Shown: positions 1-64,000 of the stretch, in pieces
How the letters are laid out: every line of letters begins with the position of its first letter
Position numbering within the stretch: position 1 is the first letter of the stretch
Assembly (NCBI RefSeq): GCF_042453785.1
Contig: NC_091667.1
Location: forward strand, 31,798,001 to 31,862,000
Source: Malus domestica
Taxonomy: Eukaryota; Streptophyta; Magnoliopsida; Rosales; Rosaceae
Direction of reading: 5' to 3'
DNA length: 64,000 nucleotides
Program-made: the position numbers and the translations under genes
Notes under the pieces: generated by a model
Databases searched by the model: none
Seen by the model: the letters and a program-made list of their open reading frames with translations, nothing else
What the model was told of the DNA's origin: nothing

Positions 1-110
1 ACATATTGAATCCAAAATGTTGACGCCCCATTCGCTGCATATAATGTACAGACGAGCGGCAGCTTCAACCAGTTCTGCCATATCCGGCTGGATGAGAGCA
101 GCTAAAGACA
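1..110 (-). other. Possible small reading frame at left edge, also present in the second block copy
   Basis: On the minus strand an ATG at 108-110 opens a frame of about 36 codons that runs off the left edge (begins MSLAALIQPDMAELVEAA). An AG-ended, acceptor-like site lies about ten bases upstream. The second block copy has the same start near 28494, but there the frame is interrupted by the hAT element and changes. I do not recognise the product. It could be the first coding part of a gene that continues left of the window, or chance. Confidence 0.25.
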
Positions 111-604
111 TGATTGTTCCCTAATAACATGAATAAATTGAGTAAACACCAAAAGTAGCAGCAAGGGAAGGAGATGTGAAGTATATGAAGAGGTGTAAGA
201 CCTGTGAATGTCCAGCAACAAAGATTTTGGAGCTTGTTGTCGAATAATGCAACGCATCATTTCTGGTAGATCAAATAGAGCCAATTCCCGCCAACTCCAA
301 TTCCAAAATTTCTACAGTAAAGCATAAATCTTATTCTCTCTTCTGATAAAGATGAGTGTCCCAGACTCCAACGTGTTCCACACACATTCCCTACCCATAC
401 ATCGAAACCTTCATCTGCAAGGACGAATCCCAGCGATTCTTCTGGAGAATTTAAGAATCATGCATCACCTGGTTAAGATCAAGAAAAGCCAGTAACCAAG
501 TTCAATTGAGTTAAAATGTATCCCATGGATGTTCATCACTTTGCCCAATTGTTCTTTTCAAGAAAGGAAATTTCAACAGAACCTGAAAACTTCAGATCAG
601 GGGG

Positions 605-2236
605 CACCAAATAGTGAGCTATACATTCAAAATTTGAAATAATCAACTTAGTAGGACCAGTATGTTGAAAAAATGGGAAGGAGCTATGAAAGTAAGACTT
701 TTCACTAATCAGGCGTCCAGAGAATCCATATTTTACCCGCGTATCAGTTACGGGGAACACTCCCCACCAGAGCAATCTCATTAGTCCTTCACATCTCAAC
801 CGTACAGAAGTTGCACTAACAAACATGACTCCTATTAGTCCTTCACATCTCAAATCCAGGAAGTACCCATCTTTCGTCTGAATCTGGAAAATAAGCAGCA
901 GTCAATTTAACAATCTCGGTATCTCAAAGTTACTCACTTTAATCACAAATTTAGCAATTAAACATATAAATGGGCATTTTTTTAGGGAAATATTAGTATA
1001 GTACTCACTGTGTGCTCGGAGCAAGAGTACCCAGAAAGCTCAATGAGCTGCGCACAGAGGACTGCAGTGGTGAACGACAGCGACCAATTCTGTAAAATTT
1101 AGTCGAGTTTTGGGAAATTTCTGCAGCGATTTCGGAGGTCAAGAGGCTGATAAGGAAAGCCGCGACCAAAGGGCACTGGTCTGGAAGAAAGGCTTTGGTC
1201 GCCGCTATCGCAATTCGCGAAGGAAGAAGTGCCCCAAAACAATTTCGGCCCTGGACAGGTGCACTGTTTGCACTGAGCCAGGGCCGGCCCTGAATCGCGA
1301 TAACGTCCTTCTCCAAACAGTATATATACAGATGCTAGAAAAATCTACCGGAACTATTCAATTCTAGCGTCTACAGCTTTAGCATTAGTTGGTACAAGGG
1401 GCATTCTTCCAAAGAGGGAGATGAAATCGTTGAGGCACCAAATAGTGAGCTATACATTCAAAATTTGAAATAATCAACATGGTAGGACCAATATGTTGAA
1501 AAAATTGGAAGGAGCTATGAAAGTATGGCTTTTCACTAATCAGGCGTCCACATAATCAATATTTTACTCACAGATCATTTACGGGGAACACTCCCCACCA
1601 AAACAATCTTTTTAGTCCCTCACATCTCAAACCAAGTAGAAATTGCAGTAACAAACACATCTCAAACCCAGTAAGTACCCATCTTTCGTCTGAATCTGGA
1701 AAACAAGCAGCAGTGGATTCAACAATCTGGGTATCTCAAAGTCACTCACTTTAATCACAAAATTAACAATTAAACATATAAATGGGCATTTATTTAGTGA
1801 AATATTAGTATAGTACTCACTGTGTGCTCGGAGCAAGAGTACCCAGAAAGCTCAATGAGCTGCGCACAGAGGGACTGCAGCGGTGACGACGGCAACCGAT
1901 TCTGTAAAATTCAGTCGAGTTTTGGGCGATTTCTGCAGCGATTTCGGAGGTCAAGAGGCTGATAAGGAAAGCTGGGACGGAAGGGCACTGGTCTGGAAGA
2001 AAGGCTCAGGACACCGCTGTCCCGATTCATGAAGGAAGAAGTGCCCCCAAAACAATTTCGGCTCTGGACAGGTGTACTGTTTGCACTGGACCAGGGTCGG
2101 CCCTGGCGATAACGTCCCCCAAACAGCACATATACAGATGCTAGAAATATATAAATGTAACCTGAAACTACTAGAACCATTCAATTCTAGCGTCTACAGC
2201 TTTAGCATTAGTTGGTACAAGGGACATTCTTCCAAA
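605..2236. repeat. Tandem duplication of a roughly 830-bp flank module (605-1435 and 1436-2236)
   Basis: The motif caccaaatagtgagctatac starts both units, and the junction falls next to a gttgagg sequence that also occurs at the end of unit 2. Both units carry the same sub-blocks: a GC-rich stretch with gtgtgctcggagcaagagta and a segment reading ccaaaacaatttcgg. A single copy is present in the second block at about 28967-29700. No open frame is conserved with a recognisable product in all three copies, although each has minus-strand frames of 90-100 codons over the GC-rich part. Confidence 0.8.
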
Positions 2237-3213
2237 GAGGGAGATGAACTCATTGAGGCTCTTATTTATTCCTCCTCTTGATGTGCCCTTTTAGGCTGCT
2301 AATTCCACACGATCCAATTTCATACATCTTCCCTGCAAAAGCATGTGTGCCTGACTTCAAGATCAAATTTTTCCAACAAAAGAAACTTAAAGATCAAACT
2401 CGCTAGCGGAATAAGTGGTGCACAAGGGTGTTAAAATCTTGACATATGTATATTTTTGGCAGATTTTATGTGAGCATGCAACTAAAACTGGCATCACTAT
2501 CAATGGTGCACAAAGATTGGTGGAAAACTTTAACAGTTTGAGTTGTAACTTCTCCATTGTATTTGTTAAGGCAAGACGGATGTCATCTATTCATTTTTCT
2601 GTAAAACTTAAAAGGCTGCATAGCAGCTCTTGTTCGTTGTATTGAATACCATGGTTTTACTGATGAATGCAGAGTTTGCTGATGATTCATACGACAAGCA
2701 ATTGAAAATCCCATCATTATGCCCCGCATATACCAGAAGAAAAAAAAGTCATTTACACAAATTCAGAGCGTTCATCCACTGTAATTTGCAGATATGGAAA
2801 CGTTAAGATAAAAGGAAATGCAAAGTACCTTTCACCCAAATTGGAGGAGCAACGGTGGCATTAGCAAGCTAGCAACGGGAATTGACATACCAATATCTTC
2901 ACAGTTTCTGCACAAGAACAAATCAAAAGAATCCGGCGGTGGAGTTATGTACCTCTCCTTGGAAAATGCCACCTCCTGGGATTTCAAAATATACGGCCGT
3001 GGCTAGCCGTCTGACCACGCCAATTCCACCAAAGCCGCCGCAACGTGGCGTAGTGTCCGGTTGATTGCTTCAAAACAGAGCTTCGTATCCATGTGTTTAT
3101 CAGCAGAGAGTACCCAAAACCCCTGAAAATTATTTCTTTATTCAGATAATAAAATTTCCCAAATTTCGAATTTTAATTCCGAACAAAAAAAATAGGGTTT
3201 GAATTTTGATTAC
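2237..3213. other. 3' flank of TNL-A, shared with copy 2; no firm gene
   Basis: The LRR exon stop is followed at once by a donor-like gtaatc, and an acceptor-like ttttcag lies near 3124 on the minus strand, so a 3' UTR intron is possible. A short minus-strand frame at 3003-3123 contains MDTKLCFEAINRTLR, faintly like PIF1-type helicases. A second short frame follows an acceptor-like cttgtgcag near 2910. Both are conserved in the second copy, but neither is long enough to call a gene. Confidence 0.4.
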
Positions 3214-6200
3214 CTAGAAATTGGGGGGTTGGGGTGGAGAGGGACTCGGGCCAAGACACAGATATGCATCCGTGATAAGGTGTGCAAGGCTTTTGCAGTT
3301 TCTCAGATCTAAACACTGAAGCCCCGTAAGCCGTTCAATCCAGGGGGAAAGCTCTTTAATAGATGTTCCATCCAAGAAAAGAAATCTTAATCCTTCCATA
3401 TTTTCTTCAATGCTTGGAAACACCTCAAATTTTGTACAACCGGAAAGAGAGAGAAAGGCAAGGGACTTCAGCTGACAAATGCTACTTGGAAGACTCTTAA
3501 GTTCTTTACAATTTTCTAGCTTCAAATGATTCAATCCCATGAGATTATTAATTGATAAGGGCAGTTCTTTAATTTTCGACCCAGATAAATCAAGAACTTT
3601 TAACCCCTCAATCACTTCTGAAATCTCTGGAAACATCTCAAGACTCCAGCAACCATAAAGATCAAAGGTTTTGAGAGATTTCATATGAATGCTGCTTGGA
3701 AGACTCTTAAGTTCCTTGCAATCTTGTAGATTCAAATGACACAACCTCGTAAGATTATTAATTGACGGGGACAGTTCTTTAATTTTTGAGCAGGGTAAAT
3801 CAAGCTTTTCTAACCCCTCAATACCTTCTGAAATCGATGGAAACATCTCAAGACTGGAGCAGCCATAAAGATTAAAGGTTTTCAGACATTTCATATGAAT
3901 GCAGCTTGGAAGACTCTTAAGTTTCTTGCAATCTTTTAGGTTGAAATGACTCAACCCCGTGAGATTATTAATTGACAGGGGCAGTTCTTTAATTTTGGAC
4001 CCGGATAAATTAAGCTCTTCTAACTCCTCCATACCTTCTGAAATCTCTGGAAACATCTCAAGACTGGAGCAGCCAGAAAGATTAAAGGTTTTGAGAGATC
4101 TCATACGAATTTTGCTGGGTAGAATCTTAAGTTCCTTGCAATTTGATAGGTTCAAATGACACAACCCCATGAGATTATTAATTGACTCGGGCAGTTCTTT
4201 AATTTTGGACTCGGATAAATTAAGCTCTTCTAACTCCTCCATACCTTCTGAAATCTCTGGAAACATCAGAAGACTGGAGCAGCCAAAAAGATTAAAGGTT
4301 TTGAGAGATCTCATACGAATTTTGCTAGGTAGAATCTTAAGTTCCTTGCAATTTGATAGGTTGAAATGACTCAACCCCATGAGATTGTTAATTGACTCGG
4401 ACAGTTCTTTAATTTTGGACCCGGATAAATCAAGCTCTTCTAACCCCTCAATCACTTCTAAAATCTCTGGAAACATCTCAAGGCTCACGCAGTTAATAAG
4501 ATCAAGAGTTTTGAGAGATTGCATACGAATTTTACTAGGTAGAATCTTAAGTTTTTCGCACCCATTCAGATCCAATAAAACAAGTTTTGTAAGATTCGAA
4601 ATAGATGGGTGAACCTTAACTAACCCTATACAACCATGAAGAATTAGCCTCTCAAGATTTGGCACATTTGTGAAGTCAGGGGTTTCCTTAAGGTATTCAC
4701 AATAACTTAAATTGATGAATTTCAACTTTTCCTGCGTCTGTTAAAACATTCAGGAAAACATGCATTACTTAATAAGACATCTCACTCAAAGCCCAAACAT
4801 TTAAAAGAAACAAATACATGTAAATGATTGTACATACCTGGGTTCCTTCCCAAAGTCGGTCAATGTGGCTATATTGCATGTCAAGTCCAACAAGATTTTC
4901 GAATTGAAAGTTGGATGGCAAAGACTTGAGCGGGAAACAAGACCAGGAAAGAAACCTCAACTCACTAGAAACAAACTTTAAGGACCCAGTCAGGTGTTGT
5001 ATGCTGAAAGTACCGATCTTGAGAAGTCTTAGTTTAGTCATCCTATCAAAAGCTTTAACAATTAAGCATCCCTCATATGAGTGCCCCAAATCTAGGATTA
5101 TGCTTTCAACTGTTTCTGTACCCTGTGCAAATCAAAGGGAAGGAAAAAGCAGAGAACCTTAGTTTAGATTATGAAGTTAATGCTTGTTTCTTAAGGAGTT
5201 GTTTGATAATAATTTTGTTTTCACTTTTCACTTTTGTTTTGATTATTTATTTAGAAATCTGAAAATTGAAAACATATAACTTGTTTGTAATTGTTTTCAA
5301 TTTTCAATTATTAAAAAAATGAAAATTTAAAAATATAAATGGAAACAAAAGTGGTTATCAAACGAGCTTAAGAAATTGATTTTGGTCAAAAGTTGAAGCT
5401 TTCTACTAAACATTGCATAAGAAAAGAAATTATCACCGTATTTTTAGTTATCACATGAAAAACATCTTCATAACTCCACAACCTACTTCGTCTCCCAGGC
5501 TCTTTGATAGATTCTTGGTAGACGATTTTCTGACCCATTTCCTCTAGTAAATCATGCATCTCCAGTTCCCCCCTCCATGAGACAGTTACTAGAGCTCGAT
5601 CGATTAGAACTTTTATTCCAATATCAGGATAGGAACCACAGCTGTGCAGAACTGTGGTTGCATAGTCTTTTCTCATTCCTTTAAAGAAACATGCAATATC
5701 TAGAAAGATATCCTTCTCCGTGTCATCTAGTCCATCGAAGCTTGTTTTAAGCACATCATGAATTCCCTTTTGCGGGATTTTCTTTATTTTTTCTAACTCA
5801 TTTTCCCACTGGCGTACATTTTTGTTATAAAGAAAAGCTCCCAAGACTTTGAGTGCTAAAGGCAGACCTTGAGCATAATTTACAGCACGACTCGAGAGAT
5901 CATCATAATCTCTGTTGGGTTGGTTTTTTCTAAAGGCGTACCGCCTAAAGAGTTCCAGAGCTCCATAATCACTTAAAATCTTGGGATTATATATCCCATC
6001 AGCTATGCTTAGTAATTGCGAATCTCTGGTTGTTATAATAATTCTGCTTCCACCACCAAAGGAATGTGGCTCTCCAAGTAAAGCTTCAATTTGTTCTAAT
6101 TCTTCCACATCATCAACAACAATAAGAACTTTTCTCCGACCTAGACTATTTAACATCACCTGGAAACCTTTATTCGAAACGTCGGAACTCCCCACCCTGT

Positions 6201-6942
6201 TGTTCGAGATACTCGATAGAAGTTCTGCCTGCATATGTAGTTTGCCATGCTTCATGAAACCTTCCTTGAAATTTTCAAGAAAGCAACAAGCTTTAAATCC
6301 ACCAGAGATTTCATTATAAATAGCTCTAGCGATGGTTGTTTTGCCTAAACCACCCATACCCCATATTCCAACAATGCGAACATCATTAGTTTCAACTCCA
6401 GGAGGATGCAGTAATGAATGCATGTTATGCATATGAGAGTCCATTTCAACCAAGCCATTATATTTGCTTGAGGATGATGAGATGTATCGCCGACCCCACT
6501 TAGTGGGAAAAGGCTTTGTTGTTGTTGTTGTTGATGATGATGATGAGATGTGGATCAATTTCTTAAAAACATCTTCTACAATTTTCTCAATAAGCTCTGC
6601 ATCATCCCTGTCAAATTTAAAACACAATATAATTACAACACCAAATGATACTTAATGGGTCGTTTTGATAACAATTTCGTTTGCAATTTTTTTTAAATCT
6701 AGATTTTAAGTTTGCAGATTTTGTTTTCAGTTTTTAGTTTCAATGAAAGTAGTTATTAAACAAGGTTTCCAATTTTTCTTTCATGGTATACAGTACGTAG
6801 TCCCAAATATCAGTAGTTAGATCTTGCATTTAGATCTAATGGGTATTTACAACCTTTTTTCCTGAGAATTTTGTACCATTGTAGCCAGATCACATGTTTT
6901 CATCCGTTAGTTTTATAAAAATGGAAACTACAAACTTAAAAA

Positions 6943-6982
<40 letters not shown>

Positions 6983-7677
6983 AATGGCCCCTAAATGCTA
7001 TTAAAAATCTCAAAAATTAACAGGAAACTAAAACAAATTAGAATTTATTCATGGTTTCGCAAATCCCAGCCGGATAAACTGGTGGCCGTTGTAAGAGAGG
7101 ACCTCCAGCCGGATAAACATTTTCGAGTTATTTGATATTTGTATAGTAAAAATACTTTAATAGCAAGTGCGCGTGAGTGAAGAAATTGAACTTACTTATA
7201 TTCTTTCGAATCCCAACCGGAAAAATTGCAGGCTCTGGGAAGAGCGGACCTCCAGCTCTGCACCTCCTTCACGTCAACGTTAGAACGACCTTCATGTTTA
7301 GCAAAAGCTTCTGCAAAACTTCCCTCGAGTTTACGAATATTGGACGGATCGACTTGGTAGAAAATGGGGAATACAATCTGGTTCTTGGAATGGTTGCATT
7401 CCAAGATTTCCACGAGTTCTTTCAAGCACCATGTGGATGAAGCATAGTTTTGAGAGAAAACTACAATCGAAATCCTTGACTCTCGAATCGCTGTCAGGAG
7501 CTCGGAAAGGCGGTCGCCTTTTCTGAGGTCTTCGGCATCAATGAAGGTGTTGATTGGTTTCTGACGCAGAGCTTTGTAGAGATGGCTGACGAAGCCCGTG
7601 CGAGTGTCTTCCCCTCTAAAACTGATGAACACATCGTATTCCCAACCAAGGCAAGAAGAAGAAGAAGAAGCAGCCAT
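3214..7677 (-). CDS. TIR-NB-ARC-LRR (TNL) intracellular immune receptor, apparently intact (TNL-A)
   Basis: A nucleotide-binding immune receptor of the TNL class. These detect pathogen effectors in the cytosol or nucleus and signal through TIR NADase activity and EDS1 partners. Four exons join in frame: 7196-7677 (TIR), 5437-6607 (NB-ARC), 4838-5122 (linker/first LRRs) and 3214-4737 (LRR), giving 1153 residues. The ATG at 7677 begins MAASSSSS. Visible motifs are YDVFISFRGEDTR and SSTWCLKEL (the TIR catalytic Glu region), P-loop GMGGLGKTT near residue 243, kinase-2 LIVVDDV, RNBS-B GSRIIITTRD, GLPLAL, FLDIACFF, and a normal EMHDLL (MHD) near residue 509. The LRR exon is built of near-identical 70-residue units. 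There is no long post-LRR (C-JID) domain: the protein ends in a short proline-rich tail. Splice sites are all canonical. A truncated paralogue lies at 30707-33723. Confidence 0.93.
3530..4600 (-). repeat. 210-bp tandem repeats inside the TNL-A LRR exon
   Basis: The phrase SINNL recurs five times in the encoded protein, with a period of 70 residues (210 bp; for example near 3967, 4177 and 4387). Each unit holds three LRRs of the LKTFNL..C..LEMFPEIS type. The paralogue TNL-B has four SINNL units. The high similarity between units points to recent unequal exchange within the exon. Confidence 0.85.
6938..6980. repeat. Poly-A followed by (AT)15 microsatellite in TNL-A intron 1
   Basis: A run of A (6938-6950) passes directly into fifteen AT dinucleotides. 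It lies in the intron between the TIR and NB-ARC exons. Homology to the second block copy ends at about this point. Confidence 0.95.
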
Positions 7678-8898
7678 TAATCGATCTCACCTGGGCAGCG
7701 ATGATCGAGCAGCTAAGACTAAGAGAATTGTAAGTACAGAAACACTCAATAGATCTACAAATTGGATCACCAGAAATTAGTCAATGAGTCAATGCAAAAG
7801 GGAAAAGGGCAATTATGCTTTTTGCGTTTTCACATCTTCTTCAGGAAATTTCGGTGTGAAAGGAATCCGCATACTTTTGATTTTTCAACCCAAGAAAATG
7901 CGAAGAAAGGGGACAAAGTAGTAAATTTAATCTACAGTTAGTTACCTACTCAATAACCTCTTGATTTAATATATATTTAATTGGGAAAAGTAGTTTAGAG
8001 CAAGGATGTTATCTCCTTTTCTTCTCTCTCGATCAGTCAATCTTCCCGCGTGCGATTTAATCATGATTAAAGCTAAGCTTAATCTTAGGTCGTATTATTT
8101 AGGTCTAATTGGATTCTTAATTCTTGTGATATAGTAGTTGGAAGATTAAAAAAAAATTATGATTTAAACGTTTGTGATGAAGTCTGTTACGATTTAAATT
8201 CAAAATTGAAAATTTCGTTAACTCCATTAATTGTTAGCACATGAGACTCACAAATGAAACTAAAAATATAAAGTTAGCCTCACATGTAATCTTCACGTGC
8301 TAACAATTAAAAGAGAGTTCCGTTTTAGCTTAATATATGTGACTCACGTGTTAATAATTAACAAAATATTAACAAAAATTTTAATTTTAAGCATAAATTC
8401 AAATAAACTTCACCACATAAGCTTAAATTCTAATTTAGATATCTTCTAATTTAGATAATTTTTAACTGCAAGATGTACGATGAACGGATATAATTCACAA
8501 ATCTCCAAAATCCTTACAAAAAATATCCGAAAAAGAGCCAAATTCAATGGAAATAAGCTAATTTTGAATCAAATAACATTACTTTATTTTGTAAATAAAT
8601 TAATTTTGAATTGAACAACATTCATTTATTATGTAAGTAATTCATTTTGTATGTATCATCATATATATTAGGCACATTTTATCATAGGTGATTTTGTGAA
8701 AAATTAATAAAAAGTTACAATATTAACAATAGATCAATAATATTTATGTTAATTATAAATAGGCTAACCATGTATTATGATACTTAAATGCATTTAAAAT
8801 AAATAAAAATTACAAAATCTACTACTACAGCTAGCATTCACTTCAACTAAAGCAATACGTAGTTTTTATATTTGGAATAAGTCATACGAATCAGAGAC
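7678..8898. other. AT-rich intergenic sequence upstream of TNL-A
   Basis: This stretch holds the TNL-A 5' region and no coding frame that I can support. The only structured part is the MITE-like inverted repeat at 8174-8413. The rest is A/T-rich with short runs. Confidence 0.6.
8174..8413. mobile_element. MITE-like element with long imperfect inverted repeats
   Basis: The left arm (about 8174-8221, gtgatgaagt ... aaatttcgttaa) matches the reverse complement of the right arm (about 8369-8413, ttaacaaaaatttt ... aacttcac). An inner pair, taattgttagcacatg near 8228 and cacgtgctaacaatta near 8294, is also inverted. No coding frame is present. The target-site duplication was not resolved. Confidence 0.6.
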
Positions 8899-8917
8899 AT
8901 GAAGAGGTGTAAGAACT

Positions 8918-9514
8918 GTGAATGTCCAACAACAAAGACTTCGGAGTTTGTTGTCGAATATCTGCAGCGCATCATTTCTGATAGATCAAATCGAGCCAAT
9001 TCCCGCAAACTCCAATCCCACCACCACCTTTCAAGCCGGACTCAGCCCTCCGGGCGGCATTTGGCAGGACAGCACTGGATCAAACAAGATTGAGACTGGC
9101 AGTGGGAGCAATGAACGAGCACACTCAGCAGGGAAGTCCATCATGGGTTCTAACCACACATTGTTTCTCTACTTTGTGGCTTCCAACACGATTGGATTTT
9201 TTGTTTCACTTTACATGATCAATGTCCTCACCAGCAATTTCCCTCTGCAGTTGGAGCTTCAAATTTGTATTGTCGCGATGTACAGCACGTACAACACTGC
9301 AGTTTTCAGCATTGCACCGGAGAACGTGCGCTTCTTCGTCCTTCTGTTCTCTGTAGTTTTCCCAACTTTGGTTACACTTGCTGTCCAAAATGATCGTCTT
9401 TCGACATACATCACAATGGCGATCTTTAATCATAATGACTTGTACTGCTCGATCAAACGAGACGCATGGAGGCGCGACGTAGGAGCCACGGTGCAGCCCA
9501 AACTTTGCAGATAA
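8918..9514 (+). pseudogene. PGG-domain fragment of an ankyrin-repeat membrane protein
   Basis: The frame encodes TTFQAGLSPPGGIWQD, then AGKSIMG and hydrophobic segments NTIGFFVSLYMINVL and LQICIVAMYSTYNTAVF. This is the layout of the PGG domain found at the C-terminus of plant ACD6/ITN1-type ankyrin proteins. No ankyrin repeats lie upstream. The sequence before the PGG motif is instead shared with block fragments at 185-310 and 28571-28650. The last roughly 28 codons are simply the antisense of the helicase's final exon, so the natural C-terminus is gone. I read it as a captured fragment rather than a working gene. Confidence 0.65.
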
Positions 9515-12500
9515 GAAATCTGGTAATTCACAGCATCACAAACATGTTACTGGGTCTCCTGACCATCGTAGATGCCAATGTGTGCACAAGGAAAGGAGTA
9601 AGGTAATCAAATGCTTGAGTCTTGTGTACCTGTTTCGGTGTTGGTTCGGATGAACCCATTGAGTTCTCGATCCTTAACTTCTGGAAATGCTCCTGAAAGC
9701 ATAAATATATGTACGGATTTAAACCAATGGCAAATGGACATAATTTACGGACAATGATTGAAGAAAATACAGATATAAACGCCTCAGTATTCCATTGACG
9801 AAAGTTCTAGATTTGATGAATCAAACGTCCCACGTTGAGACTGCGTTAAGGCAAATGGTTCTCAAACACAAAGCAATAGTTTGCTACCGAAAACAACCAA
9901 AGTCTGACAAAGGGAACCGTCTTACACCTAACCTGTTTTTCCCTCATCAAATGAGCGCGTTGATCTGCAGGTATTTTCTGCCATCTCAAAACCTGTTACA
10001 AAGAAATATAACGTTGATGTTGAGCTGGATAGCATATTATACCAATTATGTGTACAAACCTATTGAAATAAAGTAGCTGTAGTTGCATATTACGACAGAT
10101 ATTAACGAAAACAAAAGAAGGCTCGCCTATTCAAGATCCTAAATCCCATGATTCTTTTGTTTTTAGTTTCAGAAATTTTCAGAGCACAAACTGGAAAGTA
10201 CCAAGATACTTACATATTGGGCATAATGAAATGCATCTTCATCTTTCAAGCAAGATTTCAGTGAGCGCAAACCATCCTGGGAGTTACATAAGTCAATCAG
10301 TAATATAAAAACGTAGATGCATCACATCCAAACACAAGTATTCAAACACCAACAACTTCTTCATGCGGTGAGGCATGTTAAAAAATAGGGAAGAACAGTT
10401 ATTGAATAGGAAGTTAAAGGACTAAATTTATGACCTTGTGTTTGTAGTTCTTGGCTCGTATGCGTTCATCTATTACAAAACCAATCTGTAACAGGTACAA
10501 CAGAAAATATAAGCAGTAGTCAGAACATTAAGCATCGGCATTCAAATTGCCGCCAATCCAAAGTTAAAAGTCTAAAGGCAAAACAGTATGATTCTTATCT
10601 CTCAAACAAAAATGAAACTATACCCCGGTCTCAGACATAAATGAAATAAGTTCTACTGCCTCAACTGAGTACTGTGATTATATATAAATCCAATTCACCT
10701 TGTCAAGTAATCTCTTAGGATCTTGAAATGCTTGCTTCTTAGCCCAGTCATTAAATACATGCGAGATAATCGATCTCTCATCCACACTGAATCTATTGCA
10801 CAGTGACAGGAGAATAAAGTCAAACATGAACATAACCAACCAAAAATGCTAGTTATAATAGTACACCCATAATTGCAAGCAAAACCTTTTTAAGAAGCCA
10901 TTTCCATGGTTTTCCTCCCCAAATTCCATCAATTCTGCAGAGGCAACGTCAAATTTACTATGATGGAGATCATTTTGCACCATAACAACTTCAGAAGGTA
11001 GGAGATTTGGTTTGAGATCATCTGTTGACGGAGTAGTTTCTTTTGAAGTGTCATGATGCTTTGATTGCAAGCCTTCTGTACTTACGTCAGCCTACAAAAC
11101 AAAAATTGCATTCATCCACACTAGACTTAATAAGATTAGAAACACTTCAGATTCTTCACTATTTGTAAGTTTGACTAAACAGCAGAACAACTGAGGATAA
11201 TGAACAGTAATACACACCTGGACTTCTCGTAGATGATTTGGAATTTCTTTCAGAAATCGCGAAGGTTGAAGCATCTGAAGGAGCCACCTTCTCAGTCAGA
11301 GCAACAACAACAAATAAGGAGGACAGGAATTCAAGCTAAAACGAACCTGCCAACTGGAATCCATCGTAACATAAAGAATGAAAAGCTTTTTTCGAGCACG
11401 AGTCATTGCAACATATAATAGGCGTCTTTCCTCCTATGATTAGAGTGGGATTATTGAGTTATTGACCAAAAGAAAAAAGAGTGGAATTATTGTGACAAAC
11501 ACTTCAAAGCTCTGCATATAACTGAAAAATGTTGAACAATTTACCACACACCTCAATGGAGGTCCCATTTTCTTTTGCAACGCCATTGAATTCATGCAAC
11601 AACGGAATCTCAGATTCATTTACCTGTGTTATTGGCATGAGCATTAAAGCAAGCTAAGATGATTTGAAGAGGTTGATATTGTCATGAATATAGTAGAATA
11701 GAATACCAATTTCAAGCCATCAATTAGGTATAGCATTGGCATGTTTAATCCGTAAATCTAATGACAGAACACCTCAACTCTACACATAAATAAATAAACA
11801 ACCTGAAAAATATTACAGCCACTTGTTAAGGCAAATACCTTAATTATGAAAACTATATCCCACTCTAAACCTTTTGACTGCAAGAGAATGAAAAAGAAAG
11901 ACAGTAAGCCAAGAATGTTTTGTAGAACTCCAAAGGAAGTCCAATAGGGAAATCATCGCAAGTATAAGAGTTAGCGAGGTTCGCATAAGAGGATATCAAA
12001 AAGATCTAGAACCTGATGAATAGTAGTCAAAGTGACAGAACTTTGGTTGTCATGTCTTCGGGAGTGAAAATTTTCACTCTCCCGCTCAGATATGTAGTCG
12101 ATGAAAGCTTTGAGTAAATTAACGCAGCCTTTTTCTTCTGCTACGACTTCTCTCTCCCCTTTTCCCGCAACAAAATGAGTTGATAAGAAATCAGATACGT
12201 CGTCTAGTAGGTACTGAAGAACCTGCAATGAGAATAATCGCATCAAAACAACAGGGTTGGACCAAGATTTAAGTGACAACAATGATTAACTAACTAAAAT
12301 AGAGAAATTATTCATTTAAGACCTTGTTGACTGAAAAAAGGGTTTTCCAAGCAGCGGGTCATTTAAGCTTATTGTATAAATGACAATCATCACAAACGGC
12401 AAACTTACAGATCTCACGTCATTGTCTTCATTCAGCAGTTTTCCTCCATCTACATCAACGACTGCACGTTGCTCAAGAAGGTACTTCTAAAAACTGAAAG

Positions 12501-15500
12501 TCAAACGATAAATTATTAAGAAGCATTGAATATAAGCATGAAACGAAGAAAATGTTATGGAATGGTGATCCTCATCCTCAAAGATGATTAAAAGCAATTT
12601 GATTCAAAAATGACATATCAACTCTGGAGAAATGGAAGACAAACCTGTGGTACCATATTCGCAACTGAGGTTATGACAGCTGAAATCGATTGTTCCTGTG
12701 TGCATTGATAAGTGAGACTACCATAGAGATTCACAACTAAATAAAGACAGGTATTCCACAGAACAACCTTTACCTCTTTGGAAACACAGATCTAACAAAA
12801 ACTATAACATTTTGGATTAATATTGACGAATCAAGAATAATGCAAGGGAGCAAGAGATACTCTTCCTTCTAATAACAAGGAGGCGTGAAAAGTTTACAGA
12901 GTTCCAACAATTAGAGAACTAAAATCAAACTAAAAAAATCACCAAAGTAGACAGAATCCCACTTCGCCAAAAATTTGAAAATATATCCTTTTTATCCATT
13001 GAGATTCATGAACTACTACTACTACATCATGCCAATAAGCAATGCGTAAGAGGTGCTACAATTTACCGAATATATTTACCCTGAGAACAAGTTTTGAAAT
13101 CATCTCTAGTGTTAACAGCACCTTGCGTCCTTGGGTAAGCTGAGTCCTATTATCAAGTAAAGAGACCAATCAGTACATATCCAAAAGATCTTAAATGCTT
13201 GTAATACCAAATAAGAAAGAAACATGAGTATATCTTGAATTAACAATGCAAAAATGTAATGTTAAAGCATCTTGTCATACAGACCTCTTCAAGGTACCAG
13301 AAATTTTGGCACTAAAGATGTCACAAGCAGCTGATATGAAGCTGCATTTTCTGTGAGTTGAAATTTTGTCAATATAATCAATCACCTGAAGAGAGAGAGA
13401 GAGAAAGACAGTGATATCCAGAGATGTGAGCCTAAATGCTGAGTGTGTAAAAAAAGAAGATTAAATGGATAGCAAGAATATACAACTTTAATGCTGAAAA
13501 GAACATTGAATATGATGCTCATTCATCATTGCCATTGAACGTGTACCTTCTTCTTTTCCTCTTTCTCAAAAGCAAGTAGAGCCTTGAAGACTCGCCTATA
13601 TGATCCATCATCACAACCAGGCAAAGTTGTTTTAATCATAGCAACAATGGCTCTAACTACCTGCCATAAGAAACATGCTACATCAACAAGATCACAGAGT
13701 GTACCAGAAACCGTAATGTAGCAAAATCTTAGATAAAATAGCTGGCCAAAAGGGAATGGAAAAGCAAGCACAAAAAACAATGAAAAGGACCAGTGATGCC
13801 AAAATTCTGGTGGAAAAGGTGAAAAGCTTACGTCTATTACAGTTCTTGTATGCATTCTTTATAACTTAAGTTCTACGCAGCAAAAACCACCTTATGCACA
13901 ACAATATTGGAAAAATTAGATACATACAACTGAGAAGATAGGTTTTCATAGCTGGACAAGTGCTAACTACCTTCTTCCTATAAACTGCCACTCCATGAAC
14001 ATTAAATGGTATTTTCCTTTCACGCAAGGCTGTCTGGAAGACTTTTCCTGATACCTGTAGTATAAAATACAAAAGAAAATGTGAGCAAAATGTCTTATAT
14101 GATTCACCTCATTCACATTAGCACTAAGGCAAGTACGCTTGACCTGCCTCCGGTAAAGGATTGCTATATTTCCATAGGAGCACCCTGCTTCTGACCGTTT
14201 AGATGCAGTCTCCAGGATCTTGTCGACAACAAAGGCGCATTGTGCATCCTCATTGTGACTTTCCTTGATAATTACCTACATTTTGCCAGTAAAACCGGTG
14301 TCACTAACTAAAAGGACTGAAAAATGACATCAAATTGTACTTGTTGGAGCAAGGAAAGATTAAGTACCTTAGACCCAGAAGAATTGTCCGTGTCAACATT
14401 CTTTAGTTGGCATCGCTTCTTATTGTTTTTTATAACAGAAGATGCAGCTTCCACAATATAGCGTGTGGACCGAAAGTTTTTATTAAGCCTAATCTGAACC
14501 ATAAAGTTATGTCAAATCCCACAGAACCCCATAAAATAAAACTTACTTTCCTGTAATTGTACAATATATTTGTTCTATACTATATATAATGAAAAAAGAC
14601 ACTGTGAATGACATAAGATAACATAGCAGTCAAGTGCGAAGCGAACCTCTTTGTTATTTGAAAAATCTTTACGAAAAGAATCAAATCCAGAAATGTCCGC
14701 CCCATTGAAACTGAAAATGGACTGCAGCAGGATATATGTTATTTGATTTAGAAAAGATAAGGGCTGGATTAAAATGAGCTGAGAGAGAGAGAGAGGGAGA
14801 GAGGGAGCAATAACATTGGATTTCCATAATAAATCAACAACATGCCTGATCATCATCACCAACAATGGTTATGTGGTTATGAGAGGCGAGAATCCGCAAA
14901 AGACTATATTGCATAGCACTTGTGTCTTGAAACTCGTCTATTACAATAGCTTTCCATGACTCCTGGCACTCCTTCAACACTAATTAAAAGAACACCATGT
15001 ATCAACATTTAGCATTACTTGTAAAACTAGATAAATCAATGAAATATACTTAGATGATAGAGACCTTCAGGAAAATCACTTAGCAGCTTCACAGAGCAGC
15101 TAATTAAGTCGTGGTAGTCCAAAGCGTTGCACGATTTCAAGATATCATTGTAATTCCTAAGAATTTCACCCTGATTCAGATTGAGAGCTAAAACTCATAA
15201 GCAATAGTTTCAAAGAACTGAAATCATATCTGAAATTCTAGTTCTGAGCGTACTCCTGTCACATCACCCATTCTTCGGCATTCAGCGGGAGTCTTTCCAG
15301 AAGCTTTTGCCTGAAACATAAATAAATTTATTGCCTAATGCCACATATTGTAAGACACACCATTGTATTGGTCATTCTAGCTTGATTGTAGCTAATATTT
15401 TTTAAATCGAATGATTAGAGTTCTTAATCCACAATAATCTGAACATTAAATTTGGTATTCAAGACTGACCTGTGTCACAAACTTCAGCCATTTCTTTGAT

Positions 15501-16866
15501 GCATCCTTAAAATGATGTGGAGATGTTACGCCGTTAGACTCTTCCCCATCTATAGCAACATTAAGATTCGTTTTACTCTTTTCATCTTCTGATAAACGCA
15601 CAGCTTCAATGATTGCTCTTCTCTGTTGCCCATGTCCATATATCAAAAATTCTGGTCTGCGCTCGAGTCTAAAACACAAGGCAACATAACAGACTCAGCT
15701 ATACCACCATATGTATGGTGTTCAAAATCAAGGGAGGTGAATCAATAGCTTACTTCTCAGCATGTGATCGGCAAAGTTGCAATGAAAATGAATGAAATGT
15801 ACTGATTGTTAGTAGTTTTGCCGTTGCTTTCCCAGTCACAGATCCAATTCGATCTCTCATCTCGGAAGCTGCTGCTGTAGTGAAAGTCATTGCTAGAACG
15901 TTCGACGTGCTAATGCCCTAAGAACACCCAAAAAAAAAAAACGAATAAGATTTCGATCATAAACAAGAAATGTAGAGAAACAGACAATTATGAAAGAAAA
16001 AGTTAAGAGGGAAAGTAGCAACACCTCATTGAGCAGCATTAGAACGCGCCCAACTATCGTTGAAGTCTTTCCACTTCCAGGGCCGGCAACAATCATCAAA
16101 GGTACTGAACTATCGCTGCAAGCTGCCTCGAGCTGCCTTTCGTTGAGAGAAAGCAAATACTTCAAATACTCATCCGGCATGTTAGGCAATCCATGGTTAA
16201 CAGAATCTGTTTGGTTTTCACTACTCAAAGGCGGCGCTGATGCGGCACTAACGACACTACCACAACTCCCAATATCATCACGCTGAATGTCCACACTCGT
16301 TTTCTGCTCGATTAAAGCGTCAATTTCCTGCAAAATACTCTCATCGAAATCATCATCGTTAAGAATTCCAGATGCAGAGAAAGAATCAAATGAAGTCAGA
16401 AACTGCGGTTGTCTGATTGGAGTTGTGAAAGAATCCGATTTTGACACGCTTGATTCGGTCCGGCTAACGCTTAAGCTCCCGGAACACGAAGCACTGCCAT
16501 ATTCACCACGCGCTGAATTGTACCGGCTTGCGGAAATCGGAGGCGGTGTTCTTTGAACTCTATTGAGCTGAGTTGGCGTTTGGATTCCATTTCCGCCACA
16601 GATTCTGGAATTTGAAAAACACAATTGAATTGATTTAAATTGAAGCAAGAAAACGGCCGAGTAGCAAAAAAATAGTAAGAAGATGAAACCTTTGATTCCT
16701 GAACGACTTACTTGGTATGAGGGAGGTGATGATCAGGTGAAACGGCGTCGTTGCGGGGGCGTTTGCGATCAATGAGGGCCTTGGCGGCTCTGCAATTCCG
16801 AGAGATGCGGTTTCTTTGTTCCGCCGTGAGCCCTCCGCCGTACGCCTGAACGTTTTCCTTGGACAT
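9430..16866 (-). CDS. SRS2/UvrD-like (SF1A) ATP-dependent DNA helicase
   Basis: A 3'-to-5' superfamily 1A helicase, nuclear by family, expected to act in recombination control and DNA repair like yeast Srs2. About 28 exons can be followed. Firm ones are exon 1, 16712-16866 (ATG at 16866, begins [17 protein letters not shown]); exon 2, 16025-16604; and the last exon, 9430-9519 (ends LIEQYKSL). Between them lie exons near 15756-15918, 15470-15668, 14848-14982, 14645-14722, 14368-14492, 14144-14275, 12014-12223, 11347-11433 and 10886-11093, among others. Helicase motifs appear in order: [10 protein letters not shown]; Ia [58 protein letters not shown] then [25 protein letters not shown]. No frameshift was noticed. 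The gene is divergent from USB1, with a copia remnant between the two starts. Its 3' end overlaps the PGG fragment antisense. Inner exon limits are approximate. Confidence 0.9.
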
Positions 16867-17014
16867 TGCTTCGAAGATTCCAACGGAGGATTTGGCCTGA
16901 CGGCCTGACCAGGCTGATAACAGTGTAAAACCTTAGGAGCTAAGGAAAAACTAAGAGAGAGATCGTAGAGAGGGGAAAGTTTTTTGTTTTTTGGAAACTT
17001 AGAGAGGGAAAGTT
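16867..17014. promoter_or_regulatory. 5' region of the helicase gene
   Basis: This is the short stretch between the helicase ATG and the copia LTR. It contains two near-identical tagagagg(g)gaaagttt sequences at about 16965 and 17000. No clear TATA box was seen. If transcription starts within it, the retroelement sits directly upstream of the promoter. Confidence 0.35.
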
Positions 17015-17178
17015 TGTTAAACCTGCATAATATTCTTTTCGTTCAACTTGTCTACAATAATTACCACTCTTGGTATTTATACATTTGTAACACACCTCAC
17101 TAACTAACTAAGACCACTACCAATCATACATAAACACTTGTCATAATCCTATGCACTCATAGTATCATCACTCTAACA
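17015..17178 (-). repeat. 3' LTR of the copia remnant
   Basis: The 164-bp sequence begins tgttaaacc and ends ctctaaca (TG...CA with tgtta/taaca inverted ends). On its inner side lies the purine tract, read on the plus strand as tccccctcaagctcg. A minus-strand tataaata-like box is present near 17075. The partner LTR at the other end is missing. Confidence 0.75.
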
Positions 17179-19110
17179 TCCCCCTCAAGCTCGTGTGGCA
17201 GATTGCCAAGTATGAAATTGGAACAATTACGAGTGAACTGGGGTGAACACAAGCCTTTGGTGAACATGTCGGCATATTGATCTGCAGAGGTAACAAACTG
17301 CAAAATAATTGTCCTTCGATGAACTCTTTCACGAACAAAGTGGCAATCAATCTCTATATGTTTGGCTTTAGAGTGCAATACAGGATTAGTCGCAAGAGCC
17401 ATTGCTGAAATGTTATCACAATTCAAAACTGGAACAGAAGGATAACCAACATGCAAATCTCGAATAAGTTGTTGTATCCAGATAACCTTAGCAGTGGTTG
17501 TAGCCATTGCTCTATATTCAGCTTCAGTGGAAGACCTACTCACTGTATGCTGCTTTTTAGAACTCCAAGAGATAGGAGTATCTCCCAAAAAAATGACAAA
17601 ACCCGTGGTTGAACGACGATCATTGGGATCCCCTGCCCAATCAGCATCTGTATAAGCTTTCAACTAAGATGAACCTAATTTAAAACACAATCCCAAAGAC
17701 ATAGTGCCTCTGAGATATCGCAGAATACGTTTCACAGCAGCAAATAAGTGGCTAAGGGTGAATGCATAAACTGACATACTTGATTGACATAAAAAGAAAT
17801 ATCTAGTCTTGTAAATGTTACGTATTGCAGTGCCCCAACAATACTTTTATAAGTGGTAGGATCAGAAACAGGTTCACTACCATGATTCAGAAGCTTCTAA
17901 TTAGGATGACAAGGTGTGGGAAAAGGTTTATAGTCCAGCATATGCATATTTTGAAGGAGTTCTTTGACATACTTGGTCTGATGAACAAAGAGTCCCTGAT
18001 CCTGATACTCAATCTGTAAACCAAGAAAATAATGCAACACACCTAGATCTTTCATGTCAAACTCACTAGTTAACTGACTAATAACATTATGAACCTTCAC
18101 ATCATCATTACTAGTGAGAATGATATCATCAACATATAATAAGAGAACAATAATTGATGAACAATCACACTTGACAAATAATGAAGGATCTGCATATGAG
18201 ATTGAGAGTTACAAGGAAAAGATATACAAGACTTATTAAGTGTTGCAATGACAATGGAATGTGCAGGATCGCCTAATCAACAATGCCACAATGTAGAAGA
18301 AATCTTTTGACCCACAAATGCAACTGGATTAAAAACAGGAGAAATAGACCTCTGTGGTTTGATATGGGAAGTGGATAGACAACATTATTACTCAGCCCTT
18401 GGAATAGCACTCTCCCGATGACCTTGTCCTATAGACAGAGAGAAACATCATCAATGATACAACGACACTAATTATCTTTGCACAACTAATTCATAGATAA
18501 TAAGTGTTGTGATAGTTTTGGAACATGTAACAAAGAGTTTAACTTGAAATTATGTGACTTAGTGAGAAGAGAAGAGGAACCAATATGTTTGATAGCTAAA
18601 CCTTCACCACTAGCAGTGGTCACAGTATCATTTGATGGATAAATTTGTTGCCATGTGCAAGTTTGACAAATCTGAGGTCATATGGTTAGTTGCTCCCAAG
18701 TCAAGAAACCAGAAATCTTGTTGAAGAGTTGAGGATGATGCACCAGCTCGTGCTTGCACAGCAAGAGGAGGATTTTGTGAGGATATAATTGAGAGATACA
18801 TATGTGGTATGACAGGATACTGAAACTCGAAGCTATTAGACTGTGGAATCATGCCTTGTGAAAGACCACATGGATTCTAGCTAGGTGCTTCACCATATGA
18901 CCCAGTAGGCATTGGAGTTGGCATAGACGAGGATAAACCCTGAGAGAAATGCTATGATGTGTCTGTGAAATTCTTATTCCGATCAAAGCAAGTAGCAGCA
19001 ACACGGCAGCCTCTGTGACAAATTTGACATCCATGTTGAAAACAATTCAATGCAGAATGACCTTTGCGATCACATATTTGCATAATGGCCTCTGTGATCA
19101 CATATTTGCA
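17015..19110 (-). mobile_element. Internally deleted, decayed Ty1/copia retrotransposon
   Basis: On the minus strand the order is gag zinc knuckle (CDRKGHSALNC near 19050), a protease-like motif FLDLGATNHMT (near 18700, with Leu in place of the usual Ser), a gag-pre-integrase remnant LWHCWLGDPAHS (near 18270), RT core LLYVDDIILTSND (near 18140), FDMKDLGVLHYFLGLQ (near 18040), and RNase H (17157-17663: [33 protein letters not shown]). The integrase and the first part of RT are missing, so the pre-integrase sequence passes almost directly into the YVDD region. A polypurine tract adjoins the 3' LTR. No 5' LTR was found. Confidence 0.88.
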
Positions 19111-19225
19111 GAATGGCCTTTGCAACCCTAGAAAGAACAAGGCGCGAAGAAGACCAAATGTGTACGTTTCTCTTTGTTTTTTTTTCCCTCCTAATCGTGC
19201 TGTTCGAAATCACGGACCTCGGGCT

Positions 19226-19242
19226 TGGGCCTAATGGGCCCA
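19226..19242 (+). promoter_or_regulatory. Site II (TGGGCC) cluster upstream of USB1
   Basis: TGGGCC occurs at 19226 and 19235 and in reverse at 19237-19242, about 95 bases before the USB1 ATG. Site II elements are bound by TCP factors and are common in promoters of plant housekeeping genes. Their position between the copia remnant and the start codon suggests that the core promoter survived the insertion. Confidence 0.55.
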
Positions 19243-19332
19243 ATTATGAGGCCTATTATCTCCGGTCTTCTCGTTCTACTTCTAGTTACCCAAATTAAGA
19301 ACGTGCTGGTTCGCTTTTAGCGCGAGAGAGAA

Positions 19333-21291
19333 ATGGAGGCCCTGATTGCCTCGTACGGAAACTCGTCGTCGGGCTCAGACTCCGAGACGCCGGCTCCACC
19401 TCCACCACCACCTCCGGAGCTCAACAACCCTCAAGAACCGACCCCTGCGCTGCCTCCACCTCCTCTGTCACTTCTCGACAGCCCCAATTCCTTCGGTAAC
19501 CTCTGATTCCCATCAATTTTCATCTTTTAGCTTTCTGTTGTGATGGCTTTTTCCGAGTTGCCCACCAAGTGTTTGATATTTTGCCTCTGAAGGATTTCTG
19601 GACTTCTCGGCAAGCGTCCAGCCGAGCAGAGTTCGGAACTTTCCTCACGTCGAAGGGAACTACGCAGTACATGTATACATCCCAGGTTATCAAAATTCTC
19701 GAAATTTTCAGCTCCATTAGCAAATGCGATCGCTTTGCACTTAGTTTTTGCTTGTTTAATTGTGTGGTTCCAGTTTATATACCACCAGCACCAAGGAAAG
19801 AGATGGCCTTGTTTTTGAACAAGCTAGCTTCTCTGGTGCCTTGTCTCCATGCGGTTGACGTTGACTTCCCGCTTGACATTCTGCGTAAGGACGAGCACAA
19901 GCTTGAACAAGTTGCTTTAGGCAGAGAGTTCCATATAAGTCTCGGAAGAACTGTTCCGATTCGGGTGCACCAGATTGATTCCTTGGTGACAATGCTGCGG
20001 CAGAAGCTTCAGATTCAGAGGCGGTATGGTTACATTTACATTCTCTTGTCTGCATTGCGTGAATTTAGTTCTGTTATTTAACATAATTCTGTAAGCCTGC
20101 AATTTTTTCGTCCATTTTCGGTTTAACACATTTTGTTATTGTGCAACAGGTATTGGATTGATTTTAGCAAGTGGGAGGTTTTTGTTAATGATGATCAGAC
20201 CCGGACCTTTGTGTCTATCGAAATCATTGCTGCTGGGTTAGCTGAGGTATGATTGCTAGCTTTCTCTCTTGGTGCAATTCTAAATGTTTTCAGTTGTTAT
20301 ATGGGCTTAAGATTTAGTAAGGACTTGCCGAAAGTCATGGGATTTTGAAATATCGATATCTTGCTTGCTTATTAGCTTAGATTTGGTCTTCGATGCACTT
20401 GTAACATGAAAAACACAAACGAAAACTAATGCATGATATGCTCATGGTTTTAACATGTGTTGTCCTGGCGTAAATCATGTTCCTAATCCTGTCATGTGAG
20501 TATAAGCCTATGAAACTCAGGGCATGTTTGGCGGGCCGGACAAGATTGGAATTGGTATTTCAGACTAGTTAGGTTAGGATTGAACTGGATAGGATAGGTT
20601 TTTTTGTCTAAAGATTGGTGTAGACTGTCTTAACCAGACTAGGAACGATGGGATTTAAAACGTGAAACAGATCCGCGACATCCCAACGATGACCCGCCCA
20701 CCCAACAACTCTGCTCGTGACTTGCAACACCTCTCGTACCCTCCACGCCCCTTGAGGCCCGTCAGACCACTCTGATATCCTGGAGGGGTGAAACGTGGTT
20801 ACTAGAAGCATACCTGTTTTCGTATTAATGCACAGTTGAAGCAGCTTTCATTGTCTACAAGTCTGAAATATTTCAACTTCCATTGATTTCAGATAACAAA
20901 GCAGATTCAAGCTGTGAATGAGGTGTATAAGCTTCACAATCTTCCTGAATTTTACAAGGTTAGCTTTTTCGTGCTTTTCAAACTCGAAATTACTTACTGA
21001 ATATATGACAATATATTGGAGCAAATGATTGTGCCTGAATGCTACTCATTGCTCAAAAAACTAAATCACTTCATGGGGTGTTGGTGATCACAGGATCCGC
21101 GCCCTCACATCTCGGTAGCTTGGGCATTGGGTGACATCGGCAATTCCCTGAAGAAAGTGGTTGAAGAAGAAAGACGAAGATCTACCATCGGAGGATCGTT
21201 ACAGAAATGTATTTTTACCAGTAAATTCAATGGTATTGAATGTAGGATTGGTAATAAAACACACAAAATATGTAAATTTTCTGAACAATAA
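19333..21291 (+). CDS. USB1: U6 snRNA 3'-phosphodiesterase (USB1/MPN1 family)
   Basis: A 2H-phosphoesterase that trims and protects the 3' end of U6 snRNA in the nucleus. Six exons join in frame: 19333-19495, 19593-19685, 19774-20023, 20150-20246, 20893-20958 and 21094-21291, for 288 residues. The ATG at 19333 starts MEALIASYGNSSSGSDSE, followed by a proline-rich low-complexity stretch typical of the family's N-terminus. Both catalytic HxS motifs are present: EFHISLGRT (near residue 138) and RPHISVAWALGD (near residue 227). The end of the protein (CRIGNKTHKICKF) also matches the family. All splice sites are GT/AG. The gene is head-to-head with the SRS2-like helicase. Intron 4 (20247-20892) contains unexplained sequence starting gggcatgtttggcggg that may be a small transposon insertion. 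Confidence 0.93.
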
Positions 21292-22231
21292 TGTAGCCAT
21301 TTAACTATATTGTGAAATTCCGAGAATATATCGCTGAGCATTGGATGAGAAGACATTTCTTCGTTGGTGTCGAACTTCATGCCGAAGGTATAGACACCGT
21401 GTAAACGCCATCATCCATGCAGTCTCCTGTGCATTATTTAGTATTGTCTCAGTTTCTCCAAACTTGAATGCTCCTATAAACCCACTCTTGACCTTTCCGT
21501 CATCTGCGATTACCGGAAAGCTGGCAAGGATGTTGCCGTTAACCTACCTAACCGGCTAGGATGTTGCCGTCATCTCCAAACTTTAAATACCGGAAAGCCG
21601 GCTCCAAACTTCAATGTGCTACTAGTTTTTGTATGCGAGAGCTCCACCTCCATTGTTGTAACAGCATCTGATGCGGACTAGTCCTTCATTCCCGTTACTC
21701 TTTGCTATCTCCACTTCGAACTTGGCGTAATGGCTCCCGGCCTCCTCTCCGGTGAAATTGAGAAACCCCGGAGCTGGCGTTTTCATTCTGTTGTCCGTAT
21801 ATCTTGTATTACAAGTATTTGTTGTGCAAAATGCAAGCTAAGTTCAATTTATGTTTATGTGTGTGTGTGTGTTGCCACTTTGTCACTTTTCCAACGTTTT
21901 CTCCAAAATTGTGATTTTGGTGAATCCTAATAACAATTCCCTCGTTAATCATTGGGACGAGCACCAAGGCAGTTTTGATTCCGTGCACAACGGCGATACC
22001 TCGAAAGAAATTGATTCTAACCCAGAAAGATGTTTTAAATCAAAGTTGAACAAGGGAAGAAAACTTTTGAATCGCAATCACATGTCTGGTCAAATTCTTG
22101 AACAGTTGATGTATACAGACGTTCCTTGCTTATGACACGACTTATGAGAGGATGTATGTATTGCATTTGCATCAAAAAAGAGAGAGAAGGTTGTAAGTGG
22201 TAAGGGAACGACTACCGATGCCGCTCCACTT
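21292..22231. other. Intergenic between USB1 and OR; no assignable gene
   Basis: This holds the 3' flanks of two converging genes. Two short plus-strand frames (21341-21559 and 21851-22135) have no family that I recognise. A short repeated phrase built around aaccggctaggatgttgccg / ggatgttgccgttaacc occurs near 21525-21570, and a (tg)n run lies near 21862. Confidence 0.5.
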
Positions 22232-25015
22232 CTAATCAAAGGGATCGATCCGAGGGTCGTGTTCACTTGCCATCGCCATTCCAGTGCAAAGGCATGTCGG
22301 GCACATTACCTGCCACATTTACAGACGCAATGTTAGATATAGCTGCCATTTGGAAGTCACTTCTCAAAATTTTGCTACTAAATTAATCTTAGACTTCATT
22401 TCCAGTGCAATTTTTTGCTACTAAATTAAGCTTGTGAATATAGTACATCTAAGCGGCAGGCACTAAAAGGAATTTAGTATGCAATAAACATTCAACGGAC
22501 TAACCTTTCCCGCTCCTGAGCAATTTGAACATCGTTCAGTTTTTGGCAGAGATAGGGGTTGGTTTCCGCCATCAGCTGTCGATACTGGTTCAGTAAGAAC
22601 AAGGGTTCCAGTGCTGGAGCAACGAGCACAAGCAAGATATCCTGCGTAAGTATCAAATACACAGGTAAGTTGACATATGAAACCAATCTGTGTAAACTAC
22701 ACTGTAATAGCAGAAGAATATGCAGTACGAGAGAAAGAGAGAGAGAGAGATTTAGAGAGAGAAGTTAATACTTCATATGTAATATTTTCTATATCATCAA
22801 TCTTACAATATTAAGACTATATACTATATGAAACTGCTAACTAACTCTAACAACCTCTCTAACAACCTTTCTAATCTTTTGACAAGTGTCTTCATATTCT
22901 ACCATTGGATTACTATCCTTAACATCCCCCCTCAAGCTCAGGAGAGGTAGAATCCAAACTGAGATTGCGACAATGAATCTGAAAGAGAGGAGCAGATAAT
23001 CCCTTGGTCAGTATGTCTGCATATTGCTCACTGGAAGACACAAACTGAACAAGCAACTGCTTCTTTGCAACTCGTTCGCGAACAAAATGAATATCAACCT
23101 CAATGTGCTTTGTGCGTTGATGTAGAACTGGATTGGATTAAGCAATTACTGACCTTTGTGCATCTTACTATTCCTACTTCACCAGTTTTGTATTGTGATA
23201 ATATGTCAGCAATCGCATTAACAACCTCTCTAACAACCTTTCTAATCTTTTGACAAGTGTCTTCATATTCTACCATTGGATTACTATCCTTAACAATCTG
23301 AACATCTCCATCGTATATATTTAAAGCTACAGTACATAAAACGAAAAGTCAGAAATAGAGGACATTATCACACCAGTTCCAAGACAATATTTGCATCGTT
23401 TATGCTCCTGCTGTTTCACATTGTTTATTTCAACTACCATCAATGCTGAGATCACTCCGACTGCTCCTCCAGAGAATGACGCCACTATGGGATCAACTTG
23501 ACTGCAGTTTGAAAGTAAAGGAGATCAATAAACAAAACTGTTAACAACATAGTATCAACATTATTTAGCTTCGTTTCAAGAAATATGACATCCTAGGTTT
23601 TTCTAATGTGTAAAAATTGAGGATCCTTGACTATATCGGTTCCCAAAGCATTTGATTCCTACGTTACAGACGGAAAACAGTAACAATCGAATTTAAAGAT
23701 TCATAACACGATAGATGGTAGGTCTCGGGTTCGAGACTTGGGAGCAGCCTCTCCATAAATGGGGGTAAGGCTAGCCGACATTCACCTCTCCCAGACCCTG
23801 CGTAAAGCGGGAGCCTTGTGCACTGGGTACGACCTTTTATAACACGATAGATGGTACAAATTTTCAAAACGATAATTACTAGAGAACAGGAGGGTTAATA
23901 GCCTGAGATATGAGCAATACCTCAACTGCAACGGCAGATGCATATTTACTATAAAGTCTTTATATGATGTGCCTCCTATTCCCAGCTTCAACTCCAACTG
24001 AAAGATGTAAAGGTAATTGTAGGCAAAGAGTTACAAACATAACCGAATCCATGTTTTATAAGCAACAACTACACTTATTTTGTTATGTTTCCTCATTTTT
24101 TACTTGCAAATTCCGAACCATATTGTCGGACCAGTAAAAAGAAAATAATGTTTATGATAACTGTTAAAACTAATCACAACAAGTTAATGCATAAAGAACT
24201 TACGGAGGGTGCTATGAGGCCACCGAAAAGGATAAACCCCGCAATAATTGAATAACAAACAGCATAATATTGCTTAAGGTTGTCTGAACTCTGCAAGCAA
24301 TGAATTCACCTTGTGATTAATACTTTGCACAAACACTAGTTTTCGCAATTTTTTATGAATCGACAAAAGGCTACAACAAAATATGGCTAAAACATGTGAA
24401 AATACATGTCTTCACAGGGGCACCAGCTTACCAGGGGAGGCAAAAATGGAATGAACGATGGAAAACTAGGAAGTTCGTTTTCTTGATCTTCATTTACCGC
24501 TCCAAGCTCTGCACGTTTAATCCGCTGTTGTATCCTCAGCCCGCGAACCTACGCATATCGAAGCTCATTCTTAAAGAACACATTTCTAATGGCAATTGGA
24601 GAGTAATTTAAAACATGCTAAACTGAGAAAGTGGTAGCAACAAGCAATTGCTCTCACTTCCTCCATATGCAAGAAAATTTTGTTGCGACGACTCCGAATA
24701 TTATCTTGAATTTCCTGCAGCTCCATTGTCGCAAAGTCCTGCACTGTTTCAGGCCCCTCTATGATACAAAATCTGCACAATTAAGCATGTAAAAACTAAA
24801 AATTACAGGCTATAAAACAATTTCCGTATCATTTTTGGGAGCTCTCTCTCTCTCTCAAACCAGAAGGCAGAGCTTTCTGTTTCTCTTGAGGTTTCTTTCA
24901 CTGGTAAATTCCAGAGAAGCAGAGAAGAAGGCTCTCTGAGAAATGGCGATGGTGCAAGTGGAGACAAAACAAATGTATATCTTGAAGCACCGAAATTGTG
25001 CAGAACACTTGTCAA
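22232..25015 (-). CDS. OR: ORANGE (OR) type DnaJ-like zinc-finger chaperone; 5' end unresolved
   Basis: OR is a plastid holdase/chaperone that stabilises phytoene synthase and promotes carotenoid accumulation. Seven exons join in frame: 24658-24772, 24432-24548, 24204-24290, 23921-23997, 23374-23501, 22505-22641 and 22232-22309 (stop at 22232). They give 245 residues from FCIIEGPETVQDFA to DPRIDPFD. The chain has a coiled helical segment (IQDNIRSRRNKIFLHMEEV), a hydrophobic segment (YYAVCYSIIAGFILFGG), ELKLGIGGTSY, then four Cys motifs (CKYCLGTG, CARCSSTG, CSNCSGAG, CPTCLCTG). An upstream transit-peptide-like frame (about 24861-25015) has no ATG. Its best donor (CTTCTG|GTTTGA) would create TGA when joined to the next exon. 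The copy may be 5'-truncated, may have an upstream exon that I cannot see, or may be a pseudogene. Introns hold a copia element and a SINE. Confidence 0.85.
22691..23295 (-). mobile_element. Rearranged non-autonomous copia element in an OR intron
   Basis: The element is flanked by a perfect 5-bp duplication ATCTG (22686-22690 and 23296-23300). A full LTR (22691-22924, tgtaaactac ... ccttaaca) is followed by a purine tract and the C-terminal part of RNase H on the minus strand (TKHIEVDIHFVRERV, YADILTKGL). At about 23130 the coding switches to the plus strand (WIKQLLTFVHLTIP, VLYCDNMSAIAL). The element ends in a truncated second LTR (about 23217-23295). This is an internal inversion inside an otherwise cleanly bounded insertion. 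Confidence 0.85.
23721..23838 (+). mobile_element. 5'-truncated SINE (Au-type) with 18-bp target duplication
   Basis: The body contains a B-box-like gggttcgagac, then gggagcagcctctccat, gggggtaaggctagccgac, and ends cactgggtacgacctttt. It is bounded by the same 18-bp sequence, ataacacgatagatggta, at 23703-23720 and 23839-23856. The A-box portion is absent. The composition resembles Au-type tRNA-derived SINEs. It lies in the OR intron between exons 23374-23501 and 23921-23997. Confidence 0.85.
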
Positions 25016-25205
25016 CTACCGAACTCTAGGATTAGGAGAGAGAGAGAGAGAGAGAGTGAGTGACCGGCAAAAAAAAAATGAGGGAAGAATCACCCACATT
25101 TAAAAATGATTTTTAGGGGACCTGGTGTCGTTGGATTCGAGTAGTTGTTCGGTATGTCACATTTAAAATTTTATTATCTGATGATAAACGTCGAAACATA
25201 AAGAT
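25016..25205. other. Region upstream of OR with (GA)n run
   Basis: This contains a short (ga)n tract near 25037-25056 and a poly-A run. No ATG lies in frame with the OR transit-peptide-like sequence, and no other gene signal is seen. Confidence 0.5.
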
Positions 25206-25747
25206 AGGTCATCTCTAACCGAATGAGGACTAAAAAGTCATGTTTAGTACTATAATCCTGCAATGAATTATATTTTAATAAATAATATCAGGTTATATTT
25301 TATACCATATCTAACCGAGTGGGTCAAATGATCATATGCCAAACATAGCCTTTTGACAAAAAACTCATCTCCAACCGAGGGGGCTAAATGGTCATAGACC
25401 AAACATAATTGCTCAATAATTTATTATTCTAATTGAATTAATATGATTAATTAAATTAAATTACCATATTAAAATAAGATTTCATGATATATTTTGAGTG
25501 CCACTTGCCACAATACCGAAGAAAGCATGGTATTATTGCACCTGCCACAAAGTCAAGCTTGACATTCTGCTGCTGGAGGGCTGGCTGGCTAGCTGAAAAT
25601 GGCCAGCCTGCTGGCCTGATTTGGGAGGTTTTGGCCCAATGGGGCCCCAAGCCCTTTGGCCTAGCCTTCGGTTGGAAACGGTTTTCGTGTTATTCTGAGT
25701 TATTTTTAACCCTATGATCCTTTGGCCGGATCGATTGGAGATGACCT
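25206..25747. mobile_element. MITE/foldback-like element with repeated termini
   Basis: The left end aggtcatctctaaccga matches the reverse complement of the right end cgattggagatgacct. The terminal phrase is repeated inside in direct orientation near 25310 (tatctaaccgagtggg) and 25369 (catctccaaccgaggg), and inverted near 25670 (cttcggttgga). No transposase frame was found. The target duplication is unclear. Confidence 0.65.
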
Positions 25748-25856
25748 TAGGTGTGTTGATTGTCTTTGAGACATCGGAGGTTCTGTGTGATTGAATACTT
25801 CACCCTCCTCCAAAGGCGCCACTCTTGAGAAGGTTACTTGCCTCATGCAAACATTG

Positions 25857-27003
25857 TGAATTGCAAGTGATGAATTGTTCTGATGATGAGGTTTATTTTT
25901 TAACTCATTATGTTTCAAGTTTAAACATTTTTCCCTCTCTTAGTGTAAAATATTGTTTGTGATAAAAAAACTTAAAATGAGACACTCTCCTTCATATATA
26001 AGATGATCAAGTGTGAGATTAATACTTTTAATGAGTGACTCAATTAACCATTTTCATTTCTTACGCGTTCAAAATTAGACAAATTCTTTGCATACATTTA
26101 AAAAAAAAAGATATTAAGGAGAGTATAAAATTATTACATTACGAAGAGAGAGTTTCGAACTCGGGACGTATGAGTAGAACCCTAACGCCTCTCCACTAGG
26201 ATATTAGACCAATACTGGTCTTGAATTTTTTTGGTGCCCGGAGCGAATGCTCAAAACGTGTCTTTTTCCAGTACAACATAAATTAAAAAGAAATATTTAT
26301 AGAGGGCTAGAACCCAATCGAAGCTGGGGGACTAGGCCCTTACGCCTATATTATATTACTTACCTAATACAAACATTTCTGATAGATTTCAGAGGCTCTA
26401 AATGGTCAAACACTTCGTCCTTCCCAAAACCGTTACTGTTGAGAGGGTTCCTTACCTAATACAAACATTTTACGTTTACTTAGAACTAGAAAAATAAGAA
26501 TTGCAGGTGATGAATTGCTCTAATGATGATGTTTATTTTTTAACTTATTGTGTTTTAAGTTTAAATAATTCTGTTTCTTTGATATATATATTAGTGTAAA
26601 ATCATTCGTAATAATAAAAAAAAAGAATAAAAATGATACTCTCATTTATATACAAGTTGATCAAGTGTGAGATTAATAATTTTAATGAGTGAATTAACTA
26701 TTTTCATTTCTTACGAGTTCAAAATTACACAAATTCTTTGCATACATTTTTTTTTTAAATAGAAAATTTCTATTATTAAGGAGAGAGTCCTAAACTATTA
26801 GGTTATGGAATGTGAGTAGAAACCTAACGCCTATCCACTAGGATATTAGACCACCAGAGCTGATCCTGAGATTTTTGGTGCCTGCGTCAAAATATGTCCT
26901 TTTCCAGTACAACAATATAAATTAAAAAGAAATATTTAAAGAGGGCTGGAACCCAGTCGAAGCTGGGAGGCTAGGCCCTCACGCCCATATTCTATTACTT
27001 GAA
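25857..27003. repeat. Direct duplication of a roughly 500-bp non-coding unit
   Basis: Unit 1 (about 25857-26352) and unit 2 (about 26497-27003) both run from ttgcaagtgatgaattg-like sequence through gatcaagtgtgagattaat, gcctctccactaggatatta and agaggGCTGGAACCCA-like blocks to an attacttacc/attacttgaa end. A B-box-like gtttcgaactcgggac occurs only in unit 1. No coding frame is shared. Confidence 0.75.
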
Positions 27004-27215
27004 GAAACAATATACAACGGGGGGAATCATAGTACCGAAACCCCAACAATAAAAAACAAAGTCACATGCAACCACTCCAAGCAGTCAACTTGGCCATTAC
27101 ATATTGAATCCAAAAGGTTGACGGCCTATTCTCTGCATACAATGCACAGAAGATAACAAGATTACTAATATAAAAAGAACATCTGAAAAGATGAACATAT
27201 GCATCAACAAATAAG

Positions 27216-27559
27216 CAGGGGCGGATCCACAGTGGGGTCGTCGGGGTCAAACGACCCCTTGGAAACCATGGAAACAACCTTGAAGCTCCCATATGCGACC
27301 TCTTGGAGCTGGGGTTGTCGGGGTTGTCAGGAAGAGGAAGAAGAAGACTCGGCAGGAAGAGGAAGAAGAAGCAGCTCGCGCGACGTGTAGGTTCTGTGTA
27401 GAGTTTCTGACCTTTAATTCCCACTTCACAAAGACGAGAGAAAGAGAGAGAGGGAAGGAAAGTCCTCGGGGTGGTGGTGATGTAGACCTTCGTCGGGGTA
27501 GTGGTGTGGGTGTGCGTGGGTGTGGATTCGATCGGAGAGAGTGAGAGGGTTAAAGAGTG

Positions 27560-27644
<85 letters not shown>

Positions 27645-28370
27645 TTCGGGGAGATGAGAAGGAGGACAATGGGGACTTGCCCCGTGGCAAGTTGTGATAG
27701 GTAGGAAATCCCAAAAAGGGATCCGGATAGGGTAAGTAAGTGGGGACCAAATTGTAAACTTCATTTAACTGTAGGGAAATTGTGAAATTACAAGGAAATC
27801 TTTGGGGAGGGGTTTTACAGAAACCCTTCTCAACACTTAAAAGCAAACTGCGTGCTTTTAATCAGGTTTGGCTCTATAATTGAACTTGTAACCATGCCTT
27901 TCCCTATGACGGAATTGTGATATGCTTTGCCAGATATTCACAAGGAATTCATTTTTCTTTTTCCAATTGCAAAATATTAGTGAACAAGTTGTTTCTTCTA
28001 TGAGAGATCCAAGCATAATGGTTGGGTAGATGCAGATGAGAAAATCAGCAGTTGCTGTATTTGGCACAGTAAGATATTAACTCTTACATCTAAATTGAAA
28101 AACATGAAAATTTCCTAGTTCTCAAGGTCTCACGTGCATGCTCAGATACATTTGTGCTTCATATTTGTGTGTTTGATTCCGAGAAGGCTGACAAGTTGAA
28201 GCAATCTCTTCCTCCATGTTTGAACATTCAGGACCTTTGAACAAGGATTTTGGAGTAGCTGGTTGCGCTATCCTACCAAGACCCGATGAAATGACGATAT
28301 GCATGCCGTTTCTGTTAAAAAAAAATATCCTTATTGACCCCCCAAACATTATTTCCTGGATCCGCCACTG
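27216..28370. mobile_element. Non-autonomous hAT-superfamily transposon
   Basis: The terminal inverted repeats are caggggcggatcca and tggatccgccactg. A perfect 8-bp duplication, caaataag, flanks them at 27208-27215 and 28371-28378, as expected for hAT. The 1155-bp body has no transposase. It contains a long GA microsatellite. It is absent from the matching site of the first block copy. Confidence 0.92.
27564..27640. repeat. (GA)n microsatellite, about 38 units
   Basis: A pure GA run inside the hAT element. It produces long artificial Ser-Leu frames on the other strand, which I do not count as genes. Confidence 0.97.
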
Positions 28371-30706
28371 CAAATAAGTAAACCATTCTAAGTGCAATTT
28401 TAGAAGTGATACGCTCCAAGTGTGATATTGGACAGAAGAGCGGCAGCTTCAACCAGTTCTGCTATATCCGGCTGGATGAGAGCTGCTAAAGACATGATTG
28501 TTCCCTAATAACATGAATAAATTGAGTAAACACCAAAAGTAGCGCAGCAAGGGAAGGAGATTTGAAGTAGATGAAGAGGTGTAATACCCGTATATGCAGC
28601 GCATCATTTCTGATAGATCAAATCGAGCCAATTCCTGCCAACTCCAATGCCGATAATCCTACAGTAAAGCATAAATCTTATTCTCTTCTGATAAAGATGT
28701 GTGTCCCTGACTCCAACGTGTTTGACGCACATTCCCTACCCATACATTGAAACCTTCATCTGCAAGGACGAATCCCAGTTATTCTTCTGGAGAATTTAAG
28801 AACCATGAATCACCTGGTCAAGAAAAGCCAGTAACCAATTACAATTGAGTTTGAAGCACATAAGAGCCTAATTTAAAATGTATCCCATGGATGTTCATCA
28901 ATTTACACAATAGTTAGTTTCAAGAAAGGAAATTTCAACAGAACCTGAAAACTTCAGATCAGGGGGCACCAAATAGTGAGCTATACATTCAAAATTTGAA
29001 ATAATCAACTTAGTGGGACCAATATGTTGAAAAAATTGGAAGGAGCTATGAAAGTAAGGCTTTTCACTAATCAGACGTCCAGAGAATCAATATTTTACTC
29101 ACGGATCAGTTACGGGGAACACTCCCCACCAAAGCAAACTCTTTCGTCTGAATCTGGAAAACAAGCAGCAGTGGATTTTAACAGTCTGGGTATCTCAAAG
29201 TTACTTTAATCACAAATTTAACAATTAAACATATAAATGGGCATTATTTAGTGAAATATTAGTATAGTACTCACTGTGTGCTCGGAACAAGAGTACCCAG
29301 AAAGCTCAATGAGCTGCGCACAGAGGACTACAGCGGTGAACGACAGCGACCGATTCTGTAAAATTCAGTCGAGTTTTGGGTGATTTCGGAGGTCAAGAGG
29401 CTGATAAGGAAAGCTGCGACCGAAGGGCACTGGTCTGGAAGAAAAGGCTCAGGTCACTGCTGTCCCAATTCGCGAAGGAAGTGCCCCCAAAACAATTTCG
29501 GCCCTGGACAGGTGCACTGTTTGCACTGGACCAGGGCCGGCCGGCCCAGGCGATAACGTCCCCCAAACAGTACATATACAGATGCTAGAAATATATTAAT
29601 GTAACCTGAAACTACTAGAACCATTCAATTCTAGCGTCTACAGCTTTAGCATTAGTTGGTACATGGGACATTCTTCCAAAGAGGGAGATGAGCTCGTTGA
29701 GGCTCTTATTTATTCCCCCTCTTGATGTGCCCTTCTAGGCTGCTAATTCCAGACGATCCAATCTCATACATCTTCCCTGCAAAAGCATGTGTGCCAGACT
29801 TCAAGATCAAATTTTTCCAACAAAAGAAACTTAAAGATCAAACTCGCCAGCGGAATAAATGATGCACAAGGGTGTTAAAATCTTGACATATGTATATTTT
29901 TGGCAGATTTTATGTGAGCATGCTACTAAAACTGGCATCACTAAAGATTGGTGGAAAACTTTAACAGTTTGAGTTGTAACTTCTCCATTGTATTTGTTAA
30001 GGCAAGATGGATGACATCTATGCAATTTTCAGTAGAACTTAAAAGGCTGCATAGCAGCTCTTGTTCGTTGTATTGAATACCGTGGTTTTACTGATGAATG
30101 CAGAGTTTGTTGATGATTCATACGACAAGCAATTGAAAATCCCATCATTATGCCCCACATATACCAAAAAAAAAAAGTCATTTACACAAATTCAGAGCGT
30201 TCATCCACTGTAATTTGCAGATATAGAAACGTTAAGATAAAAGGAAATGCAAAGTACCTTTCACCCAAATTGGAGGAGCACCGGTGGCATTAGCAAGTTA
30301 GCAACGGGAATTGACATACCAATATCTTCACAGTTTCTGCACAAGCACAAATCAAAAGAACCCGGCGGTGGAGTTATGTACCTCTCCTTGGAAAATGCCA
30401 CCTCTTGGGATTTCAAAATATGCAGCCATGGCTAGCCGTCTGACCACGCCAATTCCACCAAAGCCACCGCAACGCGGCGTAGTGTCCGATTGATTGCTTC
30501 AAAACAGAGCTTCGTATCCATGTGTTTATCAGCAGAGAGTACCCAAAACCACTGAAAATTATTTCTTTATTCAGATAATAAAATTTCCCAAATTTGGAAA
30601 TTTAATTCCGAATCAAAAGTAGGGTTTGAATTTTGATTACCTAGAAATTGGGGGGTTGGGGTGGAGAGGGACCCGTGCCACGACGGATCTCTGTGTCTGT
30701 TTTAAC

Positions 30707-33700
30707 TCATGCCAAATTATAGAGAGTGTCAGGAAGACTTAAATACTGAAGCCCCGTAAGCCGTTCAATCCAGGGGGGAAGCTCTTTGATAGATGTTTTA
30801 TCCAAGATAAGATATCTTAATCCTTCCATATTTTCTTCAATGCTTGGAAACACCTCAAATTTTGTACAACCGGAAACAGAGAGACGGACAAGGGACTTGA
30901 GCTGACAAATGCTGCTTGGAAGGCTCTTTAGTTCCTCGCAGTCGTTTAGCTTCAAATAAGTCAATCCCGTGAGATTATTAATCGACCATGGTAGTTCTTT
31001 AATTTTTGATCCGGATAAATTAAGAAATTCTAACCCTTCAATCACTTCTGTAATCTCTGGAAACATCTCAAGGCTCGAGCAACCATAAAGATCAAAGCTT
31101 TTGAGTGATTTCATACGAATGCTGCTGGGAAGACTCTTAAGTTTCTTGCAGTATAGTAGATTCAAATGACTCAACCCCGTAAGATTATTAATTGATGGGG
31201 GCAGTTCTTTAATTTTTGAGCAGCGTAAATCAAGCTTTTCTAACCCCTCAATACCTTTTGACATCGATGGAAACATCTCAAGACTGGAGCAGCCATGAAG
31301 GTTCAAGGTTTTGAGACATTTCATACGAATGCAGCCTGGAAGACTCTTAAGTTCCTTGCAATCTTTTAGGTTGAAATGACACAACCCCGTGAGATTATTA
31401 ATTGACATGGGCAGTTCTTTAATTTTTGACTCGGATAAATTAAGCTCTTCTAACTCCTCCATACATTTTGAAATCTCTGGAAACATCACAAGATTGGAGC
31501 AGCCATAAAGATTAAAGGTTTTGAGAGATCTCATACGAATTTTGCTGGGTAGACTCTCAAGTTCCTTGGAAAATTCTAAGTTTAAATGACTCAATCCCGT
31601 GAGATTATTAATTGACTCGGGCAGTACTTTAATTTTTGACGCGGTTAAATTAAGCTCTTCTAACTCCTCCATACCTTCTGAAATCTCTGGAAACATCTCA
31701 AGATTGGTGCAACCTCTTAGATTAAAGGTTTTGAGAGATTGCATGCCAATGTTGTTGGGTAGAATCTTAAGTTCATTGCACCAATTCAGATCTAATAAAA
31801 CAAGCTTTGTAAGAGTCAAAATCGACCCGTGAACCTCAACTAAGCGTGTACAACTTTGAACAATTAGCCTCTCAAGATTTGGCACATTTGTGAAGTCAGG
31901 GGTTATCTCAAGGTTTTGACAATGACTTAAATTGATGAATTTCAACTTTTCCTGCGTCTGTTAAAACATTCAGGAAAACATGCATTACTTAATAAGACAT
32001 CTTACTCAAAGCCCAAACATTTAAAAGAAACAAATACAAGTAAATGATTGTACATACCTGGGTTCCTTCCCAAAGTCGGTTAATGAGACTACATCGCATG
32101 TCAAGTTCAACAAGATTTTTGAATTGAAAGTTGGATGGCAAAGACTTGAGAGGGAATTGAAACCAGGAGAGATACCTCAAGTTAGGTAACTTAAAACGGA
32201 GCCCACTCAGGTGGTGTTTCCAGTAATCACGTTTAAAAACGGAGCCCTCACTACTGATCTTGAGAAGTCTTAGTTGAGTCATACTAGCAAAAGCTTTAGC
32301 ATTTAAGCATACCCGGTCTGAGTACGAGAAATCCACGATTATGCTTTCAACTGTTTTCGTAGCCTGTGCAAATCAAAGTATTAGAAAATACAAAGAACCT
32401 TAGTTTAGATTATGAAATTAATGCTTGTTTCTTAGGGAGCTGTTTGATAATCATTTCGTTTTTAGTTTAATTTTTTTTTCAATTTTCAATTATTCAAACA
32501 ATGAAAACTAAAAATTAAAAATTGAAAACAAAAATGGTTATCAAATGGCCTAAGAAATTGATTTTGGTCAAAAGTTGAAGCTTTCTACTAACAATTGCAT
32601 AAGAAAAAGACTTCTCACCGTATTTTGAGTTAGCATTTGATTAACATCTTCATAACTCCACAACCTACTTCGTTTCCCAGGCTCTTTGATAGATTCTTGA
32701 CGGACGATTTCCCGACCCATTTCCTCTAATGAATCATGCTTCTCCAGTTCCCCCTCCCCTGAGACAGTTATGAGAGCATGATCGATTAGAACTCTTATTC
32801 CTATATGAGGATGGAAACCACAATCGTCCATAATTCGGGTTGCACAGTCTTTCTTCATCCCTTTAAAGAAACATGCAATATCTAGAAAGATGTCTTTCAC
32901 TGTGTCATCTAGTCCATCGAAGCTTGATTTAAGCACATCATGAATTCCCCTTTGCGGGATTTTCCTTATTTTTTCTAACTCATCTTCCCACTCACGGATA
33001 GTTTTTTTAAGAAGAAAAGCTCCCAAAACTTTGAGTGCTAAGGGCAGACCTTGAGCATATTTTACGACACGCTTAGAGAGATCATCATAATCTCTGGTGG
33101 GTTGGTTTTTTCGGAAGGCGTGCTGCCTAAAGAGTTTCAGAGCTCCAGAATCACTCAAAGTCTTGGGATTATATATCACATCAACTATGCTTAGTAACTG
33201 TGAATCTCTACTTGTTATAATAATCCTACTTCCACCACCAAAGGAATGTGGCTCTCCAAGTAAAGCATCAATTTGTTCTGATTTGTCCACATCATCAACA
33301 ACAATAAGAACTTTTCTCTGACCAAGGCTTTTTAACATCACCTGAAAACCTTTGTTCGATATGTCAGAGCTCCCCACCTTGTTGTCCGAGATACTAGATA
33401 GAAGTTGTGTCTGCATATGTAGTTCGCCGTGCTTCATGAAACCCTCCTTGACATTTTTAAGAAAGCAACAAGTTTCAAATCGACTAGCGATTTCATCATA
33501 AACAGCTCTAGCGATGGTTGTTTTGCCTAAACCACCCATACCCCATATTCCAACAACGCGAACATTATTCGTTTCAACTCCAGGAGGATGTAATAATAAA
33601 TGCATTTCATGCATATGAGAATCCATGTCAACCAAGCCATTCTCTTTCCTTGATGATGATGAGATGTCAATCAATTTCCGATAAACATATTCTACAATTT

Positions 33701-33723
33701 CCTCTACGAGCACCGCATCACTC
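30707..33723 (-). pseudogene. NB-ARC-LRR paralogue lacking the TIR exon (TNL-B)
   Basis: Three exons are open and join in frame: 32619-33723 (NB-ARC), 32058-32363 and 30707-31957 (LRR), about 887 codons. The exon order and junctions match TNL-A. Motifs present are GMGGLGKTT, LIVVDDV, GSRIIITSRD, GLPLAL and FLDIACFF. The MHD motif is altered (EKHDSL instead of EMHDLL). The LRR exon has four 70-residue SINNL units against five in TNL-A, and a different, shorter tail. No TIR exon was found in the 2 kb beyond the copia insertion that interrupts the upstream intron. I class it as a 5'-truncated gene, although an NB-LRR protein from an alternative start is possible. Confidence 0.85.
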
Positions 33724-33827
33724 CTGTCAAATTAAAAAAAAAAAATATAATAACAACAAAAAATAATAATTAATAGGTCTTTTTCATCTGTTAGTTTTAA
33801 AAAAACTAGAAATTAAAACCAAAATCT

Positions 33828-34085
33828 TGTTGTGGTCTATTTTATCTGACAGAGGGACTAGGGCCGGCGGCAGAGAGAGAGAGGAGAGAGAGGTGTGTTT
33901 GTAGAATTGTAGGGGAATGTGTGTGTTGTTATCCCTCCTACATTGTGCCTTTATTTATAGTAGTAAAGGGAGAGAAGATATTCCTTCTTCTCCAAGTAAT
34001 ACAAGTTGTAATAGGAAAGGATAACTAGAATCAAATCTTATCTAGGATTTACACAATCATACTTAAACTAGGAATGTTTACAACA
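33828..34085 (-). repeat. 3' LTR of the young copia
   Basis: Begins tgttgtggtc and ends tttacaaca, with TG/CA ends. A minus-strand TATA box (ctataaataaagg) lies near 33950-33962. Confidence 0.95.
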
Positions 34086-34547
34086 CTCCCCCTTGAGTGG
34101 GTAAATACTCAAGGTAGATTCAGCATCATGCAGAAGTTGAGGAAGTCGACTCGTCGGCATTGATTCCAAGGAACAACGCTTATTCTCAATAAGGTAGGAA
34201 CTTGCATAAGTAGTAAGTCTCACTAAAAAACCCTAAGGCTATGGCAAAAACCCAAGTAGGGACAAAATCCATAGTCTAAGGAAAAATGCGTGAGGAATGC
34301 AAAGTCAAAAGAAACGTCTACAGGACATCATCAGGGATATGACCAGCCCAAGGTGGGTGCCTCGTTAAAACCTAGTTAGGTAGCAAAAACCCAGTGGGAA
34401 AAATGCTCCTAATCGTAGGGAAAAAGAGTACATTAAGATCAAGCAAGTATCCAGAAGAAACTCCCCCTGAGTTTGACATAATTCCAAAGAGAAATAGCAA
34501 AGTTACAACTCAGAAAGTTTACGCATACCAATTCCATGAACAAGCTT

Positions 34548-37500
34548 CTAAAACGTCGCCTTCGGTAGTGATTTGGTGAAGAGGTCGGCCAGATTGTCTT
34601 GTGATCGGATTTGCGTGACTTCAATCTTCTGATGCTCTTGTTGTTGATGTGTAAAGAAGAACTTCGGCGCAATATGCTTGGTGTTGTCTCCTTTGATGTA
34701 ACCCTTCTTGAGCTGTTCGATGCAAGCTGCGTTGTCTTCAAAAATCGTCGTCGGGGCATTAACGGCGGGATGAAGATCACAGGAGCTTCGAATATGGCCC
34801 ACTACTGCTCTCAACCAAAAGCATTCCCGAGTTGCTTCATGTAAGGCGAGAATTTCAGCATGGTTAGACGAAGTGGCAACTAAGGTCTGTTTAGTTGACC
34901 TCCAAGATATTGCGGTGCCTCCAACGGTAAAGACATAACCCGTTTGAGAACGCGCCTTGTGCGGATCAGATAAGTATCCAGTGTCGGCATAACCAACAAG
35001 GCGAGAATCAACCCGATGAGCATAGGGTGCGGCATCACTCGAGGATTCGTAGGGATAGAATAAGCCCAAATCCGTAGTACCCTTAAGGTAACGGAAGATG
35101 TCTTTCACGCCAGTCCAATGTCTGCGTGTTGGTGCATTGCTGTATCTTGCCAAAAGATTAACAGCGAAGGAGATGTCGGGTCTAGTGCATTGAGCTAAGT
35201 ACAATAAAGCGCCTATCGCACTTAGATAAGGAACTTCAGGCTCCAAAATCTCTTCATCATCCTCCTTCGGACGGAAGGGATCTCGCTTTGCATCTAGCGT
35301 ACGAACGACCATAGGAGTACTCGAAGGCTTCGCTTTATCCTCATTAAAACGGCGCAACACCTTCTGGGTGTAGTTCGATTGAAGTACTAGGATTCCATCC
35401 GAACAATGCTCTATCTCGAGGCCGAGACAGTATCGAGTCTTACCTAGATCTTTCATCTCAAATTCCGACTTCAGGTGCGAAGCAGTTCTCGCGAGCTCTT
35501 CAGGAGTTCCGATGAGATTCATGTCATCGACATATACTGCAACAATCGCAAATCCGGAATGTGACTTCTTAATGAACACACAAGGGCATAGTTCGTTATT
35601 CACATATCCCTGACTAGTCAAATACTCACTTAAACGGTTATACCACATTCTTCCGGATTGTTTCAAACCGTATAGTGAACGCCTCAGCCGAATTGAGAGC
35701 GTGTTCCGAGGTTTGGAAATATTTGAACCAGTCAATGTAAGTCCTTCGGGAACTTTCATATAAATTTCCGTATCAAGATCCCCATAGAGATACGCGGTTA
35801 CTACGTCCATCAGCTGCATATCCAGTTTTTCGGAAACTACCAAACTGATAAGGTATCGAAAAGTAATCACATCCATAACGGGTGAGTAAGTTTCGTCATA
35901 GTCAATCCCGGGGCGTTGTGAGAAACCTTGTGCTACAAGACGAGCTTTGTAACGCACAATTTCGTTCTTCTCATTACGCTTCCGAACGAAAACCCACTTG
36001 TAGCCAACGGGCTTCACATGTGGAGGAGTAGGAACTACAGGTCCAAACACCTTACGTTTCGCAAGTGAATCAAGTTCGACTTGGATTGCTTGTTTCCAGT
36101 TTGACCAATCAGCTCTACGTCGACATTCATCAACGGAACGCGGTTCAATGTCATCGCTCAACATGATCTCAGTAGCTACTGCAAATGCTAATGCATCGTC
36201 GACAATCATCTCATTTCTACGCCACACATCATCTAAGCTAGCATAATAGACCGAAATCTCACGATTCTCGGGAGGAGGATTCGTCTCTTCAAGGACGCTT
36301 CCATAATCTAGAATTTCCTCATGAGTTGGGTAAAATGAGTAAGCGATAGTCGGATTCACGGTAGGCTCTTCAGGACCTTGTGCCGTGGTTTTCCTCTTCC
36401 GGGGGTGTGAATCCTTTGAACCAAGGGGTCTGCCACGCTTTTGTGTAGGGGCAGATGATTGGCTAGCCGCTAATGTACGTGGATCACCAGAATTGGCGTC
36501 CCGGGCTTCCAGGAGGGTAGTCCGTCGTACATTTGGTACATCCATCTTTGCAGGCGTTTTCGCAGCTGGAATATGTGATCTTGTCACGCGCGCTAGATCG
36601 GTGAAAGCATCTGGCATGCTCTGAGCTATGCTCTGGAGATCTAATATGCGCTGCACTTCAGCTTCAGACTGAGCGGTGCGGGGATCTAAATGAGACAAAG
36701 TGGGAGTCATCCACGATAATTCGCGTCGTTCATTAGGAACGTTGACGTTCTTATCTCCCCCTAACGACGGGAAGACTGTCTCATAGAAGTGACAATCCGC
36801 GAAACGAGCGGTAAACAGATCGCCTGTCAAAGGTTCTAAGTAACGAATAATCGAAGGAGAATCATATCCGACATAGATTCCCATCCTTCGCTGAGGCCCC
36901 ATTTTTGTACATAAGGGCGGCGAGATCGGCACATAGACCGCACAACCAAAAACGCGCAGATGAGATATGTCGGGTTCGCATCCGGTGACCAACTGAAGGG
37001 CACTAAATGGTTGTGTCGCAACAGGCCTCAGGCGGACCAACTTTGCTGCGTGCAATATTGCATGGCCCCAAGCAGCGATCGGGAGCTTGGTACGTATGAC
37101 CAACGATCGAGCAATCATTTGTAAACGCTTAATGAAAGCCTCTGCCAGGCCGTTCTGGGTGTGAACATGGGGTACAGGATGTTCAACTTCAACCCCAACC
37201 GACATGCAATAGTCATCAAAAGTTTTAGATGTGAATTCTCCAGCATTATCCAATCGAATAGATTTGATCGGATAATCAGGGTGGTGAGCCCTGAGCTTGA
37301 TAACCTGAGCCAACAGTTTGGAGAATGCAGCGTTCCTTGTGGACAACAAGCACACGTGTGACCAACGTGTAGAAGCGTCAACCAAAACCATAAAATATCT
37401 AAATGGTCCGCAGGGAGGTTGAATCGGTCTACAAATGTCCCCCTGAATCCGTTGTAGAAAAATGGGAGGATTCGAACGAATCTTGTCATAAGAAGGCTTA

Positions 37501-38087
37501 GTAATAAGCTTTCCCATAGAACATGTTTGACATGCAATTTCATGGATCGAACCTAAGCTTCGGGTTAGTGGATGCCCGTGTGAAGTTTTGAGGATACGGC
37601 GCATCGCTATTCGTCCAGGATGTCCCAAACGATCATGCCAAAGTGTAATTTCGTGCGCGGTCCCTGTGGTAGGGCCGGCCACATAGTGGCATTCTATGGG
37701 GCGTATGGTCGTAGTATATAGACCACTCGGGTTACGCGCCATCTTCTCTAGAATACGCTTCTGGCCATATTCGTAGGAAGTTACGCACAGAAATTTAACT
37801 CCGTTTTCTACGTGGGTTTCAGCGTGGTAATTGTTATCTCTAATGTCCTTGAAACTTAGTAACGTTCTTCCGGAACGTGGAGAATAGAGTGCCTCAGCAA
37901 TGGTCAAGATTGTACCATTGGACAACATTATACGTGCCTTACCGTATCCTTCGATCAGGTTGGATGGGCCTGAGGGGGTTGTCAGAGGTGCATTCTTAGG
38001 TACGAAGTTAGTGAAATAGATGCGTTCACGCAAAACAGTATGCGTGGTTGCACTATCTGCCAGACAACTAACTTTCCCACTATTCAT
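34548..38087 (-). CDS. pol: Copia pol polyprotein (PR-INT-RT-RNase H)
   Basis: The 1179-residue frame starts at an ATG (38087) that comes two bases after an acceptor-like ttctag. Domains in order: protease motif LADSATTHT (near residue 10; Ala in place of the usual Gly), gag-pre-integrase LWHDRLGHPG (near 150), integrase core with DNAGEFTS (near 280), a linker rich in Pro/Ser/Thr, RT (about 690-930, YVDDMNLIG near 852), and RNase H (about 1030-1175: YADTGYLSDPHKARSQTGY, NLADLFTKSLP). No stop or frameshift is present, so the enzyme set looks functional. It is in a separate frame unit from gag, 240 bp downstream. Confidence 0.95.
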   Translation of the reverse strand: MNSGKVSCLADSATTHTVLRERIYFTNFVPKNAPLTTPSGPSNLIEGYGKARIMLSNGTILTIAEALYSPRSGRTLLSFKDIRDNNYHAETHVENGVKFLCVTSYEYGQKRILEKMARNPSGLYTTTIRPIECHYVAGPTTGTAHEITLWHDRLGHPGRIAMRRILKTSHGHPLTRSLGSIHEIACQTCSMGKLITKPSYDKIRSNPPIFLQRIQGDICRPIQPPCGPFRYFMVLVDASTRWSHVCLLSTRNAAFSKLLAQVIKLRAHHPDYPIKSIRLDNAGEFTSKTFDDYCMSVGVEVEHPVPHVHTQNGLAEAFIKRLQMIARSLVIRTKLPIAAWGHAILHAAKLVRLRPVATQPFSALQLVTGCEPDISHLRVFGCAVYVPISPPLCTKMGPQRRMGIYVGYDSPSIIRYLEPLTGDLFTARFADCHFYETVFPSLGGDKNVNVPNERRELSWMTPTLSHLDPRTAQSEAEVQRILDLQSIAQSMPDAFTDLARVTRSHIPAAKTPAKMDVPNVRRTTLLEARDANSGDPRTLAASQSSAPTQKRGRPLGSKDSHPRKRKTTAQGPEEPTVNPTIAYSFYPTHEEILDYGSVLEETNPPPENREISVYYASLDDVWRRNEMIVDDALAFAVATEIMLSDDIEPRSVDECRRRADWSNWKQAIQVELDSLAKRKVFGPVVPTPPHVKPVGYKWVFVRKRNEKNEIVRYKARLVAQGFSQRPGIDYDETYSPVMDVITFRYLISLVVSEKLDMQLMDVVTAYLYGDLDTEIYMKVPEGLTLTGSNISKPRNTLSIRLRRSLYGLKQSGRMWYNRLSEYLTSQGYVNNELCPCVFIKKSHSGFAIVAVYVDDMNLIGTPEELARTASHLKSEFEMKDLGKTRYCLGLEIEHCSDGILVLQSNYTQKVLRRFNEDKAKPSSTPMVVRTLDAKRDPFRPKEDDEEILEPEVPYLSAIGALLYLAQCTRPDISFAVNLLARYSNAPTRRHWTGVKDIFRYLKGTTDLGLFYPYESSSDAAPYAHRVDSRLVGYADTGYLSDPHKARSQTGYVFTVGGTAISWRSTKQTLVATSSNHAEILALHEATRECFWLRAVVGHIRSSCDLHPAVNAPTTIFEDNAACIEQLKKGYIKGDNTKHIAPKFFFTHQQQEHQKIEVTQIRSQDNLADLFTKSLPKATF

Positions 38088-38327
38088 ACCTAGAATTAAT
38101 TTGAATTGGTCACATGCATAAAAGTTTATAAAACAAGTATCAATTCAAAATAATTTCATTTATTCAAGGAAAAAACTTAATATCCAAAATAAATCGCCAA
38201 CTAATAATCCAAAACATAAAGGAAAATTGTTCAAAATCAACCAAAAACAAGGTGGGGTTCGGCCACTAGGTGGAATTCGGCCCCAATTGTCTTATTTTAA
38301 CTGAAAAATAAGTCTATGTCTAAGATT

Positions 38328-39308
38328 CTAATCTTCCATAGGAGTGGTATCCTCCTGAAAATCAGAAACCTCCATCTTTGTAATCTCCGGTTCGTCCACT
38401 TGCAGGAAGTTTGATTCAAACTTCGTACAACGAGAATGATATGCATCCACAACCTTCTTGGGAGTACGGCAAATACGGGACCAATGGTCCTTGGAACCAC
38501 AACGATAGCACATATCGTCATTCATTGTGGCAGGTGCTTTGCCCTTATTCTTGAAGTTCGGGGCCTTGGGAGTGAGGTTTGGGCGCTTCTGGGCTTTGTT
38601 TCCTCCCTTGGATGGGCCTTGGCTCTGTTGACCTTGGTGGGATGGCTTCTGGCCGCCCTTACCACGCCTCTTTTGGCGTTTTGGGTGCTGATTAGTGCTA
38701 TAATGTGCTTCAGGCACAGCAGTAGCCCCAGTAGGTCGAGCTTGATGATTTTTCATCAACAGCTGGTTCTGCTTTTCAGCAAGAAGTAAAACAGAGATCA
38801 AATCAGAGAACTTAGTGAACTTCTGAGCTCTATATTGTTGCTGCAGGACAATATTAGAAGCAGAGAAGGTCGAGTAGGTCTTCTCCAGGAGATCCTCTTC
38901 AGTCAAAGTTTCATTGCAAAACTTGAGAAGTGATCGGATTCGACAAACTTCAGAATTATATTCATTCACAGACTTAAAGTCTTGGAAGCGCAAGTGCTGC
39001 CAGTCGTGTCTTGCTTCAGGCAAGAATATGTCCTTTTGGTGATTGAAACGATCAGCCAAAGCGACCCATAATGCACGTGGATCCTCCTCAGCAAGGTACT
39101 CAGTTTGTAGAGCGTCATGGATATGTCTTCGGATGAAGATCATAGCAGTGGCTTTTTCAGCCTCGCCAACAGGTTTATCTGTTACTTCTTCAATAGCAGG
39201 ACGCAAGTTCTTTGCAGTGAGGTGGAGCTTCACATCTTGAACCCACTTGAGGTAGTTCCTTCCAGAAACCTCCAAAGCGGTGAAGTCGAGTTTGTTCAAA
39301 TTCGACAT
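38328..39308 (-). CDS. gag: Copia gag (capsid/nucleocapsid)
   Basis: A 326-residue frame (ATG at 39308, begins MSNLNKLDFTALEVSG). It has the copia capsid pattern YLKWVQDVKLHL ... ALWVALADRF, a basic Lys/Gln/Gly-rich stretch, and one zinc knuckle CYRCGSKDHWSRIC near residue 270. It ends with its own stop (PMED), so gag and pol are not one polyprotein. Confidence 0.93.
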   Translation of the reverse strand: MSNLNKLDFTALEVSGRNYLKWVQDVKLHLTAKNLRPAIEEVTDKPVGEAEKATAMIFIRRHIHDALQTEYLAEEDPRALWVALADRFNHQKDIFLPEARHDWQHLRFQDFKSVNEYNSEVCRIRSLLKFCNETLTEEDLLEKTYSTFSASNIVLQQQYRAQKFTKFSDLISVLLLAEKQNQLLMKNHQARPTGATAVPEAHYSTNQHPKRQKRRGKGGQKPSHQGQQSQGPSKGGNKAQKRPNLTPKAPNFKNKGKAPATMNDDMCYRCGSKDHWSRICRTPKKVVDAYHSRCTKFESNFLQVDEPEITKMEVSDFQEDTTPMED

Positions 39309-40264
39309 GTTCCTATCACAAAATGGATGAACAAGATGTGGTTAGTGTAATGGAGAAAAATCAATCCATTCACATAGGAGTAGAACATACAGGTTCTAAT
39401 AGACATGTATTGGTTTAATTTTGCATGAAAAACTTCGGGTTTTCATGGGTGATATATTTAAGTGAAAACTTCGGGTTTTCAAACAAGGCATGTGTATAAG
39501 AAACTTTGGGTTTCAAAGTAATTATGAACTTCAGGTTCATATATTCCTGCAGGCAAACACAAATATATATGCAAACAAATATGCAAAGAATATATGTAGA
39601 AATATTGTATAATGATAAGTGAATTAATTTATTTTTGGTCTTCGGGGCCAAATTAAAGTGTGGGTGAAAATATAAAAACCCATATTATTTAAAAAAAATT
39701 AAATAATAAAATCTCGGGGCCTAAAAATATAGGCCAAGAACCCTCGGGTGGGATTACAGGCCCACGGGGTGAGAAAAGGGGAATGGGCTGCTGTGTGCAG
39801 CCCTAAAATTTTTTTTTTCTCGGGCCGTTCCAGGCGAGCCCATAATTTTTTTTTTCTTTTCGGGCCGTTCCAGGCGAGCCCAGAAACTTTTTTTTTTTTT
39901 TTTTAATTTAGATGCATATATAATTCAATGAATCACATATTTACTTTGATGCATATGCAAATAATAGTTTCAATGCATGTACATATGTAAGATTCAATTC
40001 ATGGCAAATATCAAATTCACATAATTGTAGCAATTTTGATTATGAAGCATACACAATTTATGTAGAATCTAAAATACGTAAAACGTAAAGTTGGGTCATG
40101 CATCATGGTGAATGTTCATGCTATCAGGGCTTGCAAAATATCGAGTTAAAAGCCGTTGTTTGGAAAGAACCTGATTGCGTGATGATATGGATGAACTGGT
40201 TTGATGCAGAAAAAATCTCCAACGTCAGATTCCTAAGCGCAACGGTAGGAGCGTGCTGATAACG

Positions 40265-40522
40265 TGTTGTGGTCTATTTTATCTGACAGAGGGACTAGGG
40301 CCGGCGGCAGAGAGAGAGAGGAGAGAGAGGTGTGTTTGTAGAATTGTAGGGGAATGTGTGTGTTGTTATCCCTCCTACATTGTGCCTTTATTTATAGTAG
40401 TAAAGGGAGAGAAGATATTCCTTCTTCTCCAAGTAATACAAGTTGTAATAGGAAAGGATAACTAGAATCAAATCTTATCTAGGATTTACACAATCATACT
40501 TAAACTAGGAATGTTTACAACA
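40265..40522 (-). repeat. 5' LTR of the young copia
   Basis: 258 bp, same as the LTR at 33828-34085 in a base-by-base reading. It carries the promoter TATA box (minus strand ctataaataaagg near 40388-40400) for gag-pol transcription. Confidence 0.95.
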
Positions 40523-40527
40523 AATCT

Positions 40528-42485
40528 AAATATTTGTCAAATTATCTAAATATATAAAGAGAGAGCCCCAGTTTGGTGAAGCATTCCAAAATGCCAAGAA
40601 TATCCCTATGTTTCCTTCACAATCAAAATCCAAAAAATCCAAAAAAAAGGAGGACAAACTGGTAAAAAACTTATAACCGAACATAAAATTGTATTGAAAG
40701 AAAAAACTAAATTTTTACTAAAAATTGAGAGCAAGAAATACAAAAAAAAAAAACAAAAAAAAGGGAAATTAAACCGAATACTGGTAGAACAAGTCCACGT
40801 AATTGATAATTGACGAATGCAATGTTGGTAACTGGTCTTGATTTAAAATAAAAAGTTGAAAACACAAAGAGACAGATGCAGTAAAAAACACCAATAAAAA
40901 ACAAAATAAAAAAAAAAATATTGGAAACTGAGGAAAGAAACGTGGGAGAGAGACTGCTGTTTTCAAACTGCATTAAGTTTAAAGGCTCTCATGTTATTGC
41001 TAATGGAATAAAACAAAAAAGAAAATAAAAAGAGACCTAATACGTTTAGAATAGAACTGCTATTCGACAGTTGCAGGCTTGAAGTGTGTGAAGGAAACAG
41101 TTTTGAAGAACGATAAACTCGAACGTTCATGAAAATAAAAGCGAACGTGGGAGAGGAACCAGTTTTGCGGGACATGTAAATAAAACACAAAATAAAATAA
41201 CCTCAAGAGAATAAATTGAAATTGTTGTGCCAGAGCCTGAAGGAGAAGATCAAATTGGCGAAAAACCAACAAGAACTGGTAGTTCTGTAGTTCTCAATTA
41301 TTAAATTTGTGTGTTTTGTTCTCTATCAAAATGCTTCTTATTCCTTAATCTTCTCATGCATTTTCACATGATTATTGAAAATTCTGCACGTTAATTGTAA
41401 TGGTTTGATTGTGGTTTTTGTTCTCTGCAGGTTTTTCTTCCCTTATCTTATCAAATAAATCAATTGATAGGTTAGGCTTTCATTTTTTTTTCTTCACAGG
41501 ACTTTTAAGGACATCCTCAAGTCAAAGTGATGGAATCAAAGTCTTCAGGTTTGGATGCTTTTTTCCTTCTCTTTTTAGAGTAATTTTTCGAGTTTCTTCT
41601 CGCATTTTTCGGGTTCCTTTCCCCAGTCCCCCAAAATAACAATAACAAATTAGGCTTCTTCATTTTTAGACTCTCTTGGGGTTGGCAGATAAGGGGTTGC
41701 TTGCATTTAAACCTCACCGTCCGGCTTCTTCTTTCTTATGAATTTTTATCCCTTTCCTACGGCCAGTTCGTGAAGGCCGTTTTCAAATTGAGGTTTTGTA
41801 TATTCTGTCTCTTAAGATTTGATTCTTTCTATTTTGGATTATTTTTTGTCTGATTTCTCAAACAATTTGGCTAATGAAGAGTTTATGGATATACAATGGG
41901 ACAATATTATTTTCTCTCTGTTTTATGTGTTTATTTAGTTTTACTGTAGTTTTCATCTATGCCTTGAGTTTTGGCTTCTCTATCTTTTTATCTTTTGTAG
42001 CGTTCCAGGTAAATGGTGAGAATTATTCAAGTATGCGACATCATTTTAGTTTCATGTGAAAAATCTTCTCTTATAATTTTGTTTGAGTGATTGAATGTGC
42101 ATATGTGAGCTCTAAGGTTTGGTTCCATATTTATTGTTGAAGAAAAACAGGAAGTGAGGAACACAATAACCCTACCACGATTATGTATGAAATAAATTGG
42201 ATCTATTAAAAACTCATATTTTGGGTGTGTTGTTAGGAAGAAATGCCTAAACTCCGAATTTGTATGGAACATACTCATTATAGAATAGATTAATTGTATG
42301 TGTTATTGCTTTTAGTACTAAAATTGACTTATTTGCCCTCCTACAAGTCATAGCTTTGCTAATAAATTGAGAACAATGTCTGATTTAGTTTTTTTTTTTT
42401 GTCGAAATGTCTTATTAGTTTAACTCTTTTCATTTGATAATTCTCTTGCCCTTGGTTTGAGATATAAAGTATTTCATTTCAGTCA
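40528..42485. other. Non-coding stretch between two insertions
   Basis: AT-rich sequence with poly-A/T runs and pyrimidine-rich, acceptor-like sites (for example ttctctgcag near 41430). Short frames exist, but none has a recognisable domain. In particular, no TIR exon that could complete TNL-B was found. It continues, beyond the 42491-59794 insertion, at 59800. Confidence 0.45.
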
Positions 42486-44689
42486 TCAAGTGTCACAGCC
42501 TGTCCCGAAATATTTTATTGATGTTGTGAAATGACGAAACTGCCTTTGAGCGTTTTTTGACATTTAAACTTTAGGGTTTGTTTTGGTAACCATGGTTGTG
42601 TTTAGGGTTAGGTGGAAGTGTGAGGACACACACATCACCCTTTCCCTTTCTTTCTCTTCTCTCCCGTGCACTCTCTCTCTCTCGGAAACACTCTCCCTCT
42701 CGGAAACACTCTCCCTCTCTTCCTTCTTTGTACGGACAACATCAAAACCCTCTCAAACCTTGTAGATCGAGGGTGTAAAGAACACCATTGGGTTCGTGAG
42801 GATCATACAAGTCAAAAGGTACCAGTTTCAGGTAAGGAAACCTTCGATTTCCCGTGAAAACCCTAACCCTCCGATTTTGTCACTGTTTATGCTCATGTAA
42901 AACCTTGTGTTTTAGGGGATTTTAAGCTCATAGGGAGCTTTAGGAGGTCCTAAGGAAGATCAGAGTGGTTTGTTGGAAGAATTTGGACGTCGAAATAGTG
43001 AGATCGACGAGTTGCAGGGTTTGGCCTGATTATCGAGGTTTTTTTCCAGCGAGTTGGAGGTCGAGGCATGTATGGTTTTGTTCGTCTTTGTGAGATCTTC
43101 AAATTGGTTCAAATTTCATTGAAAATGGTGCAAAAATGAAGAAGTTATAGGCATTAGAAATTTTTCCATAAACCGGTGACTCACCGGAGAAGAAAGGAGT
43201 TGACGGAATATACTAACGGCGTCATGTATCTTTAACAGATTCAGTTAGTTTTAACGGAATATTCCTGACGGCGTTAACTGACGCCGTCAGTGTGCCAAGC
43301 ACATGGGCGCACGTGGGGGCGCATCTGGCCGTGCCTTGGCCACGTGGGTGATCAGAAAATTATTCTAAAAATATGGGGATGTTTCTGAGGTTGTGTAGAT
43401 CATTTTGGTATATTCAAACACCCCGATTGAGCATTGTATGAGAAGTTGTTACCAAGTTTTGTGTTTGTGCTTTAAAAGTAACGTTTATATAGTTGTTTCG
43501 CATATAGGTGAGACCTATCCCGAGGACGAGCGAAGTCAGGGGCAACTCGGGGGTTACGACCCTTCCACATACCAGTGAGTATATATATATATTGAATATT
43601 TTCCTAGAAAAGCGATTTAAATGTGTGAAATCCCGTTTCTGGATTTCATTGTTATCACCTACATATTTGTATTATTGAGATTTTATATTATTTCTCGAGA
43701 ATTTATTTTAATTTGTTTGAATTTAAATTTAAATTAAATTAGTTATTAACGTTTGAAGTTTGAGGCATTTTAGAAATAAATAGAAAAATCTGAAATTTTC
43801 TTATGAAATCTGGTGTGCCACATGGGTGGCCCAGATTCAATGGAAAGGAAAATGGATGGTGGAGATGCAAAGGAAAGGATTTAAAAGAGAGTGGGCGCTG
43901 CCCAGTTAGGAGGGGGGAGAGAAAGAGGTGACCAATTGGGCGAAGAGGAAAGGAGAGTAAGGAGAGAAGAAGAGGAAGAGGGAACCGGCCGGGGTTTACT
44001 ATGGCCCATGACCCGACCCGGTTATATCTCCCAACTCCGGCCACCATGGACGGCTAGGATGGTGTCAAAATGATCCTTAGCTCGAGGCCAATCGATCTCT
44101 CTTCCATTTCTACACTTAAAACGACGAGGGGGAGTCCAATTTTGAGGAAATACCACGGTGGGTGCGTCGGGCTTATGTGGAAATCCATTAAATCTTGAAA
44201 CGTTTTCTTCCAATTACAACCACCCATAGCATCCTCATGAGGCCTAGAACAAAGCCCAGACAAGTTTGGGGGCGGCAGAGTTGTTTTCGAGTCGGATCGA
44301 ACACACCTAAAAACAAGGGTTCCGTACGGTTCGAGTGAAATTGGGGATTTTCCCGGCCAAATTGGACTTGGCCACAGGTATAAAAATTGCTATACTCATT
44401 GAAATCTTCATTTCTGTAAATTTTGATAATTTTTAAAAATAGTTGAATTTTTCCGGCAAGTCGGGGCGGCCGACGGCCACCCGTGGCGGCGAGTGCGGCG
44501 GTTTCCTGGCCAGTGGGCCGAAAATATCATTTTAAGTTCAATTAGATGTCTTGATTTCATAATTGATATCCTTATGATATGGTTTGATTGTTTGAACCTA
44601 ATTTCATTACGATACGTGGTTAGGTCAAAATATGATTCGACGATCCTACCGTTGGATCGTCACCAAACCTTAATGCGTGATAGAACATA

Positions 44690-44940
44690 ATATTTTTGGA
44701 TCATAGAAACTTACGGATCGAGAATCTGACGTACGGATCTTCCCTAATTGGATTTCTAAGTTTGTAAAATTAAATGTCGACCGCCACTTGAATTTTGAAA
44801 TTGGCGGAGATCCAACTGTCGGATCATGTTGAGATTTCAGTATGTTGTTATTTGAGCATAATGTGGACTTTGGAAAGTTTCGGATCGGAAATCCGAGGTG
44901 CGGATCTTCCGAATCAAATTACATAAGTTTGTGGACCCTA
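44690..44940. repeat. Diverged tandem repeat with cggatc motifs
   Basis: Two copies of the layout acttacggatcgagaatctg ... cggatcttcc (from about 44710) and gtttcggatcggaaatccga ... cggatcttcc (from about 44877), about 167 bp apart, inside the 5-kb element. Confidence 0.6.
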
Positions 44941-45435
44941 CTGTTGATCGAGAGTTGACTTTTGCTCAACATGTCATGAAACGTCCTAATTACTAAAATT
45001 AGTACTACAGGGGAACTAGGTGAAGTCTAGTGGGCATGCATTGATTAGAGAGTGACTTGAATATATGTGATATGATTATTACCTTAATTTCCTATTAGTA
45101 TCCTTTGTGAAGATGAATTGGTTTTATAAATGTGATTTCTATTGAAATGTGATTTTTATATATTTAGCCATAGGCCTATGATTATTAAACATGATTTGGC
45201 TTGGTACTGATGATGGTTGTGACATATGTGAGTTAAATTATCTTTTTAGTAATGTGAATGATGTGTATGATTATTTTCATGACAATGTGATCCTAGAATC
45301 CTATTAAAAGTATGTTGTAGCACTTATATGCTTGGGTGCCATATTAGTGGTGACCTTGAGAAGTTGATGGTGTAGGTGACTACGTTGTAACTCATAGGGT
45401 TGAGATGTGATGTGGATAAGTTGAGGTGTTGAAAT

Positions 45436-45799
45436 TACTACACCATGTAGTAGTTGTACATTGATGGTCCTGCTTGGTATATCCGCATTGGGGGACCATA
45501 CGCATTCTAGGAGTGATCATGCTTGGTATATCTGCATTGGGTGATCACTACCTACCTGATTATCTTGACCCTGCTTGGTTAATCCGCATTGGGGGGTCAC
45601 AAGTGGTCCTGCTTGGTTAACCCGCATTGGGGGACCATACTTTATATGGATCGCGCTTGGTTAAACCGCGTTGGGCGATCCTTATGGCCATGTATGCTTA
45701 GGAGTGATCATGCTTGGTATATCCGTATTGGGTGATCACTGCCTAGGATATTAAACTATGCATACGGTTTTGCTTGGTATATCCGCGTTGGGGGACCAT
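45436..45799 (+). repeat. Array of seven hairpin-forming repeats with co-varying arms
   Basis: The conserved core tgcttggtatatccgcattg lies between complementary arms that differ from unit to unit. Units: 45464-45499 arms ATGGTCC/GGACCAT; 45512-45549 AGTGATCA/TGATCACT; 45566-45599 TGACCC/GGGTCA; 45604-45637 TGGTCC/GGACCA; 45648-45681 GGATCGC/GCGATCC; 45703-45740 AGTGATCA/TGATCACT; 45766-45797 GGTTT/GGACC (two G:U). A further small hairpin, TACTAC/GTAGTA, sits at 45436-45452. The unmatched bases are compatible with G:U only on the plus strand. Confidence 0.85.
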
Positions 45800-45829
45800 A
45801 TGCATTCTAAAAGTAAGGAGGATTAGTTG

Positions 45830-46342
45830 TGTTGATGCACAAAATCAGCGAAGACTTTGGTACAACAGAAAGTGTCAGGTTTTGTGACCTTCGCTTGGTT
45901 GCTTCGGTCACTAGTGAGGATAAATACGTAAATAAATAGAGACAGAGAAGCAAACACAGGATGTACGTGGTTCACCCAGATTGGCTACGTCCACGGAGTA
46001 GAGGAGTTCTTATTAGTAGTGAAGGGCTTACACAAGTACAAAGGATCAAGCTCTCAATTTAGTGAGTTCTTGTGAATGATTTAACACAAAATGGCATTAG
46101 GCAATATTGTGGGGGAATGACCCCTATTTATAGAAAAACTTGTAGCTTTGTCACATTGACATGTGTCATGTTATGATTGGTTCTTGATGTTGACACGTGC
46201 TGCGCTCTGATTGGCTTCTAATCCTGACACGTGTCGAGTAGTGATTGGCCTCCTGGTCGGAGGGGAACTCTTCTGGGTCCTTGACAGTATAGCGTTGGCT
46301 GGTACTCGGTAGTTTCGGGATTGGTCAAGTATGGTACAAACA
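45830..46342 (-). repeat. 3' LTR of the Tat element
   Basis: Begins tgttgatgca and ends tacaaaca. By eye it differs from the other LTR at about six positions (three adjacent ones near the start, then near 46200, 46301 and 46305), roughly 1%. It has a minus-strand TATA box tataaata near 46125-46132. Confidence 0.93.
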
Positions 46343-48330
46343 GTGCTCCCCTAAGTTCCCGAGTGAGGGAAACTCCTCGGTTGGGGACTTGCAAGATCCA
46401 ATCCCTTGAGTAATCACGAAACTTCTAAGTACCGAAGTGTGGTCTGATCTTCATCTGCCCTTCTCTGGAAGTACCTTTCCTCCATCCGGGAATGGTGTAT
46501 TTAGCTGATGTTGACGCACAAGCTAATGTATCAATTTCACTTGAAGCTTAGTTGTAGTTTCGGGCTTAGTCAAGTGTGATACAAACCCTATAGTAGGAGT
46601 CCCCCAAGTCGCCGAGCTAGGAGATCTGCCGAAAGAGGTGACAGACAAGGTAAGCAGTCAAACTTCCAAGTAAGCAACCCAGGATCAGAGGTTTGACTTC
46701 GGCTTCCGGTTGATTGTTCTCATTCTCCTTGTCTCTCATTCAACTGCCAGGATAAGGAGAAGCAAATGGATAAGAGATGATATGAGATACTTTTGCTTTT
46801 GAAGAAGTAACTTTCCACAGGCTTATTCTTGAACTGTGCTGGAGGGTTTTCTGGTGCCCTTCAGAGTATAAGGCCAACTCAAAAATTTGAGGGTCAAAAC
46901 AAGTCCATCAAATCTAGAGTACGTTCGACCTTGATGATATGGGATACTTTTGCTGTTGACGGAATAATGAATGTGGTATGGAAAGGTGTCGTGCTGTAGT
47001 GATCTGTTTCAGCTCACCGTTTGAACCTTCTGCTTCAATCTTTTGCATGGCAGAAGTGGTGTGCAACCTTTGCATTTAAATGGTCCTTCAGAACATTCCT
47101 TCATAGTGACTCATCCACGCTTGGCAGCTTCAGTGTAAAGAGCCAATATCTGATCAACTGTCATGAGGTATTTGCCGGTGGAATTCGTGACCTTGACAGC
47201 AGTTGAGGATGAGTACTCGAGAGCAATGCTAAGTAAGCAACCAGGCAAAGGCTCCAGGCAGTCAGTTCCAAATTGGAGGTTTGATTTCAGGTTCCGACTG
47301 ACTGCTCTCTTTCTCCTTGTCCTGCAGGTGTGGACAAGGACAAAGACAAAGACAGGGAGAAAGCATGATATGGGATACTCTTGCTTTCGATCCTGATGAT
47401 ATGAGATACTCTTGTTCTTGGTGTGGCTTATTTGCTGAGGTATTATCGGGGGGAAATAAAGCTGAGTATTTCGAGAGGTTATGTTGAGGGTGCCTTTTCG
47501 AATGCGAGAAAGGGTTGAGCATTTTTGCAGGTTTGCCTGTCCGTTGAGGAGGGAGGTCAATGTATATAGGGATTTCCCAATAACAAGTAGTAATGCTATT
47601 CCTTTACCCTTCTTGGTCACAGCAATGTAGTGGGAGCTGCCAGCTTCACGTGTTTTAATTTTGTCAGAGCACTTTGAAAAAGTGGTATGTGGTATCTGGA
47701 AAGCTGATGTTACGTGTGAAGATTACAGACAAGCTTTATCTAAGGAAATCTGGCTCTCGAAGTTCTGAGAGTTGTGCCTCTTCGGTTTTCGAACAAGCAA
47801 TCCCGTCGAGGATCTGACTCTCGAGATTCGGAAAGCGGTGCTACTCCGGTTTTTTAGAAAGTAATTATGTTGGGAGTCTTTTCTTGAATGTGAGTAAAGG
47901 TTGGACGTTCTTGCCAACCTGTCTTGCCGCAAAACACGGAGGTCGACACACATAGGGACTTTCCAGTTGTCAAGCAGTGGTGCTGTTCCTTTACCCTTAT
48001 GGGTAATAGTAGGGTAGCTGGAACTTCGAAATTCTCGTGCCTAAACTTTGTCAGAGATCTTTGACAAAGTTATATGTGGTACCCGATGAGTTGATGGTGC
48101 ATATGGAGAGCGGTGATTGAACAGTAAGATTCACGTGCTTTCTACTTCACCAGAAATCTTCGACAGATTGCCCGTAATTTCTGCAAAGCTGAGTGTGCAT
48201 GTGACAGGTGCTGACGAGGCTGAAAAAGCAGGTGCTTCTTTGATTTCTGAGATCGGCCCTCGTGGTCTCTGAGCAGCCCAGCTTTTGAGAAAGCAAACGC
48301 CTCTTCGATTTCTGAAGCTCCGTCGAGTGC

Positions 48331-48342
48331 AGATTTTTATAG
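48331..48342 (+). promoter_or_regulatory. TATA-like box upstream of the antisense ORF
   Basis: The sequence tttttatagagg lies about 115 bases before the ATG at 48455, in the plus orientation. Together with the polyadenylation signal at 49197 it frames a possible independent transcript. This is inferred from sequence only. Confidence 0.4.
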
Positions 48343-48454
48343 AGGCTGGCATTAAGTTCCACAGCACACTTGAATCTCTACCAGTAGAAGCTCATTTCTT
48401 GCACTTCTAAGATCTTGATTTGTCTGACCTCTTCCCTCTTCAACACATTTGAAA

Positions 48455-49129
48455 ATGTCTGGACCCTCCGACCGTCGTTTTGACTTGAACCTTGGAGAAG
48501 AGACAGCCACGCCTTCTCCAGACAACATATGGCGCCCATCATTCATATCCCCTACCGGTCCTCTTACCGTTGGGGATTCTGTGATGAAGAATGATATGAC
48601 CGCTGCAGTGGTGGCCAGGAACCTTCTCACTCCCAAAGATAACATACTACTTTCCAAACGGTCTGATGAGTTGGCTGTTAAGGACTCTTTGGCCCTTAGT
48701 GTTCAGTGTGCAGGTTCTGTGTCTAATATGGCCCAACGCCTATTTGCTAGAACCCGCCAAGTTGAATCATTGGCTGCTGAAGTGATGAGTCTCAAACAGG
48801 AGATTAGAGGGCTCAAGCATGAGAATAAGCAGTTGCACCGGCTCGCCCATGACTATGCTACAAACATGAAGAGGAAGCTTGACCAGATGAAGGAATCTGA
48901 TGGTAAGGTTTTACTTGATCATCAGCGGTTTGTGGGTTTGTTCCAAAGGCATTTATTGCCTTCGTCCTCTGGGGCTGTACCTGGTAATGAAGCTTCAAAT
49001 GATGAACCTCCAATGCCTCCTCCTTCTGGGGTTTTGTCAAGTACTGAGGCTCCGGATAACCACCCTCCGGTGCTTTCTCTTTCTGGGGCTCTACCGACTG
49101 CTGAGACTTCCCCTAAGCAACCTTTGTGA
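48455..49129 (+). CDS. Antisense ORF of the Tat element, 224 residues, coiled coil, function unknown
   Basis: The frame runs opposite to gag-pol, between the pol stop and the 3' LTR. The first ATG is at 48455 (MSGPSDRRFDLNLGEE). The N-terminal part has a FDLNL motif, reminiscent of EAR-type DLNxL repression motifs. The middle (about residues 95-150: RQVESLAAEVMSLKQEIRG, LKHENKQLHRLAH) forms clear coiled-coil heptads with a basic patch (MKRKLDQMK). The tail is made of two or three Pro/Ser-rich repeats (PPSGVLSSTEAP / LSLSGALPTAE). No known enzymatic domain is visible. Tat/Ogre-type elements are known to carry additional ORFs outside gag-pol, sometimes antisense, with unknown function. An intact frame in a young element suggests that it is maintained. 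Confidence 0.75.
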   Translation: MSGPSDRRFDLNLGEETATPSPDNIWRPSFISPTGPLTVGDSVMKNDMTAAVVARNLLTPKDNILLSKRSDELAVKDSLALSVQCAGSVSNMAQRLFARTRQVESLAAEVMSLKQEIRGLKHENKQLHRLAHDYATNMKRKLDQMKESDGKVLLDHQRFVGLFQRHLLPSSSGAVPGNEASNDEPPMPPPSGVLSSTEAPDNHPPVLSLSGALPTAETSPKQPL

Positions 49130-49196
49130 AGGCTCCCTTTTGTTTGTTTATTTTGACTCATGTATATGTACATATTTGTGGCTTATCGAAAATATT

Positions 49197-49202
49197 AATA
49201 AA
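49197..49202 (+). terminator. AATAAA polyadenylation signal after the antisense ORF
   Basis: A canonical AATAAA 68 bases after the antisense ORF stop, in an AT-rich stretch. It is consistent with a separately ended plus-strand transcript. Confidence 0.45.
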
Positions 49203-49744
49203 TAAGCTTTGCTTCATTTCAACATATTGTGTTAAATACACCAAAGCCTTCTTCATAAAGTTCTTTGAATTTTTGCTTTTGTTGAAACCTGTATTGTTGA
49301 AGCTTTGTGAGTGAAGCATGTAGTTTGAGGTAGTGTTCCCTTAATTTCTCGAGTGAGGAAAACTTCTCGGTTGGAGACTTGAAAAATCCAAGTCACTGAG
49401 TGGTTGTGAGACTGCCGAGTATCAAGGTGCAGTAGCATATGGTGGGAGTCCCCCAAGTCTTCAGGCGAAGAGAGTTGCCGAATGAGGTGTCTCGCGTGTT
49501 ACTAATTTGTCAAAGTAACGAATTCTTGTTTCGATGTCACACATTCGTATATGCTTTATCTAAAAATATTTCCAACTTTTGTGTGTTTGATGCTGCATGC
49601 TATTGACTAGACAAGATCAAGTGCAATTAGTAGCTTTTCTCTCTTTTTCATCTTTTCTTTGGTGGAATTGCTTTTCGTTTCCACTAATCAGCCTGAGTGG
49701 ATGCAAGATAACACCTTTCTCTATAGCTCAGATTGCAAAGTCGT

Positions 49745-50500
49745 CTTCATGAAAGTTTTTCCTTATCTTGTGAACTACAATATATCCAAATTTGAGATCC
49801 ATCGGAGTAGTACAACTTCAGAAATTCAAGTATGATGAGTAACTGTTCATCAATGTTCTGTTAATCCGTCAGACTTGTTGTGAGCTTCGAAACTCCATTT
49901 TCTCTTGTTCAGATCAACATACTTTCTTCATCGAAGTTGTTCCTCAGCTTGTGAACTACAACATATCCAAATTTGAGATCCCTCGGAGCAGTATAACTCC
50001 AGAAATCCAGGTATGATGAATGACTGGTTATTATTTTTCTGTCAACCCGTCAGATTTGTTGTGAGCTTCGAAACTCCATTTTCTCTTGTTCAGATCGGTA
50101 TGCTTTCTTCATTGAAGTTGTTCCTCAGCTCGTGAACTACAACATATCCAAATTTGAGATCCCTCGGAGCAGTATAACTCCAGAAATCCAGGTATGATGA
50201 ATGACTGGTTATTATTTTTCTGTCAACCCGTCAGATTTGTTGTGAGCTTCGAAACTCCATTTTCTATTGTTCAGATCGGCATGCTTTCTTCATTGAAGTT
50301 GTTCCTCATCGTCTCTTTCATAACATATCAAAAATTCAGAATGAACTAATGGTTAAATATTTCCAGATCTTTGAAACATCACAGCAGCTTCGAAATCTGC
50401 AAGAATCCGACTGTCATGTTTGGAACTTCAACACTTTAATTTCCGTCGCTCAAACAGAAATGGTTCCTTCTTGAAAGTTGTTCATATGCTCAAGAACTAT
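49745..50500. repeat. About 180-bp tandem repeats in the Tat 3' region
   Basis: Four units (the last partial) begin near 49745, 49917, 50097 and 50277. Shared blocks are gaagttgttcctcag, aactacaacatatccaaat, tttgagatccctcgga and gtgagcttcgaaactccat. The second and third units are nearly identical, so amplification is recent. Such 3' region repeats are known in Tat/Ogre elements and can seed satellites. Confidence 0.85.
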
Positions 50501-50523
50501 AGGGTGTCCAAAATTCAGCTCCA

Positions 50524-50745
50524 TTGGAGAAGAGCAGAGGTTGCAGAAATTTGATAGATGAAAGGAGGCGGAAGAGGGAGAGAGAGAAAAAGTCTCTTGG
50601 GTTGGATTTCTATTTTGGGGCAGATTCCAATTTTTGTAGCACCTTCATTATTGATGAATTGCTTGTACTTTTGTCCATTATGAAACTTGGGACTTTGGCT
50701 TGTTGTTGGATCTATTATAATATGTTTGGGAACATATATAAGTGA
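50524..50745 (+). other. Short open frame of 73 codons, not supported as a gene
   Basis: It begins MEKSRGCRNLIDERRRKR in the Tat 3' region. No family is recognised and no repeat unit shares it. Listed because it follows the tandem repeats and has a basic N-terminus, but it is probably chance. Confidence 0.15.
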
Positions 50746-50849
50746 ATAAATAAGAAGGAAAATTTTGGGCCCTTGTGGGTGTAAAACAAAAAATGTTTAT
50801 GTTTACCCAAGTGGTTTTGTGAACAAAATTTGTTTATTTGGAGCAAGGT

Positions 50850-51240
50850 TTTGTGTTGAAGCTTTGTAGGTGAAGCTTTGTAGATGAAGCTTTCGAGGTG
50901 AAGCTTTGATGGTGAAGCTTTGTAGATGAAGCTTTCTGGGTGAAGCTTTGATGGTGAAGCTTTGTAGATGAAGCTTTCGAGGTGAAGCTTTGATGGTGAA
51001 GCTTTGTAGATGAAGCTTTCTGGGTGAAGCTTTGATGGTGAAGCTTTGTAGATGAAAGTATGTAGAGGGAGCTTTCTAGGTGAAGATTTTTTAGGTGAAG
51101 CTTTGTAGGTGAAGCTTTTTTAAGTGAAGCTTTTCGGGTGAAGTTTTTGTTGGGTGAAGCTTTGTGGGTGAAGCTTTTTAGGTGAAGCTTTGTGGGTGAA
51201 GCTTTGGAGGTGAAGCTTTTCGGGTGAAGCTTTTTGGATG
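50850..51240. repeat. Short tandem repeat around gtgaagctttgtagat
   Basis: More than twenty copies of a 15-17 bp unit built on gaagcttt, with longer alternating units near 50890-51050. They are followed by a poly-T run. Confidence 0.92.
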
Positions 51241-51245
51241 AAGCT

Positions 51246-51246
<1 letters not shown>

Positions 51247-51282
<36 letters not shown>
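51247..51282. repeat. Poly-T run of 36
   Basis: An uninterrupted T run directly after the gaagcttt repeats. On the element's coding strand this is a poly-A run 3' of pol. Confidence 0.95.
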
Positions 51283-51283
<1 letters not shown>

Positions 51284-51494
51284 GCGCTTGACACGGTCTT
51301 CATTTGCTTGTTTTGTAGTGACTGTGGAAGACGGATTGCTTTCTGATTGAGAAGGGTTCCGGCATCGCTTGCTATGAATGTAAAAGAGTGAGGGCTGAGT
51401 TGGCTAAATTACCTCTTTATTGAATTCATTGCCAAATGGCCTTCATTACATAGGATGCCGAACGGCTATAGCTCAACACTTGTACATCGTGAGT

Positions 51495-54400
51495 CTATTT
51501 GTAGTAGTACTTCAAGTGATCAGCGTTCCATGGATGGCCAAGGGTCTTGCCATCGGAGCTTCTAAGTGTGTAAGAGCCAGGGCGACTGATGCCAATGACT
51601 TCATACGGTCCATCCCAGTTTGGACTAAGTGTGCCTTCACTCGGGACTCTGTCGCAGAGTAATCTTTTCTTTAAGACCCAGTCTCCTATTTTGAAAGAAC
51701 GAGGCTTGACCCTAGAGTCATAATAGTTGGAGATGCGCTGCTTGTAGGCGACATTCCTCAAGTGAGCTTGGTTTCTGTGTTCCTCGACTAAATCCAAGTT
51801 GAGGGTGAGTTGTTTGTCATTTTCACTTTGAATGTAGTTCTGGACTCGGAATGTTGCTTGCTCGAGCTCAACAGGGACAACCGCCTCTGTGCCAAAGGCA
51901 AGTGAGAATGGAGTTTCTCCTGTTGAAGTCCGATATGAAGTGCGATATGACCAAAGAACTTGGGGTACAAATTCTGGCCAACAGCCTTTAGCTTTGTCCA
52001 AGCTGGTTTTCAAAGTGCGCTTGATTATTTTGTTGATGGCCTCAACTTGTCCATTAGACTGGGGATGAGCTGGAGAGGCAAAGCATAAGTTGATGTTGAA
52101 CTTAGAGCAGAACAACCTGAACTTCTTGTTGTCAAACTGTCGCCCATTGTCAGTGACTATCGCATTGGGAATGCCGAATCTACAAAGGATGTTCTTCCAC
52201 ACGAAGTCTTCTATCTTTGCCTCAGTAATGGTTGCCAAGGGTTCTACTTCGGCCCACTTTGTGAAGTAGTCCACTGCAACGACTGCGTAACAGACTTTGC
52301 CCTTCCCTGCCGGCATTGGGCCGATCAAATCAAGTCCCCACTGGGCGAAGGGCCAAGGGCTGATCATAGGAGTAAGAGGCTCTGGAGGGGAATGAGGAAT
52401 AGTTGCATATCGTTGACATTTGTCACATGAGCGGGATACTTTGATGGCATCCTGGTGGAGTGTTGGCCAGTAATATCCTTGGCGAAAAGTCTTGTGTGCT
52501 AGGGACCGAGATCCAGCATGATCTCCACAGACTCCCTCATGTATTTCCCGAAGGACGATTTCCGCCTCGGCAGGCGTAAGACACCTTAAGTATGGCAGGC
52601 TAAAACCTCGCTTATAGAGTTGATCATTGATGATCAGGTAGCGGGTAGACTTGTATCGAATTTGCTTAGCCTGGACTTTATCATTTGGGAGGGTGCCATG
52701 AGCAAGGAAATTATAGATCGGGGTGATCCAACTATCCCCCTGTTGTAAGTTGCATACTTCTGCGGCCATGGTGCTTGGTGTTGCCAACAGTTCGACATGA
52801 ATTTTTCTTCCAATCTTGTCTTCCACAGCTGAGGCGAGGCGAGCCAGGGCGTCTGCATGACTGTTTGCCGCTCGAGGAACTTGGGTGATCTGGTAGTGGA
52901 AGTGCTTGAGTAAAAGTTGTGTTTGCGCAAGATATGCTGCCATGGAGCTGTCCTTAGCATCAAAGTTGTTGGTAACCTGGTTGACCACTAATTGGGAGTC
53001 ACTGAAAATATCAATTTGTTTAACCCCGAGGTGTTTGGCCAAACGTAATCCTGCTAGAAGGGCTTCATACTCGGCCTCATTATTTGATGCCTTGAATTTG
53101 AAACGAAGAGCATACTCCATTGCTACTTTGTCGGGTGTAGTCAAGACTAGTCCCGCTCCACAGCCCTGTTGGTTGGATGAGCCATCAACATACAGACTCC
53201 ATGCTGGGGTTGTTGGTTCTATCTTCTGAGCTTCCGGGGGTAATGAAGCCACTGTTTCAGGTGTAGAAGCAATGTCAACCGGATATGTGAAGTCGGCAAT
53301 GAAGTCTGCCACTGCTTGGCCCTTCTCAGCTGGCTTTGGTTGGTAGGAGATGTCAAACTCACCCAACGCTATTGCCCATTTGATCATTCGCCCTGAAGTG
53401 TCAGGACTTTGGAGTATCTGTCGAAGAGGATAATTGGTAAGCACGATGATGGAGTGCGCTTGGAAGTAAGGGCGGAGTTTTCGAGCAGACATGACCAATG
53501 CCAGAGCCAATTTCTCAATGTTAGAGTACCGTGTCTCCGCATCTTGTAAGGCTTTGCTAGCGTAGTAGACAGGTCGCTCAATATTCCCATCCTTTCGAAT
53601 GAGAACGGAACTTACGGCTGAAGCTGATACCGATAGGTAGATAATGAGAATGTCTCCTACCTCGGGCTTGGTGAGTAGAGGGGCTTTACTCATGTACTCC
53701 TTGAGGTTTTTGAATGCCTCGGCACATTCATCAGTCCATGTAATGTACTTCCTACTTCCCTTAAGTGCTTTAAAAAAGGGAGCACATTTGTCTGTGGCCT
53801 TAGAAATGAACCTGGTTAAGGCTGCCACCTTGCCAGTAAGGCTCTGGATGTCCTTTGAAGTTACCGGTTCCTTCATGTCGAGGATTGCTTTGATCTTCTC
53901 GGGATTAGCTTCAATGCCTCGTTGGCTAATCATGAAACCTAAGAATTTGCCAGAGCCTACGCCGAAGGCACATTTGTTGGGGTTTAACCTCATTCGATAC
54001 CTCTTCAAAATAGTGAAAGTTTCAGATAGGTTGGTGATGTGTTGGTCAGCATGTTTGCTCTTGACTAACATATCATCAACGTAAACTTCCATGCTCTTCC
54101 CAATCTGCTCGGCGAACATTGAGTTGACTAGTCTCTGATAAGTCGCTCCTGCATTCTTTAGGCCGAAAGGCATGACTTTATAGCAGTATAGTCCTCTGTC
54201 GGTAGTGAAGGCTGTGTGTTCTTGATCCGAAGGGTTCATGAGGATTTGGTTGTATCCTGAGTAAGCATCCATGAAGCTCAGGAGTTCACACCCGGCCGTA
54301 GAGTCTATAAGTCTGTCAATAAGAGGAAGAGGGAAGCTATCTTTCGGACACCCTTTGTTTAGGTCGGTGTAGTCAACACACATTCTCCACAAGACCTTTT

Positions 54401-57400
54401 GAAGCGAAAGACTTTCTTTGGTCGGATTTTTCCTAACAAGGACCACATTTGCTACCCATGTCGGGTAATTGACTTCGCGGACAAAGCCTATGCCTTTGAG
54501 TTTTTCAACTTCTGCTTTCATTGCCTCGTATCGTTCAGCGTCATAAGATCTTCGCTTCTGTCTCACCGGCTTGATCTTGGGGTCAATACTCAAACGATGA
54601 CAGATGACATCGGGAGAGATGCCTGGCATGTCCTCGTATGACCAGGCGAAGACTTCAGTGTTCTCTTTCAAAAAAGATATCAATGCTAACCGAAGGGGTG
54701 GTGACAATGTGGTGCCAATCTTCACCATGTGATCTGGATAATCTCTTGAGATAGGTACCTTCTCCAACTCTTCAGCAGGTTGGGCTTGCTGGGTGAAAGA
54801 GTCATCTCGAGGATCATCGGGTTGATTGTTGCTATCAGGAAGATCCAAGTTCGCTTCATCTAGGCTGGTCTTTGTGACTTGGTCATGTACAGACAGGGTT
54901 TCCTTGGGTCCGGGCAAGTGTTGTTGCTTAACTGAAGTGTTGTAACATGATCGTGCACTAAGCTGATCTCCTCTGATGTAGCCGTTGCCATGGGGGGTTG
55001 GAAATTTCATCAACAGCATATGCGTGGATACCATAGCCTTGAGATCATTGATGCCTGTGCGCCCAAAGATGACATTGTATGCCGTTGGGCAGTCAACCAC
55101 TAGGAAGTTAGTGGTAATGGTAGCCGTGTAAGGGCCTGTACCAATAGTAAAGGGTAAATGTATGCTCCCTAAGGGTTGCACGATATCACCGGAGAAGCTT
55201 ATCAGAGGAGAAATCGAGCGATCGAGCAAGTGTTCAGCTACACTGAGTGCCCTGAAAGCTTCGGCAAACATGATATTGACCGAAGCCCCTGTGTCTACGA
55301 GGATTCGTCGAACATCAAAGTTGGCTATGTGAGCCTCCACGATCAATGGGTCGTTATGAGGGTAGATGATGCCTCTTTCTTCCTCAGGGTAGAAACATAT
55401 CGGATCCCAGTTAGGCTTTTGATACTTCCCTCCCCTGATGTCTTCCACGTGAAACACTTGGTGACCAGGCCTCAGAATTCGTTCACTGTTTTTCATGGCC
55501 CTATTGGAAGATTCAGATATGGGTGTGCCGCCGCTTATGGAATATATGACATTCACCTGGCGTTGGTTACGGTTATCCCTTTGAGGGTGAAGGAGGAATT
55601 GATCAATTTTTCCTTCTCGTGCCAAAGCTTCAATACGATCACGGAGGATGATACATTTCTCGCTATCATGGCCGTTATGCTCATGGTAGCAACAAAACAT
55701 GCCCGCGTTATTCGGGGGCGTGTAATCTGGGTGCCTCGGCTTTGGCTTTGGTATCAGGTGAGCTATGCTGGGGTAAATGGCCGCGCATGTGGCATTCAAG
55801 GGCGTGTATGTCTCATACCTTGGGGTAGGGGGTATCTTGACGCGGGTTTGACCCACTGCATTGACTGCCTGGGGGCGAGCGTTATTGTGGCGATACCCTT
55901 GGTTATCGGGATAGTGTCCCTTACTCTTTTTACTGAAATGAGAGTGGTGAGGATGGAAATCCTTCCTCTTGCCTTGAAATTGATATGTCTGTTGATTCGG
56001 CGAAGCATTATGCAAGGCATGGGGAGGTGCCACTGCTGTTTGGAAAGTCGAGGTCTTCTCATTTAGGTGAGTCTGGCTTCCACCTCCCACTTGTTGATAA
56101 AGGATGGTTGTAGGGGGTTTCTCCTGATATGTCTTTGCCTCGGCGGAGGCATGGTTATAAGCCTGCGCCATCACCTCAGAGTAAGTCTTCCAAGTATTGG
56201 CATTGATCATGTATTTAAAGAAACAATCACGTAGGCCTGCCGTGAAGGCTTTGAGGGCAGTCTTGTCGTCTGCCTCGGCACACCGGGAGTATTCATGGCT
56301 GAAGCGGCCAGCATACATACGTAATGACTCGTCTGGCTTCTGGCGGATAGTGTACAGGTCATCTGCAGAGTGCAAGCGATCGGTTTGGAAAATGTGTTGG
56401 GAAACAAATAGTTTCCTCAATTCCTCAAATGAGTCTACCGTCTCAGGTGTAAGACGACAATACCAATTTAGAGCTCCGCCAGAGAGGGTGGAGGGGAAGA
56501 GAAGACATCGCTCTTCGTCGGTGTGCATCCGGTATGCCATGGTGGACTCAAAGAGGTTAAGGTGCTCAATCGGGTCCTCTTTTCCAGTATAAAGTTGCAA
56601 GCCAAGCTTTTGCTTTGTCTTTGCTTGAAGGGGGGTGTTGAGGATCCTCCTTGTAAGAGGGCCAGGCCTGGGTTGGTTCCAGTCAGGTATTTCAGCCTGA
56701 CGTTCAGCCTTCAACTTGTTTACTTCCTCAAGAAGTTGTAGGACAAGGGGGTCCTGAGCGGAGTTATGTGCCACTGGAGCTTTCTTTCGTAAATCTCCAT
56801 CTTCTCTTGGAATTAGGAAGGTTTGATCAAGGGCATGTGATTTTTCCCTGGACTCGCTGTACTGGCTTCCAGGGTATGTCTGTCGGAACACCTCTGAGTC
56901 CCCTGTACCCTCATGTCTCTCTAGGACTTGTTGCCCCTTCCCCAAATTGGTGGCCGGCTTGGGCCGTGGCAGGGGACCGAGTCTCTCAGAAATCCTTGGG
57001 TCATTAATCTTTGAGCTTATATGGATGGAATTCTCTCGACGTTGCTTCAGGAAATCCCGACAATAGCGAAAGACAGCTTTCGATCCTTCTGCCCCTTCAG
57101 CAAAGAGGTGTCTCCCTCCACTTCTCATGGTTCGGGTTGAAGCAACTGGGTTAAGAGAAGCCTCATGTTGATTATCAAGTCGAGGGGTAATCTGTTCCCT
57201 ATCAGGGATATCTATGTCGAATGCATGTGACCCTCCATGTTGGAGGGCACCCAGTTGATGGTTGACTTCCACGGGGGCAACAAGCTCGCGTGTCTGAGCT
57301 TGCCTAGCTTCGTGGAGTGTCTCGAAGAGCTTCTCATATTGCTCCTGGAGGACCTCATTCCTCATTGCTATCTTGTTGTTCTGAGCTTCCAACTCATCGA

Positions 57401-57503
57401 CTTTAGCTTGAAGAAGAACTCGTTTTCCTTCCTTCTTTCGTTGTTTCGCACTATGTGCAAGGGGGGTGTCATTCTGTGTGCTGTGGCTTCCTTCGCTTCC
57501 CAT
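51495..57503 (-). CDS. gag-pol: Tat gag-pol polyprotein, uninterrupted
   Basis: 2002 residues from the ATG at 57503 (MGSEGSHSTQND); the frame is open further upstream into the LTR, but no Tat-like sequence lies there. Order: coiled-coil N-terminus (QAKVDELEAQNNKIA), gag core (HLNLFESTMAYRM ... LNWYCRLTP near 56450-56570), CCHC-like CCYHEHNGHDSEKC (near 55680), protease VDTGASVNIMF (near 55280), RT with FMDAYSGYNQI and YVDDMLVKS (near 54080), RNase H (YYASKALQDAETRYSNIEK), a second archaeal-type RNase H (WSLYVDGSSNQQGCGAG near 53190), and integrase with an HHCC-type zinc region (CDKCQRYA) and core motifs LDLIGPMP, VTDNGRQFD and HPQSNGQVEAIN. No stop or frameshift. The second RNase H is the mark of the Tat lineage. 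Confidence 0.95.
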   Translation of the reverse strand: MGSEGSHSTQNDTPLAHSAKQRKKEGKRVLLQAKVDELEAQNNKIAMRNEVLQEQYEKLFETLHEARQAQTRELVAPVEVNHQLGALQHGGSHAFDIDIPDREQITPRLDNQHEASLNPVASTRTMRSGGRHLFAEGAEGSKAVFRYCRDFLKQRRENSIHISSKINDPRISERLGPLPRPKPATNLGKGQQVLERHEGTGDSEVFRQTYPGSQYSESREKSHALDQTFLIPREDGDLRKKAPVAHNSAQDPLVLQLLEEVNKLKAERQAEIPDWNQPRPGPLTRRILNTPLQAKTKQKLGLQLYTGKEDPIEHLNLFESTMAYRMHTDEERCLLFPSTLSGGALNWYCRLTPETVDSFEELRKLFVSQHIFQTDRLHSADDLYTIRQKPDESLRMYAGRFSHEYSRCAEADDKTALKAFTAGLRDCFFKYMINANTWKTYSEVMAQAYNHASAEAKTYQEKPPTTILYQQVGGGSQTHLNEKTSTFQTAVAPPHALHNASPNQQTYQFQGKRKDFHPHHSHFSKKSKGHYPDNQGYRHNNARPQAVNAVGQTRVKIPPTPRYETYTPLNATCAAIYPSIAHLIPKPKPRHPDYTPPNNAGMFCCYHEHNGHDSEKCIILRDRIEALAREGKIDQFLLHPQRDNRNQRQVNVIYSISGGTPISESSNRAMKNSERILRPGHQVFHVEDIRGGKYQKPNWDPICFYPEEERGIIYPHNDPLIVEAHIANFDVRRILVDTGASVNIMFAEAFRALSVAEHLLDRSISPLISFSGDIVQPLGSIHLPFTIGTGPYTATITTNFLVVDCPTAYNVIFGRTGINDLKAMVSTHMLLMKFPTPHGNGYIRGDQLSARSCYNTSVKQQHLPGPKETLSVHDQVTKTSLDEANLDLPDSNNQPDDPRDDSFTQQAQPAEELEKVPISRDYPDHMVKIGTTLSPPLRLALISFLKENTEVFAWSYEDMPGISPDVICHRLSIDPKIKPVRQKRRSYDAERYEAMKAEVEKLKGIGFVREVNYPTWVANVVLVRKNPTKESLSLQKVLWRMCVDYTDLNKGCPKDSFPLPLIDRLIDSTAGCELLSFMDAYSGYNQILMNPSDQEHTAFTTDRGLYCYKVMPFGLKNAGATYQRLVNSMFAEQIGKSMEVYVDDMLVKSKHADQHITNLSETFTILKRYRMRLNPNKCAFGVGSGKFLGFMISQRGIEANPEKIKAILDMKEPVTSKDIQSLTGKVAALTRFISKATDKCAPFFKALKGSRKYITWTDECAEAFKNLKEYMSKAPLLTKPEVGDILIIYLSVSASAVSSVLIRKDGNIERPVYYASKALQDAETRYSNIEKLALALVMSARKLRPYFQAHSIIVLTNYPLRQILQSPDTSGRMIKWAIALGEFDISYQPKPAEKGQAVADFIADFTYPVDIASTPETVASLPPEAQKIEPTTPAWSLYVDGSSNQQGCGAGLVLTTPDKVAMEYALRFKFKASNNEAEYEALLAGLRLAKHLGVKQIDIFSDSQLVVNQVTNNFDAKDSSMAAYLAQTQLLLKHFHYQITQVPRAANSHADALARLASAVEDKIGRKIHVELLATPSTMAAEVCNLQQGDSWITPIYNFLAHGTLPNDKVQAKQIRYKSTRYLIINDQLYKRGFSLPYLRCLTPAEAEIVLREIHEGVCGDHAGSRSLAHKTFRQGYYWPTLHQDAIKVSRSCDKCQRYATIPHSPPEPLTPMISPWPFAQWGLDLIGPMPAGKGKVCYAVVAVDYFTKWAEVEPLATITEAKIEDFVWKNILCRFGIPNAIVTDNGRQFDNKKFRLFCSKFNINLCFASPAHPQSNGQVEAINKIIKRTLKTSLDKAKGCWPEFVPQVLWSYRTSYRTSTGETPFSLAFGTEAVVPVELEQATFRVQNYIQSENDKQLTLNLDLVEEHRNQAHLRNVAYKQRISNYYDSRVKPRSFKIGDWVLKKRLLCDRVPSEGTLSPNWDGPYEVIGISRPGSYTLRSSDGKTLGHPWNADHLKYYYK

Positions 57504-57594
57504 GTTGGAGAGGGATGCCTGGTCAAAAGAAAGTGTACGAATGATAGAAACCAGCTTGACACAGCTGAAGAGAGTAGGAATAAGTGTCGTTTCC

Positions 57595-57610
57595 CACAGA
57601 CGGCGCCAAA
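57595..57610 (-). other. Primer binding site of the Tat element
   Basis: Next to the 5' LTR the minus strand reads tt then tggcgccgtctgtggg, a TGGCGCC-type primer site that pairs with the 3' end of a host tRNA. The exact tRNA was not determined. Confidence 0.7.
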
Positions 57611-58123
57611 TGTTGATTATCAAAATCAGCGAAGACTTTGGTACAACAGAAAGTGTCAGGTTTTGTGACCTTCGCTTGGTTGCTTCGGTCACTAGTGAGG
57701 ATAAATACGTAAATAAATAGAGACAGAGAAGCAAACACAGGATGTACGTGGTTCACCCAGATTGGCTACGTCCACGGAGTAGAGGAGTTCTTATTAGTAG
57801 TGAAGGGCTTACACAAGTACAAAGGATCAAGCTCTCAATTTAGTGAGTTCTTGTGAATGATTTAACACAAAATGGCATTAGGCAATATTGTGGGGGAATG
57901 ACCCCTATTTATAGAAAAACTTGTAGCTTTGTCACATTGACATGTGTCATGTTATGATTGGTTCTTGATGTTGACACGTGATGCGCTCTGATTGGCTTCT
58001 AATCCTGACACGTGTCGAGTAGTGATTGGCCTCCTGGTCGGAGGGGAACTCTTCTGGGTCCTTGACAGTATAGCGTTGGCCGGTGCTCGGTAGTTTCGGG
58101 ATTGGTCAAGTATGGTACAAACA
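57611..58123 (-). repeat. 5' LTR of the Tat element
   Basis: 513 bp, begins tgttgattat and ends tacaaaca. It carries the promoter TATA box (minus strand tataaata, 57906-57913). Confidence 0.93.
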
Positions 58124-58164
58124 AGTTGTACTTAGTACATTTGATGGGCAATCATATTTTAGTT

Positions 58165-58261
58165 GGTTCCGTTGAGTGGTCCGGAATCCTTTTTGGTGTC
58201 TTGGTTCCGTTGAGAGGTCCGGAACCCGATGCTGATGGATTTCGTTGAGGGGTCCGAAATT
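58165..58261 (+). repeat. Second hairpin family, three units with co-varying arms
   Basis: The core ttgag(t/a/g)ggtc is flanked by GGTTCCG/CGGAATC at 58165-58188 (one G:U), GGTTCCG/CGGAACC at 58203-58226 (perfect) and GATTTCG/CGAAATT at 58238-58261 (one G:U). The arms of unit three changed on both sides together. It lies in the right-hand part of the split 5-kb element. Confidence 0.75.
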
Positions 58262-58967
58262 GCATCATTTGATTCATTTAAGACAGCTTCAGCAATGTAG
58301 ACTTATGTCGAATTGTGTCGCTCTAACCCGGCATTCCGATGAATTGTATGTGTTATTGATGATATGGTGATTGGCATTATTGATTGATGTGATAATTGGA
58401 TGGTAATGGAATGCATATGTGAGGATGAATGACGTTATGAGTAGAGATTATTATTGTGCTTTGTTAAATGTTCCTTAAGGTGCTACATAATTGAATTGTG
58501 GTATTATGTTGAGACCTAGTGGTCTATGTGACGAATGTTCGATAGTAGTGAAATGTGAACTACGAATGACTTGATCCCTGTTGAGGGTACGTAGGTAGTC
58601 TAACGAGGAGGTTAGATGCAGTCATAAAATACACAAAAATTACAACGAAATTCGAATATTGAATTATGCTTTGTAAATATTTCGGGCGGGATATGTGAGA
58701 TATACGGGTTTTTAATGACGTCACGTGCTGATCTTGGACGTATGTCGGGATCAGGGCGTGACAAAATGAGTTTTATGAAATGAAATGGCATGCCAATTAT
58801 ATTTATATTAAGAATGTGCATATGTGATTATATATGTTGTGATTCGATGCTATGGGCGCTCAGGTAAGTTTCAAGTAAGTTTATGTGTTGAGTTTAAGGT
58901 GTGGAAAAATGATGATTGTTGAGATGTGTTGAGAGCTCATTAACCTGCACCCGGGTGTTAGTGCTCC

Positions 58968-59212
58968 TGCCCATGGTTAGGGGCACAGTCTTTCACGTGA
59001 TGTTTACCTCCCGTAGCACACGCTCATCTTGGATCCAAGTTAGGTGCACAATCCTGTTGTATAGACCACTTTCAGTGGGTTCGACTCGTTGGTGACCTGC
59101 AATCATTCGCACAGTCTTCACGTGATTGTAGCATTAGAGCATATTTGTTTTACACCCAGTCATGTCGTATAGACCACTATAGGTGGGTTCGACTCGTGTG
59201 CAGACATGATTT
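58968..59212 (+). repeat. Third group of hairpins in the 5-kb element
   Basis: TGCCC/GGGCA around ATGGTTAG (58968-58985); CAATCA/TGATTG (59100-59128); and two copies of a gtatagaccact ... gggttcgactcgt block near 59060 and 59168 with arms CCACT/AGTGG and CCACT/GGTGG. The second copy is enclosed by an outer stem CATGTC/GACATG (59161-59209). Confidence 0.55.
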
Positions 59213-59799
59213 ATGAGATAGAATTCAGTTGATTTGATATTCTCACATGTTATCACTCCTTGGGGTACTTACCTTGTTATTTGAGATGATTGGCATGGTA
59301 TATTCACGTTTTGACTTTGGATTTTGATATTGCTGGATATGTTGAGATTACGAGTATATGTATATGCTATTTGCTGGGAAATTATACAGGTTTTACAGAG
59401 AGGGGTTATACTTTTGAGAAATGAAATGATTTTGAAAAGTTTTGTTTTTTGCCCACTCACGCGTTTTGTTTTGCGCCCCTCTAGGTTTTAGGTAGCGTTG
59501 TTGGTGGCTTACGAGTTTTCAGCGGAGGTTCTGACAGACCATCACTTATGTAGAATCACCTTTGGGTGTTGTTATTTAGTACTTTTATGCTTGACTGCAC
59601 TTAGGCTAGTTAAGCTCTGATTGTGTATTCACACTTAATTTCCACTCTTGCATCTTAGTCTTGTCTAGTACTATCAGGATTTGGTTTCTATTCAATTGTA
59701 TTTCTCTATATTAATCTTGCTTCCGCACTGTGCATATGGCTACGTCACCCTCACGTGACGGTTAGCATGTCTCGATCTTGGTCGGGGTGTGTCATCAAG

Positions 59800-61140
59800 T
59801 CACCTTTTAACTTCTATTATGTTGATTTTTGTCTGTAGGTACACAAAAATATGCAGATTTGGCTTTCAAATTGAGAGGCCTAAGGACAATCTCTGTTCAT
59901 AGAAAAAAAAGTTGGACATAGAAGGCATGGGTATGGGAACATGATTGGTTGTTATATTGCTTTGGGACGTTTTGATATTTTAGAGATTAATGAGTTTGTG
60001 GAGATTTTGTTTTTCACATCTTGCTTTGTATTTGAACTTAAGCACTATAACTGAACTTACTTTAAAATTATAGGACTTCAAAACGCGACCGCGGTTAGGA
60101 TTAGAAAGGGCCAAGTATATATGTTGAGAAACTAGGCATTGCAAGCATATAAATTCCAATTTTATTATTGCTAAACCATATATCAAATGTAGTTAGGAAT
60201 TAAATTAAGTACAAACTACATGGGGATGGAGAAAGTTATGTATAGGTGAGAGCCTAAAAATACTTGAGAATCAAATACTGCACAAATTTGTGATAAGTTA
60301 GATGAGTAAAGATCGCCTTTTGTCAAGCAGTTTTTGACTTTTCTGCATTCTTTTATATAGTTTTTTCTTTTTTTCTTCCTATTTTGTCAGATTAGATAGA
60401 TAGGGGCGCTAATAAAAAAAAAGAAAGAAAGTATTTTTGCATTTTGCTGCACGTGATGATGTTGATGATATACAATATTCAATGACTAAACCCTATTCCC
60501 TATACTATAGCAAAAAATGAAGCATAATTATACAATAGCTACACACAAAACATTGAAAGTATACATGCGTGCAGTAAGAATGAATGGTAAAAATGCCATG
60601 TTCCTTTTAACATTGCGAATTACCGAGCTTTATGGAGGGAGTATAAATACGAATGCTCTTGGTGGTCTTCATCTAATTTCTTATTAGTATCATCTCGATG
60701 TTTTGGAACTTTTGACAGCCCTCTCACCGAACATATAATTTTTAGGGGCGCGCAGCGCTCGTAATTAAAAAAACGCGCATGCGGAGAGGCTGGTATATAC
60801 TAAAGTCCTACGCCCAAAAATGCTGTTCATAAGAGCAGTGTAAAGACGCAAATACCCCTCCTCAACTGATCTTTTCCTTCCTATATTTCATGAGGCTACA
60901 GTAAAAAGACGAAAAACCATGTTGCACACGTGGCGTGCTAGCGAGATTTCTCTCTTCCACCGCTTCCTTCCTCTGCAGTCTACACCTCTTGCGTTTTTGC
61001 CTTTCCTCTCCAGCTGTCGGCCATCACAGAGTCTTATGGCATCTTCCCGTTCTTTTCGCTGTTTTTCCTTCGGTTGCTTTTCACTTCTTTTCCTCTAATT
61101 TGACTTCGTTTGTTTTGTGTTATGTGGTTTTTATTGATTT
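59800..61140. other. Intergenic, no gene recognised
   Basis: AT-rich sequence with poly-A/T runs and a GC-rich patch near 60748-60785 (ggggcgcgcagcgctcg). A cacgtggc G-box-like motif lies near 60928. No supported coding frame. Confidence 0.5.
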
Positions 61141-64000
61141 TCAATGTGTATTGATTGATACTAACAATTACAAGATGAAACTTATATATAGGGAAAGAAA
61201 GATGACATAAGCCTAACTTGCCTAACTTGCCTAACTTACACAAAGAAAGTTGACTAGCCTAACTTCACTAGTCATCCAATACAATTGTTCCAACATGTTT
61301 ATTTCATGCATTTTAACACTCCCCCTCAAGTTGGAGTGTGGATGTCAATGATACCCAACTTGCTAAGTAAGACCTCAAATTGCGCCGAGCTTAGTGGTTT
61401 GGTGAACAAATCTGCAGGTTGATTCGAGGTTCGTATGTAAGCTGTTTGCACCATTCCCATCTGAATCTTCTCACGTACTAAGTGACAGTCGATCTCTATA
61501 TGCTTCGTTCGTTCATGAAACACTGGGTTCGAAGCAATGTGCATGGCATCTTGATTATCACAAAACAATGTGACTGGTTGTGCATGATTCACTCGTAAGT
61601 CCTTCAAAAGGTTTCTTAGCCATATAACTTCACAACAGGTGATAGCCATAGAACGATATTCTGCCTCTGCACTAGAACGAGATACTGTGCTTTGCTTCTT
61701 TGTTTTCCAAGATATCGGTGCTTGCCCAAGGAAGATACAATAACCGGTTATTGACCTTCTAGTGTCTTTACACCGAGCCCAATCAGCATCACAAAAAGCT
61801 TGTAATTGTAGTGAACCTGTAGAAGGCAAAAGAATTCCCTGGCCAGGAGATTGTTTGATGTATCTGAGAACCTTATACACTGCATCAAGGTGTGGTTGTC
61901 GCGGCTTGTCCATGAATTGGCTTAACATATTAACCACGTAAGTCAGGTCAGGCCTCATGATGGTTAAGTAAATTAGCCTCCCTACGAGTCTCCTATATGA
62001 AGAAGGATCATGTAGGAGCGTCCCTTCAGTTTATGTAAGGGACAAGTTTGGTTCCATGGGCAATCGTGAGGGCTTCGCACCAAGGAACCCAACATCTTCT
62101 AGTATCTCCAACGCATATTTGCGTTGGCACAAGGCAATCCCTTGTTTAGATCTTGCAACTTCTATCCCCAAAAAATATTTGATTTTTCCCAAATCCTTTA
62201 GCTTAAAATGTTGGGAAATGAAGAGTTTAGTCTCTTCAATTTCTCTCAAATTGTTACCTGCAAGTATTACGTCATCAACATACACAAGTAATGCCATGAA
62301 ACTGCCTTGATTGATGAAAACCAGCAGTCTTGAGAGCACTAGACAGCTTAATAAACCACTGTCTTGAGGCCTGTTTTAAACCATAAATGGATTTGTGTAA
62401 TTTGCATAGTTGTGTCTCCCCCTTTCGTCCGAACCCAGGAGGTATATAAACCTCATCGTATAAGTCACCATGCAAAAATGCGTTGTTTACATCAAGTTGG
62501 TGAAGATGCCAACCACAGATGAAGGCAATACTGAGGAGGACATGGACGGTGGTGAGCTTGGCAACTGGAGCAAATGTTTCCCGATAATCAAGCCCTTCAA
62601 TTTGACTATAGCCTTTAGCAACGAGACGGGCTTTGTAGCGTTCAACACTGCCGTCAAGTTTAAGCTTCACCTTATAGATCCATTTGCAGCCTATGGGATG
62701 TTTGTGAGGTGGTAAGGGCACAAGAGTCCAAGTGCGATTGTCATGGAGGGCATCAATCTCTTTTTGCATGGCGTCACGCCATTTTGGATCCTGAACAGCC
62801 TGCGAAAAACTGGTGGGTTCTTTGATAATGGTGAGGGTGGTGAGAAAGGTTTTGTGAGGGGGGATACATGGTCATAGGATAAATAACGAGATAGGGAGTG
62901 AGATGTACCTGAGGACTGAACCATGCTTGTGGAAGATGTGGGTGCAACACGGGATGGGAGGGCCACCTCAACATGAAAGTCTTGCAAAAATATGGAAGTT
63001 TTGGTTGGTCGAGTGCTAGGACGGAGTGCAGGGGTTGGATCTGGTGATGGAGTGGTTGGAGGTGGGGAAGAGTGTAGGGTAGGTGAAGGTGTTGATAAGG
63101 TATCTGGTGGTGGAGTTGTAGAGGGTAAAGGAGATGAGGGTGGTGTGATGTCGGCAAGTGTGGGAGATGTGGTGTTTATGTCTGCTGGTGCAAGGCTTGA
63201 ATGCGACTCAATGGGAGAGGTCGAGTCAAACGGGATAGGTGTAGTGTTTGATGGAGACGGGGCAACGGAAGTGTTACAATGTTGGAATGGAAAATGATCT
63301 TCAAAAAATACGACATCCCTAGAAACAAAAGTCTTATTGTGTTTTATATCAAACAATTTATAACCCTTTTGACCATAAGGATACCCAAGAAAAATGCATT
63401 GGATTGCACGAGGGTCAAATTTAGAGGGCCTTTGGGCATGTGTAGAAGCAAAACACAAGCTACCGAAAACCTTCAAATGAGAATAGTTAGGTGCTTTGTG
63501 AAACAGTTTTTCGTATGGTGTTTTACCTTGGAGAAGTGGAGTGGGTGTTCTATTGATGAGGTAGGCTGAGGTTAGGATTGCATCTCCCCAAAAACATTTT
63601 GGCAGACAAGCTTGAAAGAGCAAAGCCCGAGCAACATTGAGCAAGTGCCGGTGTTTACGTTCGGCAACACCATTTTGTTGTGGTGTGTTGACTCAACTAG
63701 ATTGATGTATGATGCCTTTGAGAGCATAAAATTGCTCAAGTTTAAACTCAGGGCCATTGTCACTTCGTATGATTTGAACTCTGGTATTGAATTGAGTCTC
63801 AATCATTTGAATGAATTTGACTAAAATGTCTTTTGTGTCAGATTTATGTTTCATCAAATGAACCCAAGTGCTTCTAGTGTAGTCATCTACGATGGTAAGG
63901 AAATACTTGGCACCTGAAATAGAAGCAACTTGATAACCACCCTAAATATCAATATGCAATAATTCAAAACATGATTTGGTAGAAATAGAGCTCAAAGGAA
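61141..64000 (-). mobile_element. Degenerate Ty1/copia element running off the right edge
   Basis: 3' LTR (inner end at 61318, cattttaaca; minus-strand TATA tatatataag near 61183; outer end not resolved), then a purine tract, then minus-strand coding. RNase H is at 61326-61958 ([26 protein letters not shown]). RT is at 62031-62339 ([14 protein letters not shown]) and 62275-62769 ([18 protein letters not shown]). The integrase C-terminal region and a Ser/Thr/Pro-rich linker are at 62691-63644. Integrase continues to the edge (VNTPQQNGV near 63680). Breaks include an in-frame TAA near 62035, a frame change with missing codons near 62320, a frameshift in a G-run near 62857 and a TGA near 63693. 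The element is not autonomous. Confidence 0.9.

Follow-up and report, generated by a model that had tools for sequence, protein, structure and literature searches.

An array of hairpins with a common loop and covarying stems in the long terminal repeat of an apple retrotransposon family

A family of long terminal repeats (LTRs) in apple carries an array of hairpins in which one loop sequence recurs between stems that differ from unit to unit. In the 64,000 nt of Malus domestica DNA analysed here (the window), seven such units at 45464-45799 have a 22-nt loop in common and arms that pair over 5-8 bp (Table 1), their cores starting at 45472, 45521, 45573, 45611, 45655, 45712 and 45772. The loop pattern occurs in the window in these seven known units only, and shuffled windows gave a mean of 0.03 matches (maximum 1 in 100 shuffles). 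The observation of a covarying hairpin array is confirmed, and the structure is well supported by the matching of the arms, though not by phylogeny-aware statistics. We lean towards reading the array as a repeated structured RNA element on the sense strand, situated in the LTR of a non-autonomous LTR retrotransposon, and consider selection on a sense RNA hairpin probable.

All seven units and their common core were found where a first reading of the sequence (the earlier note) had placed them, and the several arm families that it distinguished became about eight classes once other copies were added. Its description of the imperfect pairs held in part. The outer pair of unit 4 and two pairs of unit 7 are indeed G.U on the plus strand, but they are not the only departures from exact complementarity, as three further mismatches that are not G.U appear when every stem in the window is read to 7 bp: T/C in unit 3, T/T in unit 5 and C/A in unit 7. 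In the predicted fold of the plus strand, the outer stem forms in all seven units, at -9.5 to -15.4 kcal/mol. The Rfam 15 covariance models gave no match with E up to 1 on either strand of 44000-60500, and similarity to phage records gave none either, as plant DNA would lead one to expect. Two readings of the loop itself were dropped: a copy of the primer-binding site, which has TGGTAT in common with the loop (8 of 12 letters by eye), and a CCAAT box, which is missing from loops ending in GATGG.

Table 1. Features of the host LTR, its two hairpin arrays and the nested element (positions in the window)
Feature	Positions	Strand	Remarks
Target-site duplication AAATG, left, host LTR	43619..43623	.	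precedes TGTGAAATCCC; repeated at 58764-58768
Left part (2,206 bp) of solo LTR, with array	43624..45829	+	begins TGTGAAATCCC...; alignment to L010; last 5 bases double as left duplication of nested element
Hairpin at LTR start	43626..43648	+	TGAAATCC / GGATTTCA, 7-nt loop
Hairpin unit 1	45464..45499	+	class a, ATGGTCC/GGACCAT
Hairpin unit 2	45512..45549	+	class c, AGTGATCA/TGATCACT
Hairpin unit 3	45566..45599	+	class d, TGACCC/GGGTCA
Hairpin unit 4	45603..45638	+	class a, GTGGTCC/GGACCAT, outer pair G.U
Hairpin unit 5	45648..45681	+	class e, GGATCGC/GCGATCC
Hairpin unit 6	45703..45740	+	class c, AGTGATCA/TGATCACT
Hairpin unit 7	45764..45799	+	class a/b, GGTTT/GGACC, two G.U pairs; C/A mismatch further out
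Nested younger Ty3/gypsy-type LTR retrotransposon	45830..58123	-	splits host LTR; gag, RT, RNase H-like and integrase domains
Right part (635 bp) of host LTR	58129..58763	+	ends ...GGGCGTGACA; alignment
Second array, 3 units	58165..58261	+	loop TTGAG-GGTC; perfect unit at 58203-58226
Target-site duplication AAATG, right	58764..58768	.	same 5 bases as left

The array in the window is one copy of a large and old family. With up to three mismatches allowed, the loop pattern is found in the genome (651 Mb in 19 contigs) 1020 times in forward and 989 times in reverse orientation, whereas its reversed form gives 3 and 1. When L010 is aligned with the window and with L001, L013, L016, L019, L022 and L025, the ends prove constant (TGTGAAATCCC... 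and ...GGGGCGTGACA) and enclose a repeat of 3.3-4.0 kb, although L016, L019 and L022 finish in ...TA rather than ...CA. Clear 5-bp target duplications flank six of seven copies (L010 TATTT, L013 GACTA, L016 AAAAT, L019 GCAAT, L022 GGGCT and the window AAATG), and none is clear in L025. Together with the TG...CA ends and the paired LTRs found around a primer-binding site and a polypurine tract, these duplications identify the repeat as the LTR of a retrotransposon, in agreement with the earlier proposal of a transposon-derived sequence; the array lies inside it, about 1.35-2.0 kb from its start. The copy in the window is a solo LTR, 43624 to 58763, split by the younger Ty3/gypsy insertion. This nested element (12.3 kb) has 513-bp LTRs that are 98.8% identical and a target duplication of its own, AGTTG, at 45825-45829 and 58124-58128.

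Most copies of the family appear to be solo LTRs. In six 30-kb stretches around the array, no directly oriented partner LTR is present. A primer site directly downstream is absent from 12 further LTR ends (20 fetched, 8 without a recognisable end); weak primer-site-like matches lie inside the LTR end of L091 and 464 nt past that of L105. Genome-wide, there are 598 LTR right ends, and the junction of an LTR end with a primer site of the tRNA-Met type occurs 10 times exactly and 32 times with up to three mismatches, so that about one right end in twenty has the primer site after it. The family does not account for all 10 exact junctions, because L108 and L110 match each other's LTRs and not the others of the eight fetched. 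For all LTR elements together, one study gives a ratio of solo to intact elements of 11.3-11.5 in GDDH13 and Gala (PMC11197308). The flanks of the L022 LTR match the nearby L021:3429-5988, where they are continuous without an LTR, and this has the appearance of an empty site within duplicated sequence.

Complete copies of the element exist as well, and the idea that the solo repeats are themselves complete miniature elements was dropped when a copy with two LTRs was found. In this copy (C5:31.66 Mb), the end of an array LTR is followed by the primer site TGGTATCAGAGC, 377 nt, the polypurine tract AAGGGGGGAAAGA and a further LTR. Between the two LTRs identity is 90% over 1,520 columns, and a hand count gives 17 units for the second array. 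The start of a second LTR was found at four of nine junction loci (L106-L113 and L116), namely L109, L111, L113 and L116, at a distance from the primer site of 377, 378 (L113), 714 (L116) and 1321 nt (L111). No LTR start lies within 1.5 kb at L106, L107, L108 and L110, and L112 has a poor match only. Upstream of the primer site, the array is present in L109 and L111 (coverage upstream was 1.5 kb at the other six of L106-L113, with no array in it at L113, and none at L116), and the array of L085 lies, by its coordinates, about 1.2-1.5 kb before a junction. Since the array lies upstream of the primer site in complete copies, it is part of the LTR and stands on the element's sense strand; the element is non-autonomous in the copies read. 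None of the four copies read to the start of the second LTR contains gag-pol between the LTRs, and the longest stop-to-stop frames in the 1.5 kb past the junction have 74 codons in L109, 112 in L113 (running into the LTR) and fewer than 60 in L111. Longer or autonomous relatives were not found and may exist. The tRNA-Met-type primer site, together with an NFEDEIF reading beside the polypurine tract, is reminiscent of Tekay-type (Del; Ty3/gypsy) elements. In one complete copy the arrays of the two LTRs are unlike (17 units at L115:488-1536 and 10 at L109:110-668, a partial first LTR), so that the arrays may have been altered in length during transit or once inserted.

For a comparison of the stems, 491 ungapped units were read in 69 stretches and their arms sorted into classes a/b, c, d, e, f, g and h. 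These 69 loci were drawn from the first 100 places of the loop-pattern search and hence represent the best-conserved loops rather than a random sample; the table of units takes ungapped 20-nt cores only, with loop-arm indel units missed or seemingly unpaired (chiefly in classes d and h), and contains a few chance matches, one of them in the row of the window. Substitution counts in the loop were left unused, as the search pattern biases them. Among the copies read, an LTR holds 4 to 17 hairpins, and stretches with at least three units have between 3 and 13, their number and order differing by locus: in one subfamily the order is a-c-d-a-e-c-g-h, in the other c alternates with a, b and f. The hairpin is closed by a U.G pair, the change of which to C-G in class e favours a structured RNA; against it stands a C/A mismatch that class e has in 13 loci (TGGATCG/TAATCCT), like the one in unit 7 of the window.

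Variation of this kind in unit number and order would also be left by ordinary hypervariable tandem repeats, that is, by a duplicated TGATCA-like palindromic seed whose copies drifted and were reordered through unequal exchange, with matched arms going back to a few chance events. The arm of class c (TGATCA) is self-complementary, so that class c alone would pair without any covariation, and even arms taken from two different classes pair at 5.2 of 7 positions. Units of the same class recur inside one array, and the argument of the earlier note that tandem duplication would copy the arms unchanged therefore does not dispose of duplication. Units with non-pairing arms, which the same note had held to tell against its reading, do exist in other copies: six strict chimeras, in which the 5' and 3' arms come from different classes, occur in loci with at least three units. 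Stems are broken in these single copies because exchange within the common loop makes chimeras, but if such exchange had shaped the arrays it should have broken more stems than these six. The chimeric units lie in L045, L061, L074, L075, L084 and L032 and comprise c/b and c/a twice each and c/f and b/c once each.

Comparisons with shuffled, slid and permuted arms support the claim, made at first from the window, that stems covary between units. Over the 491 units, a mean of 6.18 of 7 positions pair, as against 5.21 with the 3' arms shuffled (maximum 5.30 in 200 shuffles), swapped arms still pairing this well because the arm classes resemble one another. Among 15 distinct units (of 16 aligned), 94.2% of stem cells are paired, a value that none of 500 shuffles reached (77.6%), and only 28-53% pair when the partner is slid by 1-3 columns; the covariation score is 0.590, compared with 0.272 shuffled and 0.035-0.194 slid. 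A larger alignment of 72 distinct rows, taken from the best 150 of 443 model matches and fitted to the structure beforehand, is paired at 97.6% as against 85.4% (0 of 500 shuffles), with a score of 0.426 against 0.204 shuffled and 0.018-0.100 slid. Change on both sides is seen in 7 of 8 pairs of the 15 units, where shuffles, both alignments together, give 2.9-3.3, and two-sided changes are present at all seven stem positions. Permuting the arm pairs of the seven classes gives 5040 orders, of which the true one and a single other pair this well. At one aligned position, which follows a unit c, one subfamily has class d (TTGACCC/GGGTCAT) and the other class f (ACAGTCC/GGACTGT); four paired positions differ between them, and all four are compensated. 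That a single other permutation equals the true assignment of arms, and that two-sided change so exceeds the shuffled value, weighs against matched arms as a few chance events in a tandem repeat, an origin we regard as very improbable.

A test modelled on R-scape, the analysis that the earlier note had named as able to refute its reading, was run on 443 distinct units against a tree-based null, and no pair was significant. Five stem pairs rank 2, 3, 9, 19 and 23 of 903 (E = 2.6 to 55) and the other two stem positions stand at 301 and 700; we consider the test low in power because the 46 columns tested also supplied the tree. Constraint likewise went undetected inside a single subfamily (33 loci): shared-variant sites number 20 of 84 in the arms and 20 of 84 in the spacers, and in the loops, with 26 of 132, they are not significantly rarer than in the spacers (p = 0.50). 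Both of these results count against the structured-RNA reading and fit the tandem-repeat history.

Matched arms could also be produced by copying, if a template switch within the hairpin, during reverse transcription or repair, rewrote one arm as the complement of the other. Such a switch would account for matched arms and perfect stems without any function, and the hairpins of both arrays of the LTR (the second is described below) are plausible substrates for it. Pair-restoring changes are, however, rare in single copies, where 5 cells have a two-sided change that restores a Watson-Crick pair and 289 changes are one-sided, although the switch could still act during replication only. Copying further predicts no preference for G.U, which in fact exceeds A.C, and it leaves the conservation of the loop unexplained. 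We consider this mechanism unlikely; if it did operate, template switching in retrotransposons would have left a clear natural record in the arrays.

Among the non-Watson-Crick cells, read on the element's sense strand, 299 are G.U and 123 A.C, a count that includes variants inherited by many copies. By locus, G.U is in excess in 55 of the 69, A.C in 5, and 9 are tied. If the arms are exchanged by reverse complement, which converts G.U to A.C, the native form is the more stable in 197 units, the less stable in 115 and equal in 179; it is better in 46 and worse in 22 of the 69 loci (Wilcoxon p = 0.0028), a result that is no independent evidence because the loci have common ancestry. Variants present in at least four loci, leaving out 56 or 61 units that fitted no class, consist of 12 G.U, 6 A.C, 2 other mismatches and 1 Watson-Crick pair, and the rarer ones of 15 G.U, 21 A.C, 41 other mismatches and 4 Watson-Crick pairs. 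Between shared and rare variants, G.U against A.C amounts to a trend only (p = 0.15). The value for G.U against all mismatches (p = 0.0013) is not counted as support, since the other mismatches arise by transversion and transitions that recur can pass for shared variants. Because both kinds should build up alike in dead copies, the excess of G.U among shared variants is what selection in an active lineage would leave, and the predominance of G.U over A.C on the sense strand makes a sense RNA the best reading. The structured plus-strand RNA proposed at the outset thus gains the G.U bias in its favour but finds no significant pair in the tree-based test. The stability of single units on the plus strand (469 of 491 are more stable there, some of them cut short at the left) was set aside as support, as a strand rich in G and T is expected to fold more stably without selection, and the fold z-score is no better on the plus strand (-2.45) than on the minus strand (-3.00).

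These counts also bear on a role of the array as DNA, with the 22-bp core bound in duplex by a transcription or chromatin factor or with the inverted repeats extruded as cruciforms. Promoters and enhancers reside in LTRs, and a conserved core repeated 4-17 times has the typical look of a site cluster. However, a duplex site needs no matching arms, the sequence of which moreover varies by class, and a cruciform would use both strands and so predicts no bias between G.U and A.C, contrary to the distribution over the 69 loci. DNA sites are in our view distinctly unlikely.

Further evidence for the reading as a structured sense RNA comes from the right part of the LTR, where there is a second array of the same design, which the chance history of a single array does not predict. 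Its loop is conserved and has 10 or 13 nt (TTGAGTGGTC, TTGAGTGATGGTC). The stems in the window are GGTTCCG/CGGAATC (one G.U), GGTTCCG/CGGAACC and GATTTCG/CGAAATT (one G.U); among the other stems of this array are GGATTCCG/CGGAATCC and CGATTCCG/CGGAATCG. Related LTRs (L010, L016, L107) have up to about 10 units, often at a spacing of 40 nt. In 88 candidates from 20 sources, a count in which some evident chance matches are kept, 6.69 of 8 positions pair as against 6.28 after shuffling (maximum 6.61 in 500 shuffles). Two-sided variation is clearest at positions 6 and 8, and the effect is smaller than in the first array.

In an active element, selection would have kept the stem so that the hairpin presents its loop as a putative binding site on the element RNA, and many hairpins per LTR would provide avidity. 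The putative user would be a helper-element protein, Gag (nucleocapsid) or another, by which the RNA is packaged or exported; such a helper protein is the most likely user, because the copies read have no room for gag and pol. Packaging in particular is a tentative possibility, to which RNA export or the binding of a host factor are alternatives. Taking both arrays together, each with its own conserved loop and compensatory stems, the LTR might even be a multivalent RNA handle that recruits helper Gag or a host RNA-binding factor. We hold this to be rather unlikely, but, if true, it would account for the roughly 600 LTRs left by an element that lacks its own proteins. To our knowledge, the way in which such plant LTR elements are chosen for packaging is largely open. 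A short RNA motif that occurs up to 17 times per LTR and in about 2,000 natural copies in one genome would make this question testable, and the stem changes that survive would be a built-in readout of the hairpin motif.

The array has partial counterparts among known systems. If transcribed, it would resemble the structured RNAs that serve retroviruses and LTR retrotransposons in packaging and dimerisation or as leaders (Psi, SL1-SL4, R-region stem-loops), which are cis-acting stem-loops in LTR-derived RNA; for long R regions one paper ties residual conservation to stem-loops (PMC3601003). The dispersed packaging signals of single-stranded RNA viruses (STNV, MS2) place many stem-loops with a common loop motif along one RNA (PMC3662417). 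The apple array, known here from DNA, differs from the former by its 4-17 near-identical loops per LTR on differing stems and from the latter by its tandem arrangement in a non-coding LTR and by its 22-nt loop. Elements of the Tat lineage have hypervariable tandem repeats in the 3' UTR (Macas et al., 2009, as cited in PMC7004042), and these are likewise tandem, variable in number and in a non-coding part of a plant LTR retrotransposon; they lie between pol and the 3' LTR, however, whereas the apple array lies inside the LTR and has covarying inverted arms. The word "hairpin" is absent from the main text of PMC7004042 as consulted. LARD, TRIM and Cassandra elements combine LTRs, a primer site and a polypurine tract with an interior too short for gag-pol; the apple element differs in having LTRs of 3.3-4 kb around an interior of 0.38-1.3 kb. 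Hairpin arrays are unmentioned for these groups in the consulted parts of PMC7215508 and PMC4717578. Three of the core sequences do not occur in the text of open-access papers, and by title and beginning of abstract none of the open-access papers found on LTR stem-loop arrays with covariation, on hairpins of LARDs or long LTRs, or on stem-loop arrays of apple retrotransposons describes the array.

The surroundings of the host LTR contain further repeats. The nested element has an open frame of 2085 codons from stop to stop and a 14-bp minisatellite at 50857-51245. Just outside the LTR, at 59040-59240, a repeated hairpin-like motif, GTATAGACCACT..GTGGGTTCGACTCG, was seen twice by eye and, on that basis, may belong to a different LTR family. 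Identical 258-bp direct repeats at 33828-34085 and 40265-40522, 6.4 kb apart, enclose long minus-strand frames at 34548-38144 and 38328-39341, and this pair looks like a very young LTR retrotransposon. Finally, a region of 5-6 kb is duplicated at 41-6669 and 28425-33787, with pieces up to 91% identical; judged by eye it is possibly a duplicated leucine-rich-repeat gene, and each duplicate contains an array of 210-bp repeats (3478-4553 and 30908-31780).
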